This document shows, in pieces, positions 1 through 64,000 of a stretch of DNA of 64,000 nucleotides. The notes under the pieces are model-generated. The model was given only the letters and a program-made list of their open reading frames with translations, was not told where the DNA came from and ran no database searches. A program made the translations under genes and the position numbers. The stretch is from NCBI GenBank assembly GCA_009829735.1, contig CM020619.1, positions 4,789,727 through 4,853,726 on the forward strand. Reading direction: 5' to 3'. This stretch comes from Pyropia yezoensis (Eukaryota; Rhodophyta; Bangiophyceae; Bangiales; Bangiaceae). Positions within the stretch are counted from its first letter, which is position 1; each line of letters opens with the position of its first letter.

Positions 1-2284
1 CGCCACCGAAGCAACGCGCTGACCCAACCAGCGCAGCACCTGGGGGGATATCCCCCCAGCTAACAGAGAGACCCCCCCGCATTGCGCGGGTAACAAGGGC
101 GTCAACGCCCTCATACCAGAGACAGGGACCCCCGTCAGGCATGACAGGGGCGGGAGGTAACACTGGCGCAGCCAGAGGAGCCACAGGAGCCGACACGGCT
201 ACCACCGGAGCCGGTGGCACATGATACGAGGCCCGGTAGGACCCTACCGAAGGGGCTCCACCGTAACCCCGGCGGGGCTCCGCCCGACGACGGGACACCT
301 CACGCTCCCCACCCGCAGAGCCCCACTCTCGGGGACGACGGCCAGCCGCCGCCGGTATCGGGTTACCGAACCACGGGGCAAGGACCTGAAGAGGGTCATG
401 GATAACCATGGGAATACCCAGGTCAGCAGCAGCCTCGGTGGACGCCCACCCATGGCAACTGGGCTCACCCGGCTGAGTACGCCGGATACGCAACGAGTGA
501 CGAGGCAAGGGGGTAGCCCCAGCCTGCGGGTCCCGGTACGGGGGAAGGGCCAACACCGCAGCCCAGTTCACGGCATCGTGAACCGCCAGCAGGGCCTCAA
601 ACTCCCGGGCCAACCCGGTCTTGGCAGCTATCAGGTCCACGCCCAACTGCGCGATGTGCCGACGGACACCCGTCGGAAGATGAAACAGGCGCCCCTGCCG
701 GCGGACGGACAGAAATAAGGAGGAAGCCTGCCCAAGGGTAACCTCAAGGGTGAAGGTACCCTGCAACGGGTGGACCGGACGGGAGGCCAACACACTCCCG
801 AAGTAGCGGAGACAGGGGCCGGTGTCAAACCGGAAAGCAGGGGCGGGTTCCCACCCCTCCTGCCACAGAGGCGGGCGCACGGGAGTGTATACCGGCGCAC
901 GACCGTTGCCGGTCTGCAACGCACACGCTATATCGGTGCGGAACGCATCCGCCCTGACACCATGGTTACGTCGCCAGCTCGACGCCGACTTCAACCCCGC
1001 CATAGGCGGGTAGGGAGCCGTCAACGACAGATACGGGGGTACCCCCGGGTAGTAGTCAAAGTCGGGATACCGACCGGTACTGCCCACCGTCTCCCCAAAC
1101 GCAACCGGCTCCGCCGCCGACGCAATCCCCCGAGCACTAGCCGGGTAGTCAATCTCCCGCGGCAACGCGGGGGCAATCAGGTCGCATACCCCGAAGATGG
1201 GGTCGAGGTAGACCTCACCCCGTCCCACCCGGGTGCGCCAGAGCTGCGCATGCCGGTCGTCCGGCTGACTCAGGATCCAATGGTGTTCCACCCGCACCGC
1301 GTTCGGCTGGTTGACCAGCCGCATCAACTCCCGCTCCCAACTCGGGTCCACCTTGACACGCCAGGAGGACTCTCCACGGGGATGGGGCACGCGGAAGTCC
1401 ACCCGCATCCGCCCATCGGATTCCATGGCCTCTTGCACAGACAGGCCTCGATCCCGAGCCACCAAGTCGGACATCGACATGGCGGGTTGACCCGCTGCCA
1501 CGGCGACGCCACCACCCAACGGGGCAACCCGGGCCGGCCCAGGAAGAATCGGGGGTGCCGGGGGACGCACCACCGGCAGAGGGGCCGGCGCCGGAGGCAC
1601 GCGCGGCCGAGGAGGAAGAAGAAGCGCGGGCGCCCGCCCGGAGTAGCTCCCGGTGTCAACGGCCATGGGGGAAGGAGCGTCTTGACCGCTCGACACCCGC
1701 GGCACCGCGGGTAGGGTACCGGCGCCGGCACCACCCGTCGACGTAGCCCCCGCCTCGGAAGGGGAAGGCACTTGGACAGCCTCCGGAGCCGGAGCACCGG
1801 CCGTGCGGACACCCGCACCGTCTTGACTCGCCGCACCGGGTGGCGCACCGCCACCACCACCCGCGTCAATGTCGGGGCCGCCTCGAGGAGTCACCGCCGG
1901 GACACCCGGACCACCTTGACCAGCCGGAGTCGGCTGCGGGTCGCCACTCCCGCCGCAGGGCGGACCATCTTGCGGTAGCTGCGGTGAACCGGCACCGGCA
2001 CCAGGCTCCATCCGGGCAGCCGGCAGAGGGGGGGTAGAAGCCGCCACGCGCGGTTGACCGCCGAGTTGACCTCCGGCCGACGGCACCGTCGTGCCGCTGC
2101 ACACGGACGACAGTCCTCCGGCCGACAGACGGACGGACACAGCAGGCGCGTCGTCGTCAGACGAGCTCGCCCCGTAACGCGCGGCGTCAGGACCGACGGG
2201 CGCGTCGTCCTCCATCTCCTCCCCGATCAGGAGGTCCTCCTCCTCCCCAAGCACCTGGGGATAGGACATGATAACGGGTGGCAT
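1..2284 (-). CDS. Family C retrotransposon antisense ORF, partial (runs off window)
   Basis: An open frame runs leftwards from ATG at 2284 (second in-frame ATG at 2269) to the window edge without a stop, about 761 codons. The frame upstream is closed by TAA at 2374-2372. The N-terminal part is acidic (EEED near residue 13) and then proline/glycine/alanine-rich to about residue 265. A more ordered part begins near MSMSDLVARDRG. Around residues 530-540 lies RRQGRLFHLP, which matches RRGMLWHLP in the family A antisense protein and NRLWFLP in family B. The gene points away from the 3' LTR at 2859 and so is antisense to the element, as in A and B. I recognise no domain, signal peptide or membrane segment. 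Function is unknown; calling it homologous to the A and B proteins rests on the short core plus position. Confidence 0.7.
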   Translation of the reverse strand, partial: MPPVIMSYPQVLGEEEDLLIGEEMEDDAPVGPDAARYGASSSDDDAPAVSVRLSAGGLSSVCSGTTVPSAGGQLGGQPRVAASTPPLPAARMEPGAGAGSPQLPQDGPPCGGSGDPQPTPAGQGGPGVPAVTPRGGPDIDAGGGGGAPPGAASQDGAGVRTAGAPAPEAVQVPSPSEAGATSTGGAGAGTLPAVPRVSSGQDAPSPMAVDTGSYSGRAPALLLPPRPRVPPAPAPLPVVRPPAPPILPGPARVAPLGGGVAVAAGQPAMSMSDLVARDRGLSVQEAMESDGRMRVDFRVPHPRGESSWRVKVDPSWERELMRLVNQPNAVRVEHHWILSQPDDRHAQLWRTRVGRGEVYLDPIFGVCDLIAPALPREIDYPASARGIASAAEPVAFGETVGSTGRYPDFDYYPGVPPYLSLTAPYPPMAGLKSASSWRRNHGVRADAFRTDIACALQTGNGRAPVYTPVRPPLWQEGWEPAPAFRFDTGPCLRYFGSVLASRPVHPLQGTFTLEVTLGQASSLFLSVRRQGRLFHLPTGVRRHIAQLGVDLIAAKTGLAREFEALLAVHDAVNWAAVLALPPYRDPQAGATPLPRHSLRIRRTQPGEPSCHGWASTEAAADLGIPMVIHDPLQVLAPWFGNPIPAAAGRRPREWGSAGGEREVSRRRAEPRRGYGGAPSVGSYRASYHVPPAPVVAVSAPVAPLAAPVLPPAPVMPDGGPCLWYEGVDALVTRAMRGGLSVSWGDIPPGAALVGSARCFGG

Positions 2285-2858
2285 CGTCCCCCGCGCCCAC
2301 AAGCCGTCGACGGCTACGACCCGGTACGGTGGGACAACCGGGACGAGCCAGGGAAGCGCGGGCACCCGCGCTTATGACCACAAACGGCCACGAGAAGCGC
2401 CGCAGGCACGCGGGTCGACCCGCGCCCCACGGGGCTACGAACGCGCTCCACCCAGGCACCTGGGCGGGGCGGGGCCACACCCACACACGGGGTAAGCAAG
2501 GGGGGGTCACCCCCAACCGCCCCCACGCAACGCGGGCAGCCCCCGCCCCCCACTCAATCGTCCACTCGAGTGGGGCCCCCCTACCACCAGGCACCTGGTG
2601 GCGGATCCGCTTGCACCACCCCTCGGAAAGGGGGGTCGTGAGCAGAAACCCGCATCGGGAATTTAACGGTCCGGAAAACGGATCGTGTGTGTGTACCACA
2701 CAAAGGGGGGCACCCCCCTCAGACAACCTCGAAAAGGGGTGTCTGTCGCGACGGGGCGCAAAGCCCCACCCGACTGGTAAACGGTCACGCGACCCACTTA
2801 CATTCGGTAACCCGAATGCAACTCGACACGAGGACGGGTCGAATCTAAGGGGGGGATA
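2285..2858. other. Family C region between antisense ORF and 3' LTR, with polypurine tract
   Basis: No gene is visible. The stretch is GC-rich and includes a perfect hairpin, arms CCACCAGG/CCTGGTGG around CA (about 2583-2600). The run AAGGGGGGGA at 2847-2856 lies two bases before the LTR and is the expected polypurine tract for plus-strand priming. It shows that the element reads left to right, so its gag-pol lies left of the window. By analogy with A and B this stretch is also the leader of the antisense ORF. Confidence 0.6.
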
Positions 2859-3221
2859 TGTAGCAATATGGTTGTCCGTATTGTGACCCTAATATTAGGG
2901 GGGCTACTTCTAACCCTTAACTTTCAATTTGATAGTTCGTACTGGTCCCGGAATCTATAAGTTACGTATGACCAGAGGGACTTGCATCTTGGGGTGGAGG
3001 GTAGTTAGTAGTGTCTCCGAGGGTTTATAACGAGGGGGCCGGCGGCGAATCCACCGCCAGCCAAGGTAGAACAACAAACCCCTCCCATTTGGGCTCCCAT
3101 CTTGGTCCCGTGGCTTGCGCTCCAAGGACAGCAACTTTGGCCTCCCGGTGACGTTGGTGCCGATCCCCCTTGGTGAGTGTTCCCTGAGAGTGGACGTGCG
3201 ACGGATTCCTATTGTGCTACA
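2859..3221 (+). repeat. 3' LTR of family C retrotransposon
   Basis: It starts TGTAGCA and ends TGCTACA (7-bp inverted ends, TG...CA), 363 bp, with a polypurine tract directly before it. The sequence to the right changes abruptly into the family A antisense ORF at CTCGTGGGCCCAAGG. So this LTR marks a family C insertion into A1, and CGCCC at 3222-3226 is the probable right copy of the target duplication. The left copy and 5' LTR are outside the window. The LTR holds a 14-bp palindrome CCCTAATATTAGGG at 2887-2900. No second copy of this LTR is in the window to confirm the ends. Confidence 0.65.
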
Positions 3222-4193
3222 CGCCCCCCTCGTGGGCCCAAGGACGATGGCACACTTCGCCAGTTCGTGTGGGTCGCTCGTGAACATCACGACGGCCGTG
3301 TGGTCCTACGAGAGGGGTTGGGCATCGGGGATTACCCGTATGCCCCGGGGGTGGATCGCCACACTGCGTCAACCCCGGACAAGGCCATAGTTCAGGCCGT
3401 GCCCTCACATGAGGAACATAGGACTCACCCTACTGCGGGGGCCCCAAGTCGGGGTCGCAGTTACACCCGGGTTCCGCCACCTCGGCGTGCCCCTCCGCTT
3501 CCTCCTGTCCCCTACCAGCCGCACGGGGACCTCCCGATTAGCGTGGCCATTGATTCGTCCACCCCGGTGTCCCCCAACTTGGGGGCCACCCTCCTGACGG
3601 TATACCCCAAGTTGGTGTTACCGCCCACGCCTCTAACCTCAGAGATGATGATCACCACGTTGGTGCGCACCATTTCCTGGTTGGCCGCGTCGGCTGCAAC
3701 CCTTCAAACTTCTGAGACTCCTCAACTTGAGGAGCGCGTTCGTACTACAGTGGCGACCGCGAGTTGCGAGTCGGTGGCGGAGTTTATGACGACCGAGTTG
3801 GCTCGCATTGGGGCTATTATGCCCCAGCCAGCCCCACTTGGGCGTGGCAAACGTCGTGCGAGCCGGGCATACTCGCCTCCTCGCCGTCGTCGCCGACACT
3901 CGCGACGCTCTCCCTCCGTGTCGGAAGACGAGTTGTCTTACTCCGTCTCGGAGTCCTCGACTCCGTCAGAGTCGGAGTCGGTTCAGCGTCTGCGTCGCAA
4001 ACTTGCGCGCAAGACTAAGCAGAAGAGTAGCCGCGGTCGTCGCCACTTGCGCGACCGTGAGGGGCACGGCGGGTCCGACTTGGAGCCGCCGGCCCCCTCG
4101 ACTGGTGGGGAGCGTTATCGCCGGGGGTCTCGCCGCTCGCCTCCACGTGAGGGCGAGGGCCGTGGGGTTGGAGAGTCTAGCATGCATGCCTAG
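3222..4193 (+). pseudogene. A1 antisense ORF, C-terminal half (cut by family C element)
   Basis: This is the C-terminal half (about 323 codons) of the 647-aa family A antisense protein and stays in frame to its stop at 4191-4193. It is close to the same part of the intact copies at 50600-52543 and 56609-58552. The N-terminal half is missing because the family C LTR ends at 3221. The tail is arginine/serine-rich (SPPRRRRRHSRRSPS and ERYRRGSRRSPPREGEGRG). It runs towards the A1 pol stop on the other strand, leaving a 111-bp gap. An ATG found upstream in the same frame belongs to the LTR and is not a real start. Confidence 0.8.
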
Positions 4194-4304
4194 TTGGCAG
4201 CTGCCTTTGTCGTGAGAGTGTGAGGGTTAGGGCTGTAGTTAAAAGCCACTCTGCGTACCACTTCGACTTGAAGCACTCTCTTGGCACTGTTGCTCGGCCT
4301 TCCC

Positions 4305-7300
4305 TCACGTTGAGGGAGGGCTGTTAGGGTCTATCTCATTCCGGGCACAGTAAGCCCGGACCGTCTCAGCGGGAAGGTCCTCCACATACTCCCATGTATC
4401 ATCCTTGGCTTTGTAGCCAAACCAACGCACCCTCAACATCAGGCGGTCAGTGTCCTCATCCCAGCCGTGGTCGATGAACTTATCGAACACGTACTCCTGC
4501 GGGCCCTGTTTGGCCGCAGGCAGTGAGGGGAGGCGCCACGCTTCCAACGCACGCGCCCAAGCTGGGTCGCCTGCAGGCGGTGGTGCAACTTTGACCACGT
4601 CCTGTCCGTTCACTGTACGGACCCCATCGTCACTTTCGATGGTGAAGCGCCGCCCATCAGTACGGAGGACCTGGTACGGTCCCTTCGTCTGGAATACCAA
4701 CTTACCCCCAGTTGGGGTATGTGAGTGGATTAGTACCCAGTCACCCTGGTTGGGGACGTGCTTGGCATTGCGCACCTTTTTGTCAAAAGTACGCTTGTAG
4801 CGCTTTTGCGCTTTGTCCATCTCAGCCCTGACTTTAGGGATGAGTTGTTCAAGCCTAGCAGCGAACTCCGCCTTACTCTCAGTTGGAGTAGGCGTACCGC
4901 CACCATCCTCCCTAGTTGGGAGCGGCCGCCGCACGGCAATAGACCGCACGCGACGGGGGGTCACAAAAGCAAGGGGTACTTCCCCGGTAGATGAGTGAAC
5001 CTGTGAGTTGTAGGCAGTAGTAAGAATAGAAATGTATTGGTCCCACGTTTTCACGTGCTCACTCACATAGTGGCGCAGCTGCCTAACAATAGTTTTGTTG
5101 AAGCGCCCCACCTGCCCATTAGTTTGTGGGTGGTAGGGAGTGGCATAGTTTGCCCGCACCCCCAACATATCCAGCACTCCCTGGAATAGTACCGACGCAA
5201 ATTGCGGTCCGTTAACCGATAGGGTACTATCCGGGATGCCATACGCGGCAACCCAGTGATCTAGGAAGGCTGACACGACCGACATGGCCGTGATCTCTGC
5301 CAGTGGGATCGCTCGCGTAAGTTTCGTGAAGCGGTCACAGATAACCAGGAGGTACTCGTTGCCCTCCTCGGTCACTGGCAGCGGCCCAAGGATGTCCATC
5401 GCCAACGCGGCAAAGGGCTCCTTGGCCGGTAACAATAGCATAGCCGTAGTAGGCCGCCGTTCCATCAGACGGTTCTTTGCACAACTTGTGCAGGCAGACA
5501 CCCAACTGTAGATGTCCACCACCATGGACGGCCAGTAGCACCTGGTCCTCAGGGTCTGGTAAAGTTTACTAGACCCCAGGTGTCCACCTGTGGGAGCGTT
5601 ATGCTCCCTCTTAAGGATACTGCCCTTGAGGGATGCGGGGACGACAAGTTGTTCAGTCCCCTGGAATACCCCCCTCCTCATGAGGAGGCCATCATCTCCC
5701 AGAAAGAACCGCGTCTCCGCCACTGTGTCCAGTGTATCCCTCTGCGACTTTCAGAATGGATCCTCGGCCTGGGCCTTCACCACCTCGTCCAGGGACAGGG
5801 GCAAGTACTTCTTGTTCCCTGGCGCTTCGGGGTTCAGAGCCTGACCCGAGCGCGTGACTACCCCCACGATGGGGATGTCCTCATCGACTGGGTTAGTGTC
5901 CAGCCCCTCGGTAGGTACCCGAGAGAGGCCGTCGGCAAGGGCATGTTGCCTGCCAGGTCGGTACTCAATATCAAAGTTGAAGGGTGCAAGTCGCACCCTC
6001 CACCGGTTGAGACGAGTGTTCGTACAGTCCGTCTTGAAGATGAACTGCAACGCGCGGTGGTCACAGCGGATGAGGAACTTCTCACCCTCTAGGTAGTGAC
6101 GAAGTGACGTCACCGCCCACACCACTGCGAGTCCTTCCAACTCGGTGACTCCGTAGTTCTTCTCGGCCGAGTTCAGCCCCTTACTGAAGTATCCCACCGG
6201 CAAGTACTCCTTGTCCGGCTGCTGCTGAAGCAACACACAACCAAGTTGGTCGTAGCTAGCATCCACATCCAGGATGTAGTGGCCTCCCAACCTGGGAATA
6301 GCCAAGATGGGGGGCTTCAGCAGAAGGTCCCGAAGAGTCTCAAAGGACTCCTGCTCCACCCGACTTGGGGGAGGCAGGTTCTTCGGTAGCGTTGAGCTAA
6401 CTAGCTCATTGAGCGGCTTCGCCACCTTGGCGAAGCCCTTGGTGAGACGTTGGTACACGTTACACATCCCGAGGAAGCTCCTCATCTGGGTCTGGGTCCG
6501 GGGGTACTGAGCCTTACGGATGGCCCTCAAGTTTTTCTCGTTGACACTGAGACGCCCCGGACGGACAACATGTCCCAAGTATTCCACCTCTTGAGTGAAG
6601 AGGTGGCACTTACTCGCCTTCAGTGACACACCGGCGTCAGCAAGTAGCTTGAACACCTGGCCAAGATGGCCAATGTGTTCCTCCGGACTTCGGGAGAACA
6701 CAATGATATCGTCTAGGTACACGAGACAGATCTGCCACCGTACTCCGGCCAGAATCATGTCCATAGCGCGCTGGAAGGTTGCCGGCGCGTTGCACAGTCC
6801 AAACGGTAGTCGTTTGCACTGGTAGGTACCACAGTGACAGGTAAAGGTAGTTTTATGCCTGTCTTCCGGGGCAATGGGGATTTGCCAATACGCCACGTTA
6901 CAGTCTAGGGTAGAGAACACGTTTGCCTCCCCCAGAGAGTCCAGACAGTCGTCCATCCTAGGTAGGGGATAACTGTCCTTCACCGTGCTCTCGTTGAGCT
7001 TACGGTAGTCGATACAAAACCGGGGGGTCCCATCAATTTTGGGGACGATAACCACCGGACTCGCCCACTCGGCGTTACTGGCCTCGATCACGTCGAGGGC
7101 CTCCATGCGAGCGACTTGCTCCTTAACGAGGGCCCTTGAACGGGGCTCTCCCCTGTACGGATGTTGGCGTATAGGGGGTGCACCGGGTTTCAACTCGATC
7201 CGGTGTTGGGTGGCTCTCATGAGTCCCAGTTGGCCATCCCACAACTTGTGATATTGGTCCAGGAGGCGTTCAACTTGAACCCTCAACCTGGGTGGGACAC

Positions 7301-8288
7301 CCTCCATGTTCACATGGGGCCGAGGAGAGTCGGCCGGCTTGGCTTGATGCTTCTCCTTTCCGGACTTCGGGTCGCTACTCGCGCCCGCGTTGAGGGTGAC
7401 CACTACTACCGGTCCCTCATATTGGTCGATATAGCCGAACTTGGCTCCCGACTTGAAGTACTTGGGCGACGAGCTCAGGTTCATCACCTGGATCCTCCAC
7501 GGGACTCCGGCTTTGGAGTCCATCGTGCCAAGGGCAACATGCACTTGGTGCTTGCGAGCAAGACGGGGGTAAGGGTGCACCAACCCGCTCCCCGTATAAT
7601 CAGTTACAACGTCAACGTGCGCCACCGAGTTGGGGGGCAACGTGACATTACGGGCTAACCGCAGGGTAGCAGTAGACTCTTCTCTCACAGAGCAACTAGG
7701 CTTCGACTGTGAGACTGTCACAGAAGCCACAGACTTTCCCTTACCAAGGATGGGGATAGTTTCCCCATTCATCAACTTGACCCAATACTCAGGACCACAT
7801 ATCAAAGGCACTTGCGTAACAACATAAGGGGTACCCAGAAGCAGGGGTACCGATATATTCTCAACTACTCCATAGGTCACGTCGACCTCATGGGTCCCCA
7901 ACCTAGTTGGTAGGGTCACGGCACCAACGATGGGAAGTACCCCACCATTGATATCGGTCAGATGGTCAGCTTTAGACTTCCAGCGTTGGAGCTTCATCTC
8001 CTTTAGTAATAGCGACTTGCGTATCAAGGAGGCTCGTGACCCGGTATCAAGTACGATACGGGCACAACAGGCGCGGCCGGGGGCAAGTTGCACCCGTCCA
8101 GCCACCTGGAAGTTCTCACCCGTCAGCACCGCGATGACCCGACGTGGGTTTACGTTCTTGGGGAGTCCTACCCGAGGTGGGCGGACTCCCTTAGGTCGCC
8201 GTAGTATCCGACACGGTTGGTTTGTCCTCTTGACCCACTTGGCCGAGGCTGCCGTTGTGAGCTTCGGACAGCCAGCTCCAACGGTCAT
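4305..8288 (-). pseudogene. A1 Pol polyprotein (Ty3/gypsy chromovirus), inactivated
   Basis: Pol of the minus-strand A1 element, about 1,327 codons, beginning MTVGAG four bases before the gag stop. Domains in order: aspartic protease with DTGS at about 81-84, reverse transcriptase with YLDDIIVFS near 524, RNase H (DVDAS), integrase zinc finger (HX5H...CX2C), integrase core, and a C-terminal chromodomain (YVFDKFIDHGWDED...VRWFGYKAKDDTWEY). Several lesions are visible. TGA replaces TGC at 5753-5751 between RNase H and integrase. The second integrase aspartate is valine (LSVNGPQF for LSDNGPQF) and the third catalytic glutamate is glycine (NGQVGRF for NGQVERF). An RT glycine is also lost (LDCNVAYW for LDCNAGYW). 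This copy cannot make active integrase. Confidence 0.93.
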
Positions 8289-10230
8289 TCGTTTCCCGCC
8301 GACTTGGCGTCCGAATCTGGGGACGAAGGGGAGGATAACGAGTCCGAAGACGACGTGTCCGCCCCCTCCGCCGAGGGTGTGGCGACCGCCACTACCGGTC
8401 GAGGTCCACCCTCGCGGCGTGAACGTACTTCGTTCGTAGCCGTCTGCTTACTCGCATTCCTAACAAGTTGTTGGATGCGTTTACTCAGCTTGGGGCAATC
8501 GTATGCCCAGTGTCCATCGGAGTTGTAGTTCCAACACCGATTGTTAGTTCCCGGAGGGGTCTTCCCAACTGGGGAAGACGAAGAGATACCCTGGGAAGGT
8601 CCCACGGCAGCTACCACCCTCTCCTTGCGGATTCGGCGTGCCTCTCTCAACTCTCGGGCCTGGCGCGCCTCCTCCCGTTCCTTGGCCAACTCGGCTTGAC
8701 GCTCCTGGCGTTGTTCCTCCTGCAACTTGCTGTAGGCGTCGCCTCTGCGGTAGGCGAACCTAGCCAACTCGGCCAGGGTCGCCCGAGCAGTGTTATGCTC
8801 CCGGGTCTCCATCCGTACTGACCAGTGGATTCCCTCCACAAACCGACTCTTCACCACAGCTTGTGGATGAAGAAACCCACAAAGATTGTTGAGCTTACGG
8901 ACTCGCTCCGCAGAGGACAACTCGTCCTCCGCCTCTTCCTGATGGGCTTGCGTGAACTCCTCAACTTGAGAAGCCAACGCCGCCTCATCAACCATGGCCC
9001 TCAACAACCAGTTGACGAGCTCCAAATAGGACGTCACCTCCCCAGCGCCTCCACTTGAGGAGCTGGGCATGACGGACATAAGTTCTGTCCGCAGGTCGCC
9101 CTTCGTGAACTCCTGTAGCATATAAAAAGCCATGCCTTCACTTATGGCATTGTCGTCACAGGCTTTTGTGAAACGACGTAGGAACTCAAAGACACGGAGG
9201 GGGGGAGTTCCATCCCACTCCGCTTTGTGCCCAAAAGAATGAAGTGCATTCTTCTTGGCACGGCCCATGGCTCGGGCCTGGTCAGGACCATACGCCACCG
9301 ACTTGTTGTGGAGGGCGTAGGTCTCACAATCAAAGATCCTCTGGTAGACCGGGTTGGCTACCAGGATCTTGGGCGGTACCTCACGTTGAAGGAACAGCCG
9401 CTGTGGCACTGGGGTAAGTTGACCCTCAGCGCCCATAGTCTGGCGCGGCGTGCTTGATGTAGCCGCCGGCGTTTCCGGGGTAAACTCACCCATGACGGGC
9501 GTACGCCCCACCGAGTATGGTGTGGCTCCCTCGTTGGGAGTCACAGGTGTCGCCCCCAGTTCGGGGCGACCCGAGATAGGCGTGAGGAGGCCTTCCCCCT
9601 GCGCCTGCGGGCTCGAAAGCCATGGTCCAGTCTGGATATTAAGGCCATCGGCAAACTCGCCACAATCTGATTCAGAATAGTATTCGTCATCGTGACCACC
9701 AGGTCCGGCAAAGTCTGCCGCAACACATTGGTCGCCTCCCGACGGACAGTTTCCGCGAGGAGTGGATTGACGACTCCAGTTGAGTCTCGGTCCGCCTCCG
9801 GGAGTCCACCTGAGGGGTAACCACGTTCCTCAGGGGTCTCAACCGGGGGCATGGGCGCGAGCCCATCGCCGACCAACGGAGGTCCGCCGTCCTCCGTAAG
9901 CCTAGTTGGCGACGGCTCCATGCCAAAGTTGGCTCCAATCCGAGTGGAACCCTCGGGGACAGTCCTCCCCCCTGGGGACGTTCCCGTTGAGTAACCCACG
10001 CGGTGGCCAGACTTCGGCCCACCCACATCAGAAGTGTCACCCGAGTGAACTCCCGACTGAGTCGGGGTGGCCAGTTGCCCGCCCGCATTTCCAGTCCTGC
10101 TGGCTTGAGGGACCTCTAGTCCCTCTGCGACCCCAGGGAAACCCACCTGTGTCTCACCAGTATTCAAAGGCACTGAAGTACGTGCGTCACCCGTGTACTC
10201 CCCGGACGACGGGGGGTCCGAGATAGCCAT
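8285..10230 (-). pseudogene. A1 Gag polyprotein, frameshifted
   Basis: Gag of A1, from ATG at 10230 (MAISDPPSSGEYTG) to TGA at 8287-8285. A one-base loss near 9643-9652, compared with 29620-29640 of the other copy, splits it into two frames. The N-terminal third is proline/glycine/threonine-rich. The middle is capsid-like (FLRRFTKACDDNAISEG, then YLELVNWLLRAMVDE). The C-terminal part has a coiled, charged segment and a CX2CX4HX4C zinc knuckle. In this copy the second knuckle cysteine is tyrosine (CWNYNSDGHWAYDC), which should destroy zinc binding. The end reads GNE-stop, with the GGGAAAC heptamer described at the gag-pol junction. Confidence 0.9.
8291..8297 (-). promoter_or_regulatory. A1 gag-pol -1 frameshift heptamer GGGAAAC
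   Basis: On the minus strand the gag frame reads ...GCG GGA AAC GAA TGA, so the heptamer is phased as X XXY YYZ. Pol lies in the -1 frame. Six bases after the heptamer starts an 11-bp stem (CCGTTGGAGCT pairing with AGCTC-a-CAACGG, one bulged A). The same arrangement is kept at 36842-36887. Confidence 0.7.
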
Positions 10231-10330
10231 GTTGGCTAACGATCCGTATGACACGGTCCAAGTCCACCGTTCCTCTGAGACAGAGGGCCCCCTACACCCG
10301 GGTGACCCCGGAGGTAAAGTTTACCTCTGT

Positions 10331-10347
10331 CCCCTGCTGCTCCACCA
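10331..10347 (-). other. Primer-binding site of A1
   Basis: Minus-strand TGGTGGAGCAGCAGGGG begins two bases inside the 5' LTR end, the normal place for a tRNA primer site, and starts TGG as needed to pair with a tRNA CCA end. The same 17 bases follow the 5' LTRs at 28933, 31433 and 38278. Confidence 0.75.
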
Positions 10348-10349
10348 AA

Positions 10350-10817
10350 TGTGGCAAAACCACTTACACACACGGCACCCAAGTTGGGGCGGTGTACGAG
10401 GGCTGCCTCCCGTGACGGGGGAACCGGAAAAAGTGCAAGTCGCACACACTCAGTCCCTGTTGTGGGGCAAACCCCCCACGGACAAACAAGAGGATGGTGT
10501 GTGGTCCAACAGTTTCTTGGTCGGGACGGGGACGCAGGGCCAAGCCCCGCTGTCCCTCCCCTTATCTTCCAAGGGTCCCCTCAGAATCTCGCCACTCAGA
10601 ATCTCCCACCCCAGCACCTGCCCACCGGGCCACACGAAAATTCAAGACGATAAATGCAGAAAACCCTCAAATCCAAGTTGGATTTACTACTAAGCTAACT
10701 ATCCCAAACTTAGGGAATACGGACCCAAATGCAGGGGGAGGAGCGGATCAGGCTAGTGGCCTGCCGCCCTTTGCATGGCACGTGTTGCCCCCCTACCTGG
10801 GGGTCAATACTGCCACA
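10350..10817 (-). repeat. 5' LTR of A1 (family A, minus strand)
   Basis: 468 bp bounded by TGTGGCA and TGCCACA, inverted relative to the LTR at 28466. It carries the dyad AAATCCAA-G-TTGGATTT, as the other four A LTRs do. Outside its right end the sequence is the pol terminus of another A element (A3), so A1 is inserted in A3. Confidence 0.92.
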
Positions 10818-10947
10818 TTGCCCTTCCTCAACGTGAGGGAAGGCCAATTGACAGTGCCAAGAGAGTGCTTCGAGTCGAAGTGGTACGCACAGTGGCTTTT
10901 AACTACAGCCCTAACCCTCACACCCTCACAGCAAAGGCAGCTGCCAT
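10818..10947 (+). other. A3 remnant: end of pol and pol/antisense ORF spacer
   Basis: The sequence resumes within the last pol codons of a plus-strand A element (TCCTCAACGTGAGG...) and continues through the spacer between pol and the antisense ORF found in the other A copies. The rest of A3 pol would lie on the far side of A1, outside the window. Confidence 0.75.
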
Positions 10948-12891
10948 CTAGGCACGCATGCTAGACTCTCCAACCCCACTGCCCTCGCCCTCACGTGGAG
11001 GCGAGCGGCGAGACCCTCGCCAATCACGTCTCCGACCAGTCAGCGGGGGCGGCGGCTCCAAGTCGGAACCGTCGCGCCCCTCACGGTCGCGCAAGTGGCG
11101 ACGACCGCGGCTGCTCTTCTGCTTAGTCTTGCGCGCAAGTTGGCGACGCAGACGCCGGACCGACTCCGTCTCCGACGGGGTAGAGGACTCCGAGACGGAA
11201 TAAGTCAACTCGTCTTCCAACACGGAGGGAGAGCGCCGCGAGTGACGGCGACGACGGCGAGGAGGCGAGTATGCCCGGCTCGCCCGACGCTTGCGACGCT
11301 CAGGTGGGGCTGGCTGGGGCAGAATGGACCCAGCACGAGCCAACTCGGTCGTCATAAACTCCGCCACCGACTCGCAACTCGCGGTCGCCACCGCAGTACG
11401 AACGCGCTCCTCAAGTTGAGGAGTCTTGGAAACTTGAAGGGTCGCAGTCGACGCGGCCAACCAGGAAATGGTGCGCTCCAACGTGGTGATCATCATCTCT
11501 GAGGTCAAGGGCGTGGCCGGCAATACCAGCTTGGGATAGACCGTCAAGAGGGTGGCCCCCAAGTTGGGGGACACCGGGGTGGCCGAATCAACGGCAACGC
11601 TTATCGGGATGTCCCCGTGCGGCTGGAAAGGGACAGGAGGAAGCGGAGGGGCTCGCCGAGTTGCCGGAGCCCGAGAGTAACTGCGACCCCTACTCGGAGC
11701 CCCCGCAGGGGGTTGAGTCAGGTAGTCATCGCGAGAAGGCACGGCCATCACGATTGCCTTGTCCGGGGGAGGCGCAGTGTGGCGACTCACCCCCGGGGCA
11801 TACGGGTAGTCCCCGATGCCCAACCCCTCTCGAAGTAACACACGACCGTCGTGAAGTTCACGAGCGACCCGTACGAACTGGCGAAGTGTGCCTTCGTCCT
11901 TGGGCCCGCGAGAGGCGCGGCGCAACTTGTACTCAATGCTCTTCCACTCGATGAGGTTATGAAGACGCAGCATCTCCTCAAGTAGAGTGAGCTCTCCTGA
12001 TGAGCACCCCTCAGCAAATAGCTGAGGGGTAAGCTGTTCCAAACCTTGGATAAGCCGGGGAGCGAGATGCCAGAGCGTCCCCCGCCGCTGAACACAGGAC
12101 ACCCAGGTCGACATGACCTCGAGGAGCCGCTGAGTCGCCAACATGGCGAACACCAGGTGGTCCGGGCTAGCCGTCAACATGGTGGAGCCGGAGTGATCGA
12201 GCAACCGTGGAAGTAAAGCCGGAAGTCCGTAGGGGACCTCAACTTGAGGCCAACACTCGGGCTTCTTAGGATAGTACTGCTCCTTGCTAGCAGCGGACTG
12301 CTGCGGAAACTCAAGTTGAGCCGAGGTCACCAAGTAGGGACCTCGCCGGAAGTCCTTCTCCATCCGCGCATCAAAGTGATGAGTGTGCGGATCGACGTCG
12401 CGAAGGTACGGGGGGCGAGTTTCCACCGCGTCCCAAGTAAAGGCCGGCACGTCGCCGGTGCCCGGGATAGTTCCCCCGCGGTCCACCATGGCTTTGGCCC
12501 GCTGCACGTCTTCGACCTCGTCCTCGTCCAGGAAGGCAAACTGGTCCGTCCTGAAGTCGGGAGGAAACCCGACCCTACGGGGGAACGTCTCTCGTAGGGG
12601 GTCCCATACACGACTCATCGCTGTGCCAAGTAGGACACAGCGGAGAACAGTCAACCCCTCCTCATACAGAGGCCAAGCGGTGTAAACCGACCGTCCCAAG
12701 ACCTCCCGTGGGATGGCGCGGCCCGTCTCCGGGGGAGATCCCGCCGCCAACCCAAAACCGGGTGACGCGGAAGTCCCATCCCCCGGAGCATTCGCGGAGC
12801 CCCCGCCGGAAGTCCCGGCGGGCGCTATACCGTAAGAGGTGTCCTCCATACGCTCGCCCAGGGAGTCAGACTCCAACCCCTGGATCGCCAT
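10948..12891 (-). CDS. Family A antisense ORF (A3 copy), intact
   Basis: 647 codons from ATG at 12891 in a GCCATGG context. The 1,944-bp length, stop included, is the same as in two other A copies. The open frame extends further upstream, but this ATG is conserved. Layout: acidic start (DSLGERMEDTSYG), Gly/Ala/Pro stretch, and a conserved middle with DEDEVEDVQRAKAMVDRGGT, then LVTSAQLEFPQQ...YYPK...EVPYG, then RRGTLWHLAPRL. A basic Arg/Ser-rich tail follows (SPPRRRRRHSRRSPS, RRLRRQLARKTKQKSSRGRR). There is no signal peptide or membrane segment, so it does not look like an envelope protein. This copy differs at many residues from the other two yet remains open. The RS tail suggests nuclear or nucleic-acid binding, which is inference. 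Confidence 0.8.
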   Translation of the reverse strand: MAIQGLESDSLGERMEDTSYGIAPAGTSGGGSANAPGDGTSASPGFGLAAGSPPETGRAIPREVLGRSVYTAWPLYEEGLTVLRCVLLGTAMSRVWDPLRETFPRRVGFPPDFRTDQFAFLDEDEVEDVQRAKAMVDRGGTIPGTGDVPAFTWDAVETRPPYLRDVDPHTHHFDARMEKDFRRGPYLVTSAQLEFPQQSAASKEQYYPKKPECWPQVEVPYGLPALLPRLLDHSGSTMLTASPDHLVFAMLATQRLLEVMSTWVSCVQRRGTLWHLAPRLIQGLEQLTPQLFAEGCSSGELTLLEEMLRLHNLIEWKSIEYKLRRASRGPKDEGTLRQFVRVARELHDGRVLLREGLGIGDYPYAPGVSRHTAPPPDKAIVMAVPSRDDYLTQPPAGAPSRGRSYSRAPATRRAPPLPPVPFQPHGDIPISVAVDSATPVSPNLGATLLTVYPKLVLPATPLTSEMMITTLERTISWLAASTATLQVSKTPQLEERVRTAVATASCESVAEFMTTELARAGSILPQPAPPERRKRRASRAYSPPRRRRRHSRRSPSVLEDELTYSVSESSTPSETESVRRLRRQLARKTKQKSSRGRRHLRDREGRDGSDLEPPPPLTGRRRDWRGSRRSPPREGEGSGVGESSMRA

Positions 12892-13226
12892 GGCTCTCCC
12901 CAAGTTAGGGAAAGGCAGGGCGGTTGCAGCTGCACGGGACCCGCCTCGAGTTGAGGGGAGCTCGGATCGCGGGTAAATGGGTGGCCTCCCCAGCGCGGGG
13001 TGGCCCAGGGTAAGGTGAAGGGGATCTGTTGGTGGTGGTGAGGTGAGAACCGAGGAGAGCAAGCTGCCGAGTGGGCAAGCTTCAGGAGAGGGGCGGTCAA
13101 TGTGACCGCCTCCACATCCACGTGAGGTACCAGGGGGACAGCAAGTCGCGCCCCCAACGCCGAGTCGTGCGTTTATACGCCCCCTCGCAGGGCCGACGGG
13201 GTCGGTCGGAACTGAGGAGCGGGGGG
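12892..13226. other. A3 region between antisense ORF and 3' LTR
   Basis: Leader of the antisense ORF. It holds the hairpin GCGGTCA...TGACCGC near 13093-13109, kept in the other A copies, and a decayed form of the 21-bp palindrome that precedes the antisense ATG elsewhere. No separate gene is seen. Confidence 0.6.
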
Positions 13227-13696
13227 TGCGGCAGTATTGACCCCCAGGTAGGGGGGCAAAAAGTGCTATGCAAGGGGCGACAGGCCACTAGCATGACCCG
13301 ATCCTCCCCCTGCATTTGGGTCCATGGTCCCTAAGTTTGGGATAGTTAGCTTAGTAGTAAATCCAACTTGGATTTGAGGGTTTTCTGCATTTTATCGTCT
13401 TGAATTTTCGTGTGGCCCGGTGGGCAGGTGCTGGGGTGGGAGATTCTGAGTGGCGAGATTCTGAGGGGACCCTGGGGGGATAAGGGGAGGGACAGCGGGG
13501 CTTGGCCCTGCGTCCCCGTCCCGACCAAGAAACTGTTGGCCCACACACCATCTTCTTGTTTGTCAGTGGGGGGACTGCCCCACAACAGGGATAGAGTGTG
13601 TGCGACTTGCACTTCTTCCGGTTACCCCGACACGGGAGGCAGGTCTTGCGCACCGCCCCAACATGGGTGTCGCGTGTGCGAGTGGTTTTTGCCACA
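13227..13696 (+). repeat. 3' LTR of A3 (family A, diverged)
   Basis: About 470 bp, same orientation as the LTR at 28466. The first bases are mutated to TGCGGCA and there are scattered substitutions (for example GGGGGCAAAAAGTGC for GGGGGCAACACGTGC). The right end is GCCACA at 13696. It then abuts an A antisense ORF read on the plus strand (A4), so A3 is inserted in A4, with CCGCG as probable target duplication. Confidence 0.88.
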
Positions 13697-14044
13697 CCGC
13701 GGTTGCCCTGGGGGATTTGATGCCTGCGCCACCCGAATCTGGGTTGGCGGCGGGCTCTTTCCCGGAGGGAGGCCCCGTTACTCCACGGGAGGCCTTGGGG
13801 AGGTGGTTCTACCCACCATGGCCTCTGTATGAGGAGGGCTCGACGATCATCCGCTGCGACCGACTTGGCCCAGCGATAAATCTCCTCTTGGGGCGCCTAC
13901 GGGAGAAGTTTTTCCGGAAGGGTAGGATTCCCTCCCGATTTCAAGACGGACCAGTTTGCCATCCTTGACGACGAAGAGGTCGAAGACGTGCAGCGGATCA
14001 AGAACTTGTTGACCCGCGGGGGTTTTACCGAGGGCCCTGCCCTG
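13697..14044 (+). pseudogene. A4: fragment of family A antisense ORF
   Basis: It translates to the N-terminal middle of the antisense protein (SGLAAGSFPEGGPVTPREALGRWFY, then a +/-1 shift, then VGFPPDFKTDQFAILDDEEVEDVQR). It is more diverged than any other copy, has at least one frameshift, and stops being recognisable at about 14044. It is the oldest visible layer of the left nest. Confidence 0.75.
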
Positions 14045-14355
14045 GGGGGGCGCCTGCCGCCGCCGCCGTCGCCGACGGGCGGTCCACCTACCACCTGGAG
14101 GGGATGGTCGAGCGGCCGACGCTCGTCGGCCTCGTCCGCGCCGCCGCACAGTCGGCGGGGGGGGGGGGGGGACCGCCACCGCTACCACCACTACCGCCGC
14201 CGTTGCCACCGCCGCCTCGGCCACCGCCACCGCCACCGCCAATGCCGCCGCCACCGCCACCGCCGCTGTCGCTGCCGTTGTCGCGGCGGCCGCGTCGGCG
14301 GCGGGCACGGCCCTCCCCCCCCCCGTCGCCCCCCCAGCCCCTCCCCCCGGGCCGG

Positions 14356-14387
<32 letters not shown>

Positions 14388-14740
14388 GCCGCGGGCGGCG
14401 GCGCGGCGGCAGCGTCCACCGACGCGCTCCCCCCCGAGGCGCTCGACGCGTCGTGGCCCCCCCCCGCGTCACTCCCCGCCGAGGCGGCGCTGATGGCGGG
14501 CCTCCCCGCCGCGGCGCTGGACACGCTCGTCGACCTGGGCCCGTACGTGGACGTCAACCCGCTGCTGCTCTCCCACACCGCCACAGCCCGGGAGGCCTAC
14601 ACGCTGCTGCGAAGGACGCGCGCGCGGCACGTGCTGGCCATGGACCTGGCCAGCAGCACCGTCGCGGGGGTGCTCACCCGTAAGGACGTCCTTGCCGAGG
14701 CGGTGGAGGAGGCGCTGGGGGAGGACCGCCCCCCCGGGGG
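14045..14740 (+). pseudogene. CLC-type chloride channel, C-terminal CBS pair (5' part missing)
   Basis: The first part (ATG codon at 14104, frame open before it) reads DGRSTYHLEGMVERPTLVGLVR, like the end of the first CBS domain of CLC channels/antiporters. After a poly-G run (14159-14171) and an Ala/Thr/Pro linker of about 100 codons, a second CBS domain follows: LVDLGPYVDVNPLLLSHTAT, then ARHVLAMD...GVLTRKDVL (about 14517-14690). Known CLC proteins end with such a pair. The two CBS parts are in different frames; a base miscount in the poly-G run or decay would explain it. The membrane part is absent because an A4 fragment abuts it. Whether it is a live host gene whose upstream exons lie elsewhere cannot be decided here. 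Confidence 0.65.
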
Positions 14741-14844
14741 GGGGGGGGGGGGGAGGGTTGGCGCCGCGGGAGGGAAAGGGGGGGGGGGGCGTATGACCTT
14801 TATTTTTTTTGGGGGGGGGGGGGGGGGTGAGACGGCGGGACACG
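14741..14844. repeat. Poly-G rich simple sequence
   Basis: Runs of 10 to 20 G broken by GTATGACCTTTATTTTTTTT. These tracts are error-prone, so frames crossing them should not be trusted. Confidence 0.7.
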
Positions 14845-15313
14845 TGTGGCAGTATTGACCCCCAGGTACGGGGGCAACACGTGCCATGCAAGGGGCGGCA
14901 GGCCACTAGCCTGATCCGTTCCTCCCCCTGCATTTGGGTCCATGGTCCCTAAGTTTGGGATAGTTAGCTTAGTAGTAAATCCAACTTGGATTTGAGGGTT
15001 TTCTGCATTTATCGTCTTGAATTTTCGTGTGGCCCGGTGGGCAGGTGCTGGGGTGGGAGATTCTGAGTGGCGAGATTCTGAGGGGACCCTGGGGGGATAA
15101 GGGGAGGGACAGCGGGGCTTGGCCCTGCGTCCCCGTCCCGACCAAGAAACTGTTGGACCACACACCATCCTCTTGTTTGTCAGTGGGGGGTTTGCCCCAC
15201 AACAGGGACAGAGTGTGTGCGACTTGCACTTCTTTCGGTTCCCCCGACACGGGAGGCAGCCCTTGTACACCGCCCCAACTTGGGTGCCGTATGTGCAAGT
15301 GGTTTTTGCCACA
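14845..15313 (+). repeat. Probable solo LTR of family A
   Basis: 469 bp from TGTGGCAGTATTGAC to GTTTTTGCCACA, nearly identical to the LTRs of the 28466 element. No gag, primer site or polypurine tract flanks it. The five bases on each side are ACACG (14840-14844) and AGACG (15314-15318), matching at four of five positions, which fits an aged target duplication left by LTR-LTR recombination. Confidence 0.8.
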
Positions 15314-17063
15314 AGACGCTGCGTCGGTTTGCTTGCCATGGCGTTTTCGCAGGCGGGCGGGCGCCCCCGCCCCTCGGTCGCCTTTCGGGGGGCGTTGGAG
15401 CGGCGGCCCCTGCCGGTTGTGCGGCGCGCAGGACTGAAAAACGTGCCTTCGCCCACCGCCTGTGCGCCGCCACACGCCACCAACCTTGCGGGTACGTGGG
15501 GGTGGGTGGATGGCGGGACAGTGCAGGCCGTCAAGAGACTGCCGCCGCGCCCGCGACGCGCCGCGGGCGGTCGGCCGGCCACCCCCCCCCCCCCCGCGCT
15601 CCCACCGCGTCGGCAAAGGCGGTGCCCACCGCCGGGGGCGCCGCGCGCCCGTGGCGCGGCCGTCCCGCCGCGCCGCCGTCGGGGAACGCGGCCAAGGGCG
15701 GCAGAGGGAGTGCGGGGCAGCCCCGGGGGCGGGCGCGCGCGCACGCACGCACGGCGGCCGCCCCGCGCGGCGCGGGGTGGCGGCGGCGGCGGCGGCGGCG
15801 GCTCCCCATCGCCGGCGCGTCGGGTCGACACGCACGGGCGGCGGGGGCCGCGGTGGGGCGGGCGGCGCCCCGCCGCCCGCCCCGTCCCGCCGCCCGTGGC
15901 CGCCCCCCCCCCCTCTTCCTCCGTTTCCGCTCTGTGGGTGGGGGGCGGGGGCGCTGGGCCAGACACGCTGGCCGGGCGCGCGGGTGCGGCGCCAGGCCGC
16001 CGCGCGCGTGTCCCCCATAGGCAGCCCCGCGGGGGGTGCCACGCTCGGGGCGCGGATGGGCACGGCTCGGCAGCAGACGAGCGGCGTGCGGGGGCCCGCC
16101 GCTAGCAACCGGGCGGTGGCCGTGGCGGGGGGCGTCGACAGAGGGGCGGGCTTGCCGCCGCCGGGCCAGGACGGCCGTCGCCGTGGTTCCCGTAGGTAGG
16201 TATGGACACGCGGGGGCTGTACGTGACCAACCGCAAGGGGGCGGCGACGGCTGCGGGCGCCCCCGCTTGGCTGGCCGCCCCAGCCGGGCGGCGCGCCGAT
16301 GTCCGTGGGGTGCAGCGAGAACAGGGGGGGGGTGCTCACCACGGCAGCCCGCCGTACACAGAGAGAGGGGGCAGGTCAGCAGGCAGGAGCAGGACGAGCC
16401 GCTTGCCCCATCCCGACCGGGTGGGCGCGGCGGCTCGTCTGCGGGGACAGGCGCGGCGGCGCGGCGGCTCCGCTGCGGGGGCAGGCGCGCTTTGCCACTC
16501 TCTGGGTCAGGCGGCGCCCCGACGTGGCGACAGCGTCCGTTTGGCATTGCCGCCGAGCTGGCCATAGCTACCCGTGTCAGGAGGATGTGGGCGAGACGGG
16601 CCGCCGCCGTCGCGCCGTCCCTGTAGCGCATTTTGGACGGGGCGTGGTGGGGACCCTCACAGCGCCGCTCCGCCCCTACGAATGATGTTCTGTACTGTAC
16701 TATAGGTACAGTATGTACATACAGTATCTTTGTCAAATTAAAGTGCCACGTGGGCACGATTCCCATGGCTCCCTGAGTTTGTAAAAGAGAAGGGTCTCCG
16801 AATTGCAGCTGGGGGTGCTCGGCGAGCATCGCCAAACGCTGGCGTGCCCCGCCGTCTCATCCAACACCCCCCCCCCCATGGGGCCCAGCACCCGTATGTC
16901 TCAAGGCCCAGCCGCCTCGCTCGTCGGTGCTCACGCGGGCGCGACTGACAATGCCGATGCGGGGCGGCCGTCTGGGGGGCAGAGGGGGGGGGGGGGGAGC
17001 GGCGCACCCGCGGCAGAGATGGCGGTTGCCGCCACGCGACGGTGGGGGTGGCGTAGCTCCTCC

Positions 17064-17100
<37 letters not shown>

Positions 17101-17831
17101 TCCACCCATCCGGAGGGGGGAGGGGGGGGTGGAGGACGGGGAGCTGTGTGCCATGACGACAACGGCGCCCGCTCCCGCCGCTCGCCCGTCTGTCCGCCCG
17201 CTCGGCCGGCCGGCCGGCCGCCTGCCTGCCCGCCCGCCCGCCCGCCCACTGGCCGACCCCCGGTGGCCCGGGTGGGGCGCTCCCAGTGGCAGCGCATGCT
17301 CGGCAGGACGGCGGCGGCGTCGGCAGCGGCGGCGGCGGCGGCGGCGGCGGCTGACGGCGGCTGACGGCGGCGGCGGCGGTTGACAGCGGCGGCGGCTGCG
17401 ACGGCGGCGGTGGCGGCGGCGGCGGCGGCGGCGGTACACGAGGGGGCGGCCGCGGTGGCACCGCGGCGGGGGAACCCGGGGGGGGGTGGAGTGGGAGGTG
17501 CCCGCCGCTGCTGCTATTTGGCCCTGCCGGGGTGACTCCCAAGACGGCCGGTCAACCGCCCGGCGGGGACTGTCGCGCGGGGCGTGGCCCGTTTGGGTTG
17601 GCGCACCCGCCCCTCCCCGCTCCCCTCCCCTCTTCTTCCCCCCCCCCCCTCCCCTTCCCCTTTTGTTTTTCCCCTCCCCCCGACCATTTCGCCCTCCCCC
17701 CCCCCCCGCCCTCCGCCTTCCCCTTGCCATCCCTCCCCGCCCAGCCTTTGCACAGCCTTCCCCTTCTCCATTGGGTGGTGGGTGTGGTGTTGGGTGGGTG
17801 AGCGTGGTTGCTGGTGCCACCCCACCTCCTC
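15314..17831. other. GC-rich low-complexity DNA, no supported gene
   Basis: Long open frames occur on both strands (for example 15531-16835 minus), but they are Arg/Pro/Gly/Ala-rich, overlap each other and show no domain. An AT-rich island lies at 16684-16740 with a perfect 8-bp inverted repeat TACTGTAC/GTACAGTA around TATAG (16693-16713). A C-run of about 30 bases is at 17064-17098, CGGC/CCGC repeats at 17205-17250, and GGC repeats at 17310-17450. Polypyrimidine DNA at 17610-17770 precedes the next gene. Confidence 0.5.
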
Positions 17832-19493
17832 ATGCGGCTCGGGGCTGGCCTCCTGGGCGCGCGGCCGTCGCGGCGGGCCATCCCCACCCTCCCGCCCCGC
17901 CCAGTGAGGTGCGGCACCACGGGCGCGGGGGGGGGGTCGGGTGGACCGCCAGGGGGGGGCGGCGCCCCCCCCGCTGTGCACCACGGGGTGTCTTCCGTGG
18001 GCAGGCTGTTGGGGTGGTACAAGGGCGGCGACGGCGGCGGCGGTTGGAGCGGCGGGAGCGGACGGCTGGCCGCCCGCTCGTCCTTCCGCGTGGCCACGCT
18101 GGTGGTTTTGACCGCCGCCGCCGTCGGGTCGGTGGCGTGGCTGGAGGTGGGCGGCGGCGGCGGCGGCACCGCCGCCTTTTCCCACCCCTCGTGGCACCTC
18201 GCGGCATTCCTCTACGCGAGGGTGCAGCTGTCAGACGCGGCCAACGCGGTCCTTGATGGCGGTGCGGAGGGGGCCGGGGGGGGCGTCGACGCTGCCGTGG
18301 ACGTCGCCGCCGCCAGCAGCGCGGAATCCGTGGCGGTCGGGCCTCCCCGTGTCACGGGCGGCGGCGACGGCGGCGACGGCGACGGCGGCGGGGCGCTCGG
18401 CCACGACGGCGCCAGCCGCGCCGGCACGGGCACCGGCGGTGGGGGCGTTGCCGACGCGGTGTCGCCGCCACCGCCGCTCCCGCCGTCGCCACCCCCACCG
18501 CCGGCGGCACCGCGGCCGGCTGAGCCCGTGCGGCTGACCGTCTACATCCATGACCGTGTCGGCTGGGAGCGAGCGTACGTCGATTCCCTCTTTGACAGCC
18601 CCGCCGTGGCGGTGACGCGGGTGCCCCTGACGACCGCGCAGATGCAGGGCACCGCGCGGGGGCCGTCGTCGACGATGGGGCGGCGGCCGCCGCGCGGGGC
18701 CGCCACCGCGTTGGTCATCAACGCGATGCTGCTCAAGGGGTCCACCCCCTCCCAGGAGGCGGCGTTTGAGCGGCTCGTCCGGTGGCTGTCGCCCGCCGTG
18801 TCGGTCTTTTGCTCGGACGAGCGGGGGCAGGTTGGCTGGGCGCACGCGGCGATGATGGCCCACTCTGCCACGACGCTCCGCCAGTACGCGGTATATACGT
18901 ACAACAATGCTAGCACGGAGGGTTGGGGTGATCGCGGCGGCCGCGGTGGCCACCATCGCACCTCCCACGCCATCCCCCTTGGCTACATGGCCGGCATGTT
19001 TGACTCCAACTACACGGCGCGCCGTCGGGCGGCCGCCAACGCCACCACCCTCGCATCCCAACGACGCTACGCGTGGGCCTTCCCGTCCAAGCTCCTGGGC
19101 AAGGACCGGGAGCCGATGCTGGCGGCCTTTCGCTCGTGGGCGGGTGTCCCCTACACGGTCGGCCCGCGGAGTGTGCAGGCGACGCGCGTCGCCTACGAGT
19201 CAGCGGCGTTTGTGCCCAACTCGCACGGCAACGTGGTGCTGGACTGCTTCCGGCTGTATGAGGCGAGCATGGCGGGCGCCATCCCGGTGCTTGTTGCGTC
19301 CTCCTCCGAGTTTCGGACCAACTTTGGGGCGCTCCCAGAGCTGCCCCCATGGGTGGTCGCACCCGACTGGCCCGCCGCCCTGGCCGCCGTGCGGGCGCTG
19401 GCGGCGGACGGAGGGGCGCTCAGCCTATCTCGCTCTTCCCACTCGACAGGTGAGGATAAAGCAGGACTCGTGTGGTTCCCCCCGCCTTCTTGA
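17832..19493 (+). CDS. Exostosin/GT47-like type II membrane protein, copy 1
   Basis: 553 codons from ATG at 17832 (MRLGAGLLG), chosen because copy 2 has the matching MRLWAGLRG. A single hydrophobic segment at about residues 85-107 (RVATLVVLTAAAVGSVAWL) near the N-terminus suggests a Golgi type II anchor. A Gly/Pro-rich stem follows, then a catalytic-like domain from RLTVYIHDRVGWERAY to WVVAPDWPAALAAVRALA. The stretch NSHGNVVLDCFRLYEASM at about 463-480, then AGAIPV, resembles the C-terminal exostosin (GT47) signature. Related proteins transfer sugars to cell-wall or matrix glycans; donor and acceptor are unknown. After about 19415 it diverges from copy 2, losing about 40 residues for an unrelated Ser-rich end, so it may be truncated or continue across an unrecognised intron. 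Confidence 0.65.
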   Translation: MRLGAGLLGARPSRRAIPTLPPRPVRCGTTGAGGGSGGPPGGGGAPPAVHHGVSSVGRLLGWYKGGDGGGGWSGGSGRLAARSSFRVATLVVLTAAAVGSVAWLEVGGGGGGTAAFSHPSWHLAAFLYARVQLSDAANAVLDGGAEGAGGGVDAAVDVAAASSAESVAVGPPRVTGGGDGGDGDGGGALGHDGASRAGTGTGGGGVADAVSPPPPLPPSPPPPPAAPRPAEPVRLTVYIHDRVGWERAYVDSLFDSPAVAVTRVPLTTAQMQGTARGPSSTMGRRPPRGAATALVINAMLLKGSTPSQEAAFERLVRWLSPAVSVFCSDERGQVGWAHAAMMAHSATTLRQYAVYTYNNASTEGWGDRGGRGGHHRTSHAIPLGYMAGMFDSNYTARRRAAANATTLASQRRYAWAFPSKLLGKDREPMLAAFRSWAGVPYTVGPRSVQATRVAYESAAFVPNSHGNVVLDCFRLYEASMAGAIPVLVASSSEFRTNFGALPELPPWVVAPDWPAALAAVRALAADGGALSLSRSSHSTGEDKAGLVWFPPPS

Positions 19494-20254
19494 ATCGACG
19501 CACTCCCCCCCCGACCGACCGCCCTCCCCTACCCCCCTCCCCGCCCCCCCCCTCTCCCCCCCCCCCCCCTCCTCGTCTGGATGCTCTTAGCAGCAGCGCG
19601 TGCCGAGAGTGAGGCGGCGTTGACGGTGGCGATTGACAGCAATGGCGATGCCCGTCAATGGCGGCTACGTCCACGGCGGCGGCGGCGGTCGCCCCCGCTG
19701 CTGCGTTCGCAGGCGAGCGCGCAAGGTTGGCGCCACGACGTGCGCGCGGGGAATCGGGGGCGGGAAGTGGTTGTGTGGTGTGTATGGGAGGGCAAGGGGC
19801 GGGGGAATTGGGGGAAGGAGATGGGGGGTGGTGGGGGGAGTGCGTGGGGGGGGAAGGGATCGGCGGCGGGGGTGGAGGGTGCCCGGGTGGCGCGCTCGCG
19901 GCTGGCCTGGCAATGTGCCTCCGCCGCGCCGGTTGGGCTCTTGTCGCGGCCATTGTAGAGCCAGGGGATGCTATGCTTGCTGGGGAATCCCCTGCCTGCG
20001 GTGCGGGTGCTTGGCCGCGCGCCCCACTCGCCGCCATCTCTTTGCAAGCCGCCGCTCCCACTTCTTGAACACACCCCCTCCCTCTGGCCGCCCATTTCCT
20101 TTCCGCAGCTCCTCATCCGCCACCCTTCCCCATTCCCCACTCCCCGACCTAATTTCCCGCCCACCCCCCCCCCACCCCCCCCCCACGGCACCGTTCTGTG
20201 GCTGTGCAGGGGAGGTGGGTAGGTGTGGACGGGTACTGCATGCAACTCTTCCTC
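19494..20254. other. Spacer between the two exostosin-like genes
   Basis: Polypyrimidine and poly-G rich DNA without a supported gene. Bases 20150-20254 resemble the stretch upstream of copy 1 (pyrimidine tract, GGTGGGT, then CTCCTCATGCG/CTTCCTCATGCG), so the duplication includes upstream DNA. Confidence 0.45.
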
Positions 20255-22492
20255 ATGCGCCTATGGGCTGGCCTCCGAGGGGGGGGCGTGTCTCGGCGGT
20301 TCGTCGCCACCCCCGCGGCCCGCCCGGTGGTTGGCGGTGAGCTGGACGGGGGCGGCGGTGGCGGCGGCGGCGGCAGCGGGGGGGGGGGAGCGGGAAGTGG
20401 CATGGTGGTGGGGGGGGGCGCCACTCTGCATGGCAGCGGGGGTGGCGGCGCCATGTCGCCGCGCCGCGGGGTGACCTCGATGGACCCGCTGGTTGGCTGG
20501 CTCCACGGCGGTGGCCGTGGCAGTGGTGGTAGCGGGGGAGGTGGCGGCGGTGGTGGCAGAGGCGTTGGCGGCGGCGGCGGTGGCGGCGGCTGGCGGCTCC
20601 CCCGCGTGTCCACGTACCGCGCGGCGACGCTGGTGGTCGTGGCCGCCGCCACGCTCGGGTCGGCGGCGTGGTTGACAGTCGGCCGCACCGGTGCCGAGCG
20701 CGCCGGCCTGCCCCGCCGGTCGTGGCGACTCGTGACGCTCTTGCCGGCCGGGATGCGGCGGCCGGCCGCGGCCCCGGCGGAAGTTGATGACGGCAGGGAG
20801 TTGGGCGAAGCCGCCATCGTCGCTGCCGCCTCGGTTATTGGTGACGAGGGGGGCGGGGAAGAGGTTGCCGATGCCGTCGCCGCCGCCGCTGCTGCTGCCG
20901 CTGCTGCCAGCCGCCGTGCCGGTCCTCCCGACGCGGGCTCCTCGACGCCCGCGTCTCCCCTTGGTACCGACGGCGGGGGTGGCAAAGGCGGCGGTGGCGG
21001 TGGCAAAGGCGGCGGCGGCGCTGGGGCGACGGACGCCGCAGACGCAGCGGTTGTTGGTGATGGCGGCAGCGAAGGGGACTCTTCCGCCGCGGCCGCCGCC
21101 ACTAACACCGCTGCCGCAGCTACAGCCACCGCCGCCGCCAACAGTCATCAAAGTCTTTCAAACGTGGGAGCCGCGGCGGGAGCGCCTGGTCGCAGCACCA
21201 CCAGCGGCGGCGGCGGCAGCCGCGGCGGCGGGACGAGCGGCTCTGGCGCCGGCGCCGGCGCTGCCGCCAAGGGAGGGCGGGCCGTTGCCGCCGCCAAGGG
21301 TGGACGCGCCGTGGCTGCCGCCAACCGAGCGCGAGCCGTCGCTGCCGCCAAGGGTGTACGCGCCGCCTCTGTGACGCGGCCGCGACCGCCGCCACCACCG
21401 CCACCGCCGACGCTGCCGCAGCCACCTCGTGACACGCGCGTGCCGCTGACTGTTTACTTTCACAACCGCGTTGGCTGGGAGCGGATGTACGTGCAGTCCC
21501 TGCTTCGCGGCCCTGCCGTGGCGGTGACGTACGTGCCCATATCAACGGAGCAGATGCTGGGAAAGGTGGGTGAGCCACCGGTGGTGGTGCGGCGCATCCC
21601 TCGCGGGGCCACCGCGTTGGTGCTCAACGCCATGTGGTTCAAAGGGTCCACCCTGGCCCAGCGGGCGGCGTTTGGGCGCCTGCTGCGGCGGCTGTCGCCG
21701 ACCGTGTCGGTTTTTTGCTCGGACGAGCGTGGGCAGGCCGGCTGGGTGCACGCGGCGCTGGTTGCCGCCTCGACGGCGACACTGCGACACTACGGGGTGT
21801 ACACGTACGCCAATGCCACCGCTGGGGAGGAAGCAGGTCGTGGCTTCGTCGGCCGCGGCGGCCACCGCCGCACCTCCCACGCCATCCCGCTCGGCTACAT
21901 GATCGGCATGTACGACGATCAGTACAATGCTCGCCGGCGGGCGGCCGCCAACGCCACCACCCTGGCCTCCCGCCGGCGTTACGCGTGGGCTTTCCCGACC
22001 AAACTCACTGGCAAGGACCGGGAGCCCATGCTGGCGGCATTCCGCTCCTGGGTGGGCGCCCCCTACACGGCGGGCCCGCGCAAGGCAGCCGCCTCGCGGG
22101 AAGCCTACGAGGCGGCGGCGTTTGTGCCGAACTCTCACGGCAACGTGGTGCTTGACTGCTTCCGGCTGTACGAGGCGAGCATGGCTGGCGCCATCCCCGT
22201 CATTGTCGCGTCCACCGCCGAGTTTCGGACCAACTTTGGGGTGCTCTTAGGGCTGCCACCGTGGGTGGTCGCGCCCGACTGGCCCACCGCGGTCGCCGCC
22301 GTGCGGGCGCTGGCGGCGGACAAGCGGGCGCTCGACGCGCGGCAGCGGGCGGTAAGCGAGTGGTGGTGGCGCGTCAACGACGCGATTCACCGGCTGGTGG
22401 AGGACGCGGTGGTGGGGCGCAAGCCGTCAGGAGGAAGAGGAGGGGGAAGAGTGGCGGGGGAAAAAGGAGGGGGGAGAGTGGCGGGGGGGTGA
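20255..22492 (+). CDS. Exostosin/GT47-like type II membrane protein, copy 2
   Basis: 745 codons from ATG at 20255, with an in-frame ATG at 20240 as alternative. After a Gly-rich start comes one membrane anchor (about 120-143, YRAATLVVVAAATLGSAAWL), then a long low-complexity stem of Ala/Gly/Ser with repeated AAAKGGRAVA units (about 340-375). The catalytic-like domain starts at VPLTVYFHNRVGWERMYV. The signature NSHGNVVLDCFRLYEASM (626-643) matches copy 1. Unlike copy 1 it continues with an intact C-terminal helix region (QRAVSEWWWRVNDAIHRLVEDAV) before a Gly/Arg-rich end. It is the better preserved member of the tandem pair and likely acts in the Golgi on matrix glycans; that role is inference from family resemblance. 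Confidence 0.75.
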   Translation: MRLWAGLRGGGVSRRFVATPAARPVVGGELDGGGGGGGGGSGGGGAGSGMVVGGGATLHGSGGGGAMSPRRGVTSMDPLVGWLHGGGRGSGGSGGGGGGGGRGVGGGGGGGGWRLPRVSTYRAATLVVVAAATLGSAAWLTVGRTGAERAGLPRRSWRLVTLLPAGMRRPAAAPAEVDDGRELGEAAIVAAASVIGDEGGGEEVADAVAAAAAAAAAASRRAGPPDAGSSTPASPLGTDGGGGKGGGGGGKGGGGAGATDAADAAVVGDGGSEGDSSAAAAATNTAAAATATAAANSHQSLSNVGAAAGAPGRSTTSGGGGSRGGGTSGSGAGAGAAAKGGRAVAAAKGGRAVAAANRARAVAAAKGVRAASVTRPRPPPPPPPPTLPQPPRDTRVPLTVYFHNRVGWERMYVQSLLRGPAVAVTYVPISTEQMLGKVGEPPVVVRRIPRGATALVLNAMWFKGSTLAQRAAFGRLLRRLSPTVSVFCSDERGQAGWVHAALVAASTATLRHYGVYTYANATAGEEAGRGFVGRGGHRRTSHAIPLGYMIGMYDDQYNARRRAAANATTLASRRRYAWAFPTKLTGKDREPMLAAFRSWVGAPYTAGPRKAAASREAYEAAAFVPNSHGNVVLDCFRLYEASMAGAIPVIVASTAEFRTNFGVLLGLPPWVVAPDWPTAVAAVRALAADKRALDARQRAVSEWWWRVNDAIHRLVEDAVVGRKPSGGRGGGRVAGEKGGGRVAGG

Positions 22493-22659
22493 CCGTCGGT
22501 GCGCCTACTGTCGCGCCGTGTACTGTATTATGTTGTTGAGCGGCTTGGGTCATCACCCAGTCAAGCTTTGATTGGTGTTTGGCAACATGTACAGGAAGTG
22601 CACCACGTACGGTTGTCGATCACCACCTCCCCCGACGCGCCCGAGCCGGCCCCGATCCG
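22493..22659. other. Downstream region of exostosin-like copy 2
   Basis: Moderately AT-rich sequence (ACTGTATTATGTTGTTGAG) that may be the 3' untranslated region. I see no clear processing signal. Confidence 0.3.
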
Positions 22660-22998
22660 TCAATGTCGGCCCCTCCTGTTGACCCGCGTCCCGGCAGCGG
22701 CCGCGCGGGTGGCCCTGGCGGCGTAGGCAATGGTGGCCTTGGATCGCCCCATCGTTTTACCGATGGACGAAAGAGAGAATTCCCGCCGTAGGAGGGTGGT
22801 GAGGGTGGAGCGCTCATCAGGGGTGAAAGAGGACGACGAACTGAGCCCGCCATGGGTGCGCAGGGAGCTTTGGTTCGTCGTAGCGGCTGAGCTGTGGGCT
22901 CCCCAAGTTGGACCCCGCTCTGGCACTTCACCGCGAACAAATGAGAGAGGCAGTAGAATTGCCCACTGGGTAAGGATGGCATTTAACGATCGTTATGA
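22660..22998 (-). pseudogene. Helix-turn-helix transposase-like remnant
   Basis: A short open frame without an ATG at its front encodes FTPDERSTLTTLLRREFSLS followed by SIGKTMGRSKATIAYAAR. This has the spacing of the N-terminal HTH found in transposases and related recombinases (helix, LSLSSIGKTMGRS turn, recognition helix). No catalytic domain follows. The frame is closed by TAA just past its upstream end, beside the TTAACGA cluster at 22983. I read it as a relic of a DNA transposon; a small DNA-binding host protein is possible. Confidence 0.4.
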
Positions 22999-23064
22999 AA
23001 ATCCTTAACGAGTTGATGATCGTTTAACGACTTTAACGATGGCGTTCAACGACTTTAACGACCC
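22983..23064 (+). repeat. TTAACGA motif cluster 1
   Basis: At least six copies of (T/C)TTAACGA or a one-base variant (TTCAACGA) lie within about 80 bp, mostly in one orientation with AC or TC following, in otherwise GC-rich DNA. Confidence 0.6.
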
Positions 23065-23718
23065 TTGTTACCGATCTACTTACGTCGTATTCAGAGTACA
23101 ACTTTGTCAACTGCACTCAATCGCCCTAGTCCTCACAAGCCTGCGACCAATCGCAGAACAGACACCTCGTCAGTCGCAGGCCGCGCCGACGACCCTACCC
23201 CAGCACGAAAGGCTCGATGCGTCAATGTCGCAATGCAAACTCTACTCGGTGCGCCCCTGCCGCTAGTCTGGTTGTAGAACGGACACTTCCGCAGATGAGG
23301 GACCATCCGTCACCGCGGCTGTTCCCCGGCGCGGCGGCTGGAACAACTGGAGAATTGCAGATGGCAGCCTTGTCCCCTTCGCAAGCGCCTACATCGCGCA
23401 GGTACCGCTCGGCGAAGGCAAGCCAAGCGGCGAAGGAAAACCAGGACTTGGTTGCCTTCCCATCGCCGCCCAGCACGTGGTCGCTAGGTTTCTGAAATGC
23501 AGATCACAGGTCCCTCTAGCTGCTCATATGCGACCGAAAGTGACGAAAAGGAAGAACAGTGGAGATGCCTGTCCCGGTGGGCTCGCTGGTCGCAGACGCG
23601 CGCGCAGGTCAGAGGCAAAGGAAGCAATCCGGACCCTGACTTCTTTGACTATGCGTACAAATGGCGCTGTCCTCCAGCATTGCATTGCCCGACATGTAAA
23701 TACGCCAGGCCCTAGACT
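23065..23718. other. Unique-looking stretch between TTAACGA clusters
   Basis: About 650 bp of balanced base composition with no convincing gene. Its position between two motif clusters suggests the body of a small non-autonomous element, but I found no inverted ends. Confidence 0.3.
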
Positions 23719-23822
23719 TAACGACTTGGACGAGTTCTCGGCAGAGTGCCTTAACGATTTTACGATCGTTTTAACGATCGTTTAAAGACTTTCGTTTAAC
23801 GACTTTTCTTAACGACTGACAA
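23719..23822 (+). repeat. TTAACGA motif cluster 2
   Basis: At least five copies of TTAACGA within about 100 bp, in the same orientation as cluster 1, including TTTAACGATCGTTTAA, which is locally palindromic. Confidence 0.6.
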
Positions 23823-25057
23823 CCTTACACTGGGGCGCATGCGAAGGCCAGCCGTGGGGGCTGGCACTTGCGCCATCTATGGGTATAACCGTTAGCTACT
23901 TTTTTTACATGAGAAGAACGACCATGACGTGCTCGTCGTCATGGTTGCGAAAAAGAGACAAACAACTATATCCCCAGCTCGTAGGCGCGAGAGAGCACGT
24001 TTTCTGCGATAAATTCGGCCTTCACGGGCCTCCAGAGCCGTCGCGGTCGGCAACGAGCTCTCAAGAGCGCTCGGGGGGGGGGGAGGTGCGGGGCCGGGGG
24101 GGGGCCTCACAACGGCTGGCGACGGCTGCCGTTTTCGCTGCCGCCGCCACCGCTGCCGCCACCGTCGCCGCATGCTGCCCGCCGTACGGGGGTTGAGTGC
24201 CCGTGGCGCGGCGGCGATGCCAAAAGCGGCGCGGAAGCTAGCGTTGACGGCTGCGGGTGAAGACGGCCGCCGCCGTTGCCGGCCTCGGCAGACGACAGCG
24301 GCTTCCCCCCCACCGGCCTCTCCCGCTGCCAACGACGCTGGCGCGAATCGGGGGATACTAGTTGGCGCGGCCCGCGGGTGCGGGTGGGGAAGCAAGGCGC
24401 TGCTGACGAACATCGGGGCAGCAACGAGGCGCTCTGGTGGATACGTGTTTCCGAGCATGCGAGCGGCACACCCCACCAGCGCAGCGACGTGAACAATGGA
24501 CAACGGGCGTCTTCCCGGCCTGCTGGCTCTCATTTCAGGTGTCTGACTGATCCCCTGTGGCACTTTCTTCTTTCAAATTCACCCATGGTACAGACGACCC
24601 CGGACATGCCCAGTGCGATCGGCCGCAGTTCCCGGCTGCAGCTGGCTGCAGCCACCGCGTAGAATCGTGTCAGGTTTTTCCTTCAGGCGTAGCTGCAGCC
24701 ACGGACGGGGGCCAGCGCCACGGACACGTGGGCGCTGCCGCTCATTGCCATGAGCTTTTCGAGCCCCCCAAAACAAGACACGCGCAACATCCCCCATGCG
24801 CCACGCCCACACTACTTTTTGATGCCTCCCTACCTTCCCCGTGAGCCCGCCTCCTCCGGCCCCGCACCCGACCGAGTAGAAATTGTGCCAGGGGCTCGGG
24901 CTGCAGCTCAAGTCGCTACGGGGTCGTCACAGTCGCCGCAATGGCACGTTCCCATCCAGCCGTCGAGTTGTACCCCTGGTGCCACGCTCGGACGGTGGGC
25001 CATGCACGCCTGCCCATCCTGGCAAGTCCGGGGCGGGATCACGCCGCACGTCGCATC
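23823..25057. other. No supported gene
   Basis: Open frames such as 23892-24563 (minus) are Arg/Pro/Ala-rich and show no domain. The DNA contains GCC-type simple repeats near 24120-24180. I see nothing I can name. Confidence 0.4.
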
Positions 25058-25708
25058 TCAGCACTTTTCCCTTACGCGGTGACCCCCGACGTCACTGCCA
25101 CCGCCGCCGCATCCTCCGTCCCCGCCGTCGGGCGTCGGCGTCCCGAGGGCCGTCGGCGTCGGGTCCAGCGTCGGCATCGGCGGCACAACGCACTTGCCCG
25201 GCCACTCGTCGATGATCGACCCCGGCGACGGCGGAGGGGGGGTGTAGCACACCAGGCCGTCCCGGCAGGGCGGCCGGGAGATGGGACCGCACAACCCAAA
25301 GGCACAGCATTCAGCCCCGACGCCACTGCCACCGCCGCCGCCGCCGCCAGCGGGCGTCGGCGTCTGTGTCGCGATGGCCGTCGGCGTCGGGGCCAGCGTC
25401 GGCATCGGCAGCACAACGCACTTGCCCGGCCACCCGTCGATGATCGACCCCGGCGACGGCGGAGGGGGGGTGTAGCACACCAGGCCGTCCCGGCAGGGCG
25501 GCCGGGAGATGGGACCGCACAACCCAAAGTCACAGCATTCAGCCCCGACGCCACTGCCACCGCCGCCGCCGTCGCCAACGGGCGTCGGCATCTGTGTCCA
25601 CGTCGCGGTCGTCGCCGAAACTGGCGTTGCCGCGGTGGGAGCTGCAAACGCAGCGACCGACGTAACCGACACCGCCGCCACACACCGCAGCGACCAAGAG
25701 GCACCCAT
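25058..25708 (-). CDS. Small secreted cysteine-rich tandem-repeat protein
   Basis: 216 codons from ATG at 25708. Residues 1 to about 24 (MGASWSLRCVAAVSVTSVAA) look like a signal peptide. Two near-identical modules of about 76 residues follow, each with a Gly-rich run, then GAECC-x3-LCGPISRPPC-RDGLVC, a Pro/Ser/Thr stretch, GKCV, and a Thr/Pro linker (PTPTAIATQTPTP). Each module has six cysteines with the same spacing, as expected for a small disulfide-bonded extracellular domain. The protein ends shortly after the second linker with a Gly/Asp-rich tail and a final Cys. It probably acts in the cell wall or outside the cell; ligand unknown. It is not a fungal-type CBM1, whose aromatic spacing differs. 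The longer overlapping frame at 25072-26952 is a GC artefact. Confidence 0.65.
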   Translation of the reverse strand: MGASWSLRCVAAVSVTSVAAFAAPTAATPVSATTATWTQMPTPVGDGGGGGSGVGAECCDFGLCGPISRPPCRDGLVCYTPPPPSPGSIIDGWPGKCVVLPMPTLAPTPTAIATQTPTPAGGGGGGGSGVGAECCAFGLCGPISRPPCRDGLVCYTPPPPSPGSIIDEWPGKCVVPPMPTLDPTPTALGTPTPDGGDGGCGGGGSDVGGHRVREKC

Positions 25709-27742
25709 ATTCTGCAGATGGGAGTAGCGTGCTTGGCGGCAAAGGGGGGGCGGGGAGGGCGTGGCGCCGCAAAAAAGGGATTGCGACTGGACGAGGAGAA
25801 AGAGGTAAGGGCGATCTGGGGCGGGGAGGCGAGGAACAGGTGGAACGCGCGTTGCGTCAGGCAGGGGGTTGGAAGCCGACGGCCGGGCGGTGGCTGAGGG
25901 TTTTCTCTCTCAGCGCAGGTCAAAGCCAAGGAGGCAGCGGATGGTGGCGGTAGCCGGGGAGGGTGGGGGGGGGGGTGTGCGCCAAGAGCGAAAGGTGGGC
26001 AGAGAGCTACGCGGACATTCGGCACACCTGCTCCCTCTGTCTTTGTAAAGGTCCATTGCCGTCCCTTTGTACCCACTGTCGCGTGTATGGCCGTCCCGTT
26101 CCAATGACAACCAACCGTGGGGCGGCGGTGCTCGCGCCGTCGGGAAGGAGCACACGGCGACGGCATATTGAATGCTCTGTCGGAGTCGTCCTCCGCTGGG
26201 TGGGACTCGTAACAGGCACTGCATAGACGTCCACCGGCATCCAGAATATATAATGTTGCCTGCGGAGAGTCGGGGCACGCGCCCTCGGCAGCCTTCTGTT
26301 TATCCTGGGACAAGTCCGTGGCCGTTGCGTTGCACCTGCTGGAGCCTCCATGGACAAGAGCAACGCGTAGCAGCGGCAGCGGACCTTGCGACCGCGGACA
26401 CTGCGCCCTCGGGACGGGACAAGAGGCAGGGGGCCTTGTGAGAGCACAGTTCCGGGTCAACGTTGGGGTAAGGATAGGGGCATAAAGGGTGGGGTTAGGG
26501 GCGGTTGCACGCCATTGGTCGAGACCGGGCCAGTCAGAAGTGGCGACGTTGCGGCGTCCGACAGTGCAGTGCATACATAGGTGGCAGCACGGGGTGAGGT
26601 TAGGACCGCGTCCGTCACAACATCTCTCTCCCTGCATAAATATTATACATATATTGCATATTTTCTTTGTTAGGGCACACCCTTTACCAGCAGACACCAA
26701 CCGAATATGCACACGTGGCAGAAAATTGCTCCCAAAACCACTCAAATATGACGCAAATATGGTCGATTCGGCAATAAACGGGTTGGTCGGGTGCCTGCAG
26801 CAACACTGGGACCCCAAGACTATTGCAACCATTTCGGATTCATTTGCCCGACCGACTGCAACTCCTTGTTGATTGAGAATCAGGAATGGGGGTTGGTCTC
26901 GGTCACGCCCCATTTTTTTCAGAAATGGGGGAGGACCAAGACCATTCCCCATTCTCGAGGCCCTCTGGCAGGCGATGTGGCGTGCCGCGTGGCAATTTTC
27001 TGAATACCATTATATACGTAGACGATCGCTTCCGCGTCACCCCACGATCGCCTCCCGACAGGCGCTTGATGCGCCCCTCCGTCGGCTTGCTGAAGTGATG
27101 CCGCCTTCGTGTGCCGAAGCGCATGCCGGCTATCCCGTCCAAACGTGGTTGTTGCCGGCCGCGCTGTCTGCAATCCTCGCCGTGTTCTCGATGACAACAC
27201 GAGTGTGGTCTGTTGCCATCCCCTCTCACTGGGACCGTTGATTTCCTGCAGCGATAGCGAAAGTGCCCCCCCCTCCAGAAATGCGTAGAATGGGCACCTG
27301 GCGTGGAGGTGCGGCGGCGCCACAGTGATTGCCGCCCGCTGATTTCTTGCTGGTGGCGGTTGAGCGTGCGGTGGCGCGACAGCATCGTGCCACCGGCGTG
27401 AATAGATGAGGGGGGAGGACAGGGGGCACAGCATTTGTCTAATTTCTCGCCCCTGATTCGGCGACGTGGGGACAGATATGTGCTGGCGAGCTCTGGCCAC
27501 CCGACCGCCGTCCGCAAGCATGTTTCGGGGTGTCGAGGGCGGGGGCGCGGCGTGTCCGGTGCGACACTGCCCGTGGGGCCGATTCCTGGGGGGGTGGCCA
27601 ACCCTGGCGGCATGGCCACCGCCGTCGCCACCGCCGTCACGCCCATCGTCGTCGACGTCACGCCCACCATCGTCACACCCGCGTCCCTACGCACGCCATT
27701 AGCTCCTTCCGCCCCCACCAATAGACCTGTGTACCCGCTGGC
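25709..27742. other. Intergenic region, no supported gene
   Basis: Mixed composition with an AT-rich stretch at 26630-26780 (AAATATTATACATATATTGC). Overlapping long frames lack domains. Upstream of the PIF gene the sequence holds short CACC/GTCACGCCC repeats (27615-27680). No terminal inverted repeat for the PIF transposon could be found by eye. Confidence 0.4.
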
Positions 27743-28465
27743 ATGGAGGAGGAGATCGATCTGGACATTTGCGCACTGATGCGGGATCAGGAGGACATTG
27801 AGGCGGCCTCGGCGGTTGCTGCCCACCTGTCCATTCTGCGGCGCTATAGCCACCGTGTGCGCGCGACTATTCGCGCGAAGCGGCCGCGGTAACGTGGATC
27901 GGTGCGGGGCCGGCAGAACAAGCCGCGGGACTTTGCGTTGGGCATGCTTTGTATCCTACGTGACTATTTTGGTGCGAATGGCGCCCCCCCCGTGTACTCG
28001 GAGGCCGACTTTGAGCGTCGCTTTCGCGTCCCACGCGCTGTGTTTGTCCGGGTGTATCGAGCATTGAAGGACCGCCCGTGGTGGGAGCAGAAGGTCAACG
28101 CCACCGGCCAACTGCAGGCCCACCCGCTGCAGAAGCTGGTTGCCGCTTTCCGCGTGCTGGGGTATGGGGAAGCCACCGACCGTGCCGATGAGTACTGCCG
28201 CATTTCCTTCACCACGATCGAAATTGCTGTGAAGAAGCTGGTTGTTTTTATTGGTGACGAGTTTGGAGAAGAGTATCTGCGCTCGCCCAACGATGCCGAG
28301 CTGGACGTGCTGCTGAAGAGGAACGCGGAGAGGGGCATGCCGGGCTGCATTGGATCGCTGGACTGTTCCCAGTGGGAGTGGAAGAACTGTCCGAAGGGGC
28401 AGGCTGGGCTGTACCAGAACAGGAAGGGGCGTCGCGCAGTTGTCATGGAGACCGTCTGTCACGAG
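27743..28465 (+). pseudogene. PIF/Harbinger-type DDE nuclease, first half
   Basis: In frame from ATG at 27743 (MEEEIDLDICALMRD) through an in-frame TAA at 27890-27892, then GSVRGRQNKPRDF, DYFGANGAPPVYSEADFERRF, RVPRAVFVRVYRALKD and CIGSLDCSQWEWKNCP, whose Asp (codon at 28361) is the first catalytic residue of the Plant_tran/HARBI1-like nuclease. The gene is cut at 28465 by the A element and resumes at 53355 in the same frame. PIF/Harbinger nucleases cut and rejoin DNA at transposon ends with a Myb-like partner, not seen here. The TAA could be a decay mutation, or translation could start after it. Confidence in the family is high. Confidence 0.88.
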
Positions 28466-28933
28466 TGTGGCAGTATTGACCCCCAGGTACGGGGGCAACA
28501 CGTGCCATGCAAGTGGCGGCAGGCCACTAGCCTGATCCGTTCCTCCCCCTGCATTTGGGTCCGTATTCCCGAAGTTTGGGATAGTTAGCTTAGTAGTAAA
28601 TCCAACTTGGATTTGAGGGTTTTCTGCATTTATCGTCTTGAATTTTCGTGTGGCCCGGTGGGCAGGTGCTGGGGTGGGAGATTCTGAGTGGCGAGATTCT
28701 GAGGGGACCCTGGGGGGATAAGGGGAGGGACAGCGGGGCTTGGCCCTGCGTCCCCGTCCCGACCAAGAAACTGTTGGACCACACACCATCCTCTTGTTTG
28801 CCAGTGGGGGGTTTGCCCCACAACAGGGACAGAGTGTGTGCGACTTGCACTTCTTCCGATTCCCCCGACACGGGAGGCAGCCCTTGTACACCGCCCCAAC
28901 TTGAGTGCCGTGTGTGTAAGTGGTTTTGCCACA
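28466..28933 (+). repeat. 5' LTR of main A element
   Basis: 468 bp, TGTGGCA...TGCCACA. It contains the 17-bp dyad AAATCCAA-C-TTGGATTT (28598-28614) and a direct repeat GAGATTCTGAG. The right side abuts the primer-binding site after two bases. Confidence 0.95.
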
Positions 28934-28935
28934 TT

Positions 28936-28952
28936 TGGTGGAGCAGCAGGGG
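28936..28952 (+). other. Primer-binding site of main A element
   Basis: TGGTGGAGCAGCAGGGG, two bases after the LTR. It would pair with a tRNA ending CCCCTGCTGCTCCACCA; I cannot name the tRNA. Confidence 0.75.
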
Positions 28953-29004
28953 ACAGAGGTAAACTTTACCTCCGGGTGCACCCGGGTGTAGGGGGCCCTC
29001 TGTC
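28952..29004 (+). promoter_or_regulatory. Structured leader with self-complementary hairpin (possible packaging/dimerisation signal)
   Basis: An outer 8-bp stem GACAGAGG (28952-28959) pairs with CCTCTGTC (28997-29004). It encloses the palindromes GGTAAACTTTACC (28958-28970) and CCGGGTGCACCCGG (28972-28985). The outer stem and the first palindrome are kept in A1 (about 10280-10331); the second is partly changed there. The position, just after the primer site and before gag, is where retroviral dimerisation and packaging signals lie; the function here is inferred. Confidence 0.4.
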
Positions 29005-29052
29005 TCAGAGGAACGGTGGACTTGGACCGGGTCATACGGATCGTCAGCCAAC

Positions 29053-30861
29053 ATGGCTATCTCGGACCCCCCGTCGTCCGGGGAGTACACGGGTGACGCA
29101 CGTACTTCAGTGCCTTTGAATACTGGTGAGACACAGGTGGGTTTACCTGGGGTCGCAGAGGGACTAGAGGTCCCTCAAGCCAGCAGGACTGGAAGTGCGG
29201 GCGGGCAACAGGCCACCCCGACTCAGTCGGGAGTTCGCTCGGGTGACACTTCTGATGTGGGTGGGCCGAAGGCTGGCCACCGCGTGGTATACTCAACGGG
29301 AACGTCCCAAGGGGTGAGGACTGTCCCCGCGGGTTCCACTCGGGTTGGAGCCAACTTTGGCATGGAGCCATCGCCAACTAGGCTTTCGGAGGACGGCGGA
29401 CCTCCGTTGGTCGGCGATGGGCTCGCGCCCATGCCCCCGGTTGAGGCCCCTGAGGAATGTGGTTACCCCTCAGGTGGACTCCCGGAGGCGGACCGAGACT
29501 CAACTGGAGTCGTCAATCCACTCCTCGCGGAAACTGTCCGTCGGGAGGCGACCAATGTGTTGCGGCAGACTTTGCCGGACCTGGTGGTCACGATGACGAA
29601 TACTATTCTGAATCAGATTGTGGCGAGTTTGCCAGATGGCCTTAATGTCCAGACCGGATCGGGGCTTTCGAGCCCGCAGGCGCAGGGGGAATCCCTCCTC
29701 ACGCCTATCTCGGGTCGCCCCGAACAGGGGGCGACACCTGTGACTCCCAACGAGGGAGCCACACCATACTCGGTGGGGCGTACGCCCTTCATGGGGGAGT
29801 TTCCCCCGGAAACGCCGACGGCCACACCAAGCGCGCCGCGCCAGACTATGGGCACTGAGGGTCAACTTACGCCAATGCCACAGCGGCGGCTCCCTCAACG
29901 TGAGGTGACGCCCAAGATCCAGGTAGCCAACCCGGTCTACCAGAGGATCTTTGATTGTGAGACCTACGCCCTCCACAACAAGTCGGTGGCGTATGGTCCT
30001 GACCAGGCCCGAGCCATGGGCCGTGCCAAGAAGAATGCACTTCACTCTTTTGGGCACAAAGCGGAGTGGGATGGAACTCCCCCCCTCCGTGTCTTTGAGT
30101 TCCTACGTCGTTTCACCAAAGCCTGTGACGACAATGCCATAAGTAGCGGGCATGGCTTTTTACATGCTACAGGAGTTTACGAAGGGAGACCTGCAGACAG
30201 AACTCATGTCCGTCATGCCCAGCTCCTCAAGTGGAGGCGCTGGGAAGGTGACGTCCTATTTGGAGCTCGTCAACTGGTTGTTGAGGGCCATGGTTGATGA
30301 GGCGGCGTTGGCTTCTCAAGTTGAGGAGTTCACGCAAGCCCATCAGGAAGAGGCGGAGGACGAGTTGTCCTTTGCGGAGCGAGTCCGTAAGCTCAACAAT
30401 CTTTGTGGGTTTCTTCATCCACAAGCTGTAATGAAGAGTCGGTTTGTGGAGGGACTCCATTGGTCAGTCCGGATGGAGACCCGTGAGCATAACACTGCCC
30501 AGGCGACCCTGGCCGAGTTGGCTAGGTTCGCCTACCGCAGAGGCGAGGCCTACCGCAAGTTGCGGGAGGAACAACGCCAGGAGCGTCAAGCCGAGTTGGC
30601 CAAGGAACGGGAGGAGGCGCGCCAGGCCAGAGAGTTGAGAGAGGCACGCCGAATCCGCAAGGAGAGGGTGGTAGCTGCCGTGGGAACTTCCCAGGGTATC
30701 TCTTCGTCTTTTCCAGTTGGGAAGACCCCTCCGGGAACTAATAATCGGTGTTGGAACTGCAACTCCGATGGACACTGGGCATATGATTGCCCCAAGTTGA
30801 GTAAACGCATCCAACAACTTGTTAGGAATGCGAGTAAGAAGTCGGCTACGAACGAAGTACG
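29053..30861 (+). pseudogene. Gag of main A element, part 1 (frameshifted, split by B1)
   Basis: Starts at ATG 29053 (MAISDPPSSGEYTG). After a Gly/Thr/Pro-rich N-terminus comes the capsid-like region (PVYQRIFDCETYALHNKSVA, FLRRFTKACDDNAIS). An extra base near 30143 (AGTAGCGGGCATGG against AGTGAAGGCATGG in A1) shifts the frame; the rest continues from about 30152 (MAFYMLQEFTKGD). The zinc knuckle CWNCNSDGHWAYDC is intact here (CX2CX4HX4C), unlike in A1. The frame is interrupted at 30861 by B1 and resumes at 36716. Confidence 0.9.
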
Positions 30862-31433
30862 TGTAGCATCCCTGGCCCCGACTTGGCGCCGACCCGGGAC
30901 TGCAACCAGAGGGCACCAGGTGCCAGAACACGCCCGCCGTGTGGCGATGGTTGGCGGCCGTGGCCCGTGCCCGGCACTGGGATGCGGTGGACTACGCTAT
31001 CCACACGCGAGAGAGGGATTTCTGATGTGTTTTTGCATATTTGTGAGGGACTTGATTTGAGAGAATTTGAGTGTGAGATTAGTGAGTGGGAATAGAATTA
31101 GTAGTGATAGTGGCCCCCGACCTGACGAGGTTAGACTCGGGTCGGGGCCACTCGGGGTTATGGGGGGGCTACCGGGCCAACGTGCCGGGGTTCCCCCAGA
31201 TGCACGTTAAGAGGGACAGCGAGGCGCCCTCGGCCCGCGCCCTCAGGGAAAAAGACAACTGCGCGTTTGCTTTCCTCTTCCCCGTGTGCACTACCGTGCG
31301 TATCTGTTTGCCCGGCAAGCAGGCACGTGAGGCAACAGGCATACCATTCTCGTAGTTCCCCTTTCTGCGTTACCTGTCCCTTTCCCCCGAGGGATATTGA
31401 CACGTGTCTGAGAGGATCGAGTTTTATACCACA
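30862..31433 (+). repeat. 5' LTR of B1
   Basis: 572 bp, starts TGTAGCATCCCTGG and ends TTTTATACCACA. It has an unusually AT-rich patch at about 31018-31105 (GATTTGAGAGAATTTGAGTG) inside GC-rich DNA. Confidence 0.95.
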
Positions 31434-31437
31434 TATT

Positions 31438-31454
31438 TGGTGGAGCAGCAGGGG
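31438..31454 (+). other. Primer-binding site of B1
   Basis: TGGTGGAGCAGCAGGGG, four bases after the LTR, identical to the family A site although the LTRs of A and B are unrelated. Confidence 0.75.
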
Positions 31455-31643
31455 AATTGGAGTGTTTGAGAAGAGACATTTGGGAGCAGCGGTTGCGTTG
31501 TTCCTATTCTGTCTTTTTCTGTGGTTTGGGAATTATTTGCACCCGTTCACGGGAACCCCATTCCTGGCTCTCCAACCCCTCTCTTGTGGTCTTGCGATCT
31601 TTGGACACGCAGGTAACTGGACTGTGGCTGTCAAGAGACCAAC

Positions 31644-33404
31644 ATGGCTACCCTCCCTGGCACGACGGTGCCCGAAGGGGTAGACCCCGCGTCCCTTGAC
31701 GCATCCCTGGTCACCGCGGGGGACGGTGCCCAACCCGGCGTTCTCCCTACGGGTGAAGCAGACCTGGGCGTGACATCCGGTAGTGGACTGGAGTCTACAG
31801 GCGGCCAAGTACCGCCTGCTCCCGTTCCTCCGGCTGTTCCTCCTGTGGGAGCCACCCCGGGGTCAACGGCGTTTGAGTCCGCTCGCAGCAGACGTCTCCC
31901 TCCTGTCGGTTCTACTCTTCAACCTCCAGGGATAGCCCCTGGTGTGTTTACTCCTGGACCCACACATGGCAGCTGGGTGTATACACCTCTTCCTGTGGGC
32001 ACTAGCAGTGCCAGAGGCACCGCTATGACTGGTTCTACGGGTCTTCCTGAGACTTCGACTCCTGGGACCGGCCAAGCTTTTCCTCCCCTTGCGTCCTATG
32101 GGGCGGGGAGCTCCAAGACCGGTGACCGGAGCAGCCGGAGGCGTCGGCGTCGTCGCCGCCGCTCTAGCACCAGCGAGACCAGTTCCTCCAGCTCTGAGGA
32201 GGGATATGACTGGGATGCATCTCCCGGTCCTACCCGGCGCAGGCTAGTCGAGTTCGACTTCCCTGCCCACCAAGTGGGAGATGCCACCCTGAACAAGGTC
32301 ACGTATTGGGGTAACTACCGGCTGGAGAACCAAGACCAAGGTTACACCCGGAAGATGGCCAAGAAGATGGCATCCCTGAACCGGCGAATGCAGCCGAGCT
32401 TTGGGGGGCATCCTAAGTTTTCCGGGAAGAGACCGGCGCTTATCTTTGCCTTCCTGCGCCGGTTTGTCAAGGCATGCAATGACAACGATGTGTCCGAGGG
32501 CAAGGCTCTCTATCTCCTGGTTAACTTCATGACCGGAGAAGCGGAACAGCGGTTTGCACAGGTTCTACCAGACTCTGCCGGGCACATTGTTGGACGTACC
32601 GTCGCGAGTTATCCGGAGGCGGTCAACTGGCTCCTGTCCAACTACGCAGACGCGGACTCCCTGCGTAAGGCAGTCGGTAGGCTGAACCGGGCAACCATGG
32701 AGAGACAAGAGACTCCAGAGGCGTTCGCCCGTCGTGTCCGGGAGATGAGCGATGCTTGTGGCAACGTTTACCCTGAGGACAGGCTCAAGATGATCTTCTC
32801 GGAGGGGCTTCCTGAATATCTTCAAGTGGATGCGGAGAACTACAACCAGGAACATCAAGAACATACCTTCCAGCAGTTGATGGCCTATACCCAGGGCAAG
32901 CACCGGCAAGCCAAGGCCCTCCAGGCTCCTATGGTATCAACCCCCAAGCCGTTGTCGCGAGTTCGTCCCGGACCCGACAAGTATAAGGGAGGTGATAACC
33001 CTGTACCGGTACTCGCAGTTGGCGAGGCCTCACCCATGGAGTCAAGGGACAAGTGGGGCGGCTTCGTTTCTAAGGAGCAACCTTCCCTGGTCGCCCCCAA
33101 GCAGATCAGGAACCAGCGGTTCCGGTCTTGCTGGCTGTGCCAGAAGGAGGATCATATGTCCTACCAGTGCCCGACCATTCCCGAGGATCTCCAGGAGAAA
33201 CTCAAGCGTCAAGGACTGGTGTTTACAAAGGCGGTCAACTGGGCTGACCGGCGGGCACCCTCCAAGATGGACAAGGCACAGGTACATGCCATCCGAGTGG
33301 CAACCTTACAGAGCATCACGGAGGCTCTGGCAAGGGAAGCTCCTACGGACTTTGACCTGGAGACCGAAACCTCTAAGGACTCCTCGGAGCCGGGAAACGA
33401 GTAG
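31644..33404 (+). CDS. Family B Gag (B1)
   Basis: 586 codons from ATG at 31644 (MATLPGTTVPEG). A Pro/Gly/Ser/Thr-rich first third is followed by a basic patch (SSRRRRRRRRRSSTSETSSSSSEE, about residues 163-186). The capsid-like region has ALIFAFLRRFVKACNDNDVS and GEAEQRFAQVLPD; DACGNVYPEDRLKMIFSEGL follows. One zinc knuckle, CWLCQKEDHMSYQC, is present. The end is GNE-stop with GGGAAAC at 33392-33398 in frame. A few residues differ from the B2 Gag. The frame is intact. Confidence 0.92.
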   Translation: MATLPGTTVPEGVDPASLDASLVTAGDGAQPGVLPTGEADLGVTSGSGLESTGGQVPPAPVPPAVPPVGATPGSTAFESARSRRLPPVGSTLQPPGIAPGVFTPGPTHGSWVYTPLPVGTSSARGTAMTGSTGLPETSTPGTGQAFPPLASYGAGSSKTGDRSSRRRRRRRRRSSTSETSSSSSEEGYDWDASPGPTRRRLVEFDFPAHQVGDATLNKVTYWGNYRLENQDQGYTRKMAKKMASLNRRMQPSFGGHPKFSGKRPALIFAFLRRFVKACNDNDVSEGKALYLLVNFMTGEAEQRFAQVLPDSAGHIVGRTVASYPEAVNWLLSNYADADSLRKAVGRLNRATMERQETPEAFARRVREMSDACGNVYPEDRLKMIFSEGLPEYLQVDAENYNQEHQEHTFQQLMAYTQGKHRQAKALQAPMVSTPKPLSRVRPGPDKYKGGDNPVPVLAVGEASPMESRDKWGGFVSKEQPSLVAPKQIRNQRFRSCWLCQKEDHMSYQCPTIPEDLQEKLKRQGLVFTKAVNWADRRAPSKMDKAQVHAIRVATLQSITEALAREAPTDFDLETETSKDSSEPGNE

Positions 33405-34410
33405 GGCAGGCGCTCTCCCCAAGTGTCTTCCCGAATCTCCAACGGCAGGGTACTTCTACCTGTTCTCCCCTTGCGTGCCGGGAGAAAGGACGGCAGTTAC
33501 CTGCTCACCCGGTAGCCGCCTGGACACCCTGTTTGTTCAAGGGGACCTTGCTCGTCCTGCGTAAGGAAAACCTCAAGATTAATGCTCGTATGCGTGTGGG
33601 GGATGGCCTCCCCCAAGCTGTTACGCCGGTGGTCGACACGGGAGCCGGACCAAGCGTCATCACTGAGAACCTGTTACCTCTGGGCTGGCGTCGACATGCC
33701 TGGAGAGCGCCTACCAAGACCCGGATTGTAGACGCATCAGGTCAAACCCTACGACCGCTTGGCCGTCTTCCCGTCGCCATCTATGTCAACAATGAACCAA
33801 TGCTTTTTCCCTTTCTAGTAGTCAAGACCTTATCAGTCCCCCTCATCCTAGGCTGGGACTTCCAGAAGCAGCATGTCAAGAGCATCCTACCCGGAGAAGG
33901 AAAGGTGCAGTTCAACCATGGGTTTGTGTCACCAGTGCTGGAGCACCTGGACACCAAGGTTCGTGTGGCCAAGAACCAGAAGGAACGCATCCCACCCTCT
34001 ACCTTGACCCTCATCAAACCGGTGCTCCTACCTCCTCGCTCGGAGACCAAGGTTCAAGTCACGACCCGGACTGCAGGTCAATGCCTGATCTACGGACGCA
34101 AGGAATTTCTGGCGAAACACCGATTATACCTAGCCCACGGACACCACAAGAAGGTGGAGAGGCACACCCCGTTCTCGGTGCTGATCGTCAACGTGAGCCG
34201 GAAGCCAATAACCCTCGCCAAGGGCACTCGAGTTGGTACAGCAGAGCCTTACCGGGGGTCCGCCCGCGCCATGAGCAAGGAAGACCTCTTCAACCTGCAA
34301 CAAGAGCTGGCATCCAACTTGACGGCCTTAGACGTATCTCCGGAACAAGAGCAGGCTGGCCGTACTACTCCGAAGCCCGAACAAGCACCGCCCGGGATGC
34401 CGAAGGTCAA
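33377..34410 (+). CDS. Family B Pol (B1), protease part only, runs into gap
   Basis: This frame opens after TAA at 33374-33376, overlaps the gag end by 28 bases in the -1 frame, and has no ATG in the overlap. Access by -1 frameshifting at 33392-33398 is the simplest reading. It contains the aspartic protease (VVDTGAGPSVITENLLP) and stops at the N-run, before RT. Confidence 0.85.
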
Positions 34411-34910
34411 NNNNNNNNNNNNNNNNNNNNNNNNNNNNNNNNNNNNNNNNNNNNNNNNNNNNNNNNNNNNNNNNNNNNNNNNNNNNNNNNNNNNNNNNNN
34501 NNNNNNNNNNNNNNNNNNNNNNNNNNNNNNNNNNNNNNNNNNNNNNNNNNNNNNNNNNNNNNNNNNNNNNNNNNNNNNNNNNNNNNNNNNNNNNNNNNNN
34601 NNNNNNNNNNNNNNNNNNNNNNNNNNNNNNNNNNNNNNNNNNNNNNNNNNNNNNNNNNNNNNNNNNNNNNNNNNNNNNNNNNNNNNNNNNNNNNNNNNNN
34701 NNNNNNNNNNNNNNNNNNNNNNNNNNNNNNNNNNNNNNNNNNNNNNNNNNNNNNNNNNNNNNNNNNNNNNNNNNNNNNNNNNNNNNNNNNNNNNNNNNNN
34801 NNNNNNNNNNNNNNNNNNNNNNNNNNNNNNNNNNNNNNNNNNNNNNNNNNNNNNNNNNNNNNNNNNNNNNNNNNNNNNNNNNNNNNNNNNNNNNNNNNNN
34901 NNNNNNNNNN
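34411..34910. other. Assembly gap, 500 N
   Basis: Exactly 500 N, so a placeholder length. The flanks match B2 positions about 41253 and 45552, which are about 4.3 kb apart. Confidence 0.98.
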
Positions 34911-35954
34911 GTACTCCTCGTCCTCGCTGCACAGGAAGTGGACGGTCAACTTGTCGACAATCCAGACCATCAGGAGGTCGGGGAGAAACCAAAGCCGGTT
35001 GGACACCAAGACCTCGTGAAGCCAGTGGTTGGCCGCCAAGACTGTCATCTCGGACGTATACATCATGTACGGGATTGAATGGAAGAAGCCCTTGATCGAC
35101 GCCTGAGTCAAGGCGTCCAAGAAGTACCAGGTGCAAGGGATGCTGGAAGGAGCAAACCCGACCGGGATCTCGACTTCCTGCTGCTGCGGGATGACCTTGG
35201 GGTAGTATGCCGCCCGGTTAGCCTTGTCCAGCTTCCAGAACTCCTGGTGGTTGCAGCTCACAAGGAAGTCACGCTGACGCCCGCGTCGCTCACCCTGCTC
35301 CCGTGCCGGCGACAACTTGGAGTATTTCCGGGTCAAGAAAGGCGGCTCCAGAGCGACCATGCTCGGACGGGGGTCGCAGTTCAAGCTTCCCGACCCCTTG
35401 AGCGCCTCGTCCCAGACCTTGAGCGCCCGGTGGACGTACCCTTCCTCCTCCGGCCACCGGAGAACGGACGCGGACACGCGACGCTCGGTCAAGGGTAGAT
35501 CCAGTACCAGCGCGAAGGGGAGATCCTCCAGACGAGCAACCCAAGAGGAACCCGAGAAGCTCTGGGAGCGGTCTTGTGCCAGGCGCATCTGGTCCGCCGT
35601 ATGAAGACGTGCCTTGTCCATCTCGGTCAAGACCCCGCGCTGGAGTTCCTTGCGCCAGAGGTCCATGCAATCCTGCTGGCACTGGGCCGCGCCGGCGTTG
35701 CCAACCACCGTGGAGTAACGCCGGGCCGCCAGAGGGTCCTGCCCAAGGAGCATCTCCGGGAGACCCTCCGGGGGGGCCTCGACCGGGTGCATCGCGGAAG
35801 CCGGGGGAACTCGATCCGTCCCCGCCGTGGCGACCGGCGCCGGCACCGACATCCGAGGAACCGGAGGCAGGAGAGGGGCACGACGACCCGAGTTCTCCTC
35901 CGCAACACTCGCCGCCGGAACCACGGGCCCAGCTTGGATCTCGGAACTGGACAT
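34911..35954 (-). CDS. Family B antisense ORF (B1), N-terminal half, runs into gap
   Basis: From ATG at 35954 (MSSSEIQAGPVVPAA) to the gap, 348 codons, nearly identical to the start of the B2 copy. The frame upstream of this ATG differs between B1 and B2 through indels, which supports this start. It contains LVSCNHQEFW...YYPK...EVEIPVGF and NRLWFLP, the conserved core. Confidence 0.82.
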
Positions 35955-36138
35955 ACCGTCCAGACTCCGGGGAACGAGAGGGCCAAGGTGAAGGAGCGGA
36001 GGGGGGGGGGCAGAATCGGGGCAGGTGATCGTGACCGGGTGAAGACGCTCGACCTCGGCACCGGTGTGGACGTGCTCGAGGCTGTGCACGGTGGCACCTG
36101 GTTCGGCCCGAGGACGTGCCGGACTAGGGAGGGAGCTA
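35955..36138. other. B1 region between antisense ORF and 3' LTR
   Basis: Noncoding spacer and probable leader of the antisense ORF, with the polypurine run AGGGAGGGA shortly before the LTR. Confidence 0.6.
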
Positions 36139-36710
36139 TGTAGCATCCCTGGCCCCGACTTGGCGCCGACCCGGGACTGCAACCAGAGGGCACCAGGTGC
36201 CAGAACACGCCCGCCGTGTGGCGATGGTTGGCGGCCGTGGCCCGTGCCCGGCACTGGGATGCGGTGGACTACGCTATCCACACGCGAGAGAGGGATTTCT
36301 GATGTGTTTTTGCATATTTGTGAGGGACTTGATTTGAGAGAATTTGAGTGTGAGATTAGTGAGTGGGAATAGAATTAGTAGTGATAGTGGCCCCCGACCT
36401 GACGAGGTTAGACTCGGGTCGGGGCCACTCGGGGTTATGGGGGGGCTACCGGGCCAACGTGCCGGGGTTCCCCCAGATGCACGTTAAGAGGGACAGCGAG
36501 GCGCCCTCGGCCCGCGCCCTCAGGGAAAAAGACAACTGCGCGTTTGCTTTCCTCTTCCCCGTGTGCACTACCGTGCGTATCTGTTTGCCCGGCAAGCAGG
36601 CACGTGAGGCAACAGGCATACCATTCTCGTAGTTCCCCTTTCTGCGTTACCTGTCCCTTTCCCCCGAGGGATATTGACACGTGTCTGAGAGGATCGAGTT
36701 TTATACCACA
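36139..36710 (+). repeat. 3' LTR of B1
   Basis: 572 bp, the same as the 5' LTR at 30862 at every base I compared. Confidence 0.95.
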
Positions 36711-36715
36711 GTACG

Positions 36716-36853
36716 TTCACGCCGCGAGGTTGGGTCTCGACCGGTGGTGGCGGTCGCCACACCCTCGGCGGAGGGGGCGGACACGTCGTCCTCGGACTCG
36801 TCGTCTTCCCCTTCGTCCTCAGATTCGGACGCCAAGTCGGCGGGAAACGAATG
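36716..36853 (+). pseudogene. Gag of main A element, part 2 (C-terminus)
   Basis: Continues the gag frame after the B1 target duplication: a Ser/Asp-rich tail ending DSDAKSAGNE-stop (TGA 36852-36854). The GGGAAAC heptamer overlaps its last codons. Confidence 0.88.
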
Positions 36854-36887
36854 ACCGTTGGAGCTGGCCGTCCGAAGCTCACAACGG
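36842..36887 (+). promoter_or_regulatory. Family A gag-pol -1 frameshift signal
   Basis: The heptamer GGGAAAC is at 36842-36848, phased G GGA AAC in the gag frame. The spacer is GAATGA (36849-36854). A stem-loop follows: CCGTTG+GAGCT (36855-36865) pairs with AGCTC (36876-36880), a bulged A, and CAACGG (36882-36887). Heptamer, 6-base spacer and an 11-bp stem fit known -1 frameshift signals, and pol is in the -1 frame. The A1 copy keeps heptamer and stem. The pol ATG also overlaps the gag stop as ATGA, so reinitiation is an alternative. Confidence 0.72.
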
Positions 36888-37706
36888 CAGCCTCGGCCAA
36901 GTGGGTCAAGAGGACGAACCAACCGTGTCGGATACTGCGGCGACCTAAGGGAGTCCGCCCACCTCGGGTAGGACTCCCCAAGAACGTAAACCCACGTCGG
37001 GTCATCGCGGTGCTGACGTGTGAGAACTTCCAGGTGGCTGGACGGGTGCAACTTGCCCCCGGCCGCGCCTGTTGTGCCCGTATCGTACTTGATACCGGGT
37101 CAGGAGCCTCCTTGATACGCAAGTCGCTATTACCAAAGGAGATGAAGCTCCAACGCTGGAAGTCTAAAGCTGACCATCTGATCGATATCAATGGTGGGGT
37201 ACTTCCCATCGTTGGTGCCGTGACCCTACCAACTAGGTTGGGGACCCATGAGGTCGACGTGACCTATGGAGTAGTTGAGAATATGTCGGTACCCCTGCTT
37301 CTGGGTACCCCTTATGTTGTTACACAAGTGCCTTTGATATGTGGTCCTGAGTATTGGGTCAAGTTGATGAATGGGGAAACTATCCCCATCCTTGGTAAGG
37401 GAAAGTCTGTGGCTTCTGTGACAGTCTCACAGTCGAAGCCTAGTTGCTCTGTGAGAGAAGGGTCTACTGCTACCCTGCGTTTAGCCCGTAAAGTCACGTT
37501 GCCCCCCAACTCGGTGGCGCACGTTGACGTTGTAACTGATTATAGGGGGAACGGGTTAGTGTACCCTCACCCCCGTCTTGCTCGCAAGCACCAAGTGCAT
37601 GTTGCCCTTGGCACGATGGACTCCAAAGCCGGAGTCCCGTGGAGGATCCAGGTGATGAACCTGAGCTCGTCGCCCAAGTACTTCAAGTCGGGAGCGAAGT
37701 TCGGCT
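36851..37706 (+). pseudogene. Pol of main A element, part 1 (protease), split by B2
   Basis: MTVGAGRPKLTTAASAKW through the aspartic protease (DTGSGASLIR at 81-90) to AKFG. It is interrupted after 37706 by B2 and continues at 47361 with YIDQHEGPVV in the same frame. Confidence 0.9.
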
Positions 37707-38278
37707 TGTAGCATCCCTGGCCCCGACTTGGCGCCGACCCGGGACTGCAACCAGAGGGCACCAGGTGCCAGAACACGCCCGCCGTGTGGCGATGGTTGGC
37801 GGCCGTGGCCCGTGCCCGGCACTGGGATGCTGTGGACTACGCTATCCACACGCGAGAGAGGGATTTCTGATGTGTTTTTGCATATTTGTGAGGGACTTGA
37901 TTTGAGAGAATTTGAGTGTGAGATTAGTGAGTGGGAATAGAATTAGTAGTGATAGTGGCCCCCGACCTGACGAGGTTAGACTCGGGTCGGGGCCACTCGG
38001 GGTTATGGGGGGGCTACCTGGCCAACGTGCCGGGGTTCCCCCAGATGCACGTTAAGAGGGACAGCGAGGCGCCCTCGGCCCGCGCCCTCAGGGAAAAAGA
38101 CAACTGCGCGTTTGCTTTCCTCTTCTCCGTGTGCACTACCGTGCGTATCTGTTTGCTCTGCGAGCAGGCACGTGAGGCAACAGGCATACCATTCTCGTAG
38201 TTCCCCTTTCTGCGTTACCTGTCCCTTTCCCCCGAGGGATATTGACACGTGTCTGAGAGGATCGAGTTTTATACCACA
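37707..38278 (+). repeat. 5' LTR of B2
   Basis: 572 bp, TGTAGCATCC...ATACCACA. Confidence 0.95.
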
Positions 38279-38282
38279 TATT

Positions 38283-38299
38283 TGGTGGAGCAGCAGGGG
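38283..38299 (+). other. Primer-binding site of B2
   Basis: TGGTGGAGCAGCAGGGG, four bases inside the 5' LTR. Confidence 0.75.
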
Positions 38300-38487
38300 A
38301 TTGGAGTGTTTGAGAAGAGACATTTGGGAGCAGCGGTTGCGTTGTTCCTGTTCTGTCTTTTTCTGTGGTTTGGGAATTATTTGCACCCGTTCACGGGAAC
38401 CCCATTCCTGGCTCTCCAACCCCTCTCTTGTGGTCTTGCGATCTTTGGACACGCAGGTAACTGGACTGTGGCTGTCAAGAGACCAAC

Positions 38488-40248
38488 ATGGCTACCCTCC
38501 CTGGCACGACGGTGCCCGAAGGGGTAGACCCCGCGTCCCTTGACGCATCCCTGGTCACCGCGGGGGACGGTGCCCAACCCGGCGTTCTCCCTACGGGTGA
38601 AGCAGACCTGGGCGTGACATCCGGTAGTGGACTGGAGTCTACAGGCGGCCAAGTACCGCCTGCTCCCGTTCCTCCGGCTGTTCCTCCTGTGGGAGCCACC
38701 CCGGGGTCAACGGCGTTCGAGTCCGCTCGCAGCAGACGTCTCCCTCCTGTCGGTTCTACTCCTCAACCTCCAGGGATAGCCCCTGGTGTGTTTACTCCTG
38801 GACCCACACATGGCAGCTGGGTGTATACACCTCTTCCTGTGGGCACTAGCAGTGCCGGAGGCACCGCTATGACTGGTTCTACGGGTCTTCCTGAGACTTC
38901 GACTCCTGGGGCCGGCCAAGCTTTTCCTCCCCTTGCATCCTATGGAGCGGGGAGCTCTAAGACCGGTAACCGGAGCAGCCGTAGGCGTCGGCGTCGTCGC
39001 CGTCGCTCTAGCACCAGCGAGACCAGTTCCTCCAGCTCTGAGGAGGGATATGACTGGGATGCATCTCCCGGTCCTACCCGGCGCAGGCTAGTCGAGTTCG
39101 ACTTCCCTGCCCACCAAGTGGGAGATGCCACCCTGAACAAGGTCACGTATTGGGGTAACTACCGACTGGAGAACCAAGACCAAGGTTACACCCGGAAGAT
39201 GGCCAAGAAGATGGCATCCCTGAGCCGGCGAATGCAGCCGAGCTTTGGGGGACATCCTAAGTTTTCCGGGAGGAGACCGGCGCTTATCTTTGCCTTCCTG
39301 CGCCGGTTTGTCAAGGCATGCAATGACAACGATGTGTCCGAGGGCAAGGCTCTCTATCTCCTGGTTAACTTCATGACCGGAGAAGCGGAACAGCGGTTTG
39401 CACAGGTTCTACCAGACTCTGCCGGGCACATTGTTGGACGTACCGTCCCGAGTTATCCGGAGGCGGTCAACTGGCTCCTGTCCAACTACGCAGACGCGGA
39501 CTCCCTGCGTAAGGCAGTCGGTAGGCTGAACCGGGCAACCATGGAGAGACAAGAGACTCCAGAGGCGTTCGCCCGTCGTGTCCGGGAGATGAGCGATGCT
39601 TGTGGCAACGTTTACCCTGAGGACAGGCTCAAGATGATCTTCTCGGAGGGGCTTCCTGAATATCTTCAAGTGGATGCGGAGAACTACAACCAGGAACATC
39701 AAGAACATACCTTCCAGCAGTTGAAGGCCTACACCCAGGGCAAGCACCGGCAAGCCAAGGCCCTCCAGGCTCCTATGGTATCAACTCCCAAGCCGTTGTC
39801 GCGAGTTCGTCCCGGACCCGACAAGTATAAGGGAGGTGATAACCCTGTACCGGTACTCGCAGTTGGCGAGGCCTCACCCATGGAGTCAAGGGACAAGTGG
39901 GGCGGCTTCGTTTCTAAGGAGCAACCTTCCCTGGTCGCCCCCAAGCAGGTCAGGAACCAGCGGTTCCGGTCTTGTTGGCTGTGCCAGAAGGAGGATCACA
40001 TGTCCTACCAGTGCCCGACCATTCCCAAGGACCTCCAGGAGAAACTCAAGCGTCAAGGACTGGTGTTTGCAAAGGCGGTCAACTGGGCTGACCGGCGGGC
40101 ACCCTCCAAGATGGACAAGGCACAGGTACATGCCATCCGAGTGGCAACCTTACAGAGTATCACGGAGGCTCTGACAAAGGAAGCTCCTACGGACTTTGAC
40201 CTGGAGACCGAAACCTCTAAGGACTCCTCGGACCCGGGAAACGAGTAG
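38488..40248 (+). CDS. Family B Gag (B2)
   Basis: 586 codons from ATG at 38488, the same length as the B1 Gag, with few substitutions. It has a Pro/Thr/Gly-rich N-terminus, an Arg-rich patch followed by a Ser/Glu run, a Retrotrans_gag-like middle (FAFLRRFVKACNDNDVSEGK and RRVREMSDACGNVYPED), and one CCHC knuckle (CWLCQKEDHMSYQC). Gag should form the particle that packages element RNA. It ends DPGNE-stop (TAG 40246-40248), with GGGAAAC at 40236-40242 in frame, one codon (GAG) before the stop. Confidence 0.93.
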   Translation: MATLPGTTVPEGVDPASLDASLVTAGDGAQPGVLPTGEADLGVTSGSGLESTGGQVPPAPVPPAVPPVGATPGSTAFESARSRRLPPVGSTPQPPGIAPGVFTPGPTHGSWVYTPLPVGTSSAGGTAMTGSTGLPETSTPGAGQAFPPLASYGAGSSKTGNRSSRRRRRRRRRSSTSETSSSSSEEGYDWDASPGPTRRRLVEFDFPAHQVGDATLNKVTYWGNYRLENQDQGYTRKMAKKMASLSRRMQPSFGGHPKFSGRRPALIFAFLRRFVKACNDNDVSEGKALYLLVNFMTGEAEQRFAQVLPDSAGHIVGRTVPSYPEAVNWLLSNYADADSLRKAVGRLNRATMERQETPEAFARRVREMSDACGNVYPEDRLKMIFSEGLPEYLQVDAENYNQEHQEHTFQQLKAYTQGKHRQAKALQAPMVSTPKPLSRVRPGPDKYKGGDNPVPVLAVGEASPMESRDKWGGFVSKEQPSLVAPKQVRNQRFRSCWLCQKEDHMSYQCPTIPKDLQEKLKRQGLVFAKAVNWADRRAPSKMDKAQVHAIRVATLQSITEALTKEAPTDFDLETETSKDSSDPGNE

Positions 40249-43200
40249 GGCAGGCGCTCTCCCCAAGTGTCTTCCCGAATCTCCAATGGCAGGGTACTTC
40301 TACCCGTTCTCCCCTTGCGTGCCGGGAGAAAGGACGGCAGTTACCTGCTCAACCGGTAGCCGCCTGGACACCCTGTTTGTTCAAGGGGACCTTGCTCGTC
40401 CTGCGTAAGGAAAACCTCAAGATTAATGCTCGTATGCGTGTGGGGGATAGCCTCCCCCAAGCTGTTACGCCGGTGGTCGACACGGGAGCCGGACCAAGCG
40501 TCATCACTGAGAACCTGTTACCTCCGGGCTGGCGTCGACATGCCTGGAGAGCGCCTACCAGAACCCATATTGTAGACGCATCAGGTCAAACCCTACGACC
40601 GCTTGGCCGTCTTCCCGTCGCCAACTATGTCAACAATGAACCAATGCTTTTTCCCTTTCTAGTAGTCAAGACCTTATCAGTCCCCCTCATCCTAGGCTGG
40701 GACTTCCAGAAGCAGCATGTCAAGAGCATCCTACCCGGAGAAGGAAAGGTGCAGTTCAACCATGGGTTTGTGTCACCAGTGCTGGAGCACCTGGACACCA
40801 AGGTTCGTGTGGCCAAGAACCAGAAGGAACGCATCCCACCCTCTACCTTGACCCTCATCAAACCGGTGCTCCTACCTCCTCGCTCGGAGACCAAGGTTCA
40901 AGTCACGACCCGGACTGCAGGTCAATGCCTGATCTACGGACGCAAGGAATTTCTGGCGAAACACCGATTATACCTAGCCCACGGACATCACAAGAAGGTG
41001 GAGAGGCACACCCCGTTCTCGGTGCTGATCGTCAACGTGAGCCGGAAGCCAATAACCCTCGCCAAGGGCACTCGAGTTGGTACAGCAGAGCCTTACCGGG
41101 GGTCCGCCCGCGCTATGAGCAAGGAAGACCTCTTGAACCTGCAACAAGAGCTGGCATCCAACTTGACGGCCTTAGACGTATCTCCGGAACAAGAGCAGGC
41201 TGGCCGTACTACTCCGAAGCCCGAACAAGCACCGCCCGGGATGCCGAAGGTCAACCAAGAAAACGTCCCTCCCGACGTGAAGGAGGCACTGGAGAAGCTT
41301 CTCCAGGAATATCGGCACCTGTGGTCTGGCGAGCTGGGCAAGATGGACGCCACCCTACACCGGATTCAACTCAAGCCAGATGCCAAACCAGTGCACATAC
41401 AACCATACCGGGCTGGACCTCATCGCCGGGATGAGATTGAGAAGCAGGTTAACAAGATGCTCAAGATGGATGTTATCGAGCCGTCTGATGGCGAGTGGGC
41501 TTTCCCGGTGGTAGTCGTCCCGAAACCTGGCGGTCACTTCCGTTTCTGCGTTGACTACAGACGCCTGAACGAGATGACAGTCAAGGATGTATACCCGATA
41601 CCCCGGATGGATGATTGCCTCGACTTTCTTGGTGATGCCACCCTCTTCTCGACGCTGGATTGTAATGCCGGTTACTGGCAGATCCCTCTGGCTGACGAGG
41701 ACAAGGACAAGACTACTTTCACGTGCCACCTGGGACTATTCCGGTGCAAGCGTCTCCCTTTTGGTCTCACTAATGCTCCGGCAACCTTCCAGAGAGCCAT
41801 CGACATCATCCTGTCGGGGCTAAGGTGGAGAACATGTTTGGTCTACCTGGACGACATCATCGTTTTCTCCAAGACCCCAGCGGAACACCTGGAGCACCTT
41901 CGAGAGGTCCTGGCCCTCCTGTCCAAGGCTGGAGTCACCCTCAAGGCCGAGAAGTGCCACCTGTTTGAGACTGAGGTGGAGTACCTGGGGCACGTGTTGA
42001 GTCCGGGGGAGCTCCGAGTCAATGAGAAGAACATCAAGGCCCTCCGACATGCACGGCAACCTAAAACCCAGACGGAACTCAAGAGCTTCCTGGGTATGTG
42101 CAACGTCTACCGCCGGTTCGTACGGGACTACGCTCTGATTGCCCGGCCCTTGACCAAGCTTACTAGCAAGAAGCTTCCAGCACAACTCCCGGTGTTCGAC
42201 GAGAAGCAGACAGCAGCCTTCGAAGAGCTCAAGAAGCGCCTGACCACCACTCCAGTACTGGCGTTACCCAAGCGGGAGGGCCAGTTTGTTCTGGAGACTG
42301 ATGCCTGTGGCGTCCAGGTGGGGTGCTCACTACTCCAGCAGCAACCTGATGGGCACTTCCTCCCGATAGGCTACTACAGTCGCGTCTTGACTCCAGCCGA
42401 GAAGAACTATTCCACGACCGAGCGCGAGTGCTTGGCGGTCGTCTGGGCTTGCTTCCTGTTACGTCCATATCTTGAAGGACAAGAGTTCCTCATCCGGACG
42501 GACCACGCCAGTCTAAGGTGGCTGCTATGCATGGACAGCAGTCAAGGAAGGGTCGCCCGGTGGCGCCTACGCCTTCTGGAGTTCAAGTACAAGGTGTGCA
42601 CCAGAGCAGGGAGGGAGCACCACTGCGCCGACACCATGTCCCGGCTGGAGACTCCTGCAGCCGATACCGGTCCTATCCCGGAGGAAATACCTTGCTTTAT
42701 CCTCCCGAATGTCGGACGTGGCTGGCACGCTCCCCTGTACGAGACACCTGAAGCTCATCAACCGGTAACCATTCACCGGATGCTGGAGGCACAATTGACG
42801 GACCCTCAATGCTTGGAGCTTCGCCACCAAATGGACCTGAACCGGAACAGTCGCTTCTCCGAGTCTACAGACGGACTCCTGGTACGGGTGTCACCCTTCG
42901 ATGGGGCAACTCAAGTTTACGTACCCCGAAGTCTACGAGCTGACATCCTACGCCTGGAGCACTCGTCTCCCCAGGCCGGACATCCTGGTATCAATCGGAT
43001 GTATGCTTCCATGAGACGACACTATTACTGGGAAACCATGGCCAGTGACGTCCATAAGTGCCTGGAGGCTTGTGTTTCTTGTGCAAGGAACCGGTTGTCC
43101 CAGAGGAAGAAGACTTCTAAGCTACGCCTATTCCCTGCGGCGGAGCCCTTTGCAAGCTTAAGCATGGACATCCTGGGGCCCCTACCTGAAACATCCAGTG

Positions 43201-44336
43201 GCAACATATACCTGCTCATCATTTGTGACCGGTTCTCCAAGTTCACTCGAGCAATCCCGCTGAGGACCATCACGGCTCTGGATGTCACGTCAGCCTTCTG
43301 CGAGTACTGGATAGCTGCCTATGGCCCTCCAGACTCCGTCTTAACCGACAACGGTCCTCAGTTTGCATCCCTGTTCTTCCAAGGAGTCTGTGACCTGATG
43401 GGCATCAAGAACTTGTACACCACGACGTACCACCCTCAAACGAACGGCCAGGTGGAACGATTCAACCGGACCCTGGTGGACATGCTACGGCACTACGTGG
43501 AGGAGCACCAAGAAGACTGGGACGAGCTCCTGGCTGTCCTCACTCTAGCCTACAACTCCCGAGTTCATCGGACAACGGGAGTCGCTCCACTCGACTTTGT
43601 CACCCCGAGGCGGCTGACCAACTTCTCCCTGGAAGGAATACCGGATGGTCTCCAGCCTGCACTGAAGTCAGGTCCCAAGGCAAAGGATGAGTTCCTGGAA
43701 CAACTAAAGCTCCTGCTCCCAAGAGTCAAGGAGTCAATCTCAAAGACCCAGGAGCGATACAAGCGGGACTATGACAAGGGTGTCCGGGAAAAGAACAAGG
43801 AACTGGGTGGTGGCGACTGGGTTTTTGTGGACAACCATAGCAAGACCCGGGGGAAGCTGGACTCTAAGACGGATGGACCTTATGAGATTCTTAATACGGA
43901 TGGCTGGACCTTCCTTCTAGACGTGGATGGTTCCCCGTACCGGGTGAGCAGCGACCATGTCACCCGAGCTCCACCGCCAAGCCAACGGGACTTGACCCGG
44001 CGTAAGCGAGCCGCAGTCCCCTGGCTATCCCAAGAAGAAGGCCGGGAATTTGTCTACGTCAAGTTTGTCGACCATGCCTGGAGAGACGGGCGCCTGTATC
44101 TGCGAGTACGCTGGTTCGGTTTTAACCCGGCAGATGATACATGGGAACCCTCAAACCGGCTACCCATCGCGGACGTCTGTGCCTACACGCGACGGAACGG
44201 GATTGAGGGCACTCCAGTGGCCAGAGCCGGCAAGCTTCTGGAGTCGGACACGGAGGAGGACCAAGAGGACGGGGCCAACCAAGACCCTCGGGACGAGACG
44301 AGCTCACCCGCAACGGATGCGGAACAAGAGGATTGA
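40221..44336 (+). CDS. Family B Pol polyprotein (B2), intact
   Basis: An open frame of 1,371 codons after TAA at 40218-40220. No ATG occurs until about 40432, so it is probably made as a Gag-Pol fusion by frameshifting. Domains: aspartic protease (DTGAGPS, about 87); RT (FCVDYRRLNEMTVKD, LDCNAGYWQIP, YLDDIIVF at 542); RNase H (LETDACG, TERECLAVVWA); integrase zinc finger (HPGINRMYASMRRHYYW, CVSCARNR); integrase core with all three acidic residues (SMDILGPLP, LTDNGPQFAS near 1043, HPQTNGQVERF). A C-terminal chromodomain at about 1277-1330 (FVYVKFVDHAWRDGR...VRWFGFNPADDTWEP) is followed by an acidic tail. Chromodomains of such elements steer integration to marked chromatin. It ends 145 bp from the stop of the antisense ORF. 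Confidence 0.95.
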   Translation, partial: GLLGPGKRVGQALSPSVFPNLQWQGTSTRSPLACREKGRQLPAQPVAAWTPCLFKGTLLVLRKENLKINARMRVGDSLPQAVTPVVDTGAGPSVITENLLPPGWRRHAWRAPTRTHIVDASGQTLRPLGRLPVANYVNNEPMLFPFLVVKTLSVPLILGWDFQKQHVKSILPGEGKVQFNHGFVSPVLEHLDTKVRVAKNQKERIPPSTLTLIKPVLLPPRSETKVQVTTRTAGQCLIYGRKEFLAKHRLYLAHGHHKKVERHTPFSVLIVNVSRKPITLAKGTRVGTAEPYRGSARAMSKEDLLNLQQELASNLTALDVSPEQEQAGRTTPKPEQAPPGMPKVNQENVPPDVKEALEKLLQEYRHLWSGELGKMDATLHRIQLKPDAKPVHIQPYRAGPHRRDEIEKQVNKMLKMDVIEPSDGEWAFPVVVVPKPGGHFRFCVDYRRLNEMTVKDVYPIPRMDDCLDFLGDATLFSTLDCNAGYWQIPLADEDKDKTTFTCHLGLFRCKRLPFGLTNAPATFQRAIDIILSGLRWRTCLVYLDDIIVFSKTPAEHLEHLREVLALLSKAGVTLKAEKCHLFETEVEYLGHVLSPGELRVNEKNIKALRHARQPKTQTELKSFLGMCNVYRRFVRDYALIARPLTKLTSKKLPAQLPVFDEKQTAAFEELKKRLTTTPVLALPKREGQFVLETDACGVQVGCSLLQQQPDGHFLPIGYYSRVLTPAEKNYSTTERECLAVVWACFLLRPYLEGQEFLIRTDHASLRWLLCMDSSQGRVARWRLRLLEFKYKVCTRAGREHHCADTMSRLETPAADTGPIPEEIPCFILPNVGRGWHAPLYETPEAHQPVTIHRMLEAQLTDPQCLELRHQMDLNRNSRFSESTDGLLVRVSPFDGATQVYVPRSLRADILRLEHSSPQAGHPGINRMYASMRRHYYWETMASDVHKCLEACVSCARNRLSQRKKTSKLRLFPAAEPFASLSMDILGPLPETSSGNIYLLIICDRFSKFTRAIPLRTITALDVTSAFCEYWIAAYGPPDSVLTDNGPQFASLFFQGVCDLMGIKNLYTTTYHPQTNGQVERFNRTLVDMLRHYVEEHQEDWDELLAVLTLAYNSRVHRTTGVAPLDFVTPRRLTNFSLEGIPDGLQPALKSGPKAKDEFLEQLKLLLPRVKESISKTQERYKRDYDKGVREKNKELGGGDWVFVDNHSKTRGKLDSKTDGPYEILNTDGWTFLLDVDGSPYRVSSDHVTRAPPPSQRDLTRRKRAAVPWLSQEEGREFVYVKFVDHAWRDGRLYLRVRWFGFNPADDTWEPSNRLPIADVCAYTRRNGIEGTPVARAGKLLESDTEEDQEDGANQDPRDETSSPATDAEQED
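40236..40242 (+). promoter_or_regulatory. Family B -1 frameshift heptamer GGGAAAC
   Basis: Gag frame CCG GGA AAC GAG TAG; slipping back one base gives GGG AAA CGA GTA, the pol frame, which is open from 40221. A 7-bp inverted repeat TTCTCCC/GGGAGAA lies about 65 bases downstream, and GGGTA-cttc-TACCC lies between. These are weaker stimulator candidates than the stem of family A. Confidence 0.7.
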
Positions 44337-44481
44337 GAAGAAGGGAACGGGTATATCAAGGAGAACACGCAATGCAAGCATGGAACAATCAAGGAAAACA
44401 AGCACCCGCTCGAGCAACCCTTCTCTCCGCCTCTTCCCTCCTCGCTTCTCCCAAGACCCTCACCCTCCTTGCCTCCAACTA

Positions 44482-46599
44482 CTACTCTCGGCGCGGACGC
44501 TGAGCCGCGGGAGTGTCCTCCGGCGCTGCCTCCGCGGTACGACGGGAACCGGAGGAAGACGGGATGACGTAGTGCGGTGGACGCGGCGCATCCCGGTATG
44601 ACGCCATCGGAGTAGTACCAGTAGTTGCCGGTGGCTCCCGCTCATCCAGATATGTCCGTCGGCGCCGCTGGAAGCCCGTGAAGGTCTCTGACCACTGCTG
44701 GGCCAAGCCATGCCGCGTCAAAGTCGCCAGAAGTTCGCCAACCACCGGGTTGTTCGACATCTGACCGCTATCTGCGCAAGCAAACACCCGGTCGACCACG
44801 TTGTTCAAGACGCTGGCGTAAGTACCCAGCACCAGAGAAGACCCAACGCCTTCAACCTGCACCGGAAGACGACCCAGCTGGTCTTCAATCATACCGACGT
44901 CGTACTGGTCGCATGTCGGACCACCTTGATTCAGGTACCAGTCAGGCACCCGGAAGCGGGTAAGGCGCAGAGTCGGCGCCGGAATCTCGAACCGCCCCGA
45001 GGACGACACTACCGGACGGTTCACAACGGCCCCCGAAACCGGAGTACCCAACTCCAGCGGAGGCACAGCGCCGCCGGCGTTGGAAGAAGGCGTCCGAGGC
45101 AGAGCGGCCGGAGTAGTCGGCGACCGCACGGCCACTCCCAGACTCGCCGCAGACAGGCGCGGTGCCGGAGGAGCTTGAAGTACTGGCACAACCGGAACAG
45201 GGCGTGAACGCGCCGGCGACGGTTGAGGCGAGGCCACCGGGGCGACAAGTGCAACGGGAGGAAGCGGAGCCGCCGCAGACGCCCGACCGACCGTCGCGGC
45301 CCATCCCGACTCCTGCACCGGCGGCCCAACTGGCAGAAGATCAAGGGCGGCCGGAGCAGGAAAGCTACCTAGCTGCGGCCACGCCGGAAGCGGCGTCGCC
45401 AGCTGCACCTTGGCCGGAGAAGACTGGTAGACCACCTGCGCCCAACCGAAGCCATCCCGACGCGGGCGGTTCTGGTCGGCAATCGCGTTCAAGAAGTTCC
45501 GGTCATGCACCGGCACCAGACGCCGGAAGTCGATCATCGCCTGGAAGAGCTCCTTGTACTCCTCGTCCTGGCTGCACAGGAAGTGGACGGTCAACTTGTC
45601 GACAATCCAGACCATCAGGAGGTCGGGGAGAAACCAAAGCCGGTTGGACACCAAGACCTCGTGAAGCCAGTGGTTGGCCGCCAAGACTGTCATCTCGGAC
45701 GTGTACATCATGTACGGGATTGAGTGAAAGAAGCCCTTGATCGACGCCTGAGTCAAGGCGTCCAAGAAGTACCAGGTGCAAGGGATGCTGGAAGGAGCAA
45801 ACCCGACCGGGATCTCGACTTCCTGCTGCTGCGGGATGACCTTGGGGTAGTACGCCGCCCGGTTAGCCTTGTCCAGCTTCCAGAACTCCTGGTGGTTGCA
45901 GCTCACAAGGAAGTCACGCTGACGCCCGCGTCGCTCACCCTGCTCCCGTGCCGGCGACAACTTGGAATATTTCCGGGTCAAGAAAGGCGGCTCCAGAGCG
46001 ACCATACTCGGACGGGGATCACAGTTCAAGCTCCCCGACCCCTTGAGCGCCTCGTCCCAGACCTTGAGCGCCCGGTGGACGTACCCTTCTTCCTCCGGCC
46101 ACCGGAGAACGGACGCGGACACGCGTCGCTCGGTCAAGGGTAGATCCAGCACCAGCGCGAAGGGGAGATCCTCCAGACGAGCAACCCAAGAGTAACCCGA
46201 GAAGCTCTGGGAGCGGTCTTGTGCCAGGCGCATCTGGTCCGCCGTGTGAAGACGAACCTTGTCCATCTCGGTCAAGACCCCGCGCTGGAGTTCCTTGCGC
46301 CAGAGGTCCAAGCAGTCCTGCTGGCACTGGGCCGCGCCGGCGTTGCCGACCACCGTGGAGTAACGCCGGGCCGCCAGAGGGTCCTGCCCAAGAAGCATCT
46401 CCGGGAGAGCCTCCGGGGGGGCCTCGACCGGGTGCATCGCGGAAGCCGGGGGAACTCGATCTGTCCCCGCCGTGGCGACCGATGCCGGCACCGACACCCG
46501 AGGAACCGGAGGCAGGAGAGGGGCGCGACTACCCGAGTTCTCCTCCGCAACACTCGCCGCCGGAACCACGGGCCCAGCCTGGATCTCGGAACTGGACAT
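44482..46599 (-). CDS. Family B antisense ORF (B2), intact
   Basis: 705 codons from ATG at 46599 (MSSSEIQAG). The open frame reaches back into the 3' LTR, but B1 and B2 differ by indels before this ATG. An ordered region spans about residues 60-390, with RRYSTVVGNAGAAQCQQDC and SWVARLEDLPFALVLDLPL. The segment LVSCNHQEFW...YYPK...VEIPVGF aligns without gaps over 37 residues with LVTSAQLEFP...YYPK...VEVPYGF of family A. NRLWFLP is at 319-325. A Pro/Ala-rich linker leads to a second ordered part (LTRFRVPDWYLNQGG, YDVGMIEDQLGRLPVQVEGV, ELLATLTRHGLAQQWSETFT). The C-terminus lacks the RS tail of family A. No known domain, signal peptide or membrane segment is evident; function unknown. Confidence 0.85.
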   Translation of the reverse strand: MSSSEIQAGPVVPAASVAEENSGSRAPLLPPVPRVSVPASVATAGTDRVPPASAMHPVEAPPEALPEMLLGQDPLAARRYSTVVGNAGAAQCQQDCLDLWRKELQRGVLTEMDKVRLHTADQMRLAQDRSQSFSGYSWVARLEDLPFALVLDLPLTERRVSASVLRWPEEEGYVHRALKVWDEALKGSGSLNCDPRPSMVALEPPFLTRKYSKLSPAREQGERRGRQRDFLVSCNHQEFWKLDKANRAAYYPKVIPQQQEVEIPVGFAPSSIPCTWYFLDALTQASIKGFFHSIPYMMYTSEMTVLAANHWLHEVLVSNRLWFLPDLLMVWIVDKLTVHFLCSQDEEYKELFQAMIDFRRLVPVHDRNFLNAIADQNRPRRDGFGWAQVVYQSSPAKVQLATPLPAWPQLGSFPAPAALDLLPVGPPVQESGWAATVGRASAAAPLPPVALVAPVASPQPSPARSRPVPVVPVLQAPPAPRLSAASLGVAVRSPTTPAALPRTPSSNAGGAVPPLELGTPVSGAVVNRPVVSSSGRFEIPAPTLRLTRFRVPDWYLNQGGPTCDQYDVGMIEDQLGRLPVQVEGVGSSLVLGTYASVLNNVVDRVFACADSGQMSNNPVVGELLATLTRHGLAQQWSETFTGFQRRRRTYLDEREPPATTGTTPMASYRDAPRPPHYVIPSSSGSRRTAEAAPEDTPAAQRPRRE

Positions 46600-46771
46600 A
46601 CCGTCCAGACTCCGGGGGAACGAGAGGGCCAAGGTGAAGGAGCGAAGGGGGGGGGCAGAATCGGGGCAGGTGATCGTGACCGGGGTGAAGACGCTCGACC
46701 TCGGCACCGGTGTGGACGTGCTCGAGGCTGTGCACGGTGGCACCTGGTTCGGCCCGAGGACGTGCCGGACT

Positions 46772-46780
46772 AGGGAGGGA
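46772..46780 (+). other. Polypurine tract of B2
   Basis: AGGGAGGGA four bases before the 3' LTR, the expected place for plus-strand priming. Confidence 0.55.
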
Positions 46781-46784
46781 GCTA

Positions 46785-47355
46785 TGTAGCATCCCTGGCC
46801 CCGACTTGGCGCCGACCCGGGACTGCAACCAGAGGGCACCAGGTGCCAGAACACGCCCGCCGTGTGGCGATGGTTGGCGGCCGTGGCCCGTGCCCGGCAC
46901 TGGGATGCGGTGGACTACGCTATCCACACGCGAGAGAGGGATTTCTGATGTGTTTTTGCATATTTGTGAGGGACTTGATTTGAGAGAATTTGAGTGTGAG
47001 ATTAGTGAGTGGGAATAGAATTAGTAGTGATAGTGGCCCCCGACCTGACGAGGTTAGACTCGGGTCGGGGCCACTCGGGGTTATGGGGGGGCTACCTGGC
47101 CAACGTGCCGGGGTTCCCCCAGATGCACGTTAAGAGGGACAGCGAGGCGCCCTCGGCCCGCGCCCTCAGGAAAAAGACAACTGCGCGTTTGCTTTCCTCT
47201 TCCCCGTGTGCACTACCGTGCGTATCTGTTTGCTCTGCGAGCAGGCACGTGAGGCAACAGGCATACCATTCTCGTAGTTCCCCTTTCTGCGTTACCTGTC
47301 CCTTTCCCCCGAGGGATATTGACACGTGTCTGAGAGGATCGAGTTTTATACCACA
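46785..47355 (+). repeat. 3' LTR of B2
   Basis: 571 bp; one A/G base lost in the GGGAAAAAG run and two substitutions seen against the 5' LTR. Confidence 0.95.
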
Positions 47356-47360
47356 CGGCT

Positions 47361-50300
47361 ATATCGACCAACACGAGGGACCGGTAGTAGCGGTCACCCT
47401 CAACGCGAGCGCGAGTAGCGACCCGACGTCCGGAAAGGAGAAGCATCAAGCCAAGTCGGCCGCCTCTCTCAGGCCCCATGTGAACATGGAGGGTGTCCCA
47501 CCCAGGTTGAGGGTTCAAGTTGAACGCCTCTTGGACCAATATCACAAGTTGTGGGATGGCCAATTGGGACTCATGAGAGCCACCCAACACCGGATCGAGT
47601 TGAAGCCCGGTGCACCCCCTATACGCCAACAACCGTATAGGGGAGGACTCCGTTCAAGGGCTCTCGTTGAGGAGCAAGTTGCTCGCATGGAGGCCCTCGA
47701 TGTGATCAAGGCCAGTAACGCCGAGTGGGCGAGTCCGGTGGTTATCGTCCCCAAAGTTGATGGGACCCCCCGGTTTTGTATCGACTACCGTAAGCTCAAC
47801 GAGAGCACGGTGAAGGACAGTTATCCCCTACCTCGGATGGACGACTGTCTGGACTCCCTGGGGGAGGCGAACGTGTTCTCTACCCTGGACTGTAACGCGG
47901 GGTACTGGCTAATTCCCATTGACCCGGAGGACAGGCATAAAACTACCTTTACCTGTCACTGTGGTACCTGCCAGTGCAAGCGTCTACCGTTTGGCCTGTG
48001 TAACGCGCCGGCAACTTTCCAGCGCGCTATGGACATGATTCTGGCCGGAGTACGGTGGCAGATCTGTCTCGTGTATCTAGACGATATCATTGTGTTCTCC
48101 CGAAGTCCGGAGGAACACATTGGCCATCTTGGCCAGGTGTTCAAGCTACTTGCTGACGCCGGTGTGTCACTGAAGGCGAGTAAGTGCCACCTCTTCACTC
48201 AAGAGGTGGAATACTTGGGACATGTTGTCCGTCCGGGGCGTCTCAGTGTCAACGAGAAAAACTTGAGGGCCATCCGTAAGGCTCAGTACCCCCGGACCCA
48301 GACCCAGATGAGGAGCTTCCTCGGGATGTGTATCGTGTACCGCCGTTTCACCAAGGGCTTCGCCAAGGTGGCGAAACCGTTGAATGAGTTAGTGAGCTCA
48401 ACGCTGCCGAAGAACCTGCCTCCCCCAAGTCGGGTGGAGCAGGAGTCCTTTGAGACTCTTCGGGACCTTCTGCTGAAGCCCCCTATCCTGGCTATTCCCA
48501 GGTTGGGAGGCCACTACATCCTGGATGTGGATGCTAGCTACGACCAACTTGGTTGTGTGTTGCTTCAGCAGCAGCCGGACAAGGAGTACTTGCCGGTGGG
48601 ATACTTCAGCAAGGGGCTGAACTCGGCCGAGAAGAACTACGGAGTCACCGAGTTGGAAGGACTCGCAGTGGTGTGGGCGGTGACGTCACTTCGTCACTAC
48701 CTAGAGGGTGAGAAGTTCCTCATCCGCTGTGACCACCGCGCGTTGCAGTTCATCTTCAAGACGGACTGTACGAACACTCGTCTCAACCGGTGGAGGGTGC
48801 GACTGGCACCCTTCAACCTTGATATTGAGTACCGACCTGGCAGGCAACATGCCCTTGCCGACGGCCTCTCTCGGGTACCTACCGAGGGGCTGGACACTAA
48901 CCCAGTCGATGGGGACATCCCCATCGTGGGGGTAGTCACGCGCTCGGGTCAGGCGTTGAACCCCGAGGCGCCAGTGAACAAGAAGTACTTGCCCCTGTCC
49001 CTGGACGAGGTGGTGAAGGCCCAGGCCGAGGATCCCTTCTGCAAGTCGCAGAGGGATACACTGGATACAGTGGCGGAGACGTGGTTCTTTCTGGGAGACG
49101 ATGGCCTCCTCATGAGGAGGGGGGTAGTCCAGGGGACCGAACAACTTGTCGTCCCCGCATCCCTCAAGGACAGTATTCTTGAGAGGGAGCATAACGCTCC
49201 CACAGGTGGACACCTGGGGTCTAGTAAACTGTACCAGACCCTGAGGACGAGGTACTACTGGCCGTCCATGGTGGTGGACATCTACAGTTGGGTGGCTGCC
49301 TGCACAAGTTGTGCACAGAACCGTCTGATGGAACGGCGGCCTACTACGGCTATGCTATTGTTCCCGGCCAAGGAGCCCTTTGCCGCGTTGGCGATGGACA
49401 TCATTGGGCCGCTGCCAGTGACCGAGGAGGGAAACCAGTACCTCCTGGTTATCTGTGACCGCTTCACGAAACTTACGCGAGCGATCCCACTGGCAGAGAT
49501 CACGGCCATGTCGGTCGTATCAGCCTTCCTAGATCGCTGGGTTGCCGCGTATGGCATTCCTGATAGTACACTATCGGACAATGGACCGCAATTTGCGTCT
49601 GTACTGTTTCAGGGAGTGCTGGATATGTTGGGGTTGCGGGCAAACTATGCCACCCCCTACCACCCACAAACTAATGGGCAGGTGGAGCGCTTCAACAAAA
49701 CTATTGTAATGCAGCTGCGCCACTATGTGAGTGAGCACGTGAAAACGTGGGATTAATACATTTCTATTCTTACCACTGCCTACAATTCGCAGGTTCACCC
49801 TTCTACCGGGGAAGGACCCCTCGCTTTTGTGACCCCCCGTCGCGTGCGGTCTATTGCCGTGCGGCGGTCGCTCCCAACTAGGGAGGATGGTGGCGGTACG
49901 CCTACTCCTACTGAGAGTAAGGCGGAGTTCGCTGCTAGGCTTGAAAAACTCATCCCTAAAGTCAGGGCTGAGATGGACAAAGCGCAAAAGCGCTACAAGC
50001 GTACTTTTGACAAAAAGGTGCGCAACGCCAAGCATGTCCCCAAACAGGGTGACTGGGCATTGGTCCACTCACACACCCCAACTGGGGGTAAGTTGGTATT
50101 CCAGACGAAGGGGCCGTACCAGGTCCTCCGTACTGATGGGCGGCGCTTCACCATCGAAAGTGACGATGGGGTCCGCACAGTGAACGGACAGGACGTGGTC
50201 AAAGTTGCACCACCGCCTGCAGGCGACCCAGCTTGGGCGCTTGCGTTGGAAGCGTGGCGCCTCCCCTCACTGCCTGCGGCCAAACAGGGCCCGCAGGAGT

Positions 50301-50488
50301 ACGTGTTCGATAAGTTCATCGACCACGGCTGGGATGAGGACACTGACCGCCTCATGTTGAGGGTGCGTTGGTTTGGCTACAAAGCCAAGGATGATACGTG
50401 GGAGTATGTGGAGGACCTTCCCGCTGGGAAGGTCCGGGCCTACTGTGCCCGGAATGAGATAGACCCTAACAGCCCTCCCTCAACGTGA
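47361..50488 (+). pseudogene. Pol of main A element, part 2 (RT to chromodomain), nonsense codon
   Basis: Continues A pol after the B2 duplication: YIDQHEGPVV, RT (FCIDYRKLNES, LDCNAGYW, YLDDIIVFS), RNase H (DVDASYDQLGC), integrase zinc finger and core (AMDIIGPLP, LSDNGPQFAS, NGQVERFNKT), then TAA at 49754-49756 in place of a CAA glutamine codon. After it the frame stays open through the chromodomain (YVFDKFIDHGWDEDTD...WFGYKAKDDTWEYVE) to the stop at 50488. A long open frame apparently starting at 47009 in the B2 LTR is accidental read-through from LTR sequence. Confidence 0.92.
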
Positions 50489-50599
50489 GGGAAGGCCGAG
50501 CAACAGTGCCAAGAGAGTGCTTCAAGTCGAAGTGGTACGCAGAGTGGCTTTTAACTACAGCCCTAACCCTCACACTCTCACAACAAAGGCAGCTGCCAA
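50489..50599. other. Convergent spacer between A pol and antisense ORF
   Basis: 111 bp, the same length in A1 and A2. It has short hairpin-forming stretches (CCCTCAACGTGAGGG) and ends in GTGAGAGTGTGAGGGTTAGG on the other strand. Both transcripts must end in or beyond it, so they may overlap. Confidence 0.55.
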
Positions 50600-52543
50600 C
50601 TAGGCACGCATGCTAGACTCTCCCACTCCACGGCCCTCGCCCTCACGTGGAGGCGAGCGGCGAGACCCCCGGCGAAAACGCTCCCCACCAGTCGAGGGGG
50701 CCGGCGGCTCCAAGTCGGACCCGTCGCGCCCCTCACGGTCGCGCAAGTGGCGACGACCGCTGCTGCTCTTCTGCTTAGTCTTGCGCGCAAGTTGGCGACG
50801 CAGACGCCGGACCGACCCCGACTCTGACGGAGTCGAGGACTCCGAGACGGAGTAAGACAACCTGTCTTCCGACACGGAGGGAGAGCGCCGCGAGTGTCGG
50901 CGACGACGGCGAGGAGGCGAGTATGCCCGGCTCGCACGACGTTTGCCGCGCCCAAGTGGGGCTGGCTGGGGCATAATAGCCCCAATGCGAGCCAACTCGG
51001 CCGTCATAAACTCCGCCACCGACTCGCAACTCGCGGTCGCCACTGCAGTACGAACGCGCTCCTCAAGTTGAGGAGTCTCGGAAGTTTGAAGGGTTGCGGT
51101 CGACGCGGCCAACCAGGAAATGGTGCGCACCAACGTGGTGATCATCATCTCTGAGGGTAGAGGCGTGGGCGGTAACACCAACTTGGGGTATACCGTCAGG
51201 AGGGTGGCCCCCAAGTTGGGGGACACCGGGGTGGACGACTCAACGGCCACGCTAATCGGGATGTACCCGTGCGCCTGGTAGGGGACAGGAGGAAGCGGAG
51301 GGGCACGCCGAGGTGGCGGGACCCGGGTGTAACTGCGACCCCGACTTGGGGCCCCCGCAGTGGGTTGAGTCATGTGGTCATCATGTGAGGGCACGGCCAT
51401 AACTATGGCCTTGTCCGGGGGTGGCGCAGTGTGGCGATCCACCCACGGGGCATACGGGTAGTCCCCGGTGCCCAACCCCTCTCGTAGGACCACACGGCCG
51501 TCGTGAAGTTCACGAGCGACCCATACGAACTGGCGAAGTGCGCCATCGTCCTTGGGCCCACGAGTGGGGCGGCGCAACTTGTGGTCAATGCTCTCCCACT
51601 CGATAAACTTGTGGAGGCGGAGCATCTCCTCAAGTAGAGTGAGTTGTCCTGACGAGCACCCCTCAGCAACTAGCTGAGGGGTGAGCTGTTCCAAACCCTG
51701 GATGAGCCGGAGGGGGAGATGCCAGAGCATTCCCCGCCGCTGAACACAAGACACCCAGGTCGACATGACCTCGAGGAGCCACTGGGTGGCCAACATGGCC
51801 CACACCAGATGATCAGGGCCAGCCGTCAACATGACGGAGCCGAAGTGGTCAAGCAACCGTGGCAGCAACGCCGGGAACCCGTAGGGGACCTCAACTTGAG
51901 GCCACCACTCGGGCTTCTTCGGGTAGTATTGCTCCTTACTGGCAGCAGACTGCTGAGGAAACTCAAGTTGAGCCGAGGTCACCAAGTAGGGACCTCGCCG
52001 GAAATCCTTCTCCATCCGCACATCAAAGTGATGAGTGTGCGGATCGGCCTCGTGAAGGTACGGGGGGCGAGTTGCCACCGCGTCCCAAGTGAAGGTCGGC
52101 AAGTCGCCGGGGCCCGGGATAGTTCCCCCGCGGTCCACCATGGCCTTGGCTCGCTGCACGTCCTCGACCTCCTCGTCGTCCAGGAAGGCAAACTGGTCCG
52201 TCCTGAAGCCGGCAGGGAACCCGACCCTACGGGAATACTTCTCCCGTAGGCGGTCCCATACCCGACCCATCGCTGCGCCAAGTCGGCCACAGCGAAGAAC
52301 AGTCAACCCCTCCTCATACAGAGGCCAAGCGGGGTAAAACCACCGCCCCAAGGCCTCACGCGGGACAACTTGTCCCGCCTCCGGGGGAGACCCCGCCGTC
52401 AACCCAAAGCCGGGTGACGCGGGAGTCCCATCCCCCGGAGCGATCGCGGAGCCCCCGCCGGAAGTCCCGGCGGGCGCTGCACCGTAGGGGGTGTCCTCCA
52501 TACGTTCGTCGAGAGAGTCCGTCTCCACCCCCGTGGTCGCCAT
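50600..52543 (-). CDS. Family A antisense ORF (main copy), intact
   Basis: 647 codons from ATG at 52543 in GCCATGG context, two bases after a 21-bp perfect palindrome (arms CTCTCCCCAA/TTGGGGAGAG). Order: acidic start DSLDERMEDTPYG, Gly/Pro linker, GRWFYPAWPLYEEG, FAFLDDEEVEDVQRAKAM, DPHTHHFDVRMEKDF, then the core shared with family B (LVTSAQLEFP, YYPK, VEVPYGF, then RRGMLWHLPLRL near 269-280). A middle region follows (PNLGATLLTVYPKLVLPPTP), then the RS-like basic tail from about residue 535. It stays open although gag and pol of the same element are broken, which may simply reflect young age. It is probably transcribed from the 3' LTR side. Confidence 0.85.
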   Translation of the reverse strand: MATTGVETDSLDERMEDTPYGAAPAGTSGGGSAIAPGDGTPASPGFGLTAGSPPEAGQVVPREALGRWFYPAWPLYEEGLTVLRCGRLGAAMGRVWDRLREKYSRRVGFPAGFRTDQFAFLDDEEVEDVQRAKAMVDRGGTIPGPGDLPTFTWDAVATRPPYLHEADPHTHHFDVRMEKDFRRGPYLVTSAQLEFPQQSAASKEQYYPKKPEWWPQVEVPYGFPALLPRLLDHFGSVMLTAGPDHLVWAMLATQWLLEVMSTWVSCVQRRGMLWHLPLRLIQGLEQLTPQLVAEGCSSGQLTLLEEMLRLHKFIEWESIDHKLRRPTRGPKDDGALRQFVWVARELHDGRVVLREGLGTGDYPYAPWVDRHTAPPPDKAIVMAVPSHDDHMTQPTAGAPSRGRSYTRVPPPRRAPPLPPVPYQAHGYIPISVAVESSTPVSPNLGATLLTVYPKLVLPPTPLPSEMMITTLVRTISWLAASTATLQTSETPQLEERVRTAVATASCESVAEFMTAELARIGAIMPQPAPLGRGKRRASRAYSPPRRRRRHSRRSPSVSEDRLSYSVSESSTPSESGSVRRLRRQLARKTKQKSSSGRRHLRDREGRDGSDLEPPAPSTGGERFRRGSRRSPPREGEGRGVGESSMRA

Positions 52544-52880
52544 GGCTCTCCCCAAGTTGGGGAGAGACGTCCTGGCTACAGCGGCACGAGACCCGCCTCG
52601 AGTTGAGGGGGACTCGGATCGTGGGTAGACGGATGGCCTCCCCAGCGTGGGGCGGCCCAGTGGAAGGTGAAGGGGAGGTGGTGGGATGGTGAAGTGAGAA
52701 CCGGGGAGAGCAAGCTGCCGAATGGGCAAGCTTGAAGAGAGGGGCGGTCAACGTGACCGCCTCCACATCCGCGTGACGTACTCAAGGGGGGACAGCAAGT
52801 CGCGCCCCCAACGCCGAGACGTGCGTTTACGCACCCCCTCACAGGGCCGACCGGGTCGGTCGGAACTGAGGAGAGGGGAC
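52544..52880. other. Antisense ORF leader and polypurine tract of main A element
   Basis: Holds the 21-bp palindrome (52546-52566), the hairpin GCGGTCA-acg-TGACCGC (52744-52760) and the polypurine tract GAGGAGAGGGGA (52868-52879) just before the LTR. Confidence 0.65.
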
Positions 52881-53349
52881 TGTGGCAGTATTGACCCCCA
52901 GGTACGGGGGCAACACGTGCCATGCAAGGGGCGGCAGGCCACTAGCCTGATCCGTTCCTCCCCCTGCATTTGGGTCCGTATTCCCTAAGTTTGGGATAGT
53001 TAGCTTAGTAGTAAATCCAACTTGGATTTGAGGGTTTTCTGCATTTATCGTCTTGAATTTTCGTGTGGCCCGGTGGGCAGGTGCTGGGGTGGGAGATTCT
53101 GAGTGGCGAGATTCTGAGGGGACCCTGGGGGGATAAGGGGAGGGACAGCGGGGCTTGGTCCTGCGTCCCCGTCCCGACCAAGAAACTGTTGGACCACACA
53201 CCATCCTCTTGTTTGCCAGTGGGGGGTTTGCCCCACAACAGGGACAGAGTGTGTGCGACTTGCACTTCTTCCGGTTCCCCCGACACGGGAGGCAGCCCTT
53301 GTACACCGCCCCAACTTGAGTGCCGTGTGTGTAAGTGGTTTTTGCCACA
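52881..53349 (+). repeat. 3' LTR of main A element
   Basis: 469 bp, TGTGGCA...TGCCACA, about 1 percent different from the 5' LTR. Confidence 0.95.
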
Positions 53350-53354
53350 ACGAG

Positions 53355-54104
53355 GACCTGTATATCTGGCACCTGTTTGTCGGCTGCCCCGGCAGTATGA
53401 ATGACCTCAATGTTATGCAGCAGTCTCCGCTCTACCAGGATATCACTGCGGGGGATTGGCCGCCCAGCAGCAAGCCCTTCACGATCAATGGCCGCACGCG
53501 CACGCTTCTCTATTACCTGGTTGACGGCATTTACCCGCACTACGCGTTTTCCATCTGCTCGTATGGACAGGCAGTCACGGACAAGCAGAAAACCTTCAAT
53601 TGCCTCCAGGAGGCGCTTCGTAAGGACGTTGAGCAACCTTCTGCGGTACTAACCTCTCGCTTTCACATCGCCCTCCACCCGGCCAGGTACGCCAAGTTCA
53701 CGACCATCTGTGCTGCGGCCAAGGCGGTTGCTGTTCTACACAACATGGTGACTCAGGTGCGTCGGGGGGAGTATCTGGCCAAGCAGCGGCGGGACTTCGC
53801 TGCTGCTATTGCTGAGGAGACGTCGGACCCTGATTCTTCTTTGACTGAGGCTGGTGGCTCTGCCGCCGGGAGTGGAGCACCCGGCGGTAGGCGGGGGGGG
53901 GGTCCTCTTGGCGCACGCTTTCCTACTGCTGGCGAGGCAGGCCCGGACATCATGCCCATTGGCCAGGCGGCACCCAATGCGTTTGTACGAGCTATGATGG
54001 CCTGGAAGAAAGTCCGGAGTGCTAAGGAGCACGTCGCGCTGCGCAACGACCTAGCCGAGCACATTTACCGCGACTGGGGGGAGCTGCTGGAGCCGTACCT
54101 GTGA
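53355..54104 (+). pseudogene. PIF/Harbinger-type DDE nuclease, second half
   Basis: Resumes in frame after the duplicated ACGAG with DLYIWHLFVGCPGSMNDLNV; the Asp of MND (codon 53403) is the second catalytic residue. RKDVEQ (Glu codon 53631) is at the place of the third, though the usual RAF after it is changed to QPS. Then SRFHIALHPARY and a Gly/Ala-rich C-terminal part end at 54104 (WGELLEPYL). Both halves together would be about 490 codons, a normal length for the family. Apart from the early TAA and the A insertion the gene looks sound. Confidence 0.88.
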
Positions 54105-54715
54105 GGGAGTCCGCCAAGCTGAGAGTGTAGTTGTCATCAAAAGGTTTTTTTTTCCCCGTTCAGCAGGGTTTTCTTTTTTCCTTCGACACGATTGTCTCTT
54201 GCTCTTTCCTGTACCAACACTGGAGGCAACTGTGTGGCCGTCCGCAGCGGGGGAAGACGGCGGGGCACTCGGTGGGGGGAGGAGGTGGAGCGTAGCAACT
54301 GGCTCCGCGCAGGGCGGGTGTGTCCAGCAGCGGAGAGGGGGGGGGGGGGTCGGGAAGCTGGCGGCGTGCACGGAGAGGACTGCGAGGGGTGTCAGGTCGT
54401 AAAGGGGTGCCAGTCGGGGATGGGTGGCGCGCGCGTCCGGCGGTGCGAGTAAGTGGGTGGGGACGGGGGGGAATTGGTACAGACCTGCGCCGGTGGCCGC
54501 GTTCACGAGCGACAGGCACAGCGGCGCTGCCGGCCACAGCCGCCCGGGGTTGAGGGGGGGGTTCGGACAGATGGGGGGGTTCGAGGACGGCTGACCCCTG
54601 TGCCGCTCGCCGGCCGCCACCATCCGCAGCGGCGGCGGCGGAGATGATGGCGGCGGCGACAGCCTCAACGGCGGCGGCTGGGGTTGGTGGCTGGGGAGCT
54701 GAGAGGAAAGGTGAG
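54105..54715. other. Region downstream of PIF gene, no supported gene
   Basis: T-rich stretch at 54138-54182, then increasingly G-rich DNA with diverged traces of the tandem repeat that follows. No terminal inverted repeat of the PIF transposon was recognised. Confidence 0.4.
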
Positions 54716-56296
54716 TGGAAGGGGGGCAAGGGGGCCCGTCTCTATGGTGCTCGCCGCCCGTCGACATCGGGGGCGGTGGCGGTAGCGGCGCCGGCGACGG
54801 CGCCAGCCGTCGCGGCTGGCTCCAGAGGAGGAGGGAGGACTGGAAGGGGGTGAAGGGGGGAGCGGGCGCACCCCTGCGGTGCATGTCGCCTGCCGCCATC
54901 GGCGGCGGGCGGCGTCTGCGGCGGCGTTGGCCGCAGGGCCGGCCGCTCTGGCTGGCCGGGGTGGAAGGGGGGGGACAGGTGGGCGGTGGGTGGTGGGTAA
55001 AGGTGTGAGCCGCTGGCTCGCTCGCCTCAGGATGGCGGCGGTTGCGTCGGTTGCGGCGGCAGCCGCCGGGCCTCGCTGGCGTGGAGAGGGGGAGACTGGT
55101 GCGAGGTGGAGAGGGCTGTGGGGCAACGGTGTGGCGCTTGTCGCCCGACGCCATCGGGGCGATGCCGGTTGCGGCAGGCGGCCACAGCGCTGGCGACCGC
55201 GGATGTCTGCAGAGGGGGGGGGAAATGCTGAAAGGTGGGTGAGGAAGCGCATAATCTACAATGCTGCCTGCCTCCCGCCGCCATTGGGCGCGGACGGGGC
55301 GGAGACAGCCGCCTGTGCCGGTAGGGGTGGAAGGTGGGACACTCGTGGGAGGAGGGGTGGGAAGGGGGCCAGTACCTGTGGTGCTGGCCGCCTGCTGCCA
55401 TCGGAAGCGGTGGCGGCAGCGGCGCCGGCGACGGCGCCAGCCGTCGCGGCTGGCTGCAGAGGAGGAGGGAGGACTGGAAGGGGGTGGGGGGGGGAGCGGG
55501 CGCACCCCTGTGGTGCTTGCAGCCTGCCGCCATCGGCGGCGGGCGGCGTCTGCGGCGGCGTTGGCCGCAGGGCCGGCCGCTCTGGCTGGCCGGGGTGGAA
55601 GGGGGGGGACAGGTGGGCGGTGGGTGGTGGGTAAAGGTGTGAGCCGCTGGCTCGCTCGCCTCAGGATGGCGGCGGTTGCGTCGGTTGCGGCGGCAGCCGC
55701 CGGGCCTCGCTGGCGTGGAGAGGGGGAGACTGGTGCGAGGTGGAGAGGGCTGTGGGGCAACGGTGTGGCGCTTGTCGCCCGACGCCATCGGGGCGATGCC
55801 GGTTGCGGCAGGCGGCCACAGCGCTGGCGACCGCGGATGTCTGCAGAGGGGGGGGGAAATGCTGAAAGGTGGGTGAGGAAGCGCATAATCTACAATGCTG
55901 CCTGCCTCCCGCCGCCATTGGGCGCGGACGGGGCGGAGACAGCCGCCTGTGCCGGTAGGGGTGGAAGGTGGGACACTCGTGGGAGGAGGGGTGGGAAGGG
56001 GGCCAGTACCTGTGGTGCTGGCCGCCTGCTGCCATCGGGGGCGGTGGCGGCAGCGGCGCCGGCGACGGCGCCAGCCGTCGCGGCTGGCTGCAGAGGAGGA
56101 GGGAGGACTGGAAGGGGGTGGGGGGGGGAGCGAGCGCACCCCTGTGGTGCTTGCAGCCTGCCGCCATCGGCGGCGGGCGGCGTCTGCGGCGGCGTTGGCC
56201 GCAGGGCCGGCCGCTCTGGCTGGCCGGGGTGGAAGGGGGGGGACGGGTGGGCGGTGGGTGGTGGGTAAAGGTGTGAGCCGCTGGCTCGCTCGCCTG
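54716..56296. repeat. 634-bp tandem repeat (about 2.5 copies) with internal ~127-bp subunits
   Basis: Sequence recurs at an offset of exactly 634 bp (55027 and 55661; 55261 and 55895; 54892, 55526 and 56160). The last two copies are nearly identical and the first is more diverged. Within a unit, a GCC-GCCATCGG-like anchor recurs near 55531, 55786, 55916 and 56033, spaced 117 to 130 bp or twice that, so the unit looks like five degenerate monomers. 634 is not a multiple of three, so long frames across it are not proteins. Confidence 0.8.
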
Positions 56297-56608
56297 GTCG
56301 GCCCTGTGAGGGGTTGCGTAAACGCACGTCTCGGCGTTGGGGGGGACGCGACTTGCTGTCCCCCCTTGAGCACGTAACGCGGATGTGGAGGCGGTCACGT
56401 TGACCGCCCCTCTCCTCAAGCTTGATCACTCGGAAGCTTGCTCTCCTCGGTTCACACCTCACCACCACCACCACTTCTCCTTCACCTTACACGGGGCCGC
56501 CCCACGCTGGGGAGGCCACCCGTTTACCCACGATCCGAGTCCCCCTCAACTCGAGGCGGGTCTCGTGCCGCTGTAGCCAGGACGTCTCTCCCCAACTTGG
56601 GGAGAGCC

Positions 56609-58552
56609 ATGGCGACTCCGGGAGTGGAGACGGACTCTCTCGACGAACGTATGGAGGACACCTCCTACGGTGCAGCGCCTGCCGGGACTTCCGGCGGGGG
56701 CTCCGCGATCGCTCCGGGGGATGGGACTCCCGCGTCACCCGGCTTTGGGTTGACGGCAGGATCTCCCCCGGAGGCGGGACAAGTTGTCCCGCGTGAGGCC
56801 TTGGGGCGGTGGTTTTACCCCGCTTGGCCTCTGTATGAGGAGGGGTTGACTGTTCTTCGCTGTGGCCGACTTGGCGCAGCGATGGGTCGGGTATGGGACC
56901 GCCTACGGGAGAAGTATTCCCGTAGGGTCGGGTTCCCTGCCGGCTTCAGGACGGACCAGTTTGCCTTCCTGGACGACGAGGAGGTCGAGGACGTGCAGCG
57001 AGCCAAGGCCATGGTGGACCGCGGGGGAACTATCCCGGGCCCCGGCGACTTGCCGACCTTCACTTGGGACGCGGTGGCAACTCGCCCCCCGTACCTTCAC
57101 GAGGCCGATCCGCACACTCATCACTTTGATGTGCGGATGGAGAAGGATTTCCGGCGAGGTCCCTACTTGGTGACCTCGGCTCAACTTGAGTTTCCTCAGC
57201 AGTCTGCTGCCAGTAAGGAGCAATACTGCCCGAAGAAGCCCGAGTGGTGGCCTCAAGTTGAGGTCCCCTACGGGTTCCCGGCGTTGCTGCCACGGTTGCT
57301 TGACCACTTCGGCTCCGTCATGTTGACGGCTGGCCCTGATCATCTGGTGTGGGCCATGTTGGCCACCCAGTGGCTCCTCGAGGTCATGTCGACCTGGGTG
57401 TCATGTGTTCAGCGGCGGGGGATGCTCTGGCATCTCCCCCTCCGGCTCATCCAGGGTTTGGAACAGCTCACCCCTCAGCTAGTTGCTGAGGGGTGCTCGT
57501 CAGGACAACTCACTCTACTTGAGGAGATGCTCCGCCTCCACAAGTTTATCGAGTGGGAGAGCATTGAGCACAAGTTGCGCCGCCCCACTCGTGGGCCCAA
57601 GGACGATGGCGCACTTCGCCAGTTCGTGTGGGTCGCTCGTGAACTTCACGACGGCCGTGTGGTCCTACGAGAGGGGTTGGGCATCGGGGACTACCCGTAT
57701 GCCCCGGGGGTGGATCGTCACACTGCGCCACCCCAGGACAAGCCCATAGTTATGGCTGTGCCCTCATATGATGACCATATGACTCAACCTACTGCGGGGG
57801 CCCCAAGTCGGGGTCGCAGTTACACCCGAGTACCGCCACCTCGGCGTGCCCCTCCGCTTCCTCCTGTTCCTTTCCAGCCTCACGGGAACATCCCGATCAG
57901 CGTGGCCGTGGAGTCATCCACACCGGTGTCCCCCAACTTGGGGGCCACCCTCCTGACGGTATACCCCAAGTTGGTGTTACCGCCCACGCCTCTACCCTCA
58001 GAGATGATGATCACCACGTTGGTGCGCACCATTTCCTGGTTGGCCGCGTCGACCGCAACCCTCCAAAGTTCCGAGACTCCTCAACTTGAGGAGCGCGTTC
58101 GTACTGCAGTGGCGACCGCGAGTTGCGAGTCGGTGGCGGAGTTTATGACGGCCGAGTTGGCTCGCATTGGGGCTATTATGCCCCAGCCAGCCCCACTTGG
58201 GCGTGGCAAGCGTCGTGCGAGCCGGGCATACTCGCCTCCTCGCCGTCGTCGCCGTCACTCGCGGCGCTCTCCCTCCGTGTCGGAAGACGAGTTGTCTTAC
58301 TCCGTCTCGGAGTCCTCTACCCCGTCGGAGACGGAGTCTGTCCAGCGTCTGCGTCGCAAACTTGCGCGCAAGACCAGGCAGAAGAGTAGCCACGGTCGGC
58401 GCCACTTGCGCGACCGTGAGGGGCGCGACGGTTCCGACTTGGAGCCGCCGCCCCTTCCAACGAGTGGAGACCGTTATCGGCGTGGGTCTCGCCGCTCGCC
58501 TCCACGTGAGGGCGAGGGCCGTGGAGTGGGAGAGTCTAGCATGCGTGCCTAG
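56609..58552 (+). CDS. Family A antisense ORF (A2), intact
   Basis: 647 codons from ATG at 56609 (GCCATGG), two bases after the 21-bp palindrome at 56586-56606. Same length and domain order as the copies at 10948-12891 and 50600-52543: acidic start, FAFLDDEEVEDVQRAK, LVTSAQLEFP, VEVPYGF, RRGMLWHLPLRL at 269-280, then the RS-like tail (RRRRRHSRRSPSVSEDELSY). One visible change in the core is YCPK for YYPK. It runs tail to tail with pol, 111 bp apart. Function unknown. Confidence 0.85.
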   Translation: MATPGVETDSLDERMEDTSYGAAPAGTSGGGSAIAPGDGTPASPGFGLTAGSPPEAGQVVPREALGRWFYPAWPLYEEGLTVLRCGRLGAAMGRVWDRLREKYSRRVGFPAGFRTDQFAFLDDEEVEDVQRAKAMVDRGGTIPGPGDLPTFTWDAVATRPPYLHEADPHTHHFDVRMEKDFRRGPYLVTSAQLEFPQQSAASKEQYCPKKPEWWPQVEVPYGFPALLPRLLDHFGSVMLTAGPDHLVWAMLATQWLLEVMSTWVSCVQRRGMLWHLPLRLIQGLEQLTPQLVAEGCSSGQLTLLEEMLRLHKFIEWESIEHKLRRPTRGPKDDGALRQFVWVARELHDGRVVLREGLGIGDYPYAPGVDRHTAPPQDKPIVMAVPSYDDHMTQPTAGAPSRGRSYTRVPPPRRAPPLPPVPFQPHGNIPISVAVESSTPVSPNLGATLLTVYPKLVLPPTPLPSEMMITTLVRTISWLAASTATLQSSETPQLEERVRTAVATASCESVAEFMTAELARIGAIMPQPAPLGRGKRRASRAYSPPRRRRRHSRRSPSVSEDELSYSVSESSTPSETESVQRLRRKLARKTRQKSSHGRRHLRDREGRDGSDLEPPPLPTSGDRYRRGSRRSPPREGEGRGVGESSMRA

Positions 58553-58663
58553 TTGGCAGCTGCCTTTGTTGTGAGAGTGTGAGGGTTAGGGCTGTAGTTA
58601 AAAGCCACTCTGCGTACCACTTCGACTTGAAGCACTCTCTTGGCACTGTTACTCGGCCTTCCC

Positions 58664-59717
58664 TCACGTTGAGGGAGGGCTGTTAGGGTCTATCTCATTC
58701 CGGGCACAGTACGCCCGGACCTTCCCAGCGGGAAGGTCCTCCACATACTCCCACGTATCATCCTTGGCTTTGTAGCCAAACCAACGCACCCTCAACATGA
58801 GGCGGTCAGTGTCCTCATCCCAGCCGTGGTCGATGAACTTATCGAACACGTACTCCTGCGGGCCCTGTTTGGCCGCAGGCAGCGAGGGGAGGCGCCACGC
58901 TTCCAGCGCACGTGCCCAAGCTGGGTCGCCTGCAGGCGGTGGTGCAACTTTGACCACGTCCTGTCCGTTCACTGTGCGGACCCCATCGTCACTTTCGATG
59001 GTGAAGCGCCGCCCATCAGTACGAAGGACCTGGTACGGCCCCTTCGTCTGGAATACCAACTTACCCCCAGTTGGGGTGTGTGAGTGGACCAATGCCCAGT
59101 CACCCTGTTTGGGGACATGCTTGGCGTTGCGCACCTTTTTGTCAAAAGTACGCTTGTAGCGCTTTTGTGCTTTGTCCATCTCAGCCCTGACTTTAGGGAT
59201 GAGGTTTTCAAGCCTAGCAGCGAACTCCGCCTTACTCTCAGTAGGAGTAGGCGTACTGCCACCATCCTCCCTAGTTGGGAGCGGCCGCCGCACGGCAATA
59301 GACCGCACGCGACGGGGGGTCACAAAAGCGAGGGGTACTTCCCCGGTAGATGAGTGAACCTGCGAATTGTAGGCAGTGGTCAGAATAGAAATGTATTGGT
59401 CCCACGTCTTCACGTGCTCACTCACATAATGGCGCAGCTGCCTAACAATAGTTTTGTTGAAGCGCTCCACCTGCCCATTAGTTTGTGGGTGGTAGGGGGT
59501 GGCATAGTTTGCCTTAACCCCCAACATATCCAGCACTCCCTGAAACAGTACAGACGCAAATTGCGGTCCATTGTCCGATAGTGTACTATCCGGAATGCCA
59601 TACGCGGCAACCCAGTGATCTAGGAAGGCTGACACGACCGACATGGCCGTGATCTCTGCCAGTGGGATCGCTCGCGTAAGTTTCGTGAAGCGGTCACAGA
59701 TGACCAGGAGGTACTGG
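58664..59717 (-). pseudogene. A2 Pol C-terminal part, duplicated contig end (probable assembly artefact)
   Basis: Integrase core to chromodomain, identical by eye to 60452-61505. It is cut by the N-gap. It is very likely the same DNA assembled twice and not a second gene copy. Confidence 0.8.
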
Positions 59718-60217
59718 NNNNNNNNNNNNNNNNNNNNNNNNNNNNNNNNNNNNNNNNNNNNNNNNNNNNNNNNNNNNNNNNNNNNNNNNNNNNNNNNNNN
59801 NNNNNNNNNNNNNNNNNNNNNNNNNNNNNNNNNNNNNNNNNNNNNNNNNNNNNNNNNNNNNNNNNNNNNNNNNNNNNNNNNNNNNNNNNNNNNNNNNNNN
59901 NNNNNNNNNNNNNNNNNNNNNNNNNNNNNNNNNNNNNNNNNNNNNNNNNNNNNNNNNNNNNNNNNNNNNNNNNNNNNNNNNNNNNNNNNNNNNNNNNNNN
60001 NNNNNNNNNNNNNNNNNNNNNNNNNNNNNNNNNNNNNNNNNNNNNNNNNNNNNNNNNNNNNNNNNNNNNNNNNNNNNNNNNNNNNNNNNNNNNNNNNNNN
60101 NNNNNNNNNNNNNNNNNNNNNNNNNNNNNNNNNNNNNNNNNNNNNNNNNNNNNNNNNNNNNNNNNNNNNNNNNNNNNNNNNNNNNNNNNNNNNNNNNNNN
60201 NNNNNNNNNNNNNNNNN
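59718..60217. other. Assembly gap, 500 N, with repeated flanks
   Basis: Exactly 500 N. The 1,288 bases before the gap (58430-59717) recur directly after it (60218-61505). Confidence 0.95.
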
Positions 60218-60340
60218 GGTTCCGACTTGGAGCCGCCGCCCCTTCCAACGAGTGGAGACCGTTATCGGCGTGGGTCTCGCCGCTCGCCTCCACGTGAGGG
60301 CGAGGGCCGTGGAGTGGGAGAGTCTAGCATGCGTGCCTAG
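60218..60340 (+). pseudogene. Duplicate tail of A2 antisense ORF (assembly artefact)
   Basis: The last 41 codons of the antisense ORF again (GSDLEPPPLPTSGDRYRRGS...), identical to 58430-58552. Confidence 0.8.
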
Positions 60341-60451
60341 TTGGCAGCTGCCTTTGTTGTGAGAGTGTGAGGGTTAGGGCTGTAGTTAAAAGCCACTCTG
60401 CGTACCACTTCGACTTGAAGCACTCTCTTGGCACTGTTACTCGGCCTTCCC

Positions 60452-63400
60452 TCACGTTGAGGGAGGGCTGTTAGGGTCTATCTCATTCCGGGCACAGTAC
60501 GCCCGGACCTTCCCAGCGGGAAGGTCCTCCACATACTCCCACGTATCATCCTTGGCTTTGTAGCCAAACCAACGCACCCTCAACATGAGGCGGTCAGTGT
60601 CCTCATCCCAGCCGTGGTCGATGAACTTATCGAACACGTACTCCTGCGGGCCCTGTTTGGCCGCAGGCAGCGAGGGGAGGCGCCACGCTTCCAGCGCACG
60701 TGCCCAAGCTGGGTCGCCTGCAGGCGGTGGTGCAACTTTGACCACGTCCTGTCCGTTCACTGTGCGGACCCCATCGTCACTTTCGATGGTGAAGCGCCGC
60801 CCATCAGTACGAAGGACCTGGTACGGCCCCTTCGTCTGGAATACCAACTTACCCCCAGTTGGGGTGTGTGAGTGGACCAATGCCCAGTCACCCTGTTTGG
60901 GGACATGCTTGGCGTTGCGCACCTTTTTGTCAAAAGTACGCTTGTAGCGCTTTTGTGCTTTGTCCATCTCAGCCCTGACTTTAGGGATGAGGTTTTCAAG
61001 CCTAGCAGCGAACTCCGCCTTACTCTCAGTAGGAGTAGGCGTACTGCCACCATCCTCCCTAGTTGGGAGCGGCCGCCGCACGGCAATAGACCGCACGCGA
61101 CGGGGGGTCACAAAAGCGAGGGGTACTTCCCCGGTAGATGAGTGAACCTGCGAATTGTAGGCAGTGGTCAGAATAGAAATGTATTGGTCCCACGTCTTCA
61201 CGTGCTCACTCACATAATGGCGCAGCTGCCTAACAATAGTTTTGTTGAAGCGCTCCACCTGCCCATTAGTTTGTGGGTGGTAGGGGGTGGCATAGTTTGC
61301 CTTAACCCCCAACATATCCAGCACTCCCTGAAACAGTACAGACGCAAATTGCGGTCCATTGTCCGATAGTGTACTATCCGGAATGCCATACGCGGCAACC
61401 CAGTGATCTAGGAAGGCTGACACGACCGACATGGCCGTGATCTCTGCCAGTGGGATCGCTCGCGTAAGTTTCGTGAAGCGGTCACAGATGACCAGGAGGT
61501 ACTGGTTGCCCTCCTCGGTCACTGGCAGTGGCCCAAGGATGTCCATCGCCAACGCGGCGAAGGGCTCCTTGGCCGGGAACAATAGCATAGCCGTAGTAGG
61601 CCGCCGTTCCATCAGACGGTTCTGTGCACAACTTGTGCAGGCAGCCACCCAACTGTAGATGTCCACCACCATGGACGGCCAGTAGTACCTGGTCCTCAGG
61701 GTCTGGTACAGTTTACTAGACCCCAGGTGTCCACCCGTGGGAGCGTTGTGCTCCCTCTCAAGAATACTGTCCTTGAGGGATGCGGGGACGACAAGTTGTT
61801 CGGTCCCCTGGAATACCCCCCTCCTCAGGAGGAGGCCATCATCTCCCAGAAAGAATCGCGTCTCCGCCACTGTATCCAGTGTATCCCTCTGCGACTTGCA
61901 GAAGGGATCTTCGGCCTGGGCCTTCACCACCTCGTCCAGGGACAGGGGCAAGTACTTCTTGTTCCCTGGCGCCTCGGGATTCAACGCCTGACCCGAGCGC
62001 GTGACTACCCCCACGATGGGAATGTCCTCATCGACTGGGGTGGTGTCCAGTCCCTCGGTAGGTACCCGAGAGAGGCCGTCGGCAAGGGCATGTTGCCTGC
62101 CAGGTCGGTACTCAATATCAAAGTTGAAGGGTGCAAGTCGCACCCTCCACCGGTTGAGACGAGTGTTCGTACAGTCCGTCTTGAAGATGAACTGCAACGC
62201 GCGGTGGTCACAGCGGATGAGGAACTTCTCACCCTCTAGGTAGTGACGAAGTGACGTCACCGCCCACACCACTGCGAGTCCTTCCAACTCGGTGACTCCG
62301 TAGTTCTTCTCGGCCGAGTTTAGCCCCTTGCTGAAGTATCCCACCGGCAAGTACTCCTTGTCCGGCTGCTGCTGAAGCAACACACAGCCAAGTTGGTCGT
62401 AGCTAGCGTCCACATCCAGGATGTAGTGGCCTCCCAACCTGGGAATAGCCAGGATAGGGGGCTTCAGCAGAAGGTCCCGAAGAGTCTCAAAGGATTCCTG
62501 CTCCACCCGACTTGGGGGAGGCAGGTTCTTCGGCAGCGTTGAGCTCACTAACTCATTCAACGGCTTCGCCACCTTGGCGAAGCCCTTGGTGAAACGTCGG
62601 TACACGTTACACATCCCGAGGAAGCTCCTCATCTGGGTCTGGGTCCGGGGGTACTGAGCCTTACGGATGGCCCTCAAGTTTTTCTCGTTGACACTGAGAC
62701 GCCCCGGACGGACAACATGTCCCAAGTACTCCACCTCTTGAGTGAAGAGGTGGCACTTACTCGCCTTCAGTGACACACCGGCGTCAGCAAGTAGCTTGAA
62801 CACCTGGCCAAGATGGCCAATGTGTTCCTCCGGACTTCGGGAGAACACAATGATATCGTCTAGATACACGAGACAGATCTGCCACCGTACTCCGGCCAGA
62901 ATCATGTCCATAGCGCGCTGGAAAGTTGCCGGCGCGTTACACAGGCCAAACGGTAGACGCTTGCACTGGTAGGTACCACAGTGACAGGTAAAGGTAGTTT
63001 TATGCCTGTCCTCCGGGGCAATGGGAATTTGCCAGTACCCCGCGTTACAGTCCAGGGTAGAGAACACGTTTGCCTCCCCCAGAGAGTCCAGACAGTCATC
63101 CATCCGAGGTAGGGGATAACTGTCCTTCACCGTGCTCTCGTTGAGCTTACGGTAGTCGATACAGAACCGGGGGGTCCCATCAACTTTGGGGACGATCACC
63201 ACCGGACTCGCCCACTCGGCGTTGCTGGCCTCGATCACATCGAGGGCCTCCATGCGAGCAACTTGCTCCTTAACGAGGGCCCTTGAACGGGGTCCTCCCC
63301 TATTCGGTTGTTGGCGTATAGGGGGCGCACCGGGTTTCAACTCGATCCGGTGTTGGGTAGCTCTCATGAGTCCCAATTGACCATCCCACAACTTGTGATA

Positions 63401-64000
63401 TTGGTCCAAGAGGCGTTCAACTTGAACCCTCAACCTGGGTGGAACACCCTCCATGTTTACATGGGGCCGAGGAGAGGCGGCCGACTTGGCTTGATGCTTC
63501 TCCTTTCCGGACTTCGGGTCGCTACTTGCGCCCGCGTTGAGGGTGACCGCTACTACCGGTCCCTCGTGTTGGTCGATATAGCCGAACTTGGCCCCCGACT
63601 TGAAGAACTTGGGCGACGAGCTCAGGTTCATCACCTGGATCCTCCACGGGACTCCGGCTTTGGAGTCCATCGTGCCAAGGGCAACAATCACTTGGTGCTT
63701 GCGAGCAAGACGGGGGTTAGGGTGCACTAACCCGTTCCCCGCATAATCAGTTACAACATCCACGTGCGCCACCGAGTTGGGGGGCAACGTGACTTTACGG
63801 GCTAAACGCAGAGTAGCAGTAAACCCTTCCCTCACAGAACAAACAGGCTTCGACTGTGAAACTGTCACAGGAGCCACAGACTTTCCCTTACCAAGGATGG
63901 GGATAGTCTCCCCATTCATCAACTTGACCCAGTACTCAGGGCCACAAATCAAAGGCACTTGTGTTACGACATAAGGGGTACCCAGAAGCACGGGTACCGA
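60452..64000 (-). CDS. Family A Pol (A2), intact as far as seen, partial
   Basis: Open from the window edge to the stop at 60452, about 1,183 codons, lacking only the start of pol including the DTGS protease motif. All catalytic motifs are present: RT (FCIDYRKLNES, LDCNAGYWQIP, YLDDIIVFS), RNase H (DVDASYDQLGC), integrase zinc finger (HLGSSKLYQTLRTRYYWP, CTSCAQNR), integrase acidic residues (AMDILGPLP, LSDNGPQFAS, NGQVERFNKT) and chromodomain (YVFDKFIDHGWDEDTDR). Unlike A1 and the main copy it has no stop or lost catalytic residue in this part, so A2 is the best candidate for a recently active family A master copy. Confidence 0.93.
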   Translation of the reverse strand, partial: SVPVLLGTPYVVTQVPLICGPEYWVKLMNGETIPILGKGKSVAPVTVSQSKPVCSVREGFTATLRLARKVTLPPNSVAHVDVVTDYAGNGLVHPNPRLARKHQVIVALGTMDSKAGVPWRIQVMNLSSSPKFFKSGAKFGYIDQHEGPVVAVTLNAGASSDPKSGKEKHQAKSAASPRPHVNMEGVPPRLRVQVERLLDQYHKLWDGQLGLMRATQHRIELKPGAPPIRQQPNRGGPRSRALVKEQVARMEALDVIEASNAEWASPVVIVPKVDGTPRFCIDYRKLNESTVKDSYPLPRMDDCLDSLGEANVFSTLDCNAGYWQIPIAPEDRHKTTFTCHCGTYQCKRLPFGLCNAPATFQRAMDMILAGVRWQICLVYLDDIIVFSRSPEEHIGHLGQVFKLLADAGVSLKASKCHLFTQEVEYLGHVVRPGRLSVNEKNLRAIRKAQYPRTQTQMRSFLGMCNVYRRFTKGFAKVAKPLNELVSSTLPKNLPPPSRVEQESFETLRDLLLKPPILAIPRLGGHYILDVDASYDQLGCVLLQQQPDKEYLPVGYFSKGLNSAEKNYGVTELEGLAVVWAVTSLRHYLEGEKFLIRCDHRALQFIFKTDCTNTRLNRWRVRLAPFNFDIEYRPGRQHALADGLSRVPTEGLDTTPVDEDIPIVGVVTRSGQALNPEAPGNKKYLPLSLDEVVKAQAEDPFCKSQRDTLDTVAETRFFLGDDGLLLRRGVFQGTEQLVVPASLKDSILEREHNAPTGGHLGSSKLYQTLRTRYYWPSMVVDIYSWVAACTSCAQNRLMERRPTTAMLLFPAKEPFAALAMDILGPLPVTEEGNQYLLVICDRFTKLTRAIPLAEITAMSVVSAFLDHWVAAYGIPDSTLSDNGPQFASVLFQGVLDMLGVKANYATPYHPQTNGQVERFNKTIVRQLRHYVSEHVKTWDQYISILTTAYNSQVHSSTGEVPLAFVTPRRVRSIAVRRPLPTREDGGSTPTPTESKAEFAARLENLIPKVRAEMDKAQKRYKRTFDKKVRNAKHVPKQGDWALVHSHTPTGGKLVFQTKGPYQVLRTDGRRFTIESDDGVRTVNGQDVVKVAPPPAGDPAWARALEAWRLPSLPAAKQGPQEYVFDKFIDHGWDEDTDRLMLRVRWFGYKAKDDTWEYVEDLPAGKVRAYCARNEIDPNSPPST

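Follow-up and report, generated by a model that had tools for sequence, protein, structure and literature searches.

Additional open reading frames (ORFs) on the antisense strand are an established arrangement in LTR retrotransposons of plants and a fungus. The available sections of one account describe such frames, termed aORF-3R, between pol and the 3' LTR of the plant elements Grande, RIRE2, and PvRetro13 and of the fungal element Boty; according to these sections they are kept in several copies, their function is unknown, and the antisense protein of Grande is nuclear, with a promoter of its own (PMC7264820). In Retand, the accessible part of a second account gives 97% of clusters as encoding a TRP28 domain (PF04195) in antisense (PMC11963269), and as far as the excerpts of both sources go, the function of antisense accessory genes is an open question in maize and rice too (PMC7264820, PMC11963269). 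For REM1 of Chlamydomonas, one source reports a reverse-frame truncated integrase with a GPY/F module and a chromodomain (PMC2774666). The arrangement that we describe here, in Ty3/gypsy elements of a red alga, is of this known kind.

The window, a 64,000-nucleotide stretch of the Pyropia yezoensis genome, is G+C-rich and contains nested LTR retrotransposons, among them members of three families that we call A, B, and C. Two B elements, B1 (30862-36710, + strand) and B2 (37707-47355, + strand), both lie inside a single A element (28466-53349). The LTRs of this interrupted A element (28466-28933 and 52881-53349, + strand) differ by four substitutions and one indel; the B1 LTRs (30862-31433 and 36139-36710) are identical over 572 bp, and those of B2 (37707-38278 and 46785-47355) are two substitutions and one indel apart. 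All three elements have 5-bp target duplications (GTACG for B1, CGGCT for B2, and ACGAG for A, which flanks the 5' LTR and is repeated after 53349), and the LTRs of A and B end in TG...CA. The high similarity within the three LTR pairs points to recent movement of elements carrying the antisense ORF. B1 contains a run of 500 Ns (34411-34910) at a place where B2 is longer by about 4.3 kb (41255-45555), so that much of B1 pol is hidden or missing.

The B2 element encodes a gag ORF of 586 residues (38488-40248, + strand), which has no Pfam match and in which we read the CCHC pattern CWLCQKEDHMSYQC by eye, followed by a pol ORF (40377-44336, + strand). Pfam finds the Ty3/gypsy domain order of reverse transcriptase (RT), RNase H, and integrase in this ORF and in an A pol ORF beside the antisense copy A3 (60452-63991, − strand) that is stop-free and leaves the window at 64000. 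A chromodomain match of 20.1-22 bits, against a Pfam cut-off of 25.1, is seen in three of four ORFs with a pol C-terminus, including B pol; it is absent from the listing for the ORF at 60452-63991. Of 1,152 aligned residues, A and B Pol share 559 (48.5%), and A (28934-28955) and B (31434-31455) have TTTGGTGGAGCAGCAGGGG in common directly behind the 5' LTR, at the primer-binding site, where they likely use the same tRNA primer. A and B are related Ty3/gypsy families, probably chromodomain-bearing. An earlier reading made from the sequence alone had treated A, B, and C as families with unrelated LTRs; this stands for the LTRs, which are alike at their ends only (the longest blastn match between them is at most 15 bases), with the correction that A and B are related as elements. 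Family C is represented by a 3' LTR of 363 bp (2859-3221, + strand, TGTAGCA...TGCTACA) preceded by a purine-rich tract (2847-2858).

Several other features of the window concern the A family and its surroundings. The A element at its right-hand end contains a 500-N run (59718-60217) flanked by two copies of a 1,288-bp repeat with 100% identity (58430-59717 and 60218-61505), probably an unmerged assembly overlap. Where the sequence of this element starts (~56297), a block of tandem units of ~634 bp, 92-97% alike, ends (54711-56278), and the element has no 3' LTR at this junction. Between 10350 and 15313, A-type LTRs (10350-10817, − strand; 13226-13696 and 14844-15313, + strand) surround A fragments of an older subfamily that is 88-89% identical to the other copies. 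A further tandem repeat, 2.2 copies of a 228-bp unit, lies at 25084-25599.

In A and B, a long ORF lies between pol and the 3' LTR on the strand opposite gag-pol, and its stop faces the pol stop across 111 bp in A and 145 bp in B. Across the families, LTR and ORF are 185-575 bp apart. The full B copy, in B2, has 705 codons without a stop (44482-46599, − strand), and 348 codons of the B1 copy can be read before the N run (34911-35954, − strand). Three full A copies of 647 codons, A1 (10948-12891, − strand, within the older A fragments), A2 (50600-52543, − strand), and A3 (56609-58552, + strand), are each exactly 1,944 bp long. The ORF of C (2-2284, − strand) has at least 761 codons before it leaves the window and adjoins the C 3' LTR; its start may be the Met at 2269, because the Met of a relative, P0009, aligns there. 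These positions, lengths, and gaps are as the sequence-only reading had given them. Its claim that all three ORFs run opposite to gag-pol is directly visible in A and B; for C, whose gag-pol is outside the window, we place the element on the + strand, and its ORF in antisense, because of the purine-rich tract and the 3' LTR beside the ORF. Position and orientation are thus constant in A and B, and the visible part of C is consistent with this. Two further pieces had not been noticed before: the C-terminal half of a fourth A copy, A4 (323 codons at 3222-4190, or 3222-4193 with the stop, + strand), which the insertion of C seems to have truncated, and a decayed fragment resembling A that tblastn matched in two frames with 51-60% identity (13696-14038, + strand).

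The antisense ORF shows the substitution pattern of a coding sequence. Among the full A copies, changes fall mainly at third codon positions (68/40/110, 63/41/121, and 14/12/41 at first, second, and third positions), and dN/dS is 0.344 for A1-A2, 0.291 for A1-A3, and 0.237 for A2-A3; for B1-B2 it is 0.114 over 348 codons. When the same substitutions were placed at random 1000 times, the medians for these four pairs were 0.80-0.85, and none of the 1000 placements was as low as the observed value in any of them. For comparison, dN/dS is 0.115-0.158 for A pol, 0.327 for B gag, and 0.63 for a part of B pol (292 codons), a value based on ten changes. The disrupted copy A4 shows constraint when compared with A3 (dN/dS 0.365, dS 0.142, 1/1000 random placements as low) and none when compared with A2 (0.904, dS 0.052, 534/1000); A1-A4, for which no placements were simulated, gives 0.383. 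A mosaic origin of A4 or a loss of constraint in this copy may lie behind the discrepancy. In all, dN/dS is below random expectation in five of the six simulated pairs, which share sequences and so are not independent, with A2-A4 as the exception.

The integrity of the frame tells the same story. The three full A copies have no indels in the ORF, and 1- and 3-bp indels occur in the 312-336 bp upstream. None of the seven copies or part copies read contains a stop, a count that left out the decayed fragment (13696-14038). Of the three A pol copies, two have one in-frame stop each, the one beside A4 (4305-7844, − strand) and the part copy beside A2 (47357-50488, + strand), and the adjacent antisense ORF stays open. 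These results show that the antisense ORF is a real protein-coding gene under purifying selection in A and B. Selection has kept it working, so the elements seem to need it. The proposal of an ancient third gene under selection is therefore well supported for A and B, with the A2-A4 comparison against it, and extends to C by homology. It withstands two refuting outcomes that the sequence-only reading had named: dN/dS near 1 with random stops, and no profile-level similarity between the families.

That homology resides in a core region of the proteins. In single comparisons, BLASTP gives E values of 8e-9 for A-B, 4e-9 for A-C, and 0.015 for B-C, and shuffled cores are as similar as the real ones in 0/500, 0/500, and 5/500 cases, respectively. 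The gap-free A-B block of 37 residues and the LxxLP motif picked out earlier are both present in the pairwise alignments. At the profile level, hhalign with shallow profiles yields probabilities of 74.9% for A-B and 88.2% for A-C, bearing out the expected similarity for these pairs, and 5.2% for B-C, where it is weak. These sequence comparisons show homology of the cores that is clear for A-B and A-C and weak for B-C, and so it is A that links B and C. A C-terminal module common to all three, suspected by eye, stood out in one of five pairings and is not claimed (B against the relative P0010, 13/1000 shuffles as high).

Wider searches recovered few relatives. Searching proteins with C yielded six, two of them at 94% identity and the other four hypothetical proteins at 51-61% identity from Pyropia vietnamensis, a member of the red-algal order Bangiales; one of these represents a cluster of 19 sequences. 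With A and with B we found one near-identical protein each. About 8,000 candidates were scored in each of these searches, in which distant relatives could be missed. The C and A alignments found no relative in viral contigs, nor did the C alignment alone in prokaryote genome contigs. No match with E ≤1 was found in Pfam for any of the six A, B, and C translations or among PDB chains, and a Pfam query around copy A4 returned only an unrelated match below the cut-off. Among the literature titles and abstracts listed, which say little about absence from print, none concerned an antisense ORF in red-algal Ty3/gypsy elements. From these comparisons the proteins appear to form a new family, and the red algae a new host group for antisense extra ORFs. 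The annotated hypothetical proteins of Pyropia vietnamensis may be mobile-element genes.

The proteins themselves offer limited clues to function. In A, B, and C alike, the N-terminal region is of simple composition and basic clusters follow the core, and the tail of the A protein is rich in arginine and serine. AlphaFold2 models had a mean pLDDT of 32.3 for A, with 10 aligned sequences, and 38.7 for the C core, a low quality that reflects too few relatives; they were too poor to search with, and predicted helices are not used as evidence. We also considered a Gag origin, since full-length comparisons with B gag gave z scores of 4.6, 4.6, and 5.8 for A, B, and C, and rejected it because these scores stem from low-complexity stretches.

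On balance, we favor the explanation that the ORF is the third gene of a red-algal, probably chromodomain-bearing Ty3/gypsy lineage, expressed from an antisense mRNA of its own and encoding a nuclear accessory protein. The mRNA would start within the 3' LTR or in the interval of 185-575 bp that separates it from the ORF, which would allow the protein to be made independently of the sense promoter. The protein would then enter the nucleus and, as an accessory factor, act on nucleic acid or chromatin of the element itself, where its tasks might be to control expression, to export RNA, or to help the pre-integration complex enter. The nuclear role is suggested by the basic clusters together with the analogy to Grande GENE23 and the antisense proteins of Retand, for which such a role has been proposed; basic clusters occur widely in arginine-rich proteins when the genome is G+C-rich, which weakens the argument. 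The sequence-only reading had proposed an RNA- or DNA-binding regulator, and the basic clusters would fit this as well; with no known domain found, we infer such a role only tentatively.

Could the gene instead encode a protein of the cytoplasm or the particle, a second structural or envelope-like component that is antisense by happenstance? We consider this unlikely, although it has some points in its favor. The A and B antisense proteins are 26.4% identical over 288 residues, close to Gag (31.2% over 173 and 29.8% over 218 residues), which indicates that the antisense protein evolves about as fast as Gag. In addition, the 19-residue hydropathy maxima of B and C reach 1.54 and 1.61. The maximum of A, however, is 1.23, that of C falls in a proline- and alanine-rich stretch, and on this scale no convincing membrane segment is seen in A, B, or C. 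Nor are the cores Gag-like, with z scores against the B Gag core of 0.9, -0.4, and -0.2. Envelope-like genes of plant elements, moreover, are in sense orientation in the available sections of the account cited above (PMC7264820).

We regard as equally improbable the capture of a host gene that was inserted in antisense and retained for its host-derived activity. The lack of similarity to known element proteins in Pfam and PDB is in its favor, and the Pyropia relatives carry no annotation beyond hypothetical protein. On the other hand, no host relative turned up among the proteins searched, a cluster of 19 sequences in Pyropia fits a repeat, and homologues at one place in A and B mean that any capture predates the A/B split.

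A third possibility, which we rate lower still, is that the antisense RNA matters and not the protein, forming double-stranded RNA with the sense transcript that tunes or limits the element. The convergent layout, with 111-145 bp to pol, lends itself to this, and regulation by antisense RNA is known for Ty1 (in the accessible part of PMC12786077) and discussed for plant elements (likewise in part of PMC7264820). Antisense RNA to pol, as proposed in the sequence-only reading, would require a transcript that extends into pol across the 111 or 145 bp beyond the ORF stop. Constraint tracks the codons of this one frame, for which RNA pairing alone is insufficient, although RNA and protein roles may both hold. 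Finally, a chance open frame, which a G+C-rich window with 65 ORFs of at least 200 residues, many overlapping, might bring to mind, is hardly credible: it is refuted for A and B by codon-frame constraint, the lack of indels and stops, homology across families, and first-order Markov shuffles, none of which reached a frame as long (0/300 for each of the A, B, and C regions), and for C the case against it is the homology to A and the Pyropia relatives.

Returning to the third-gene explanation, we also put forward a bolder version of it, more speculatively. The opposite-strand gene may be lineage-wide, with an origin independent of the plant antisense ORFs and an age at least that of the A/B split (Pol ~48% identical). 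Its product would work in the nucleus in the manner of an antisense regulator of retroviruses: expressed from the side of the 3' LTR, whatever the state of sense transcription, it would restore or tune expression of the element. If this were true, antisense accessory genes would be a recurrent solution in LTR elements. The presence of an apparently different and probably red-algal family at the same position points either to repeated origins of the arrangement or to great age. The core conserved across A, B, and C is the part that should matter, and it provides a comparative handle.

How do the red-algal genes compare with those of known systems? The antisense gene HBZ of HTLV-1 lies near the 3' LTR and encodes a nuclear regulator, according to parts of two accounts, a parallel that we draw as an analogy of function and not of sequence (PMC11963269, PMC7264820). 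REM1, a chromovirus as far as the available text describes it, resembles the A and B elements in being an algal Ty3/gypsy element that codes in reverse frame; in A and B, however, integrase and the chromodomain match belong to sense pol, and the antisense ORFs have no Chromo match at E ≤1. The REM1 paper reportedly describes a third ORF in inverse orientation. Retand belongs to a non-chromovirus lineage of flowering plants, unlike the probably chromodomain-bearing A and B elements, and the A, B, and C proteins have no TRP28 match in the Pfam scan; the accessible description of Retand nonetheless gives the same position and orientation, with pol and the 3' LTR likewise far apart. The aORF-3R elements differ in their hosts, with a red alga and probably chromodomain-bearing elements here, and their proteins are compared with ours by arrangement. 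In that arrangement the antisense ORF of A and B likewise lies between pol and the 3' LTR and is kept in several copies.
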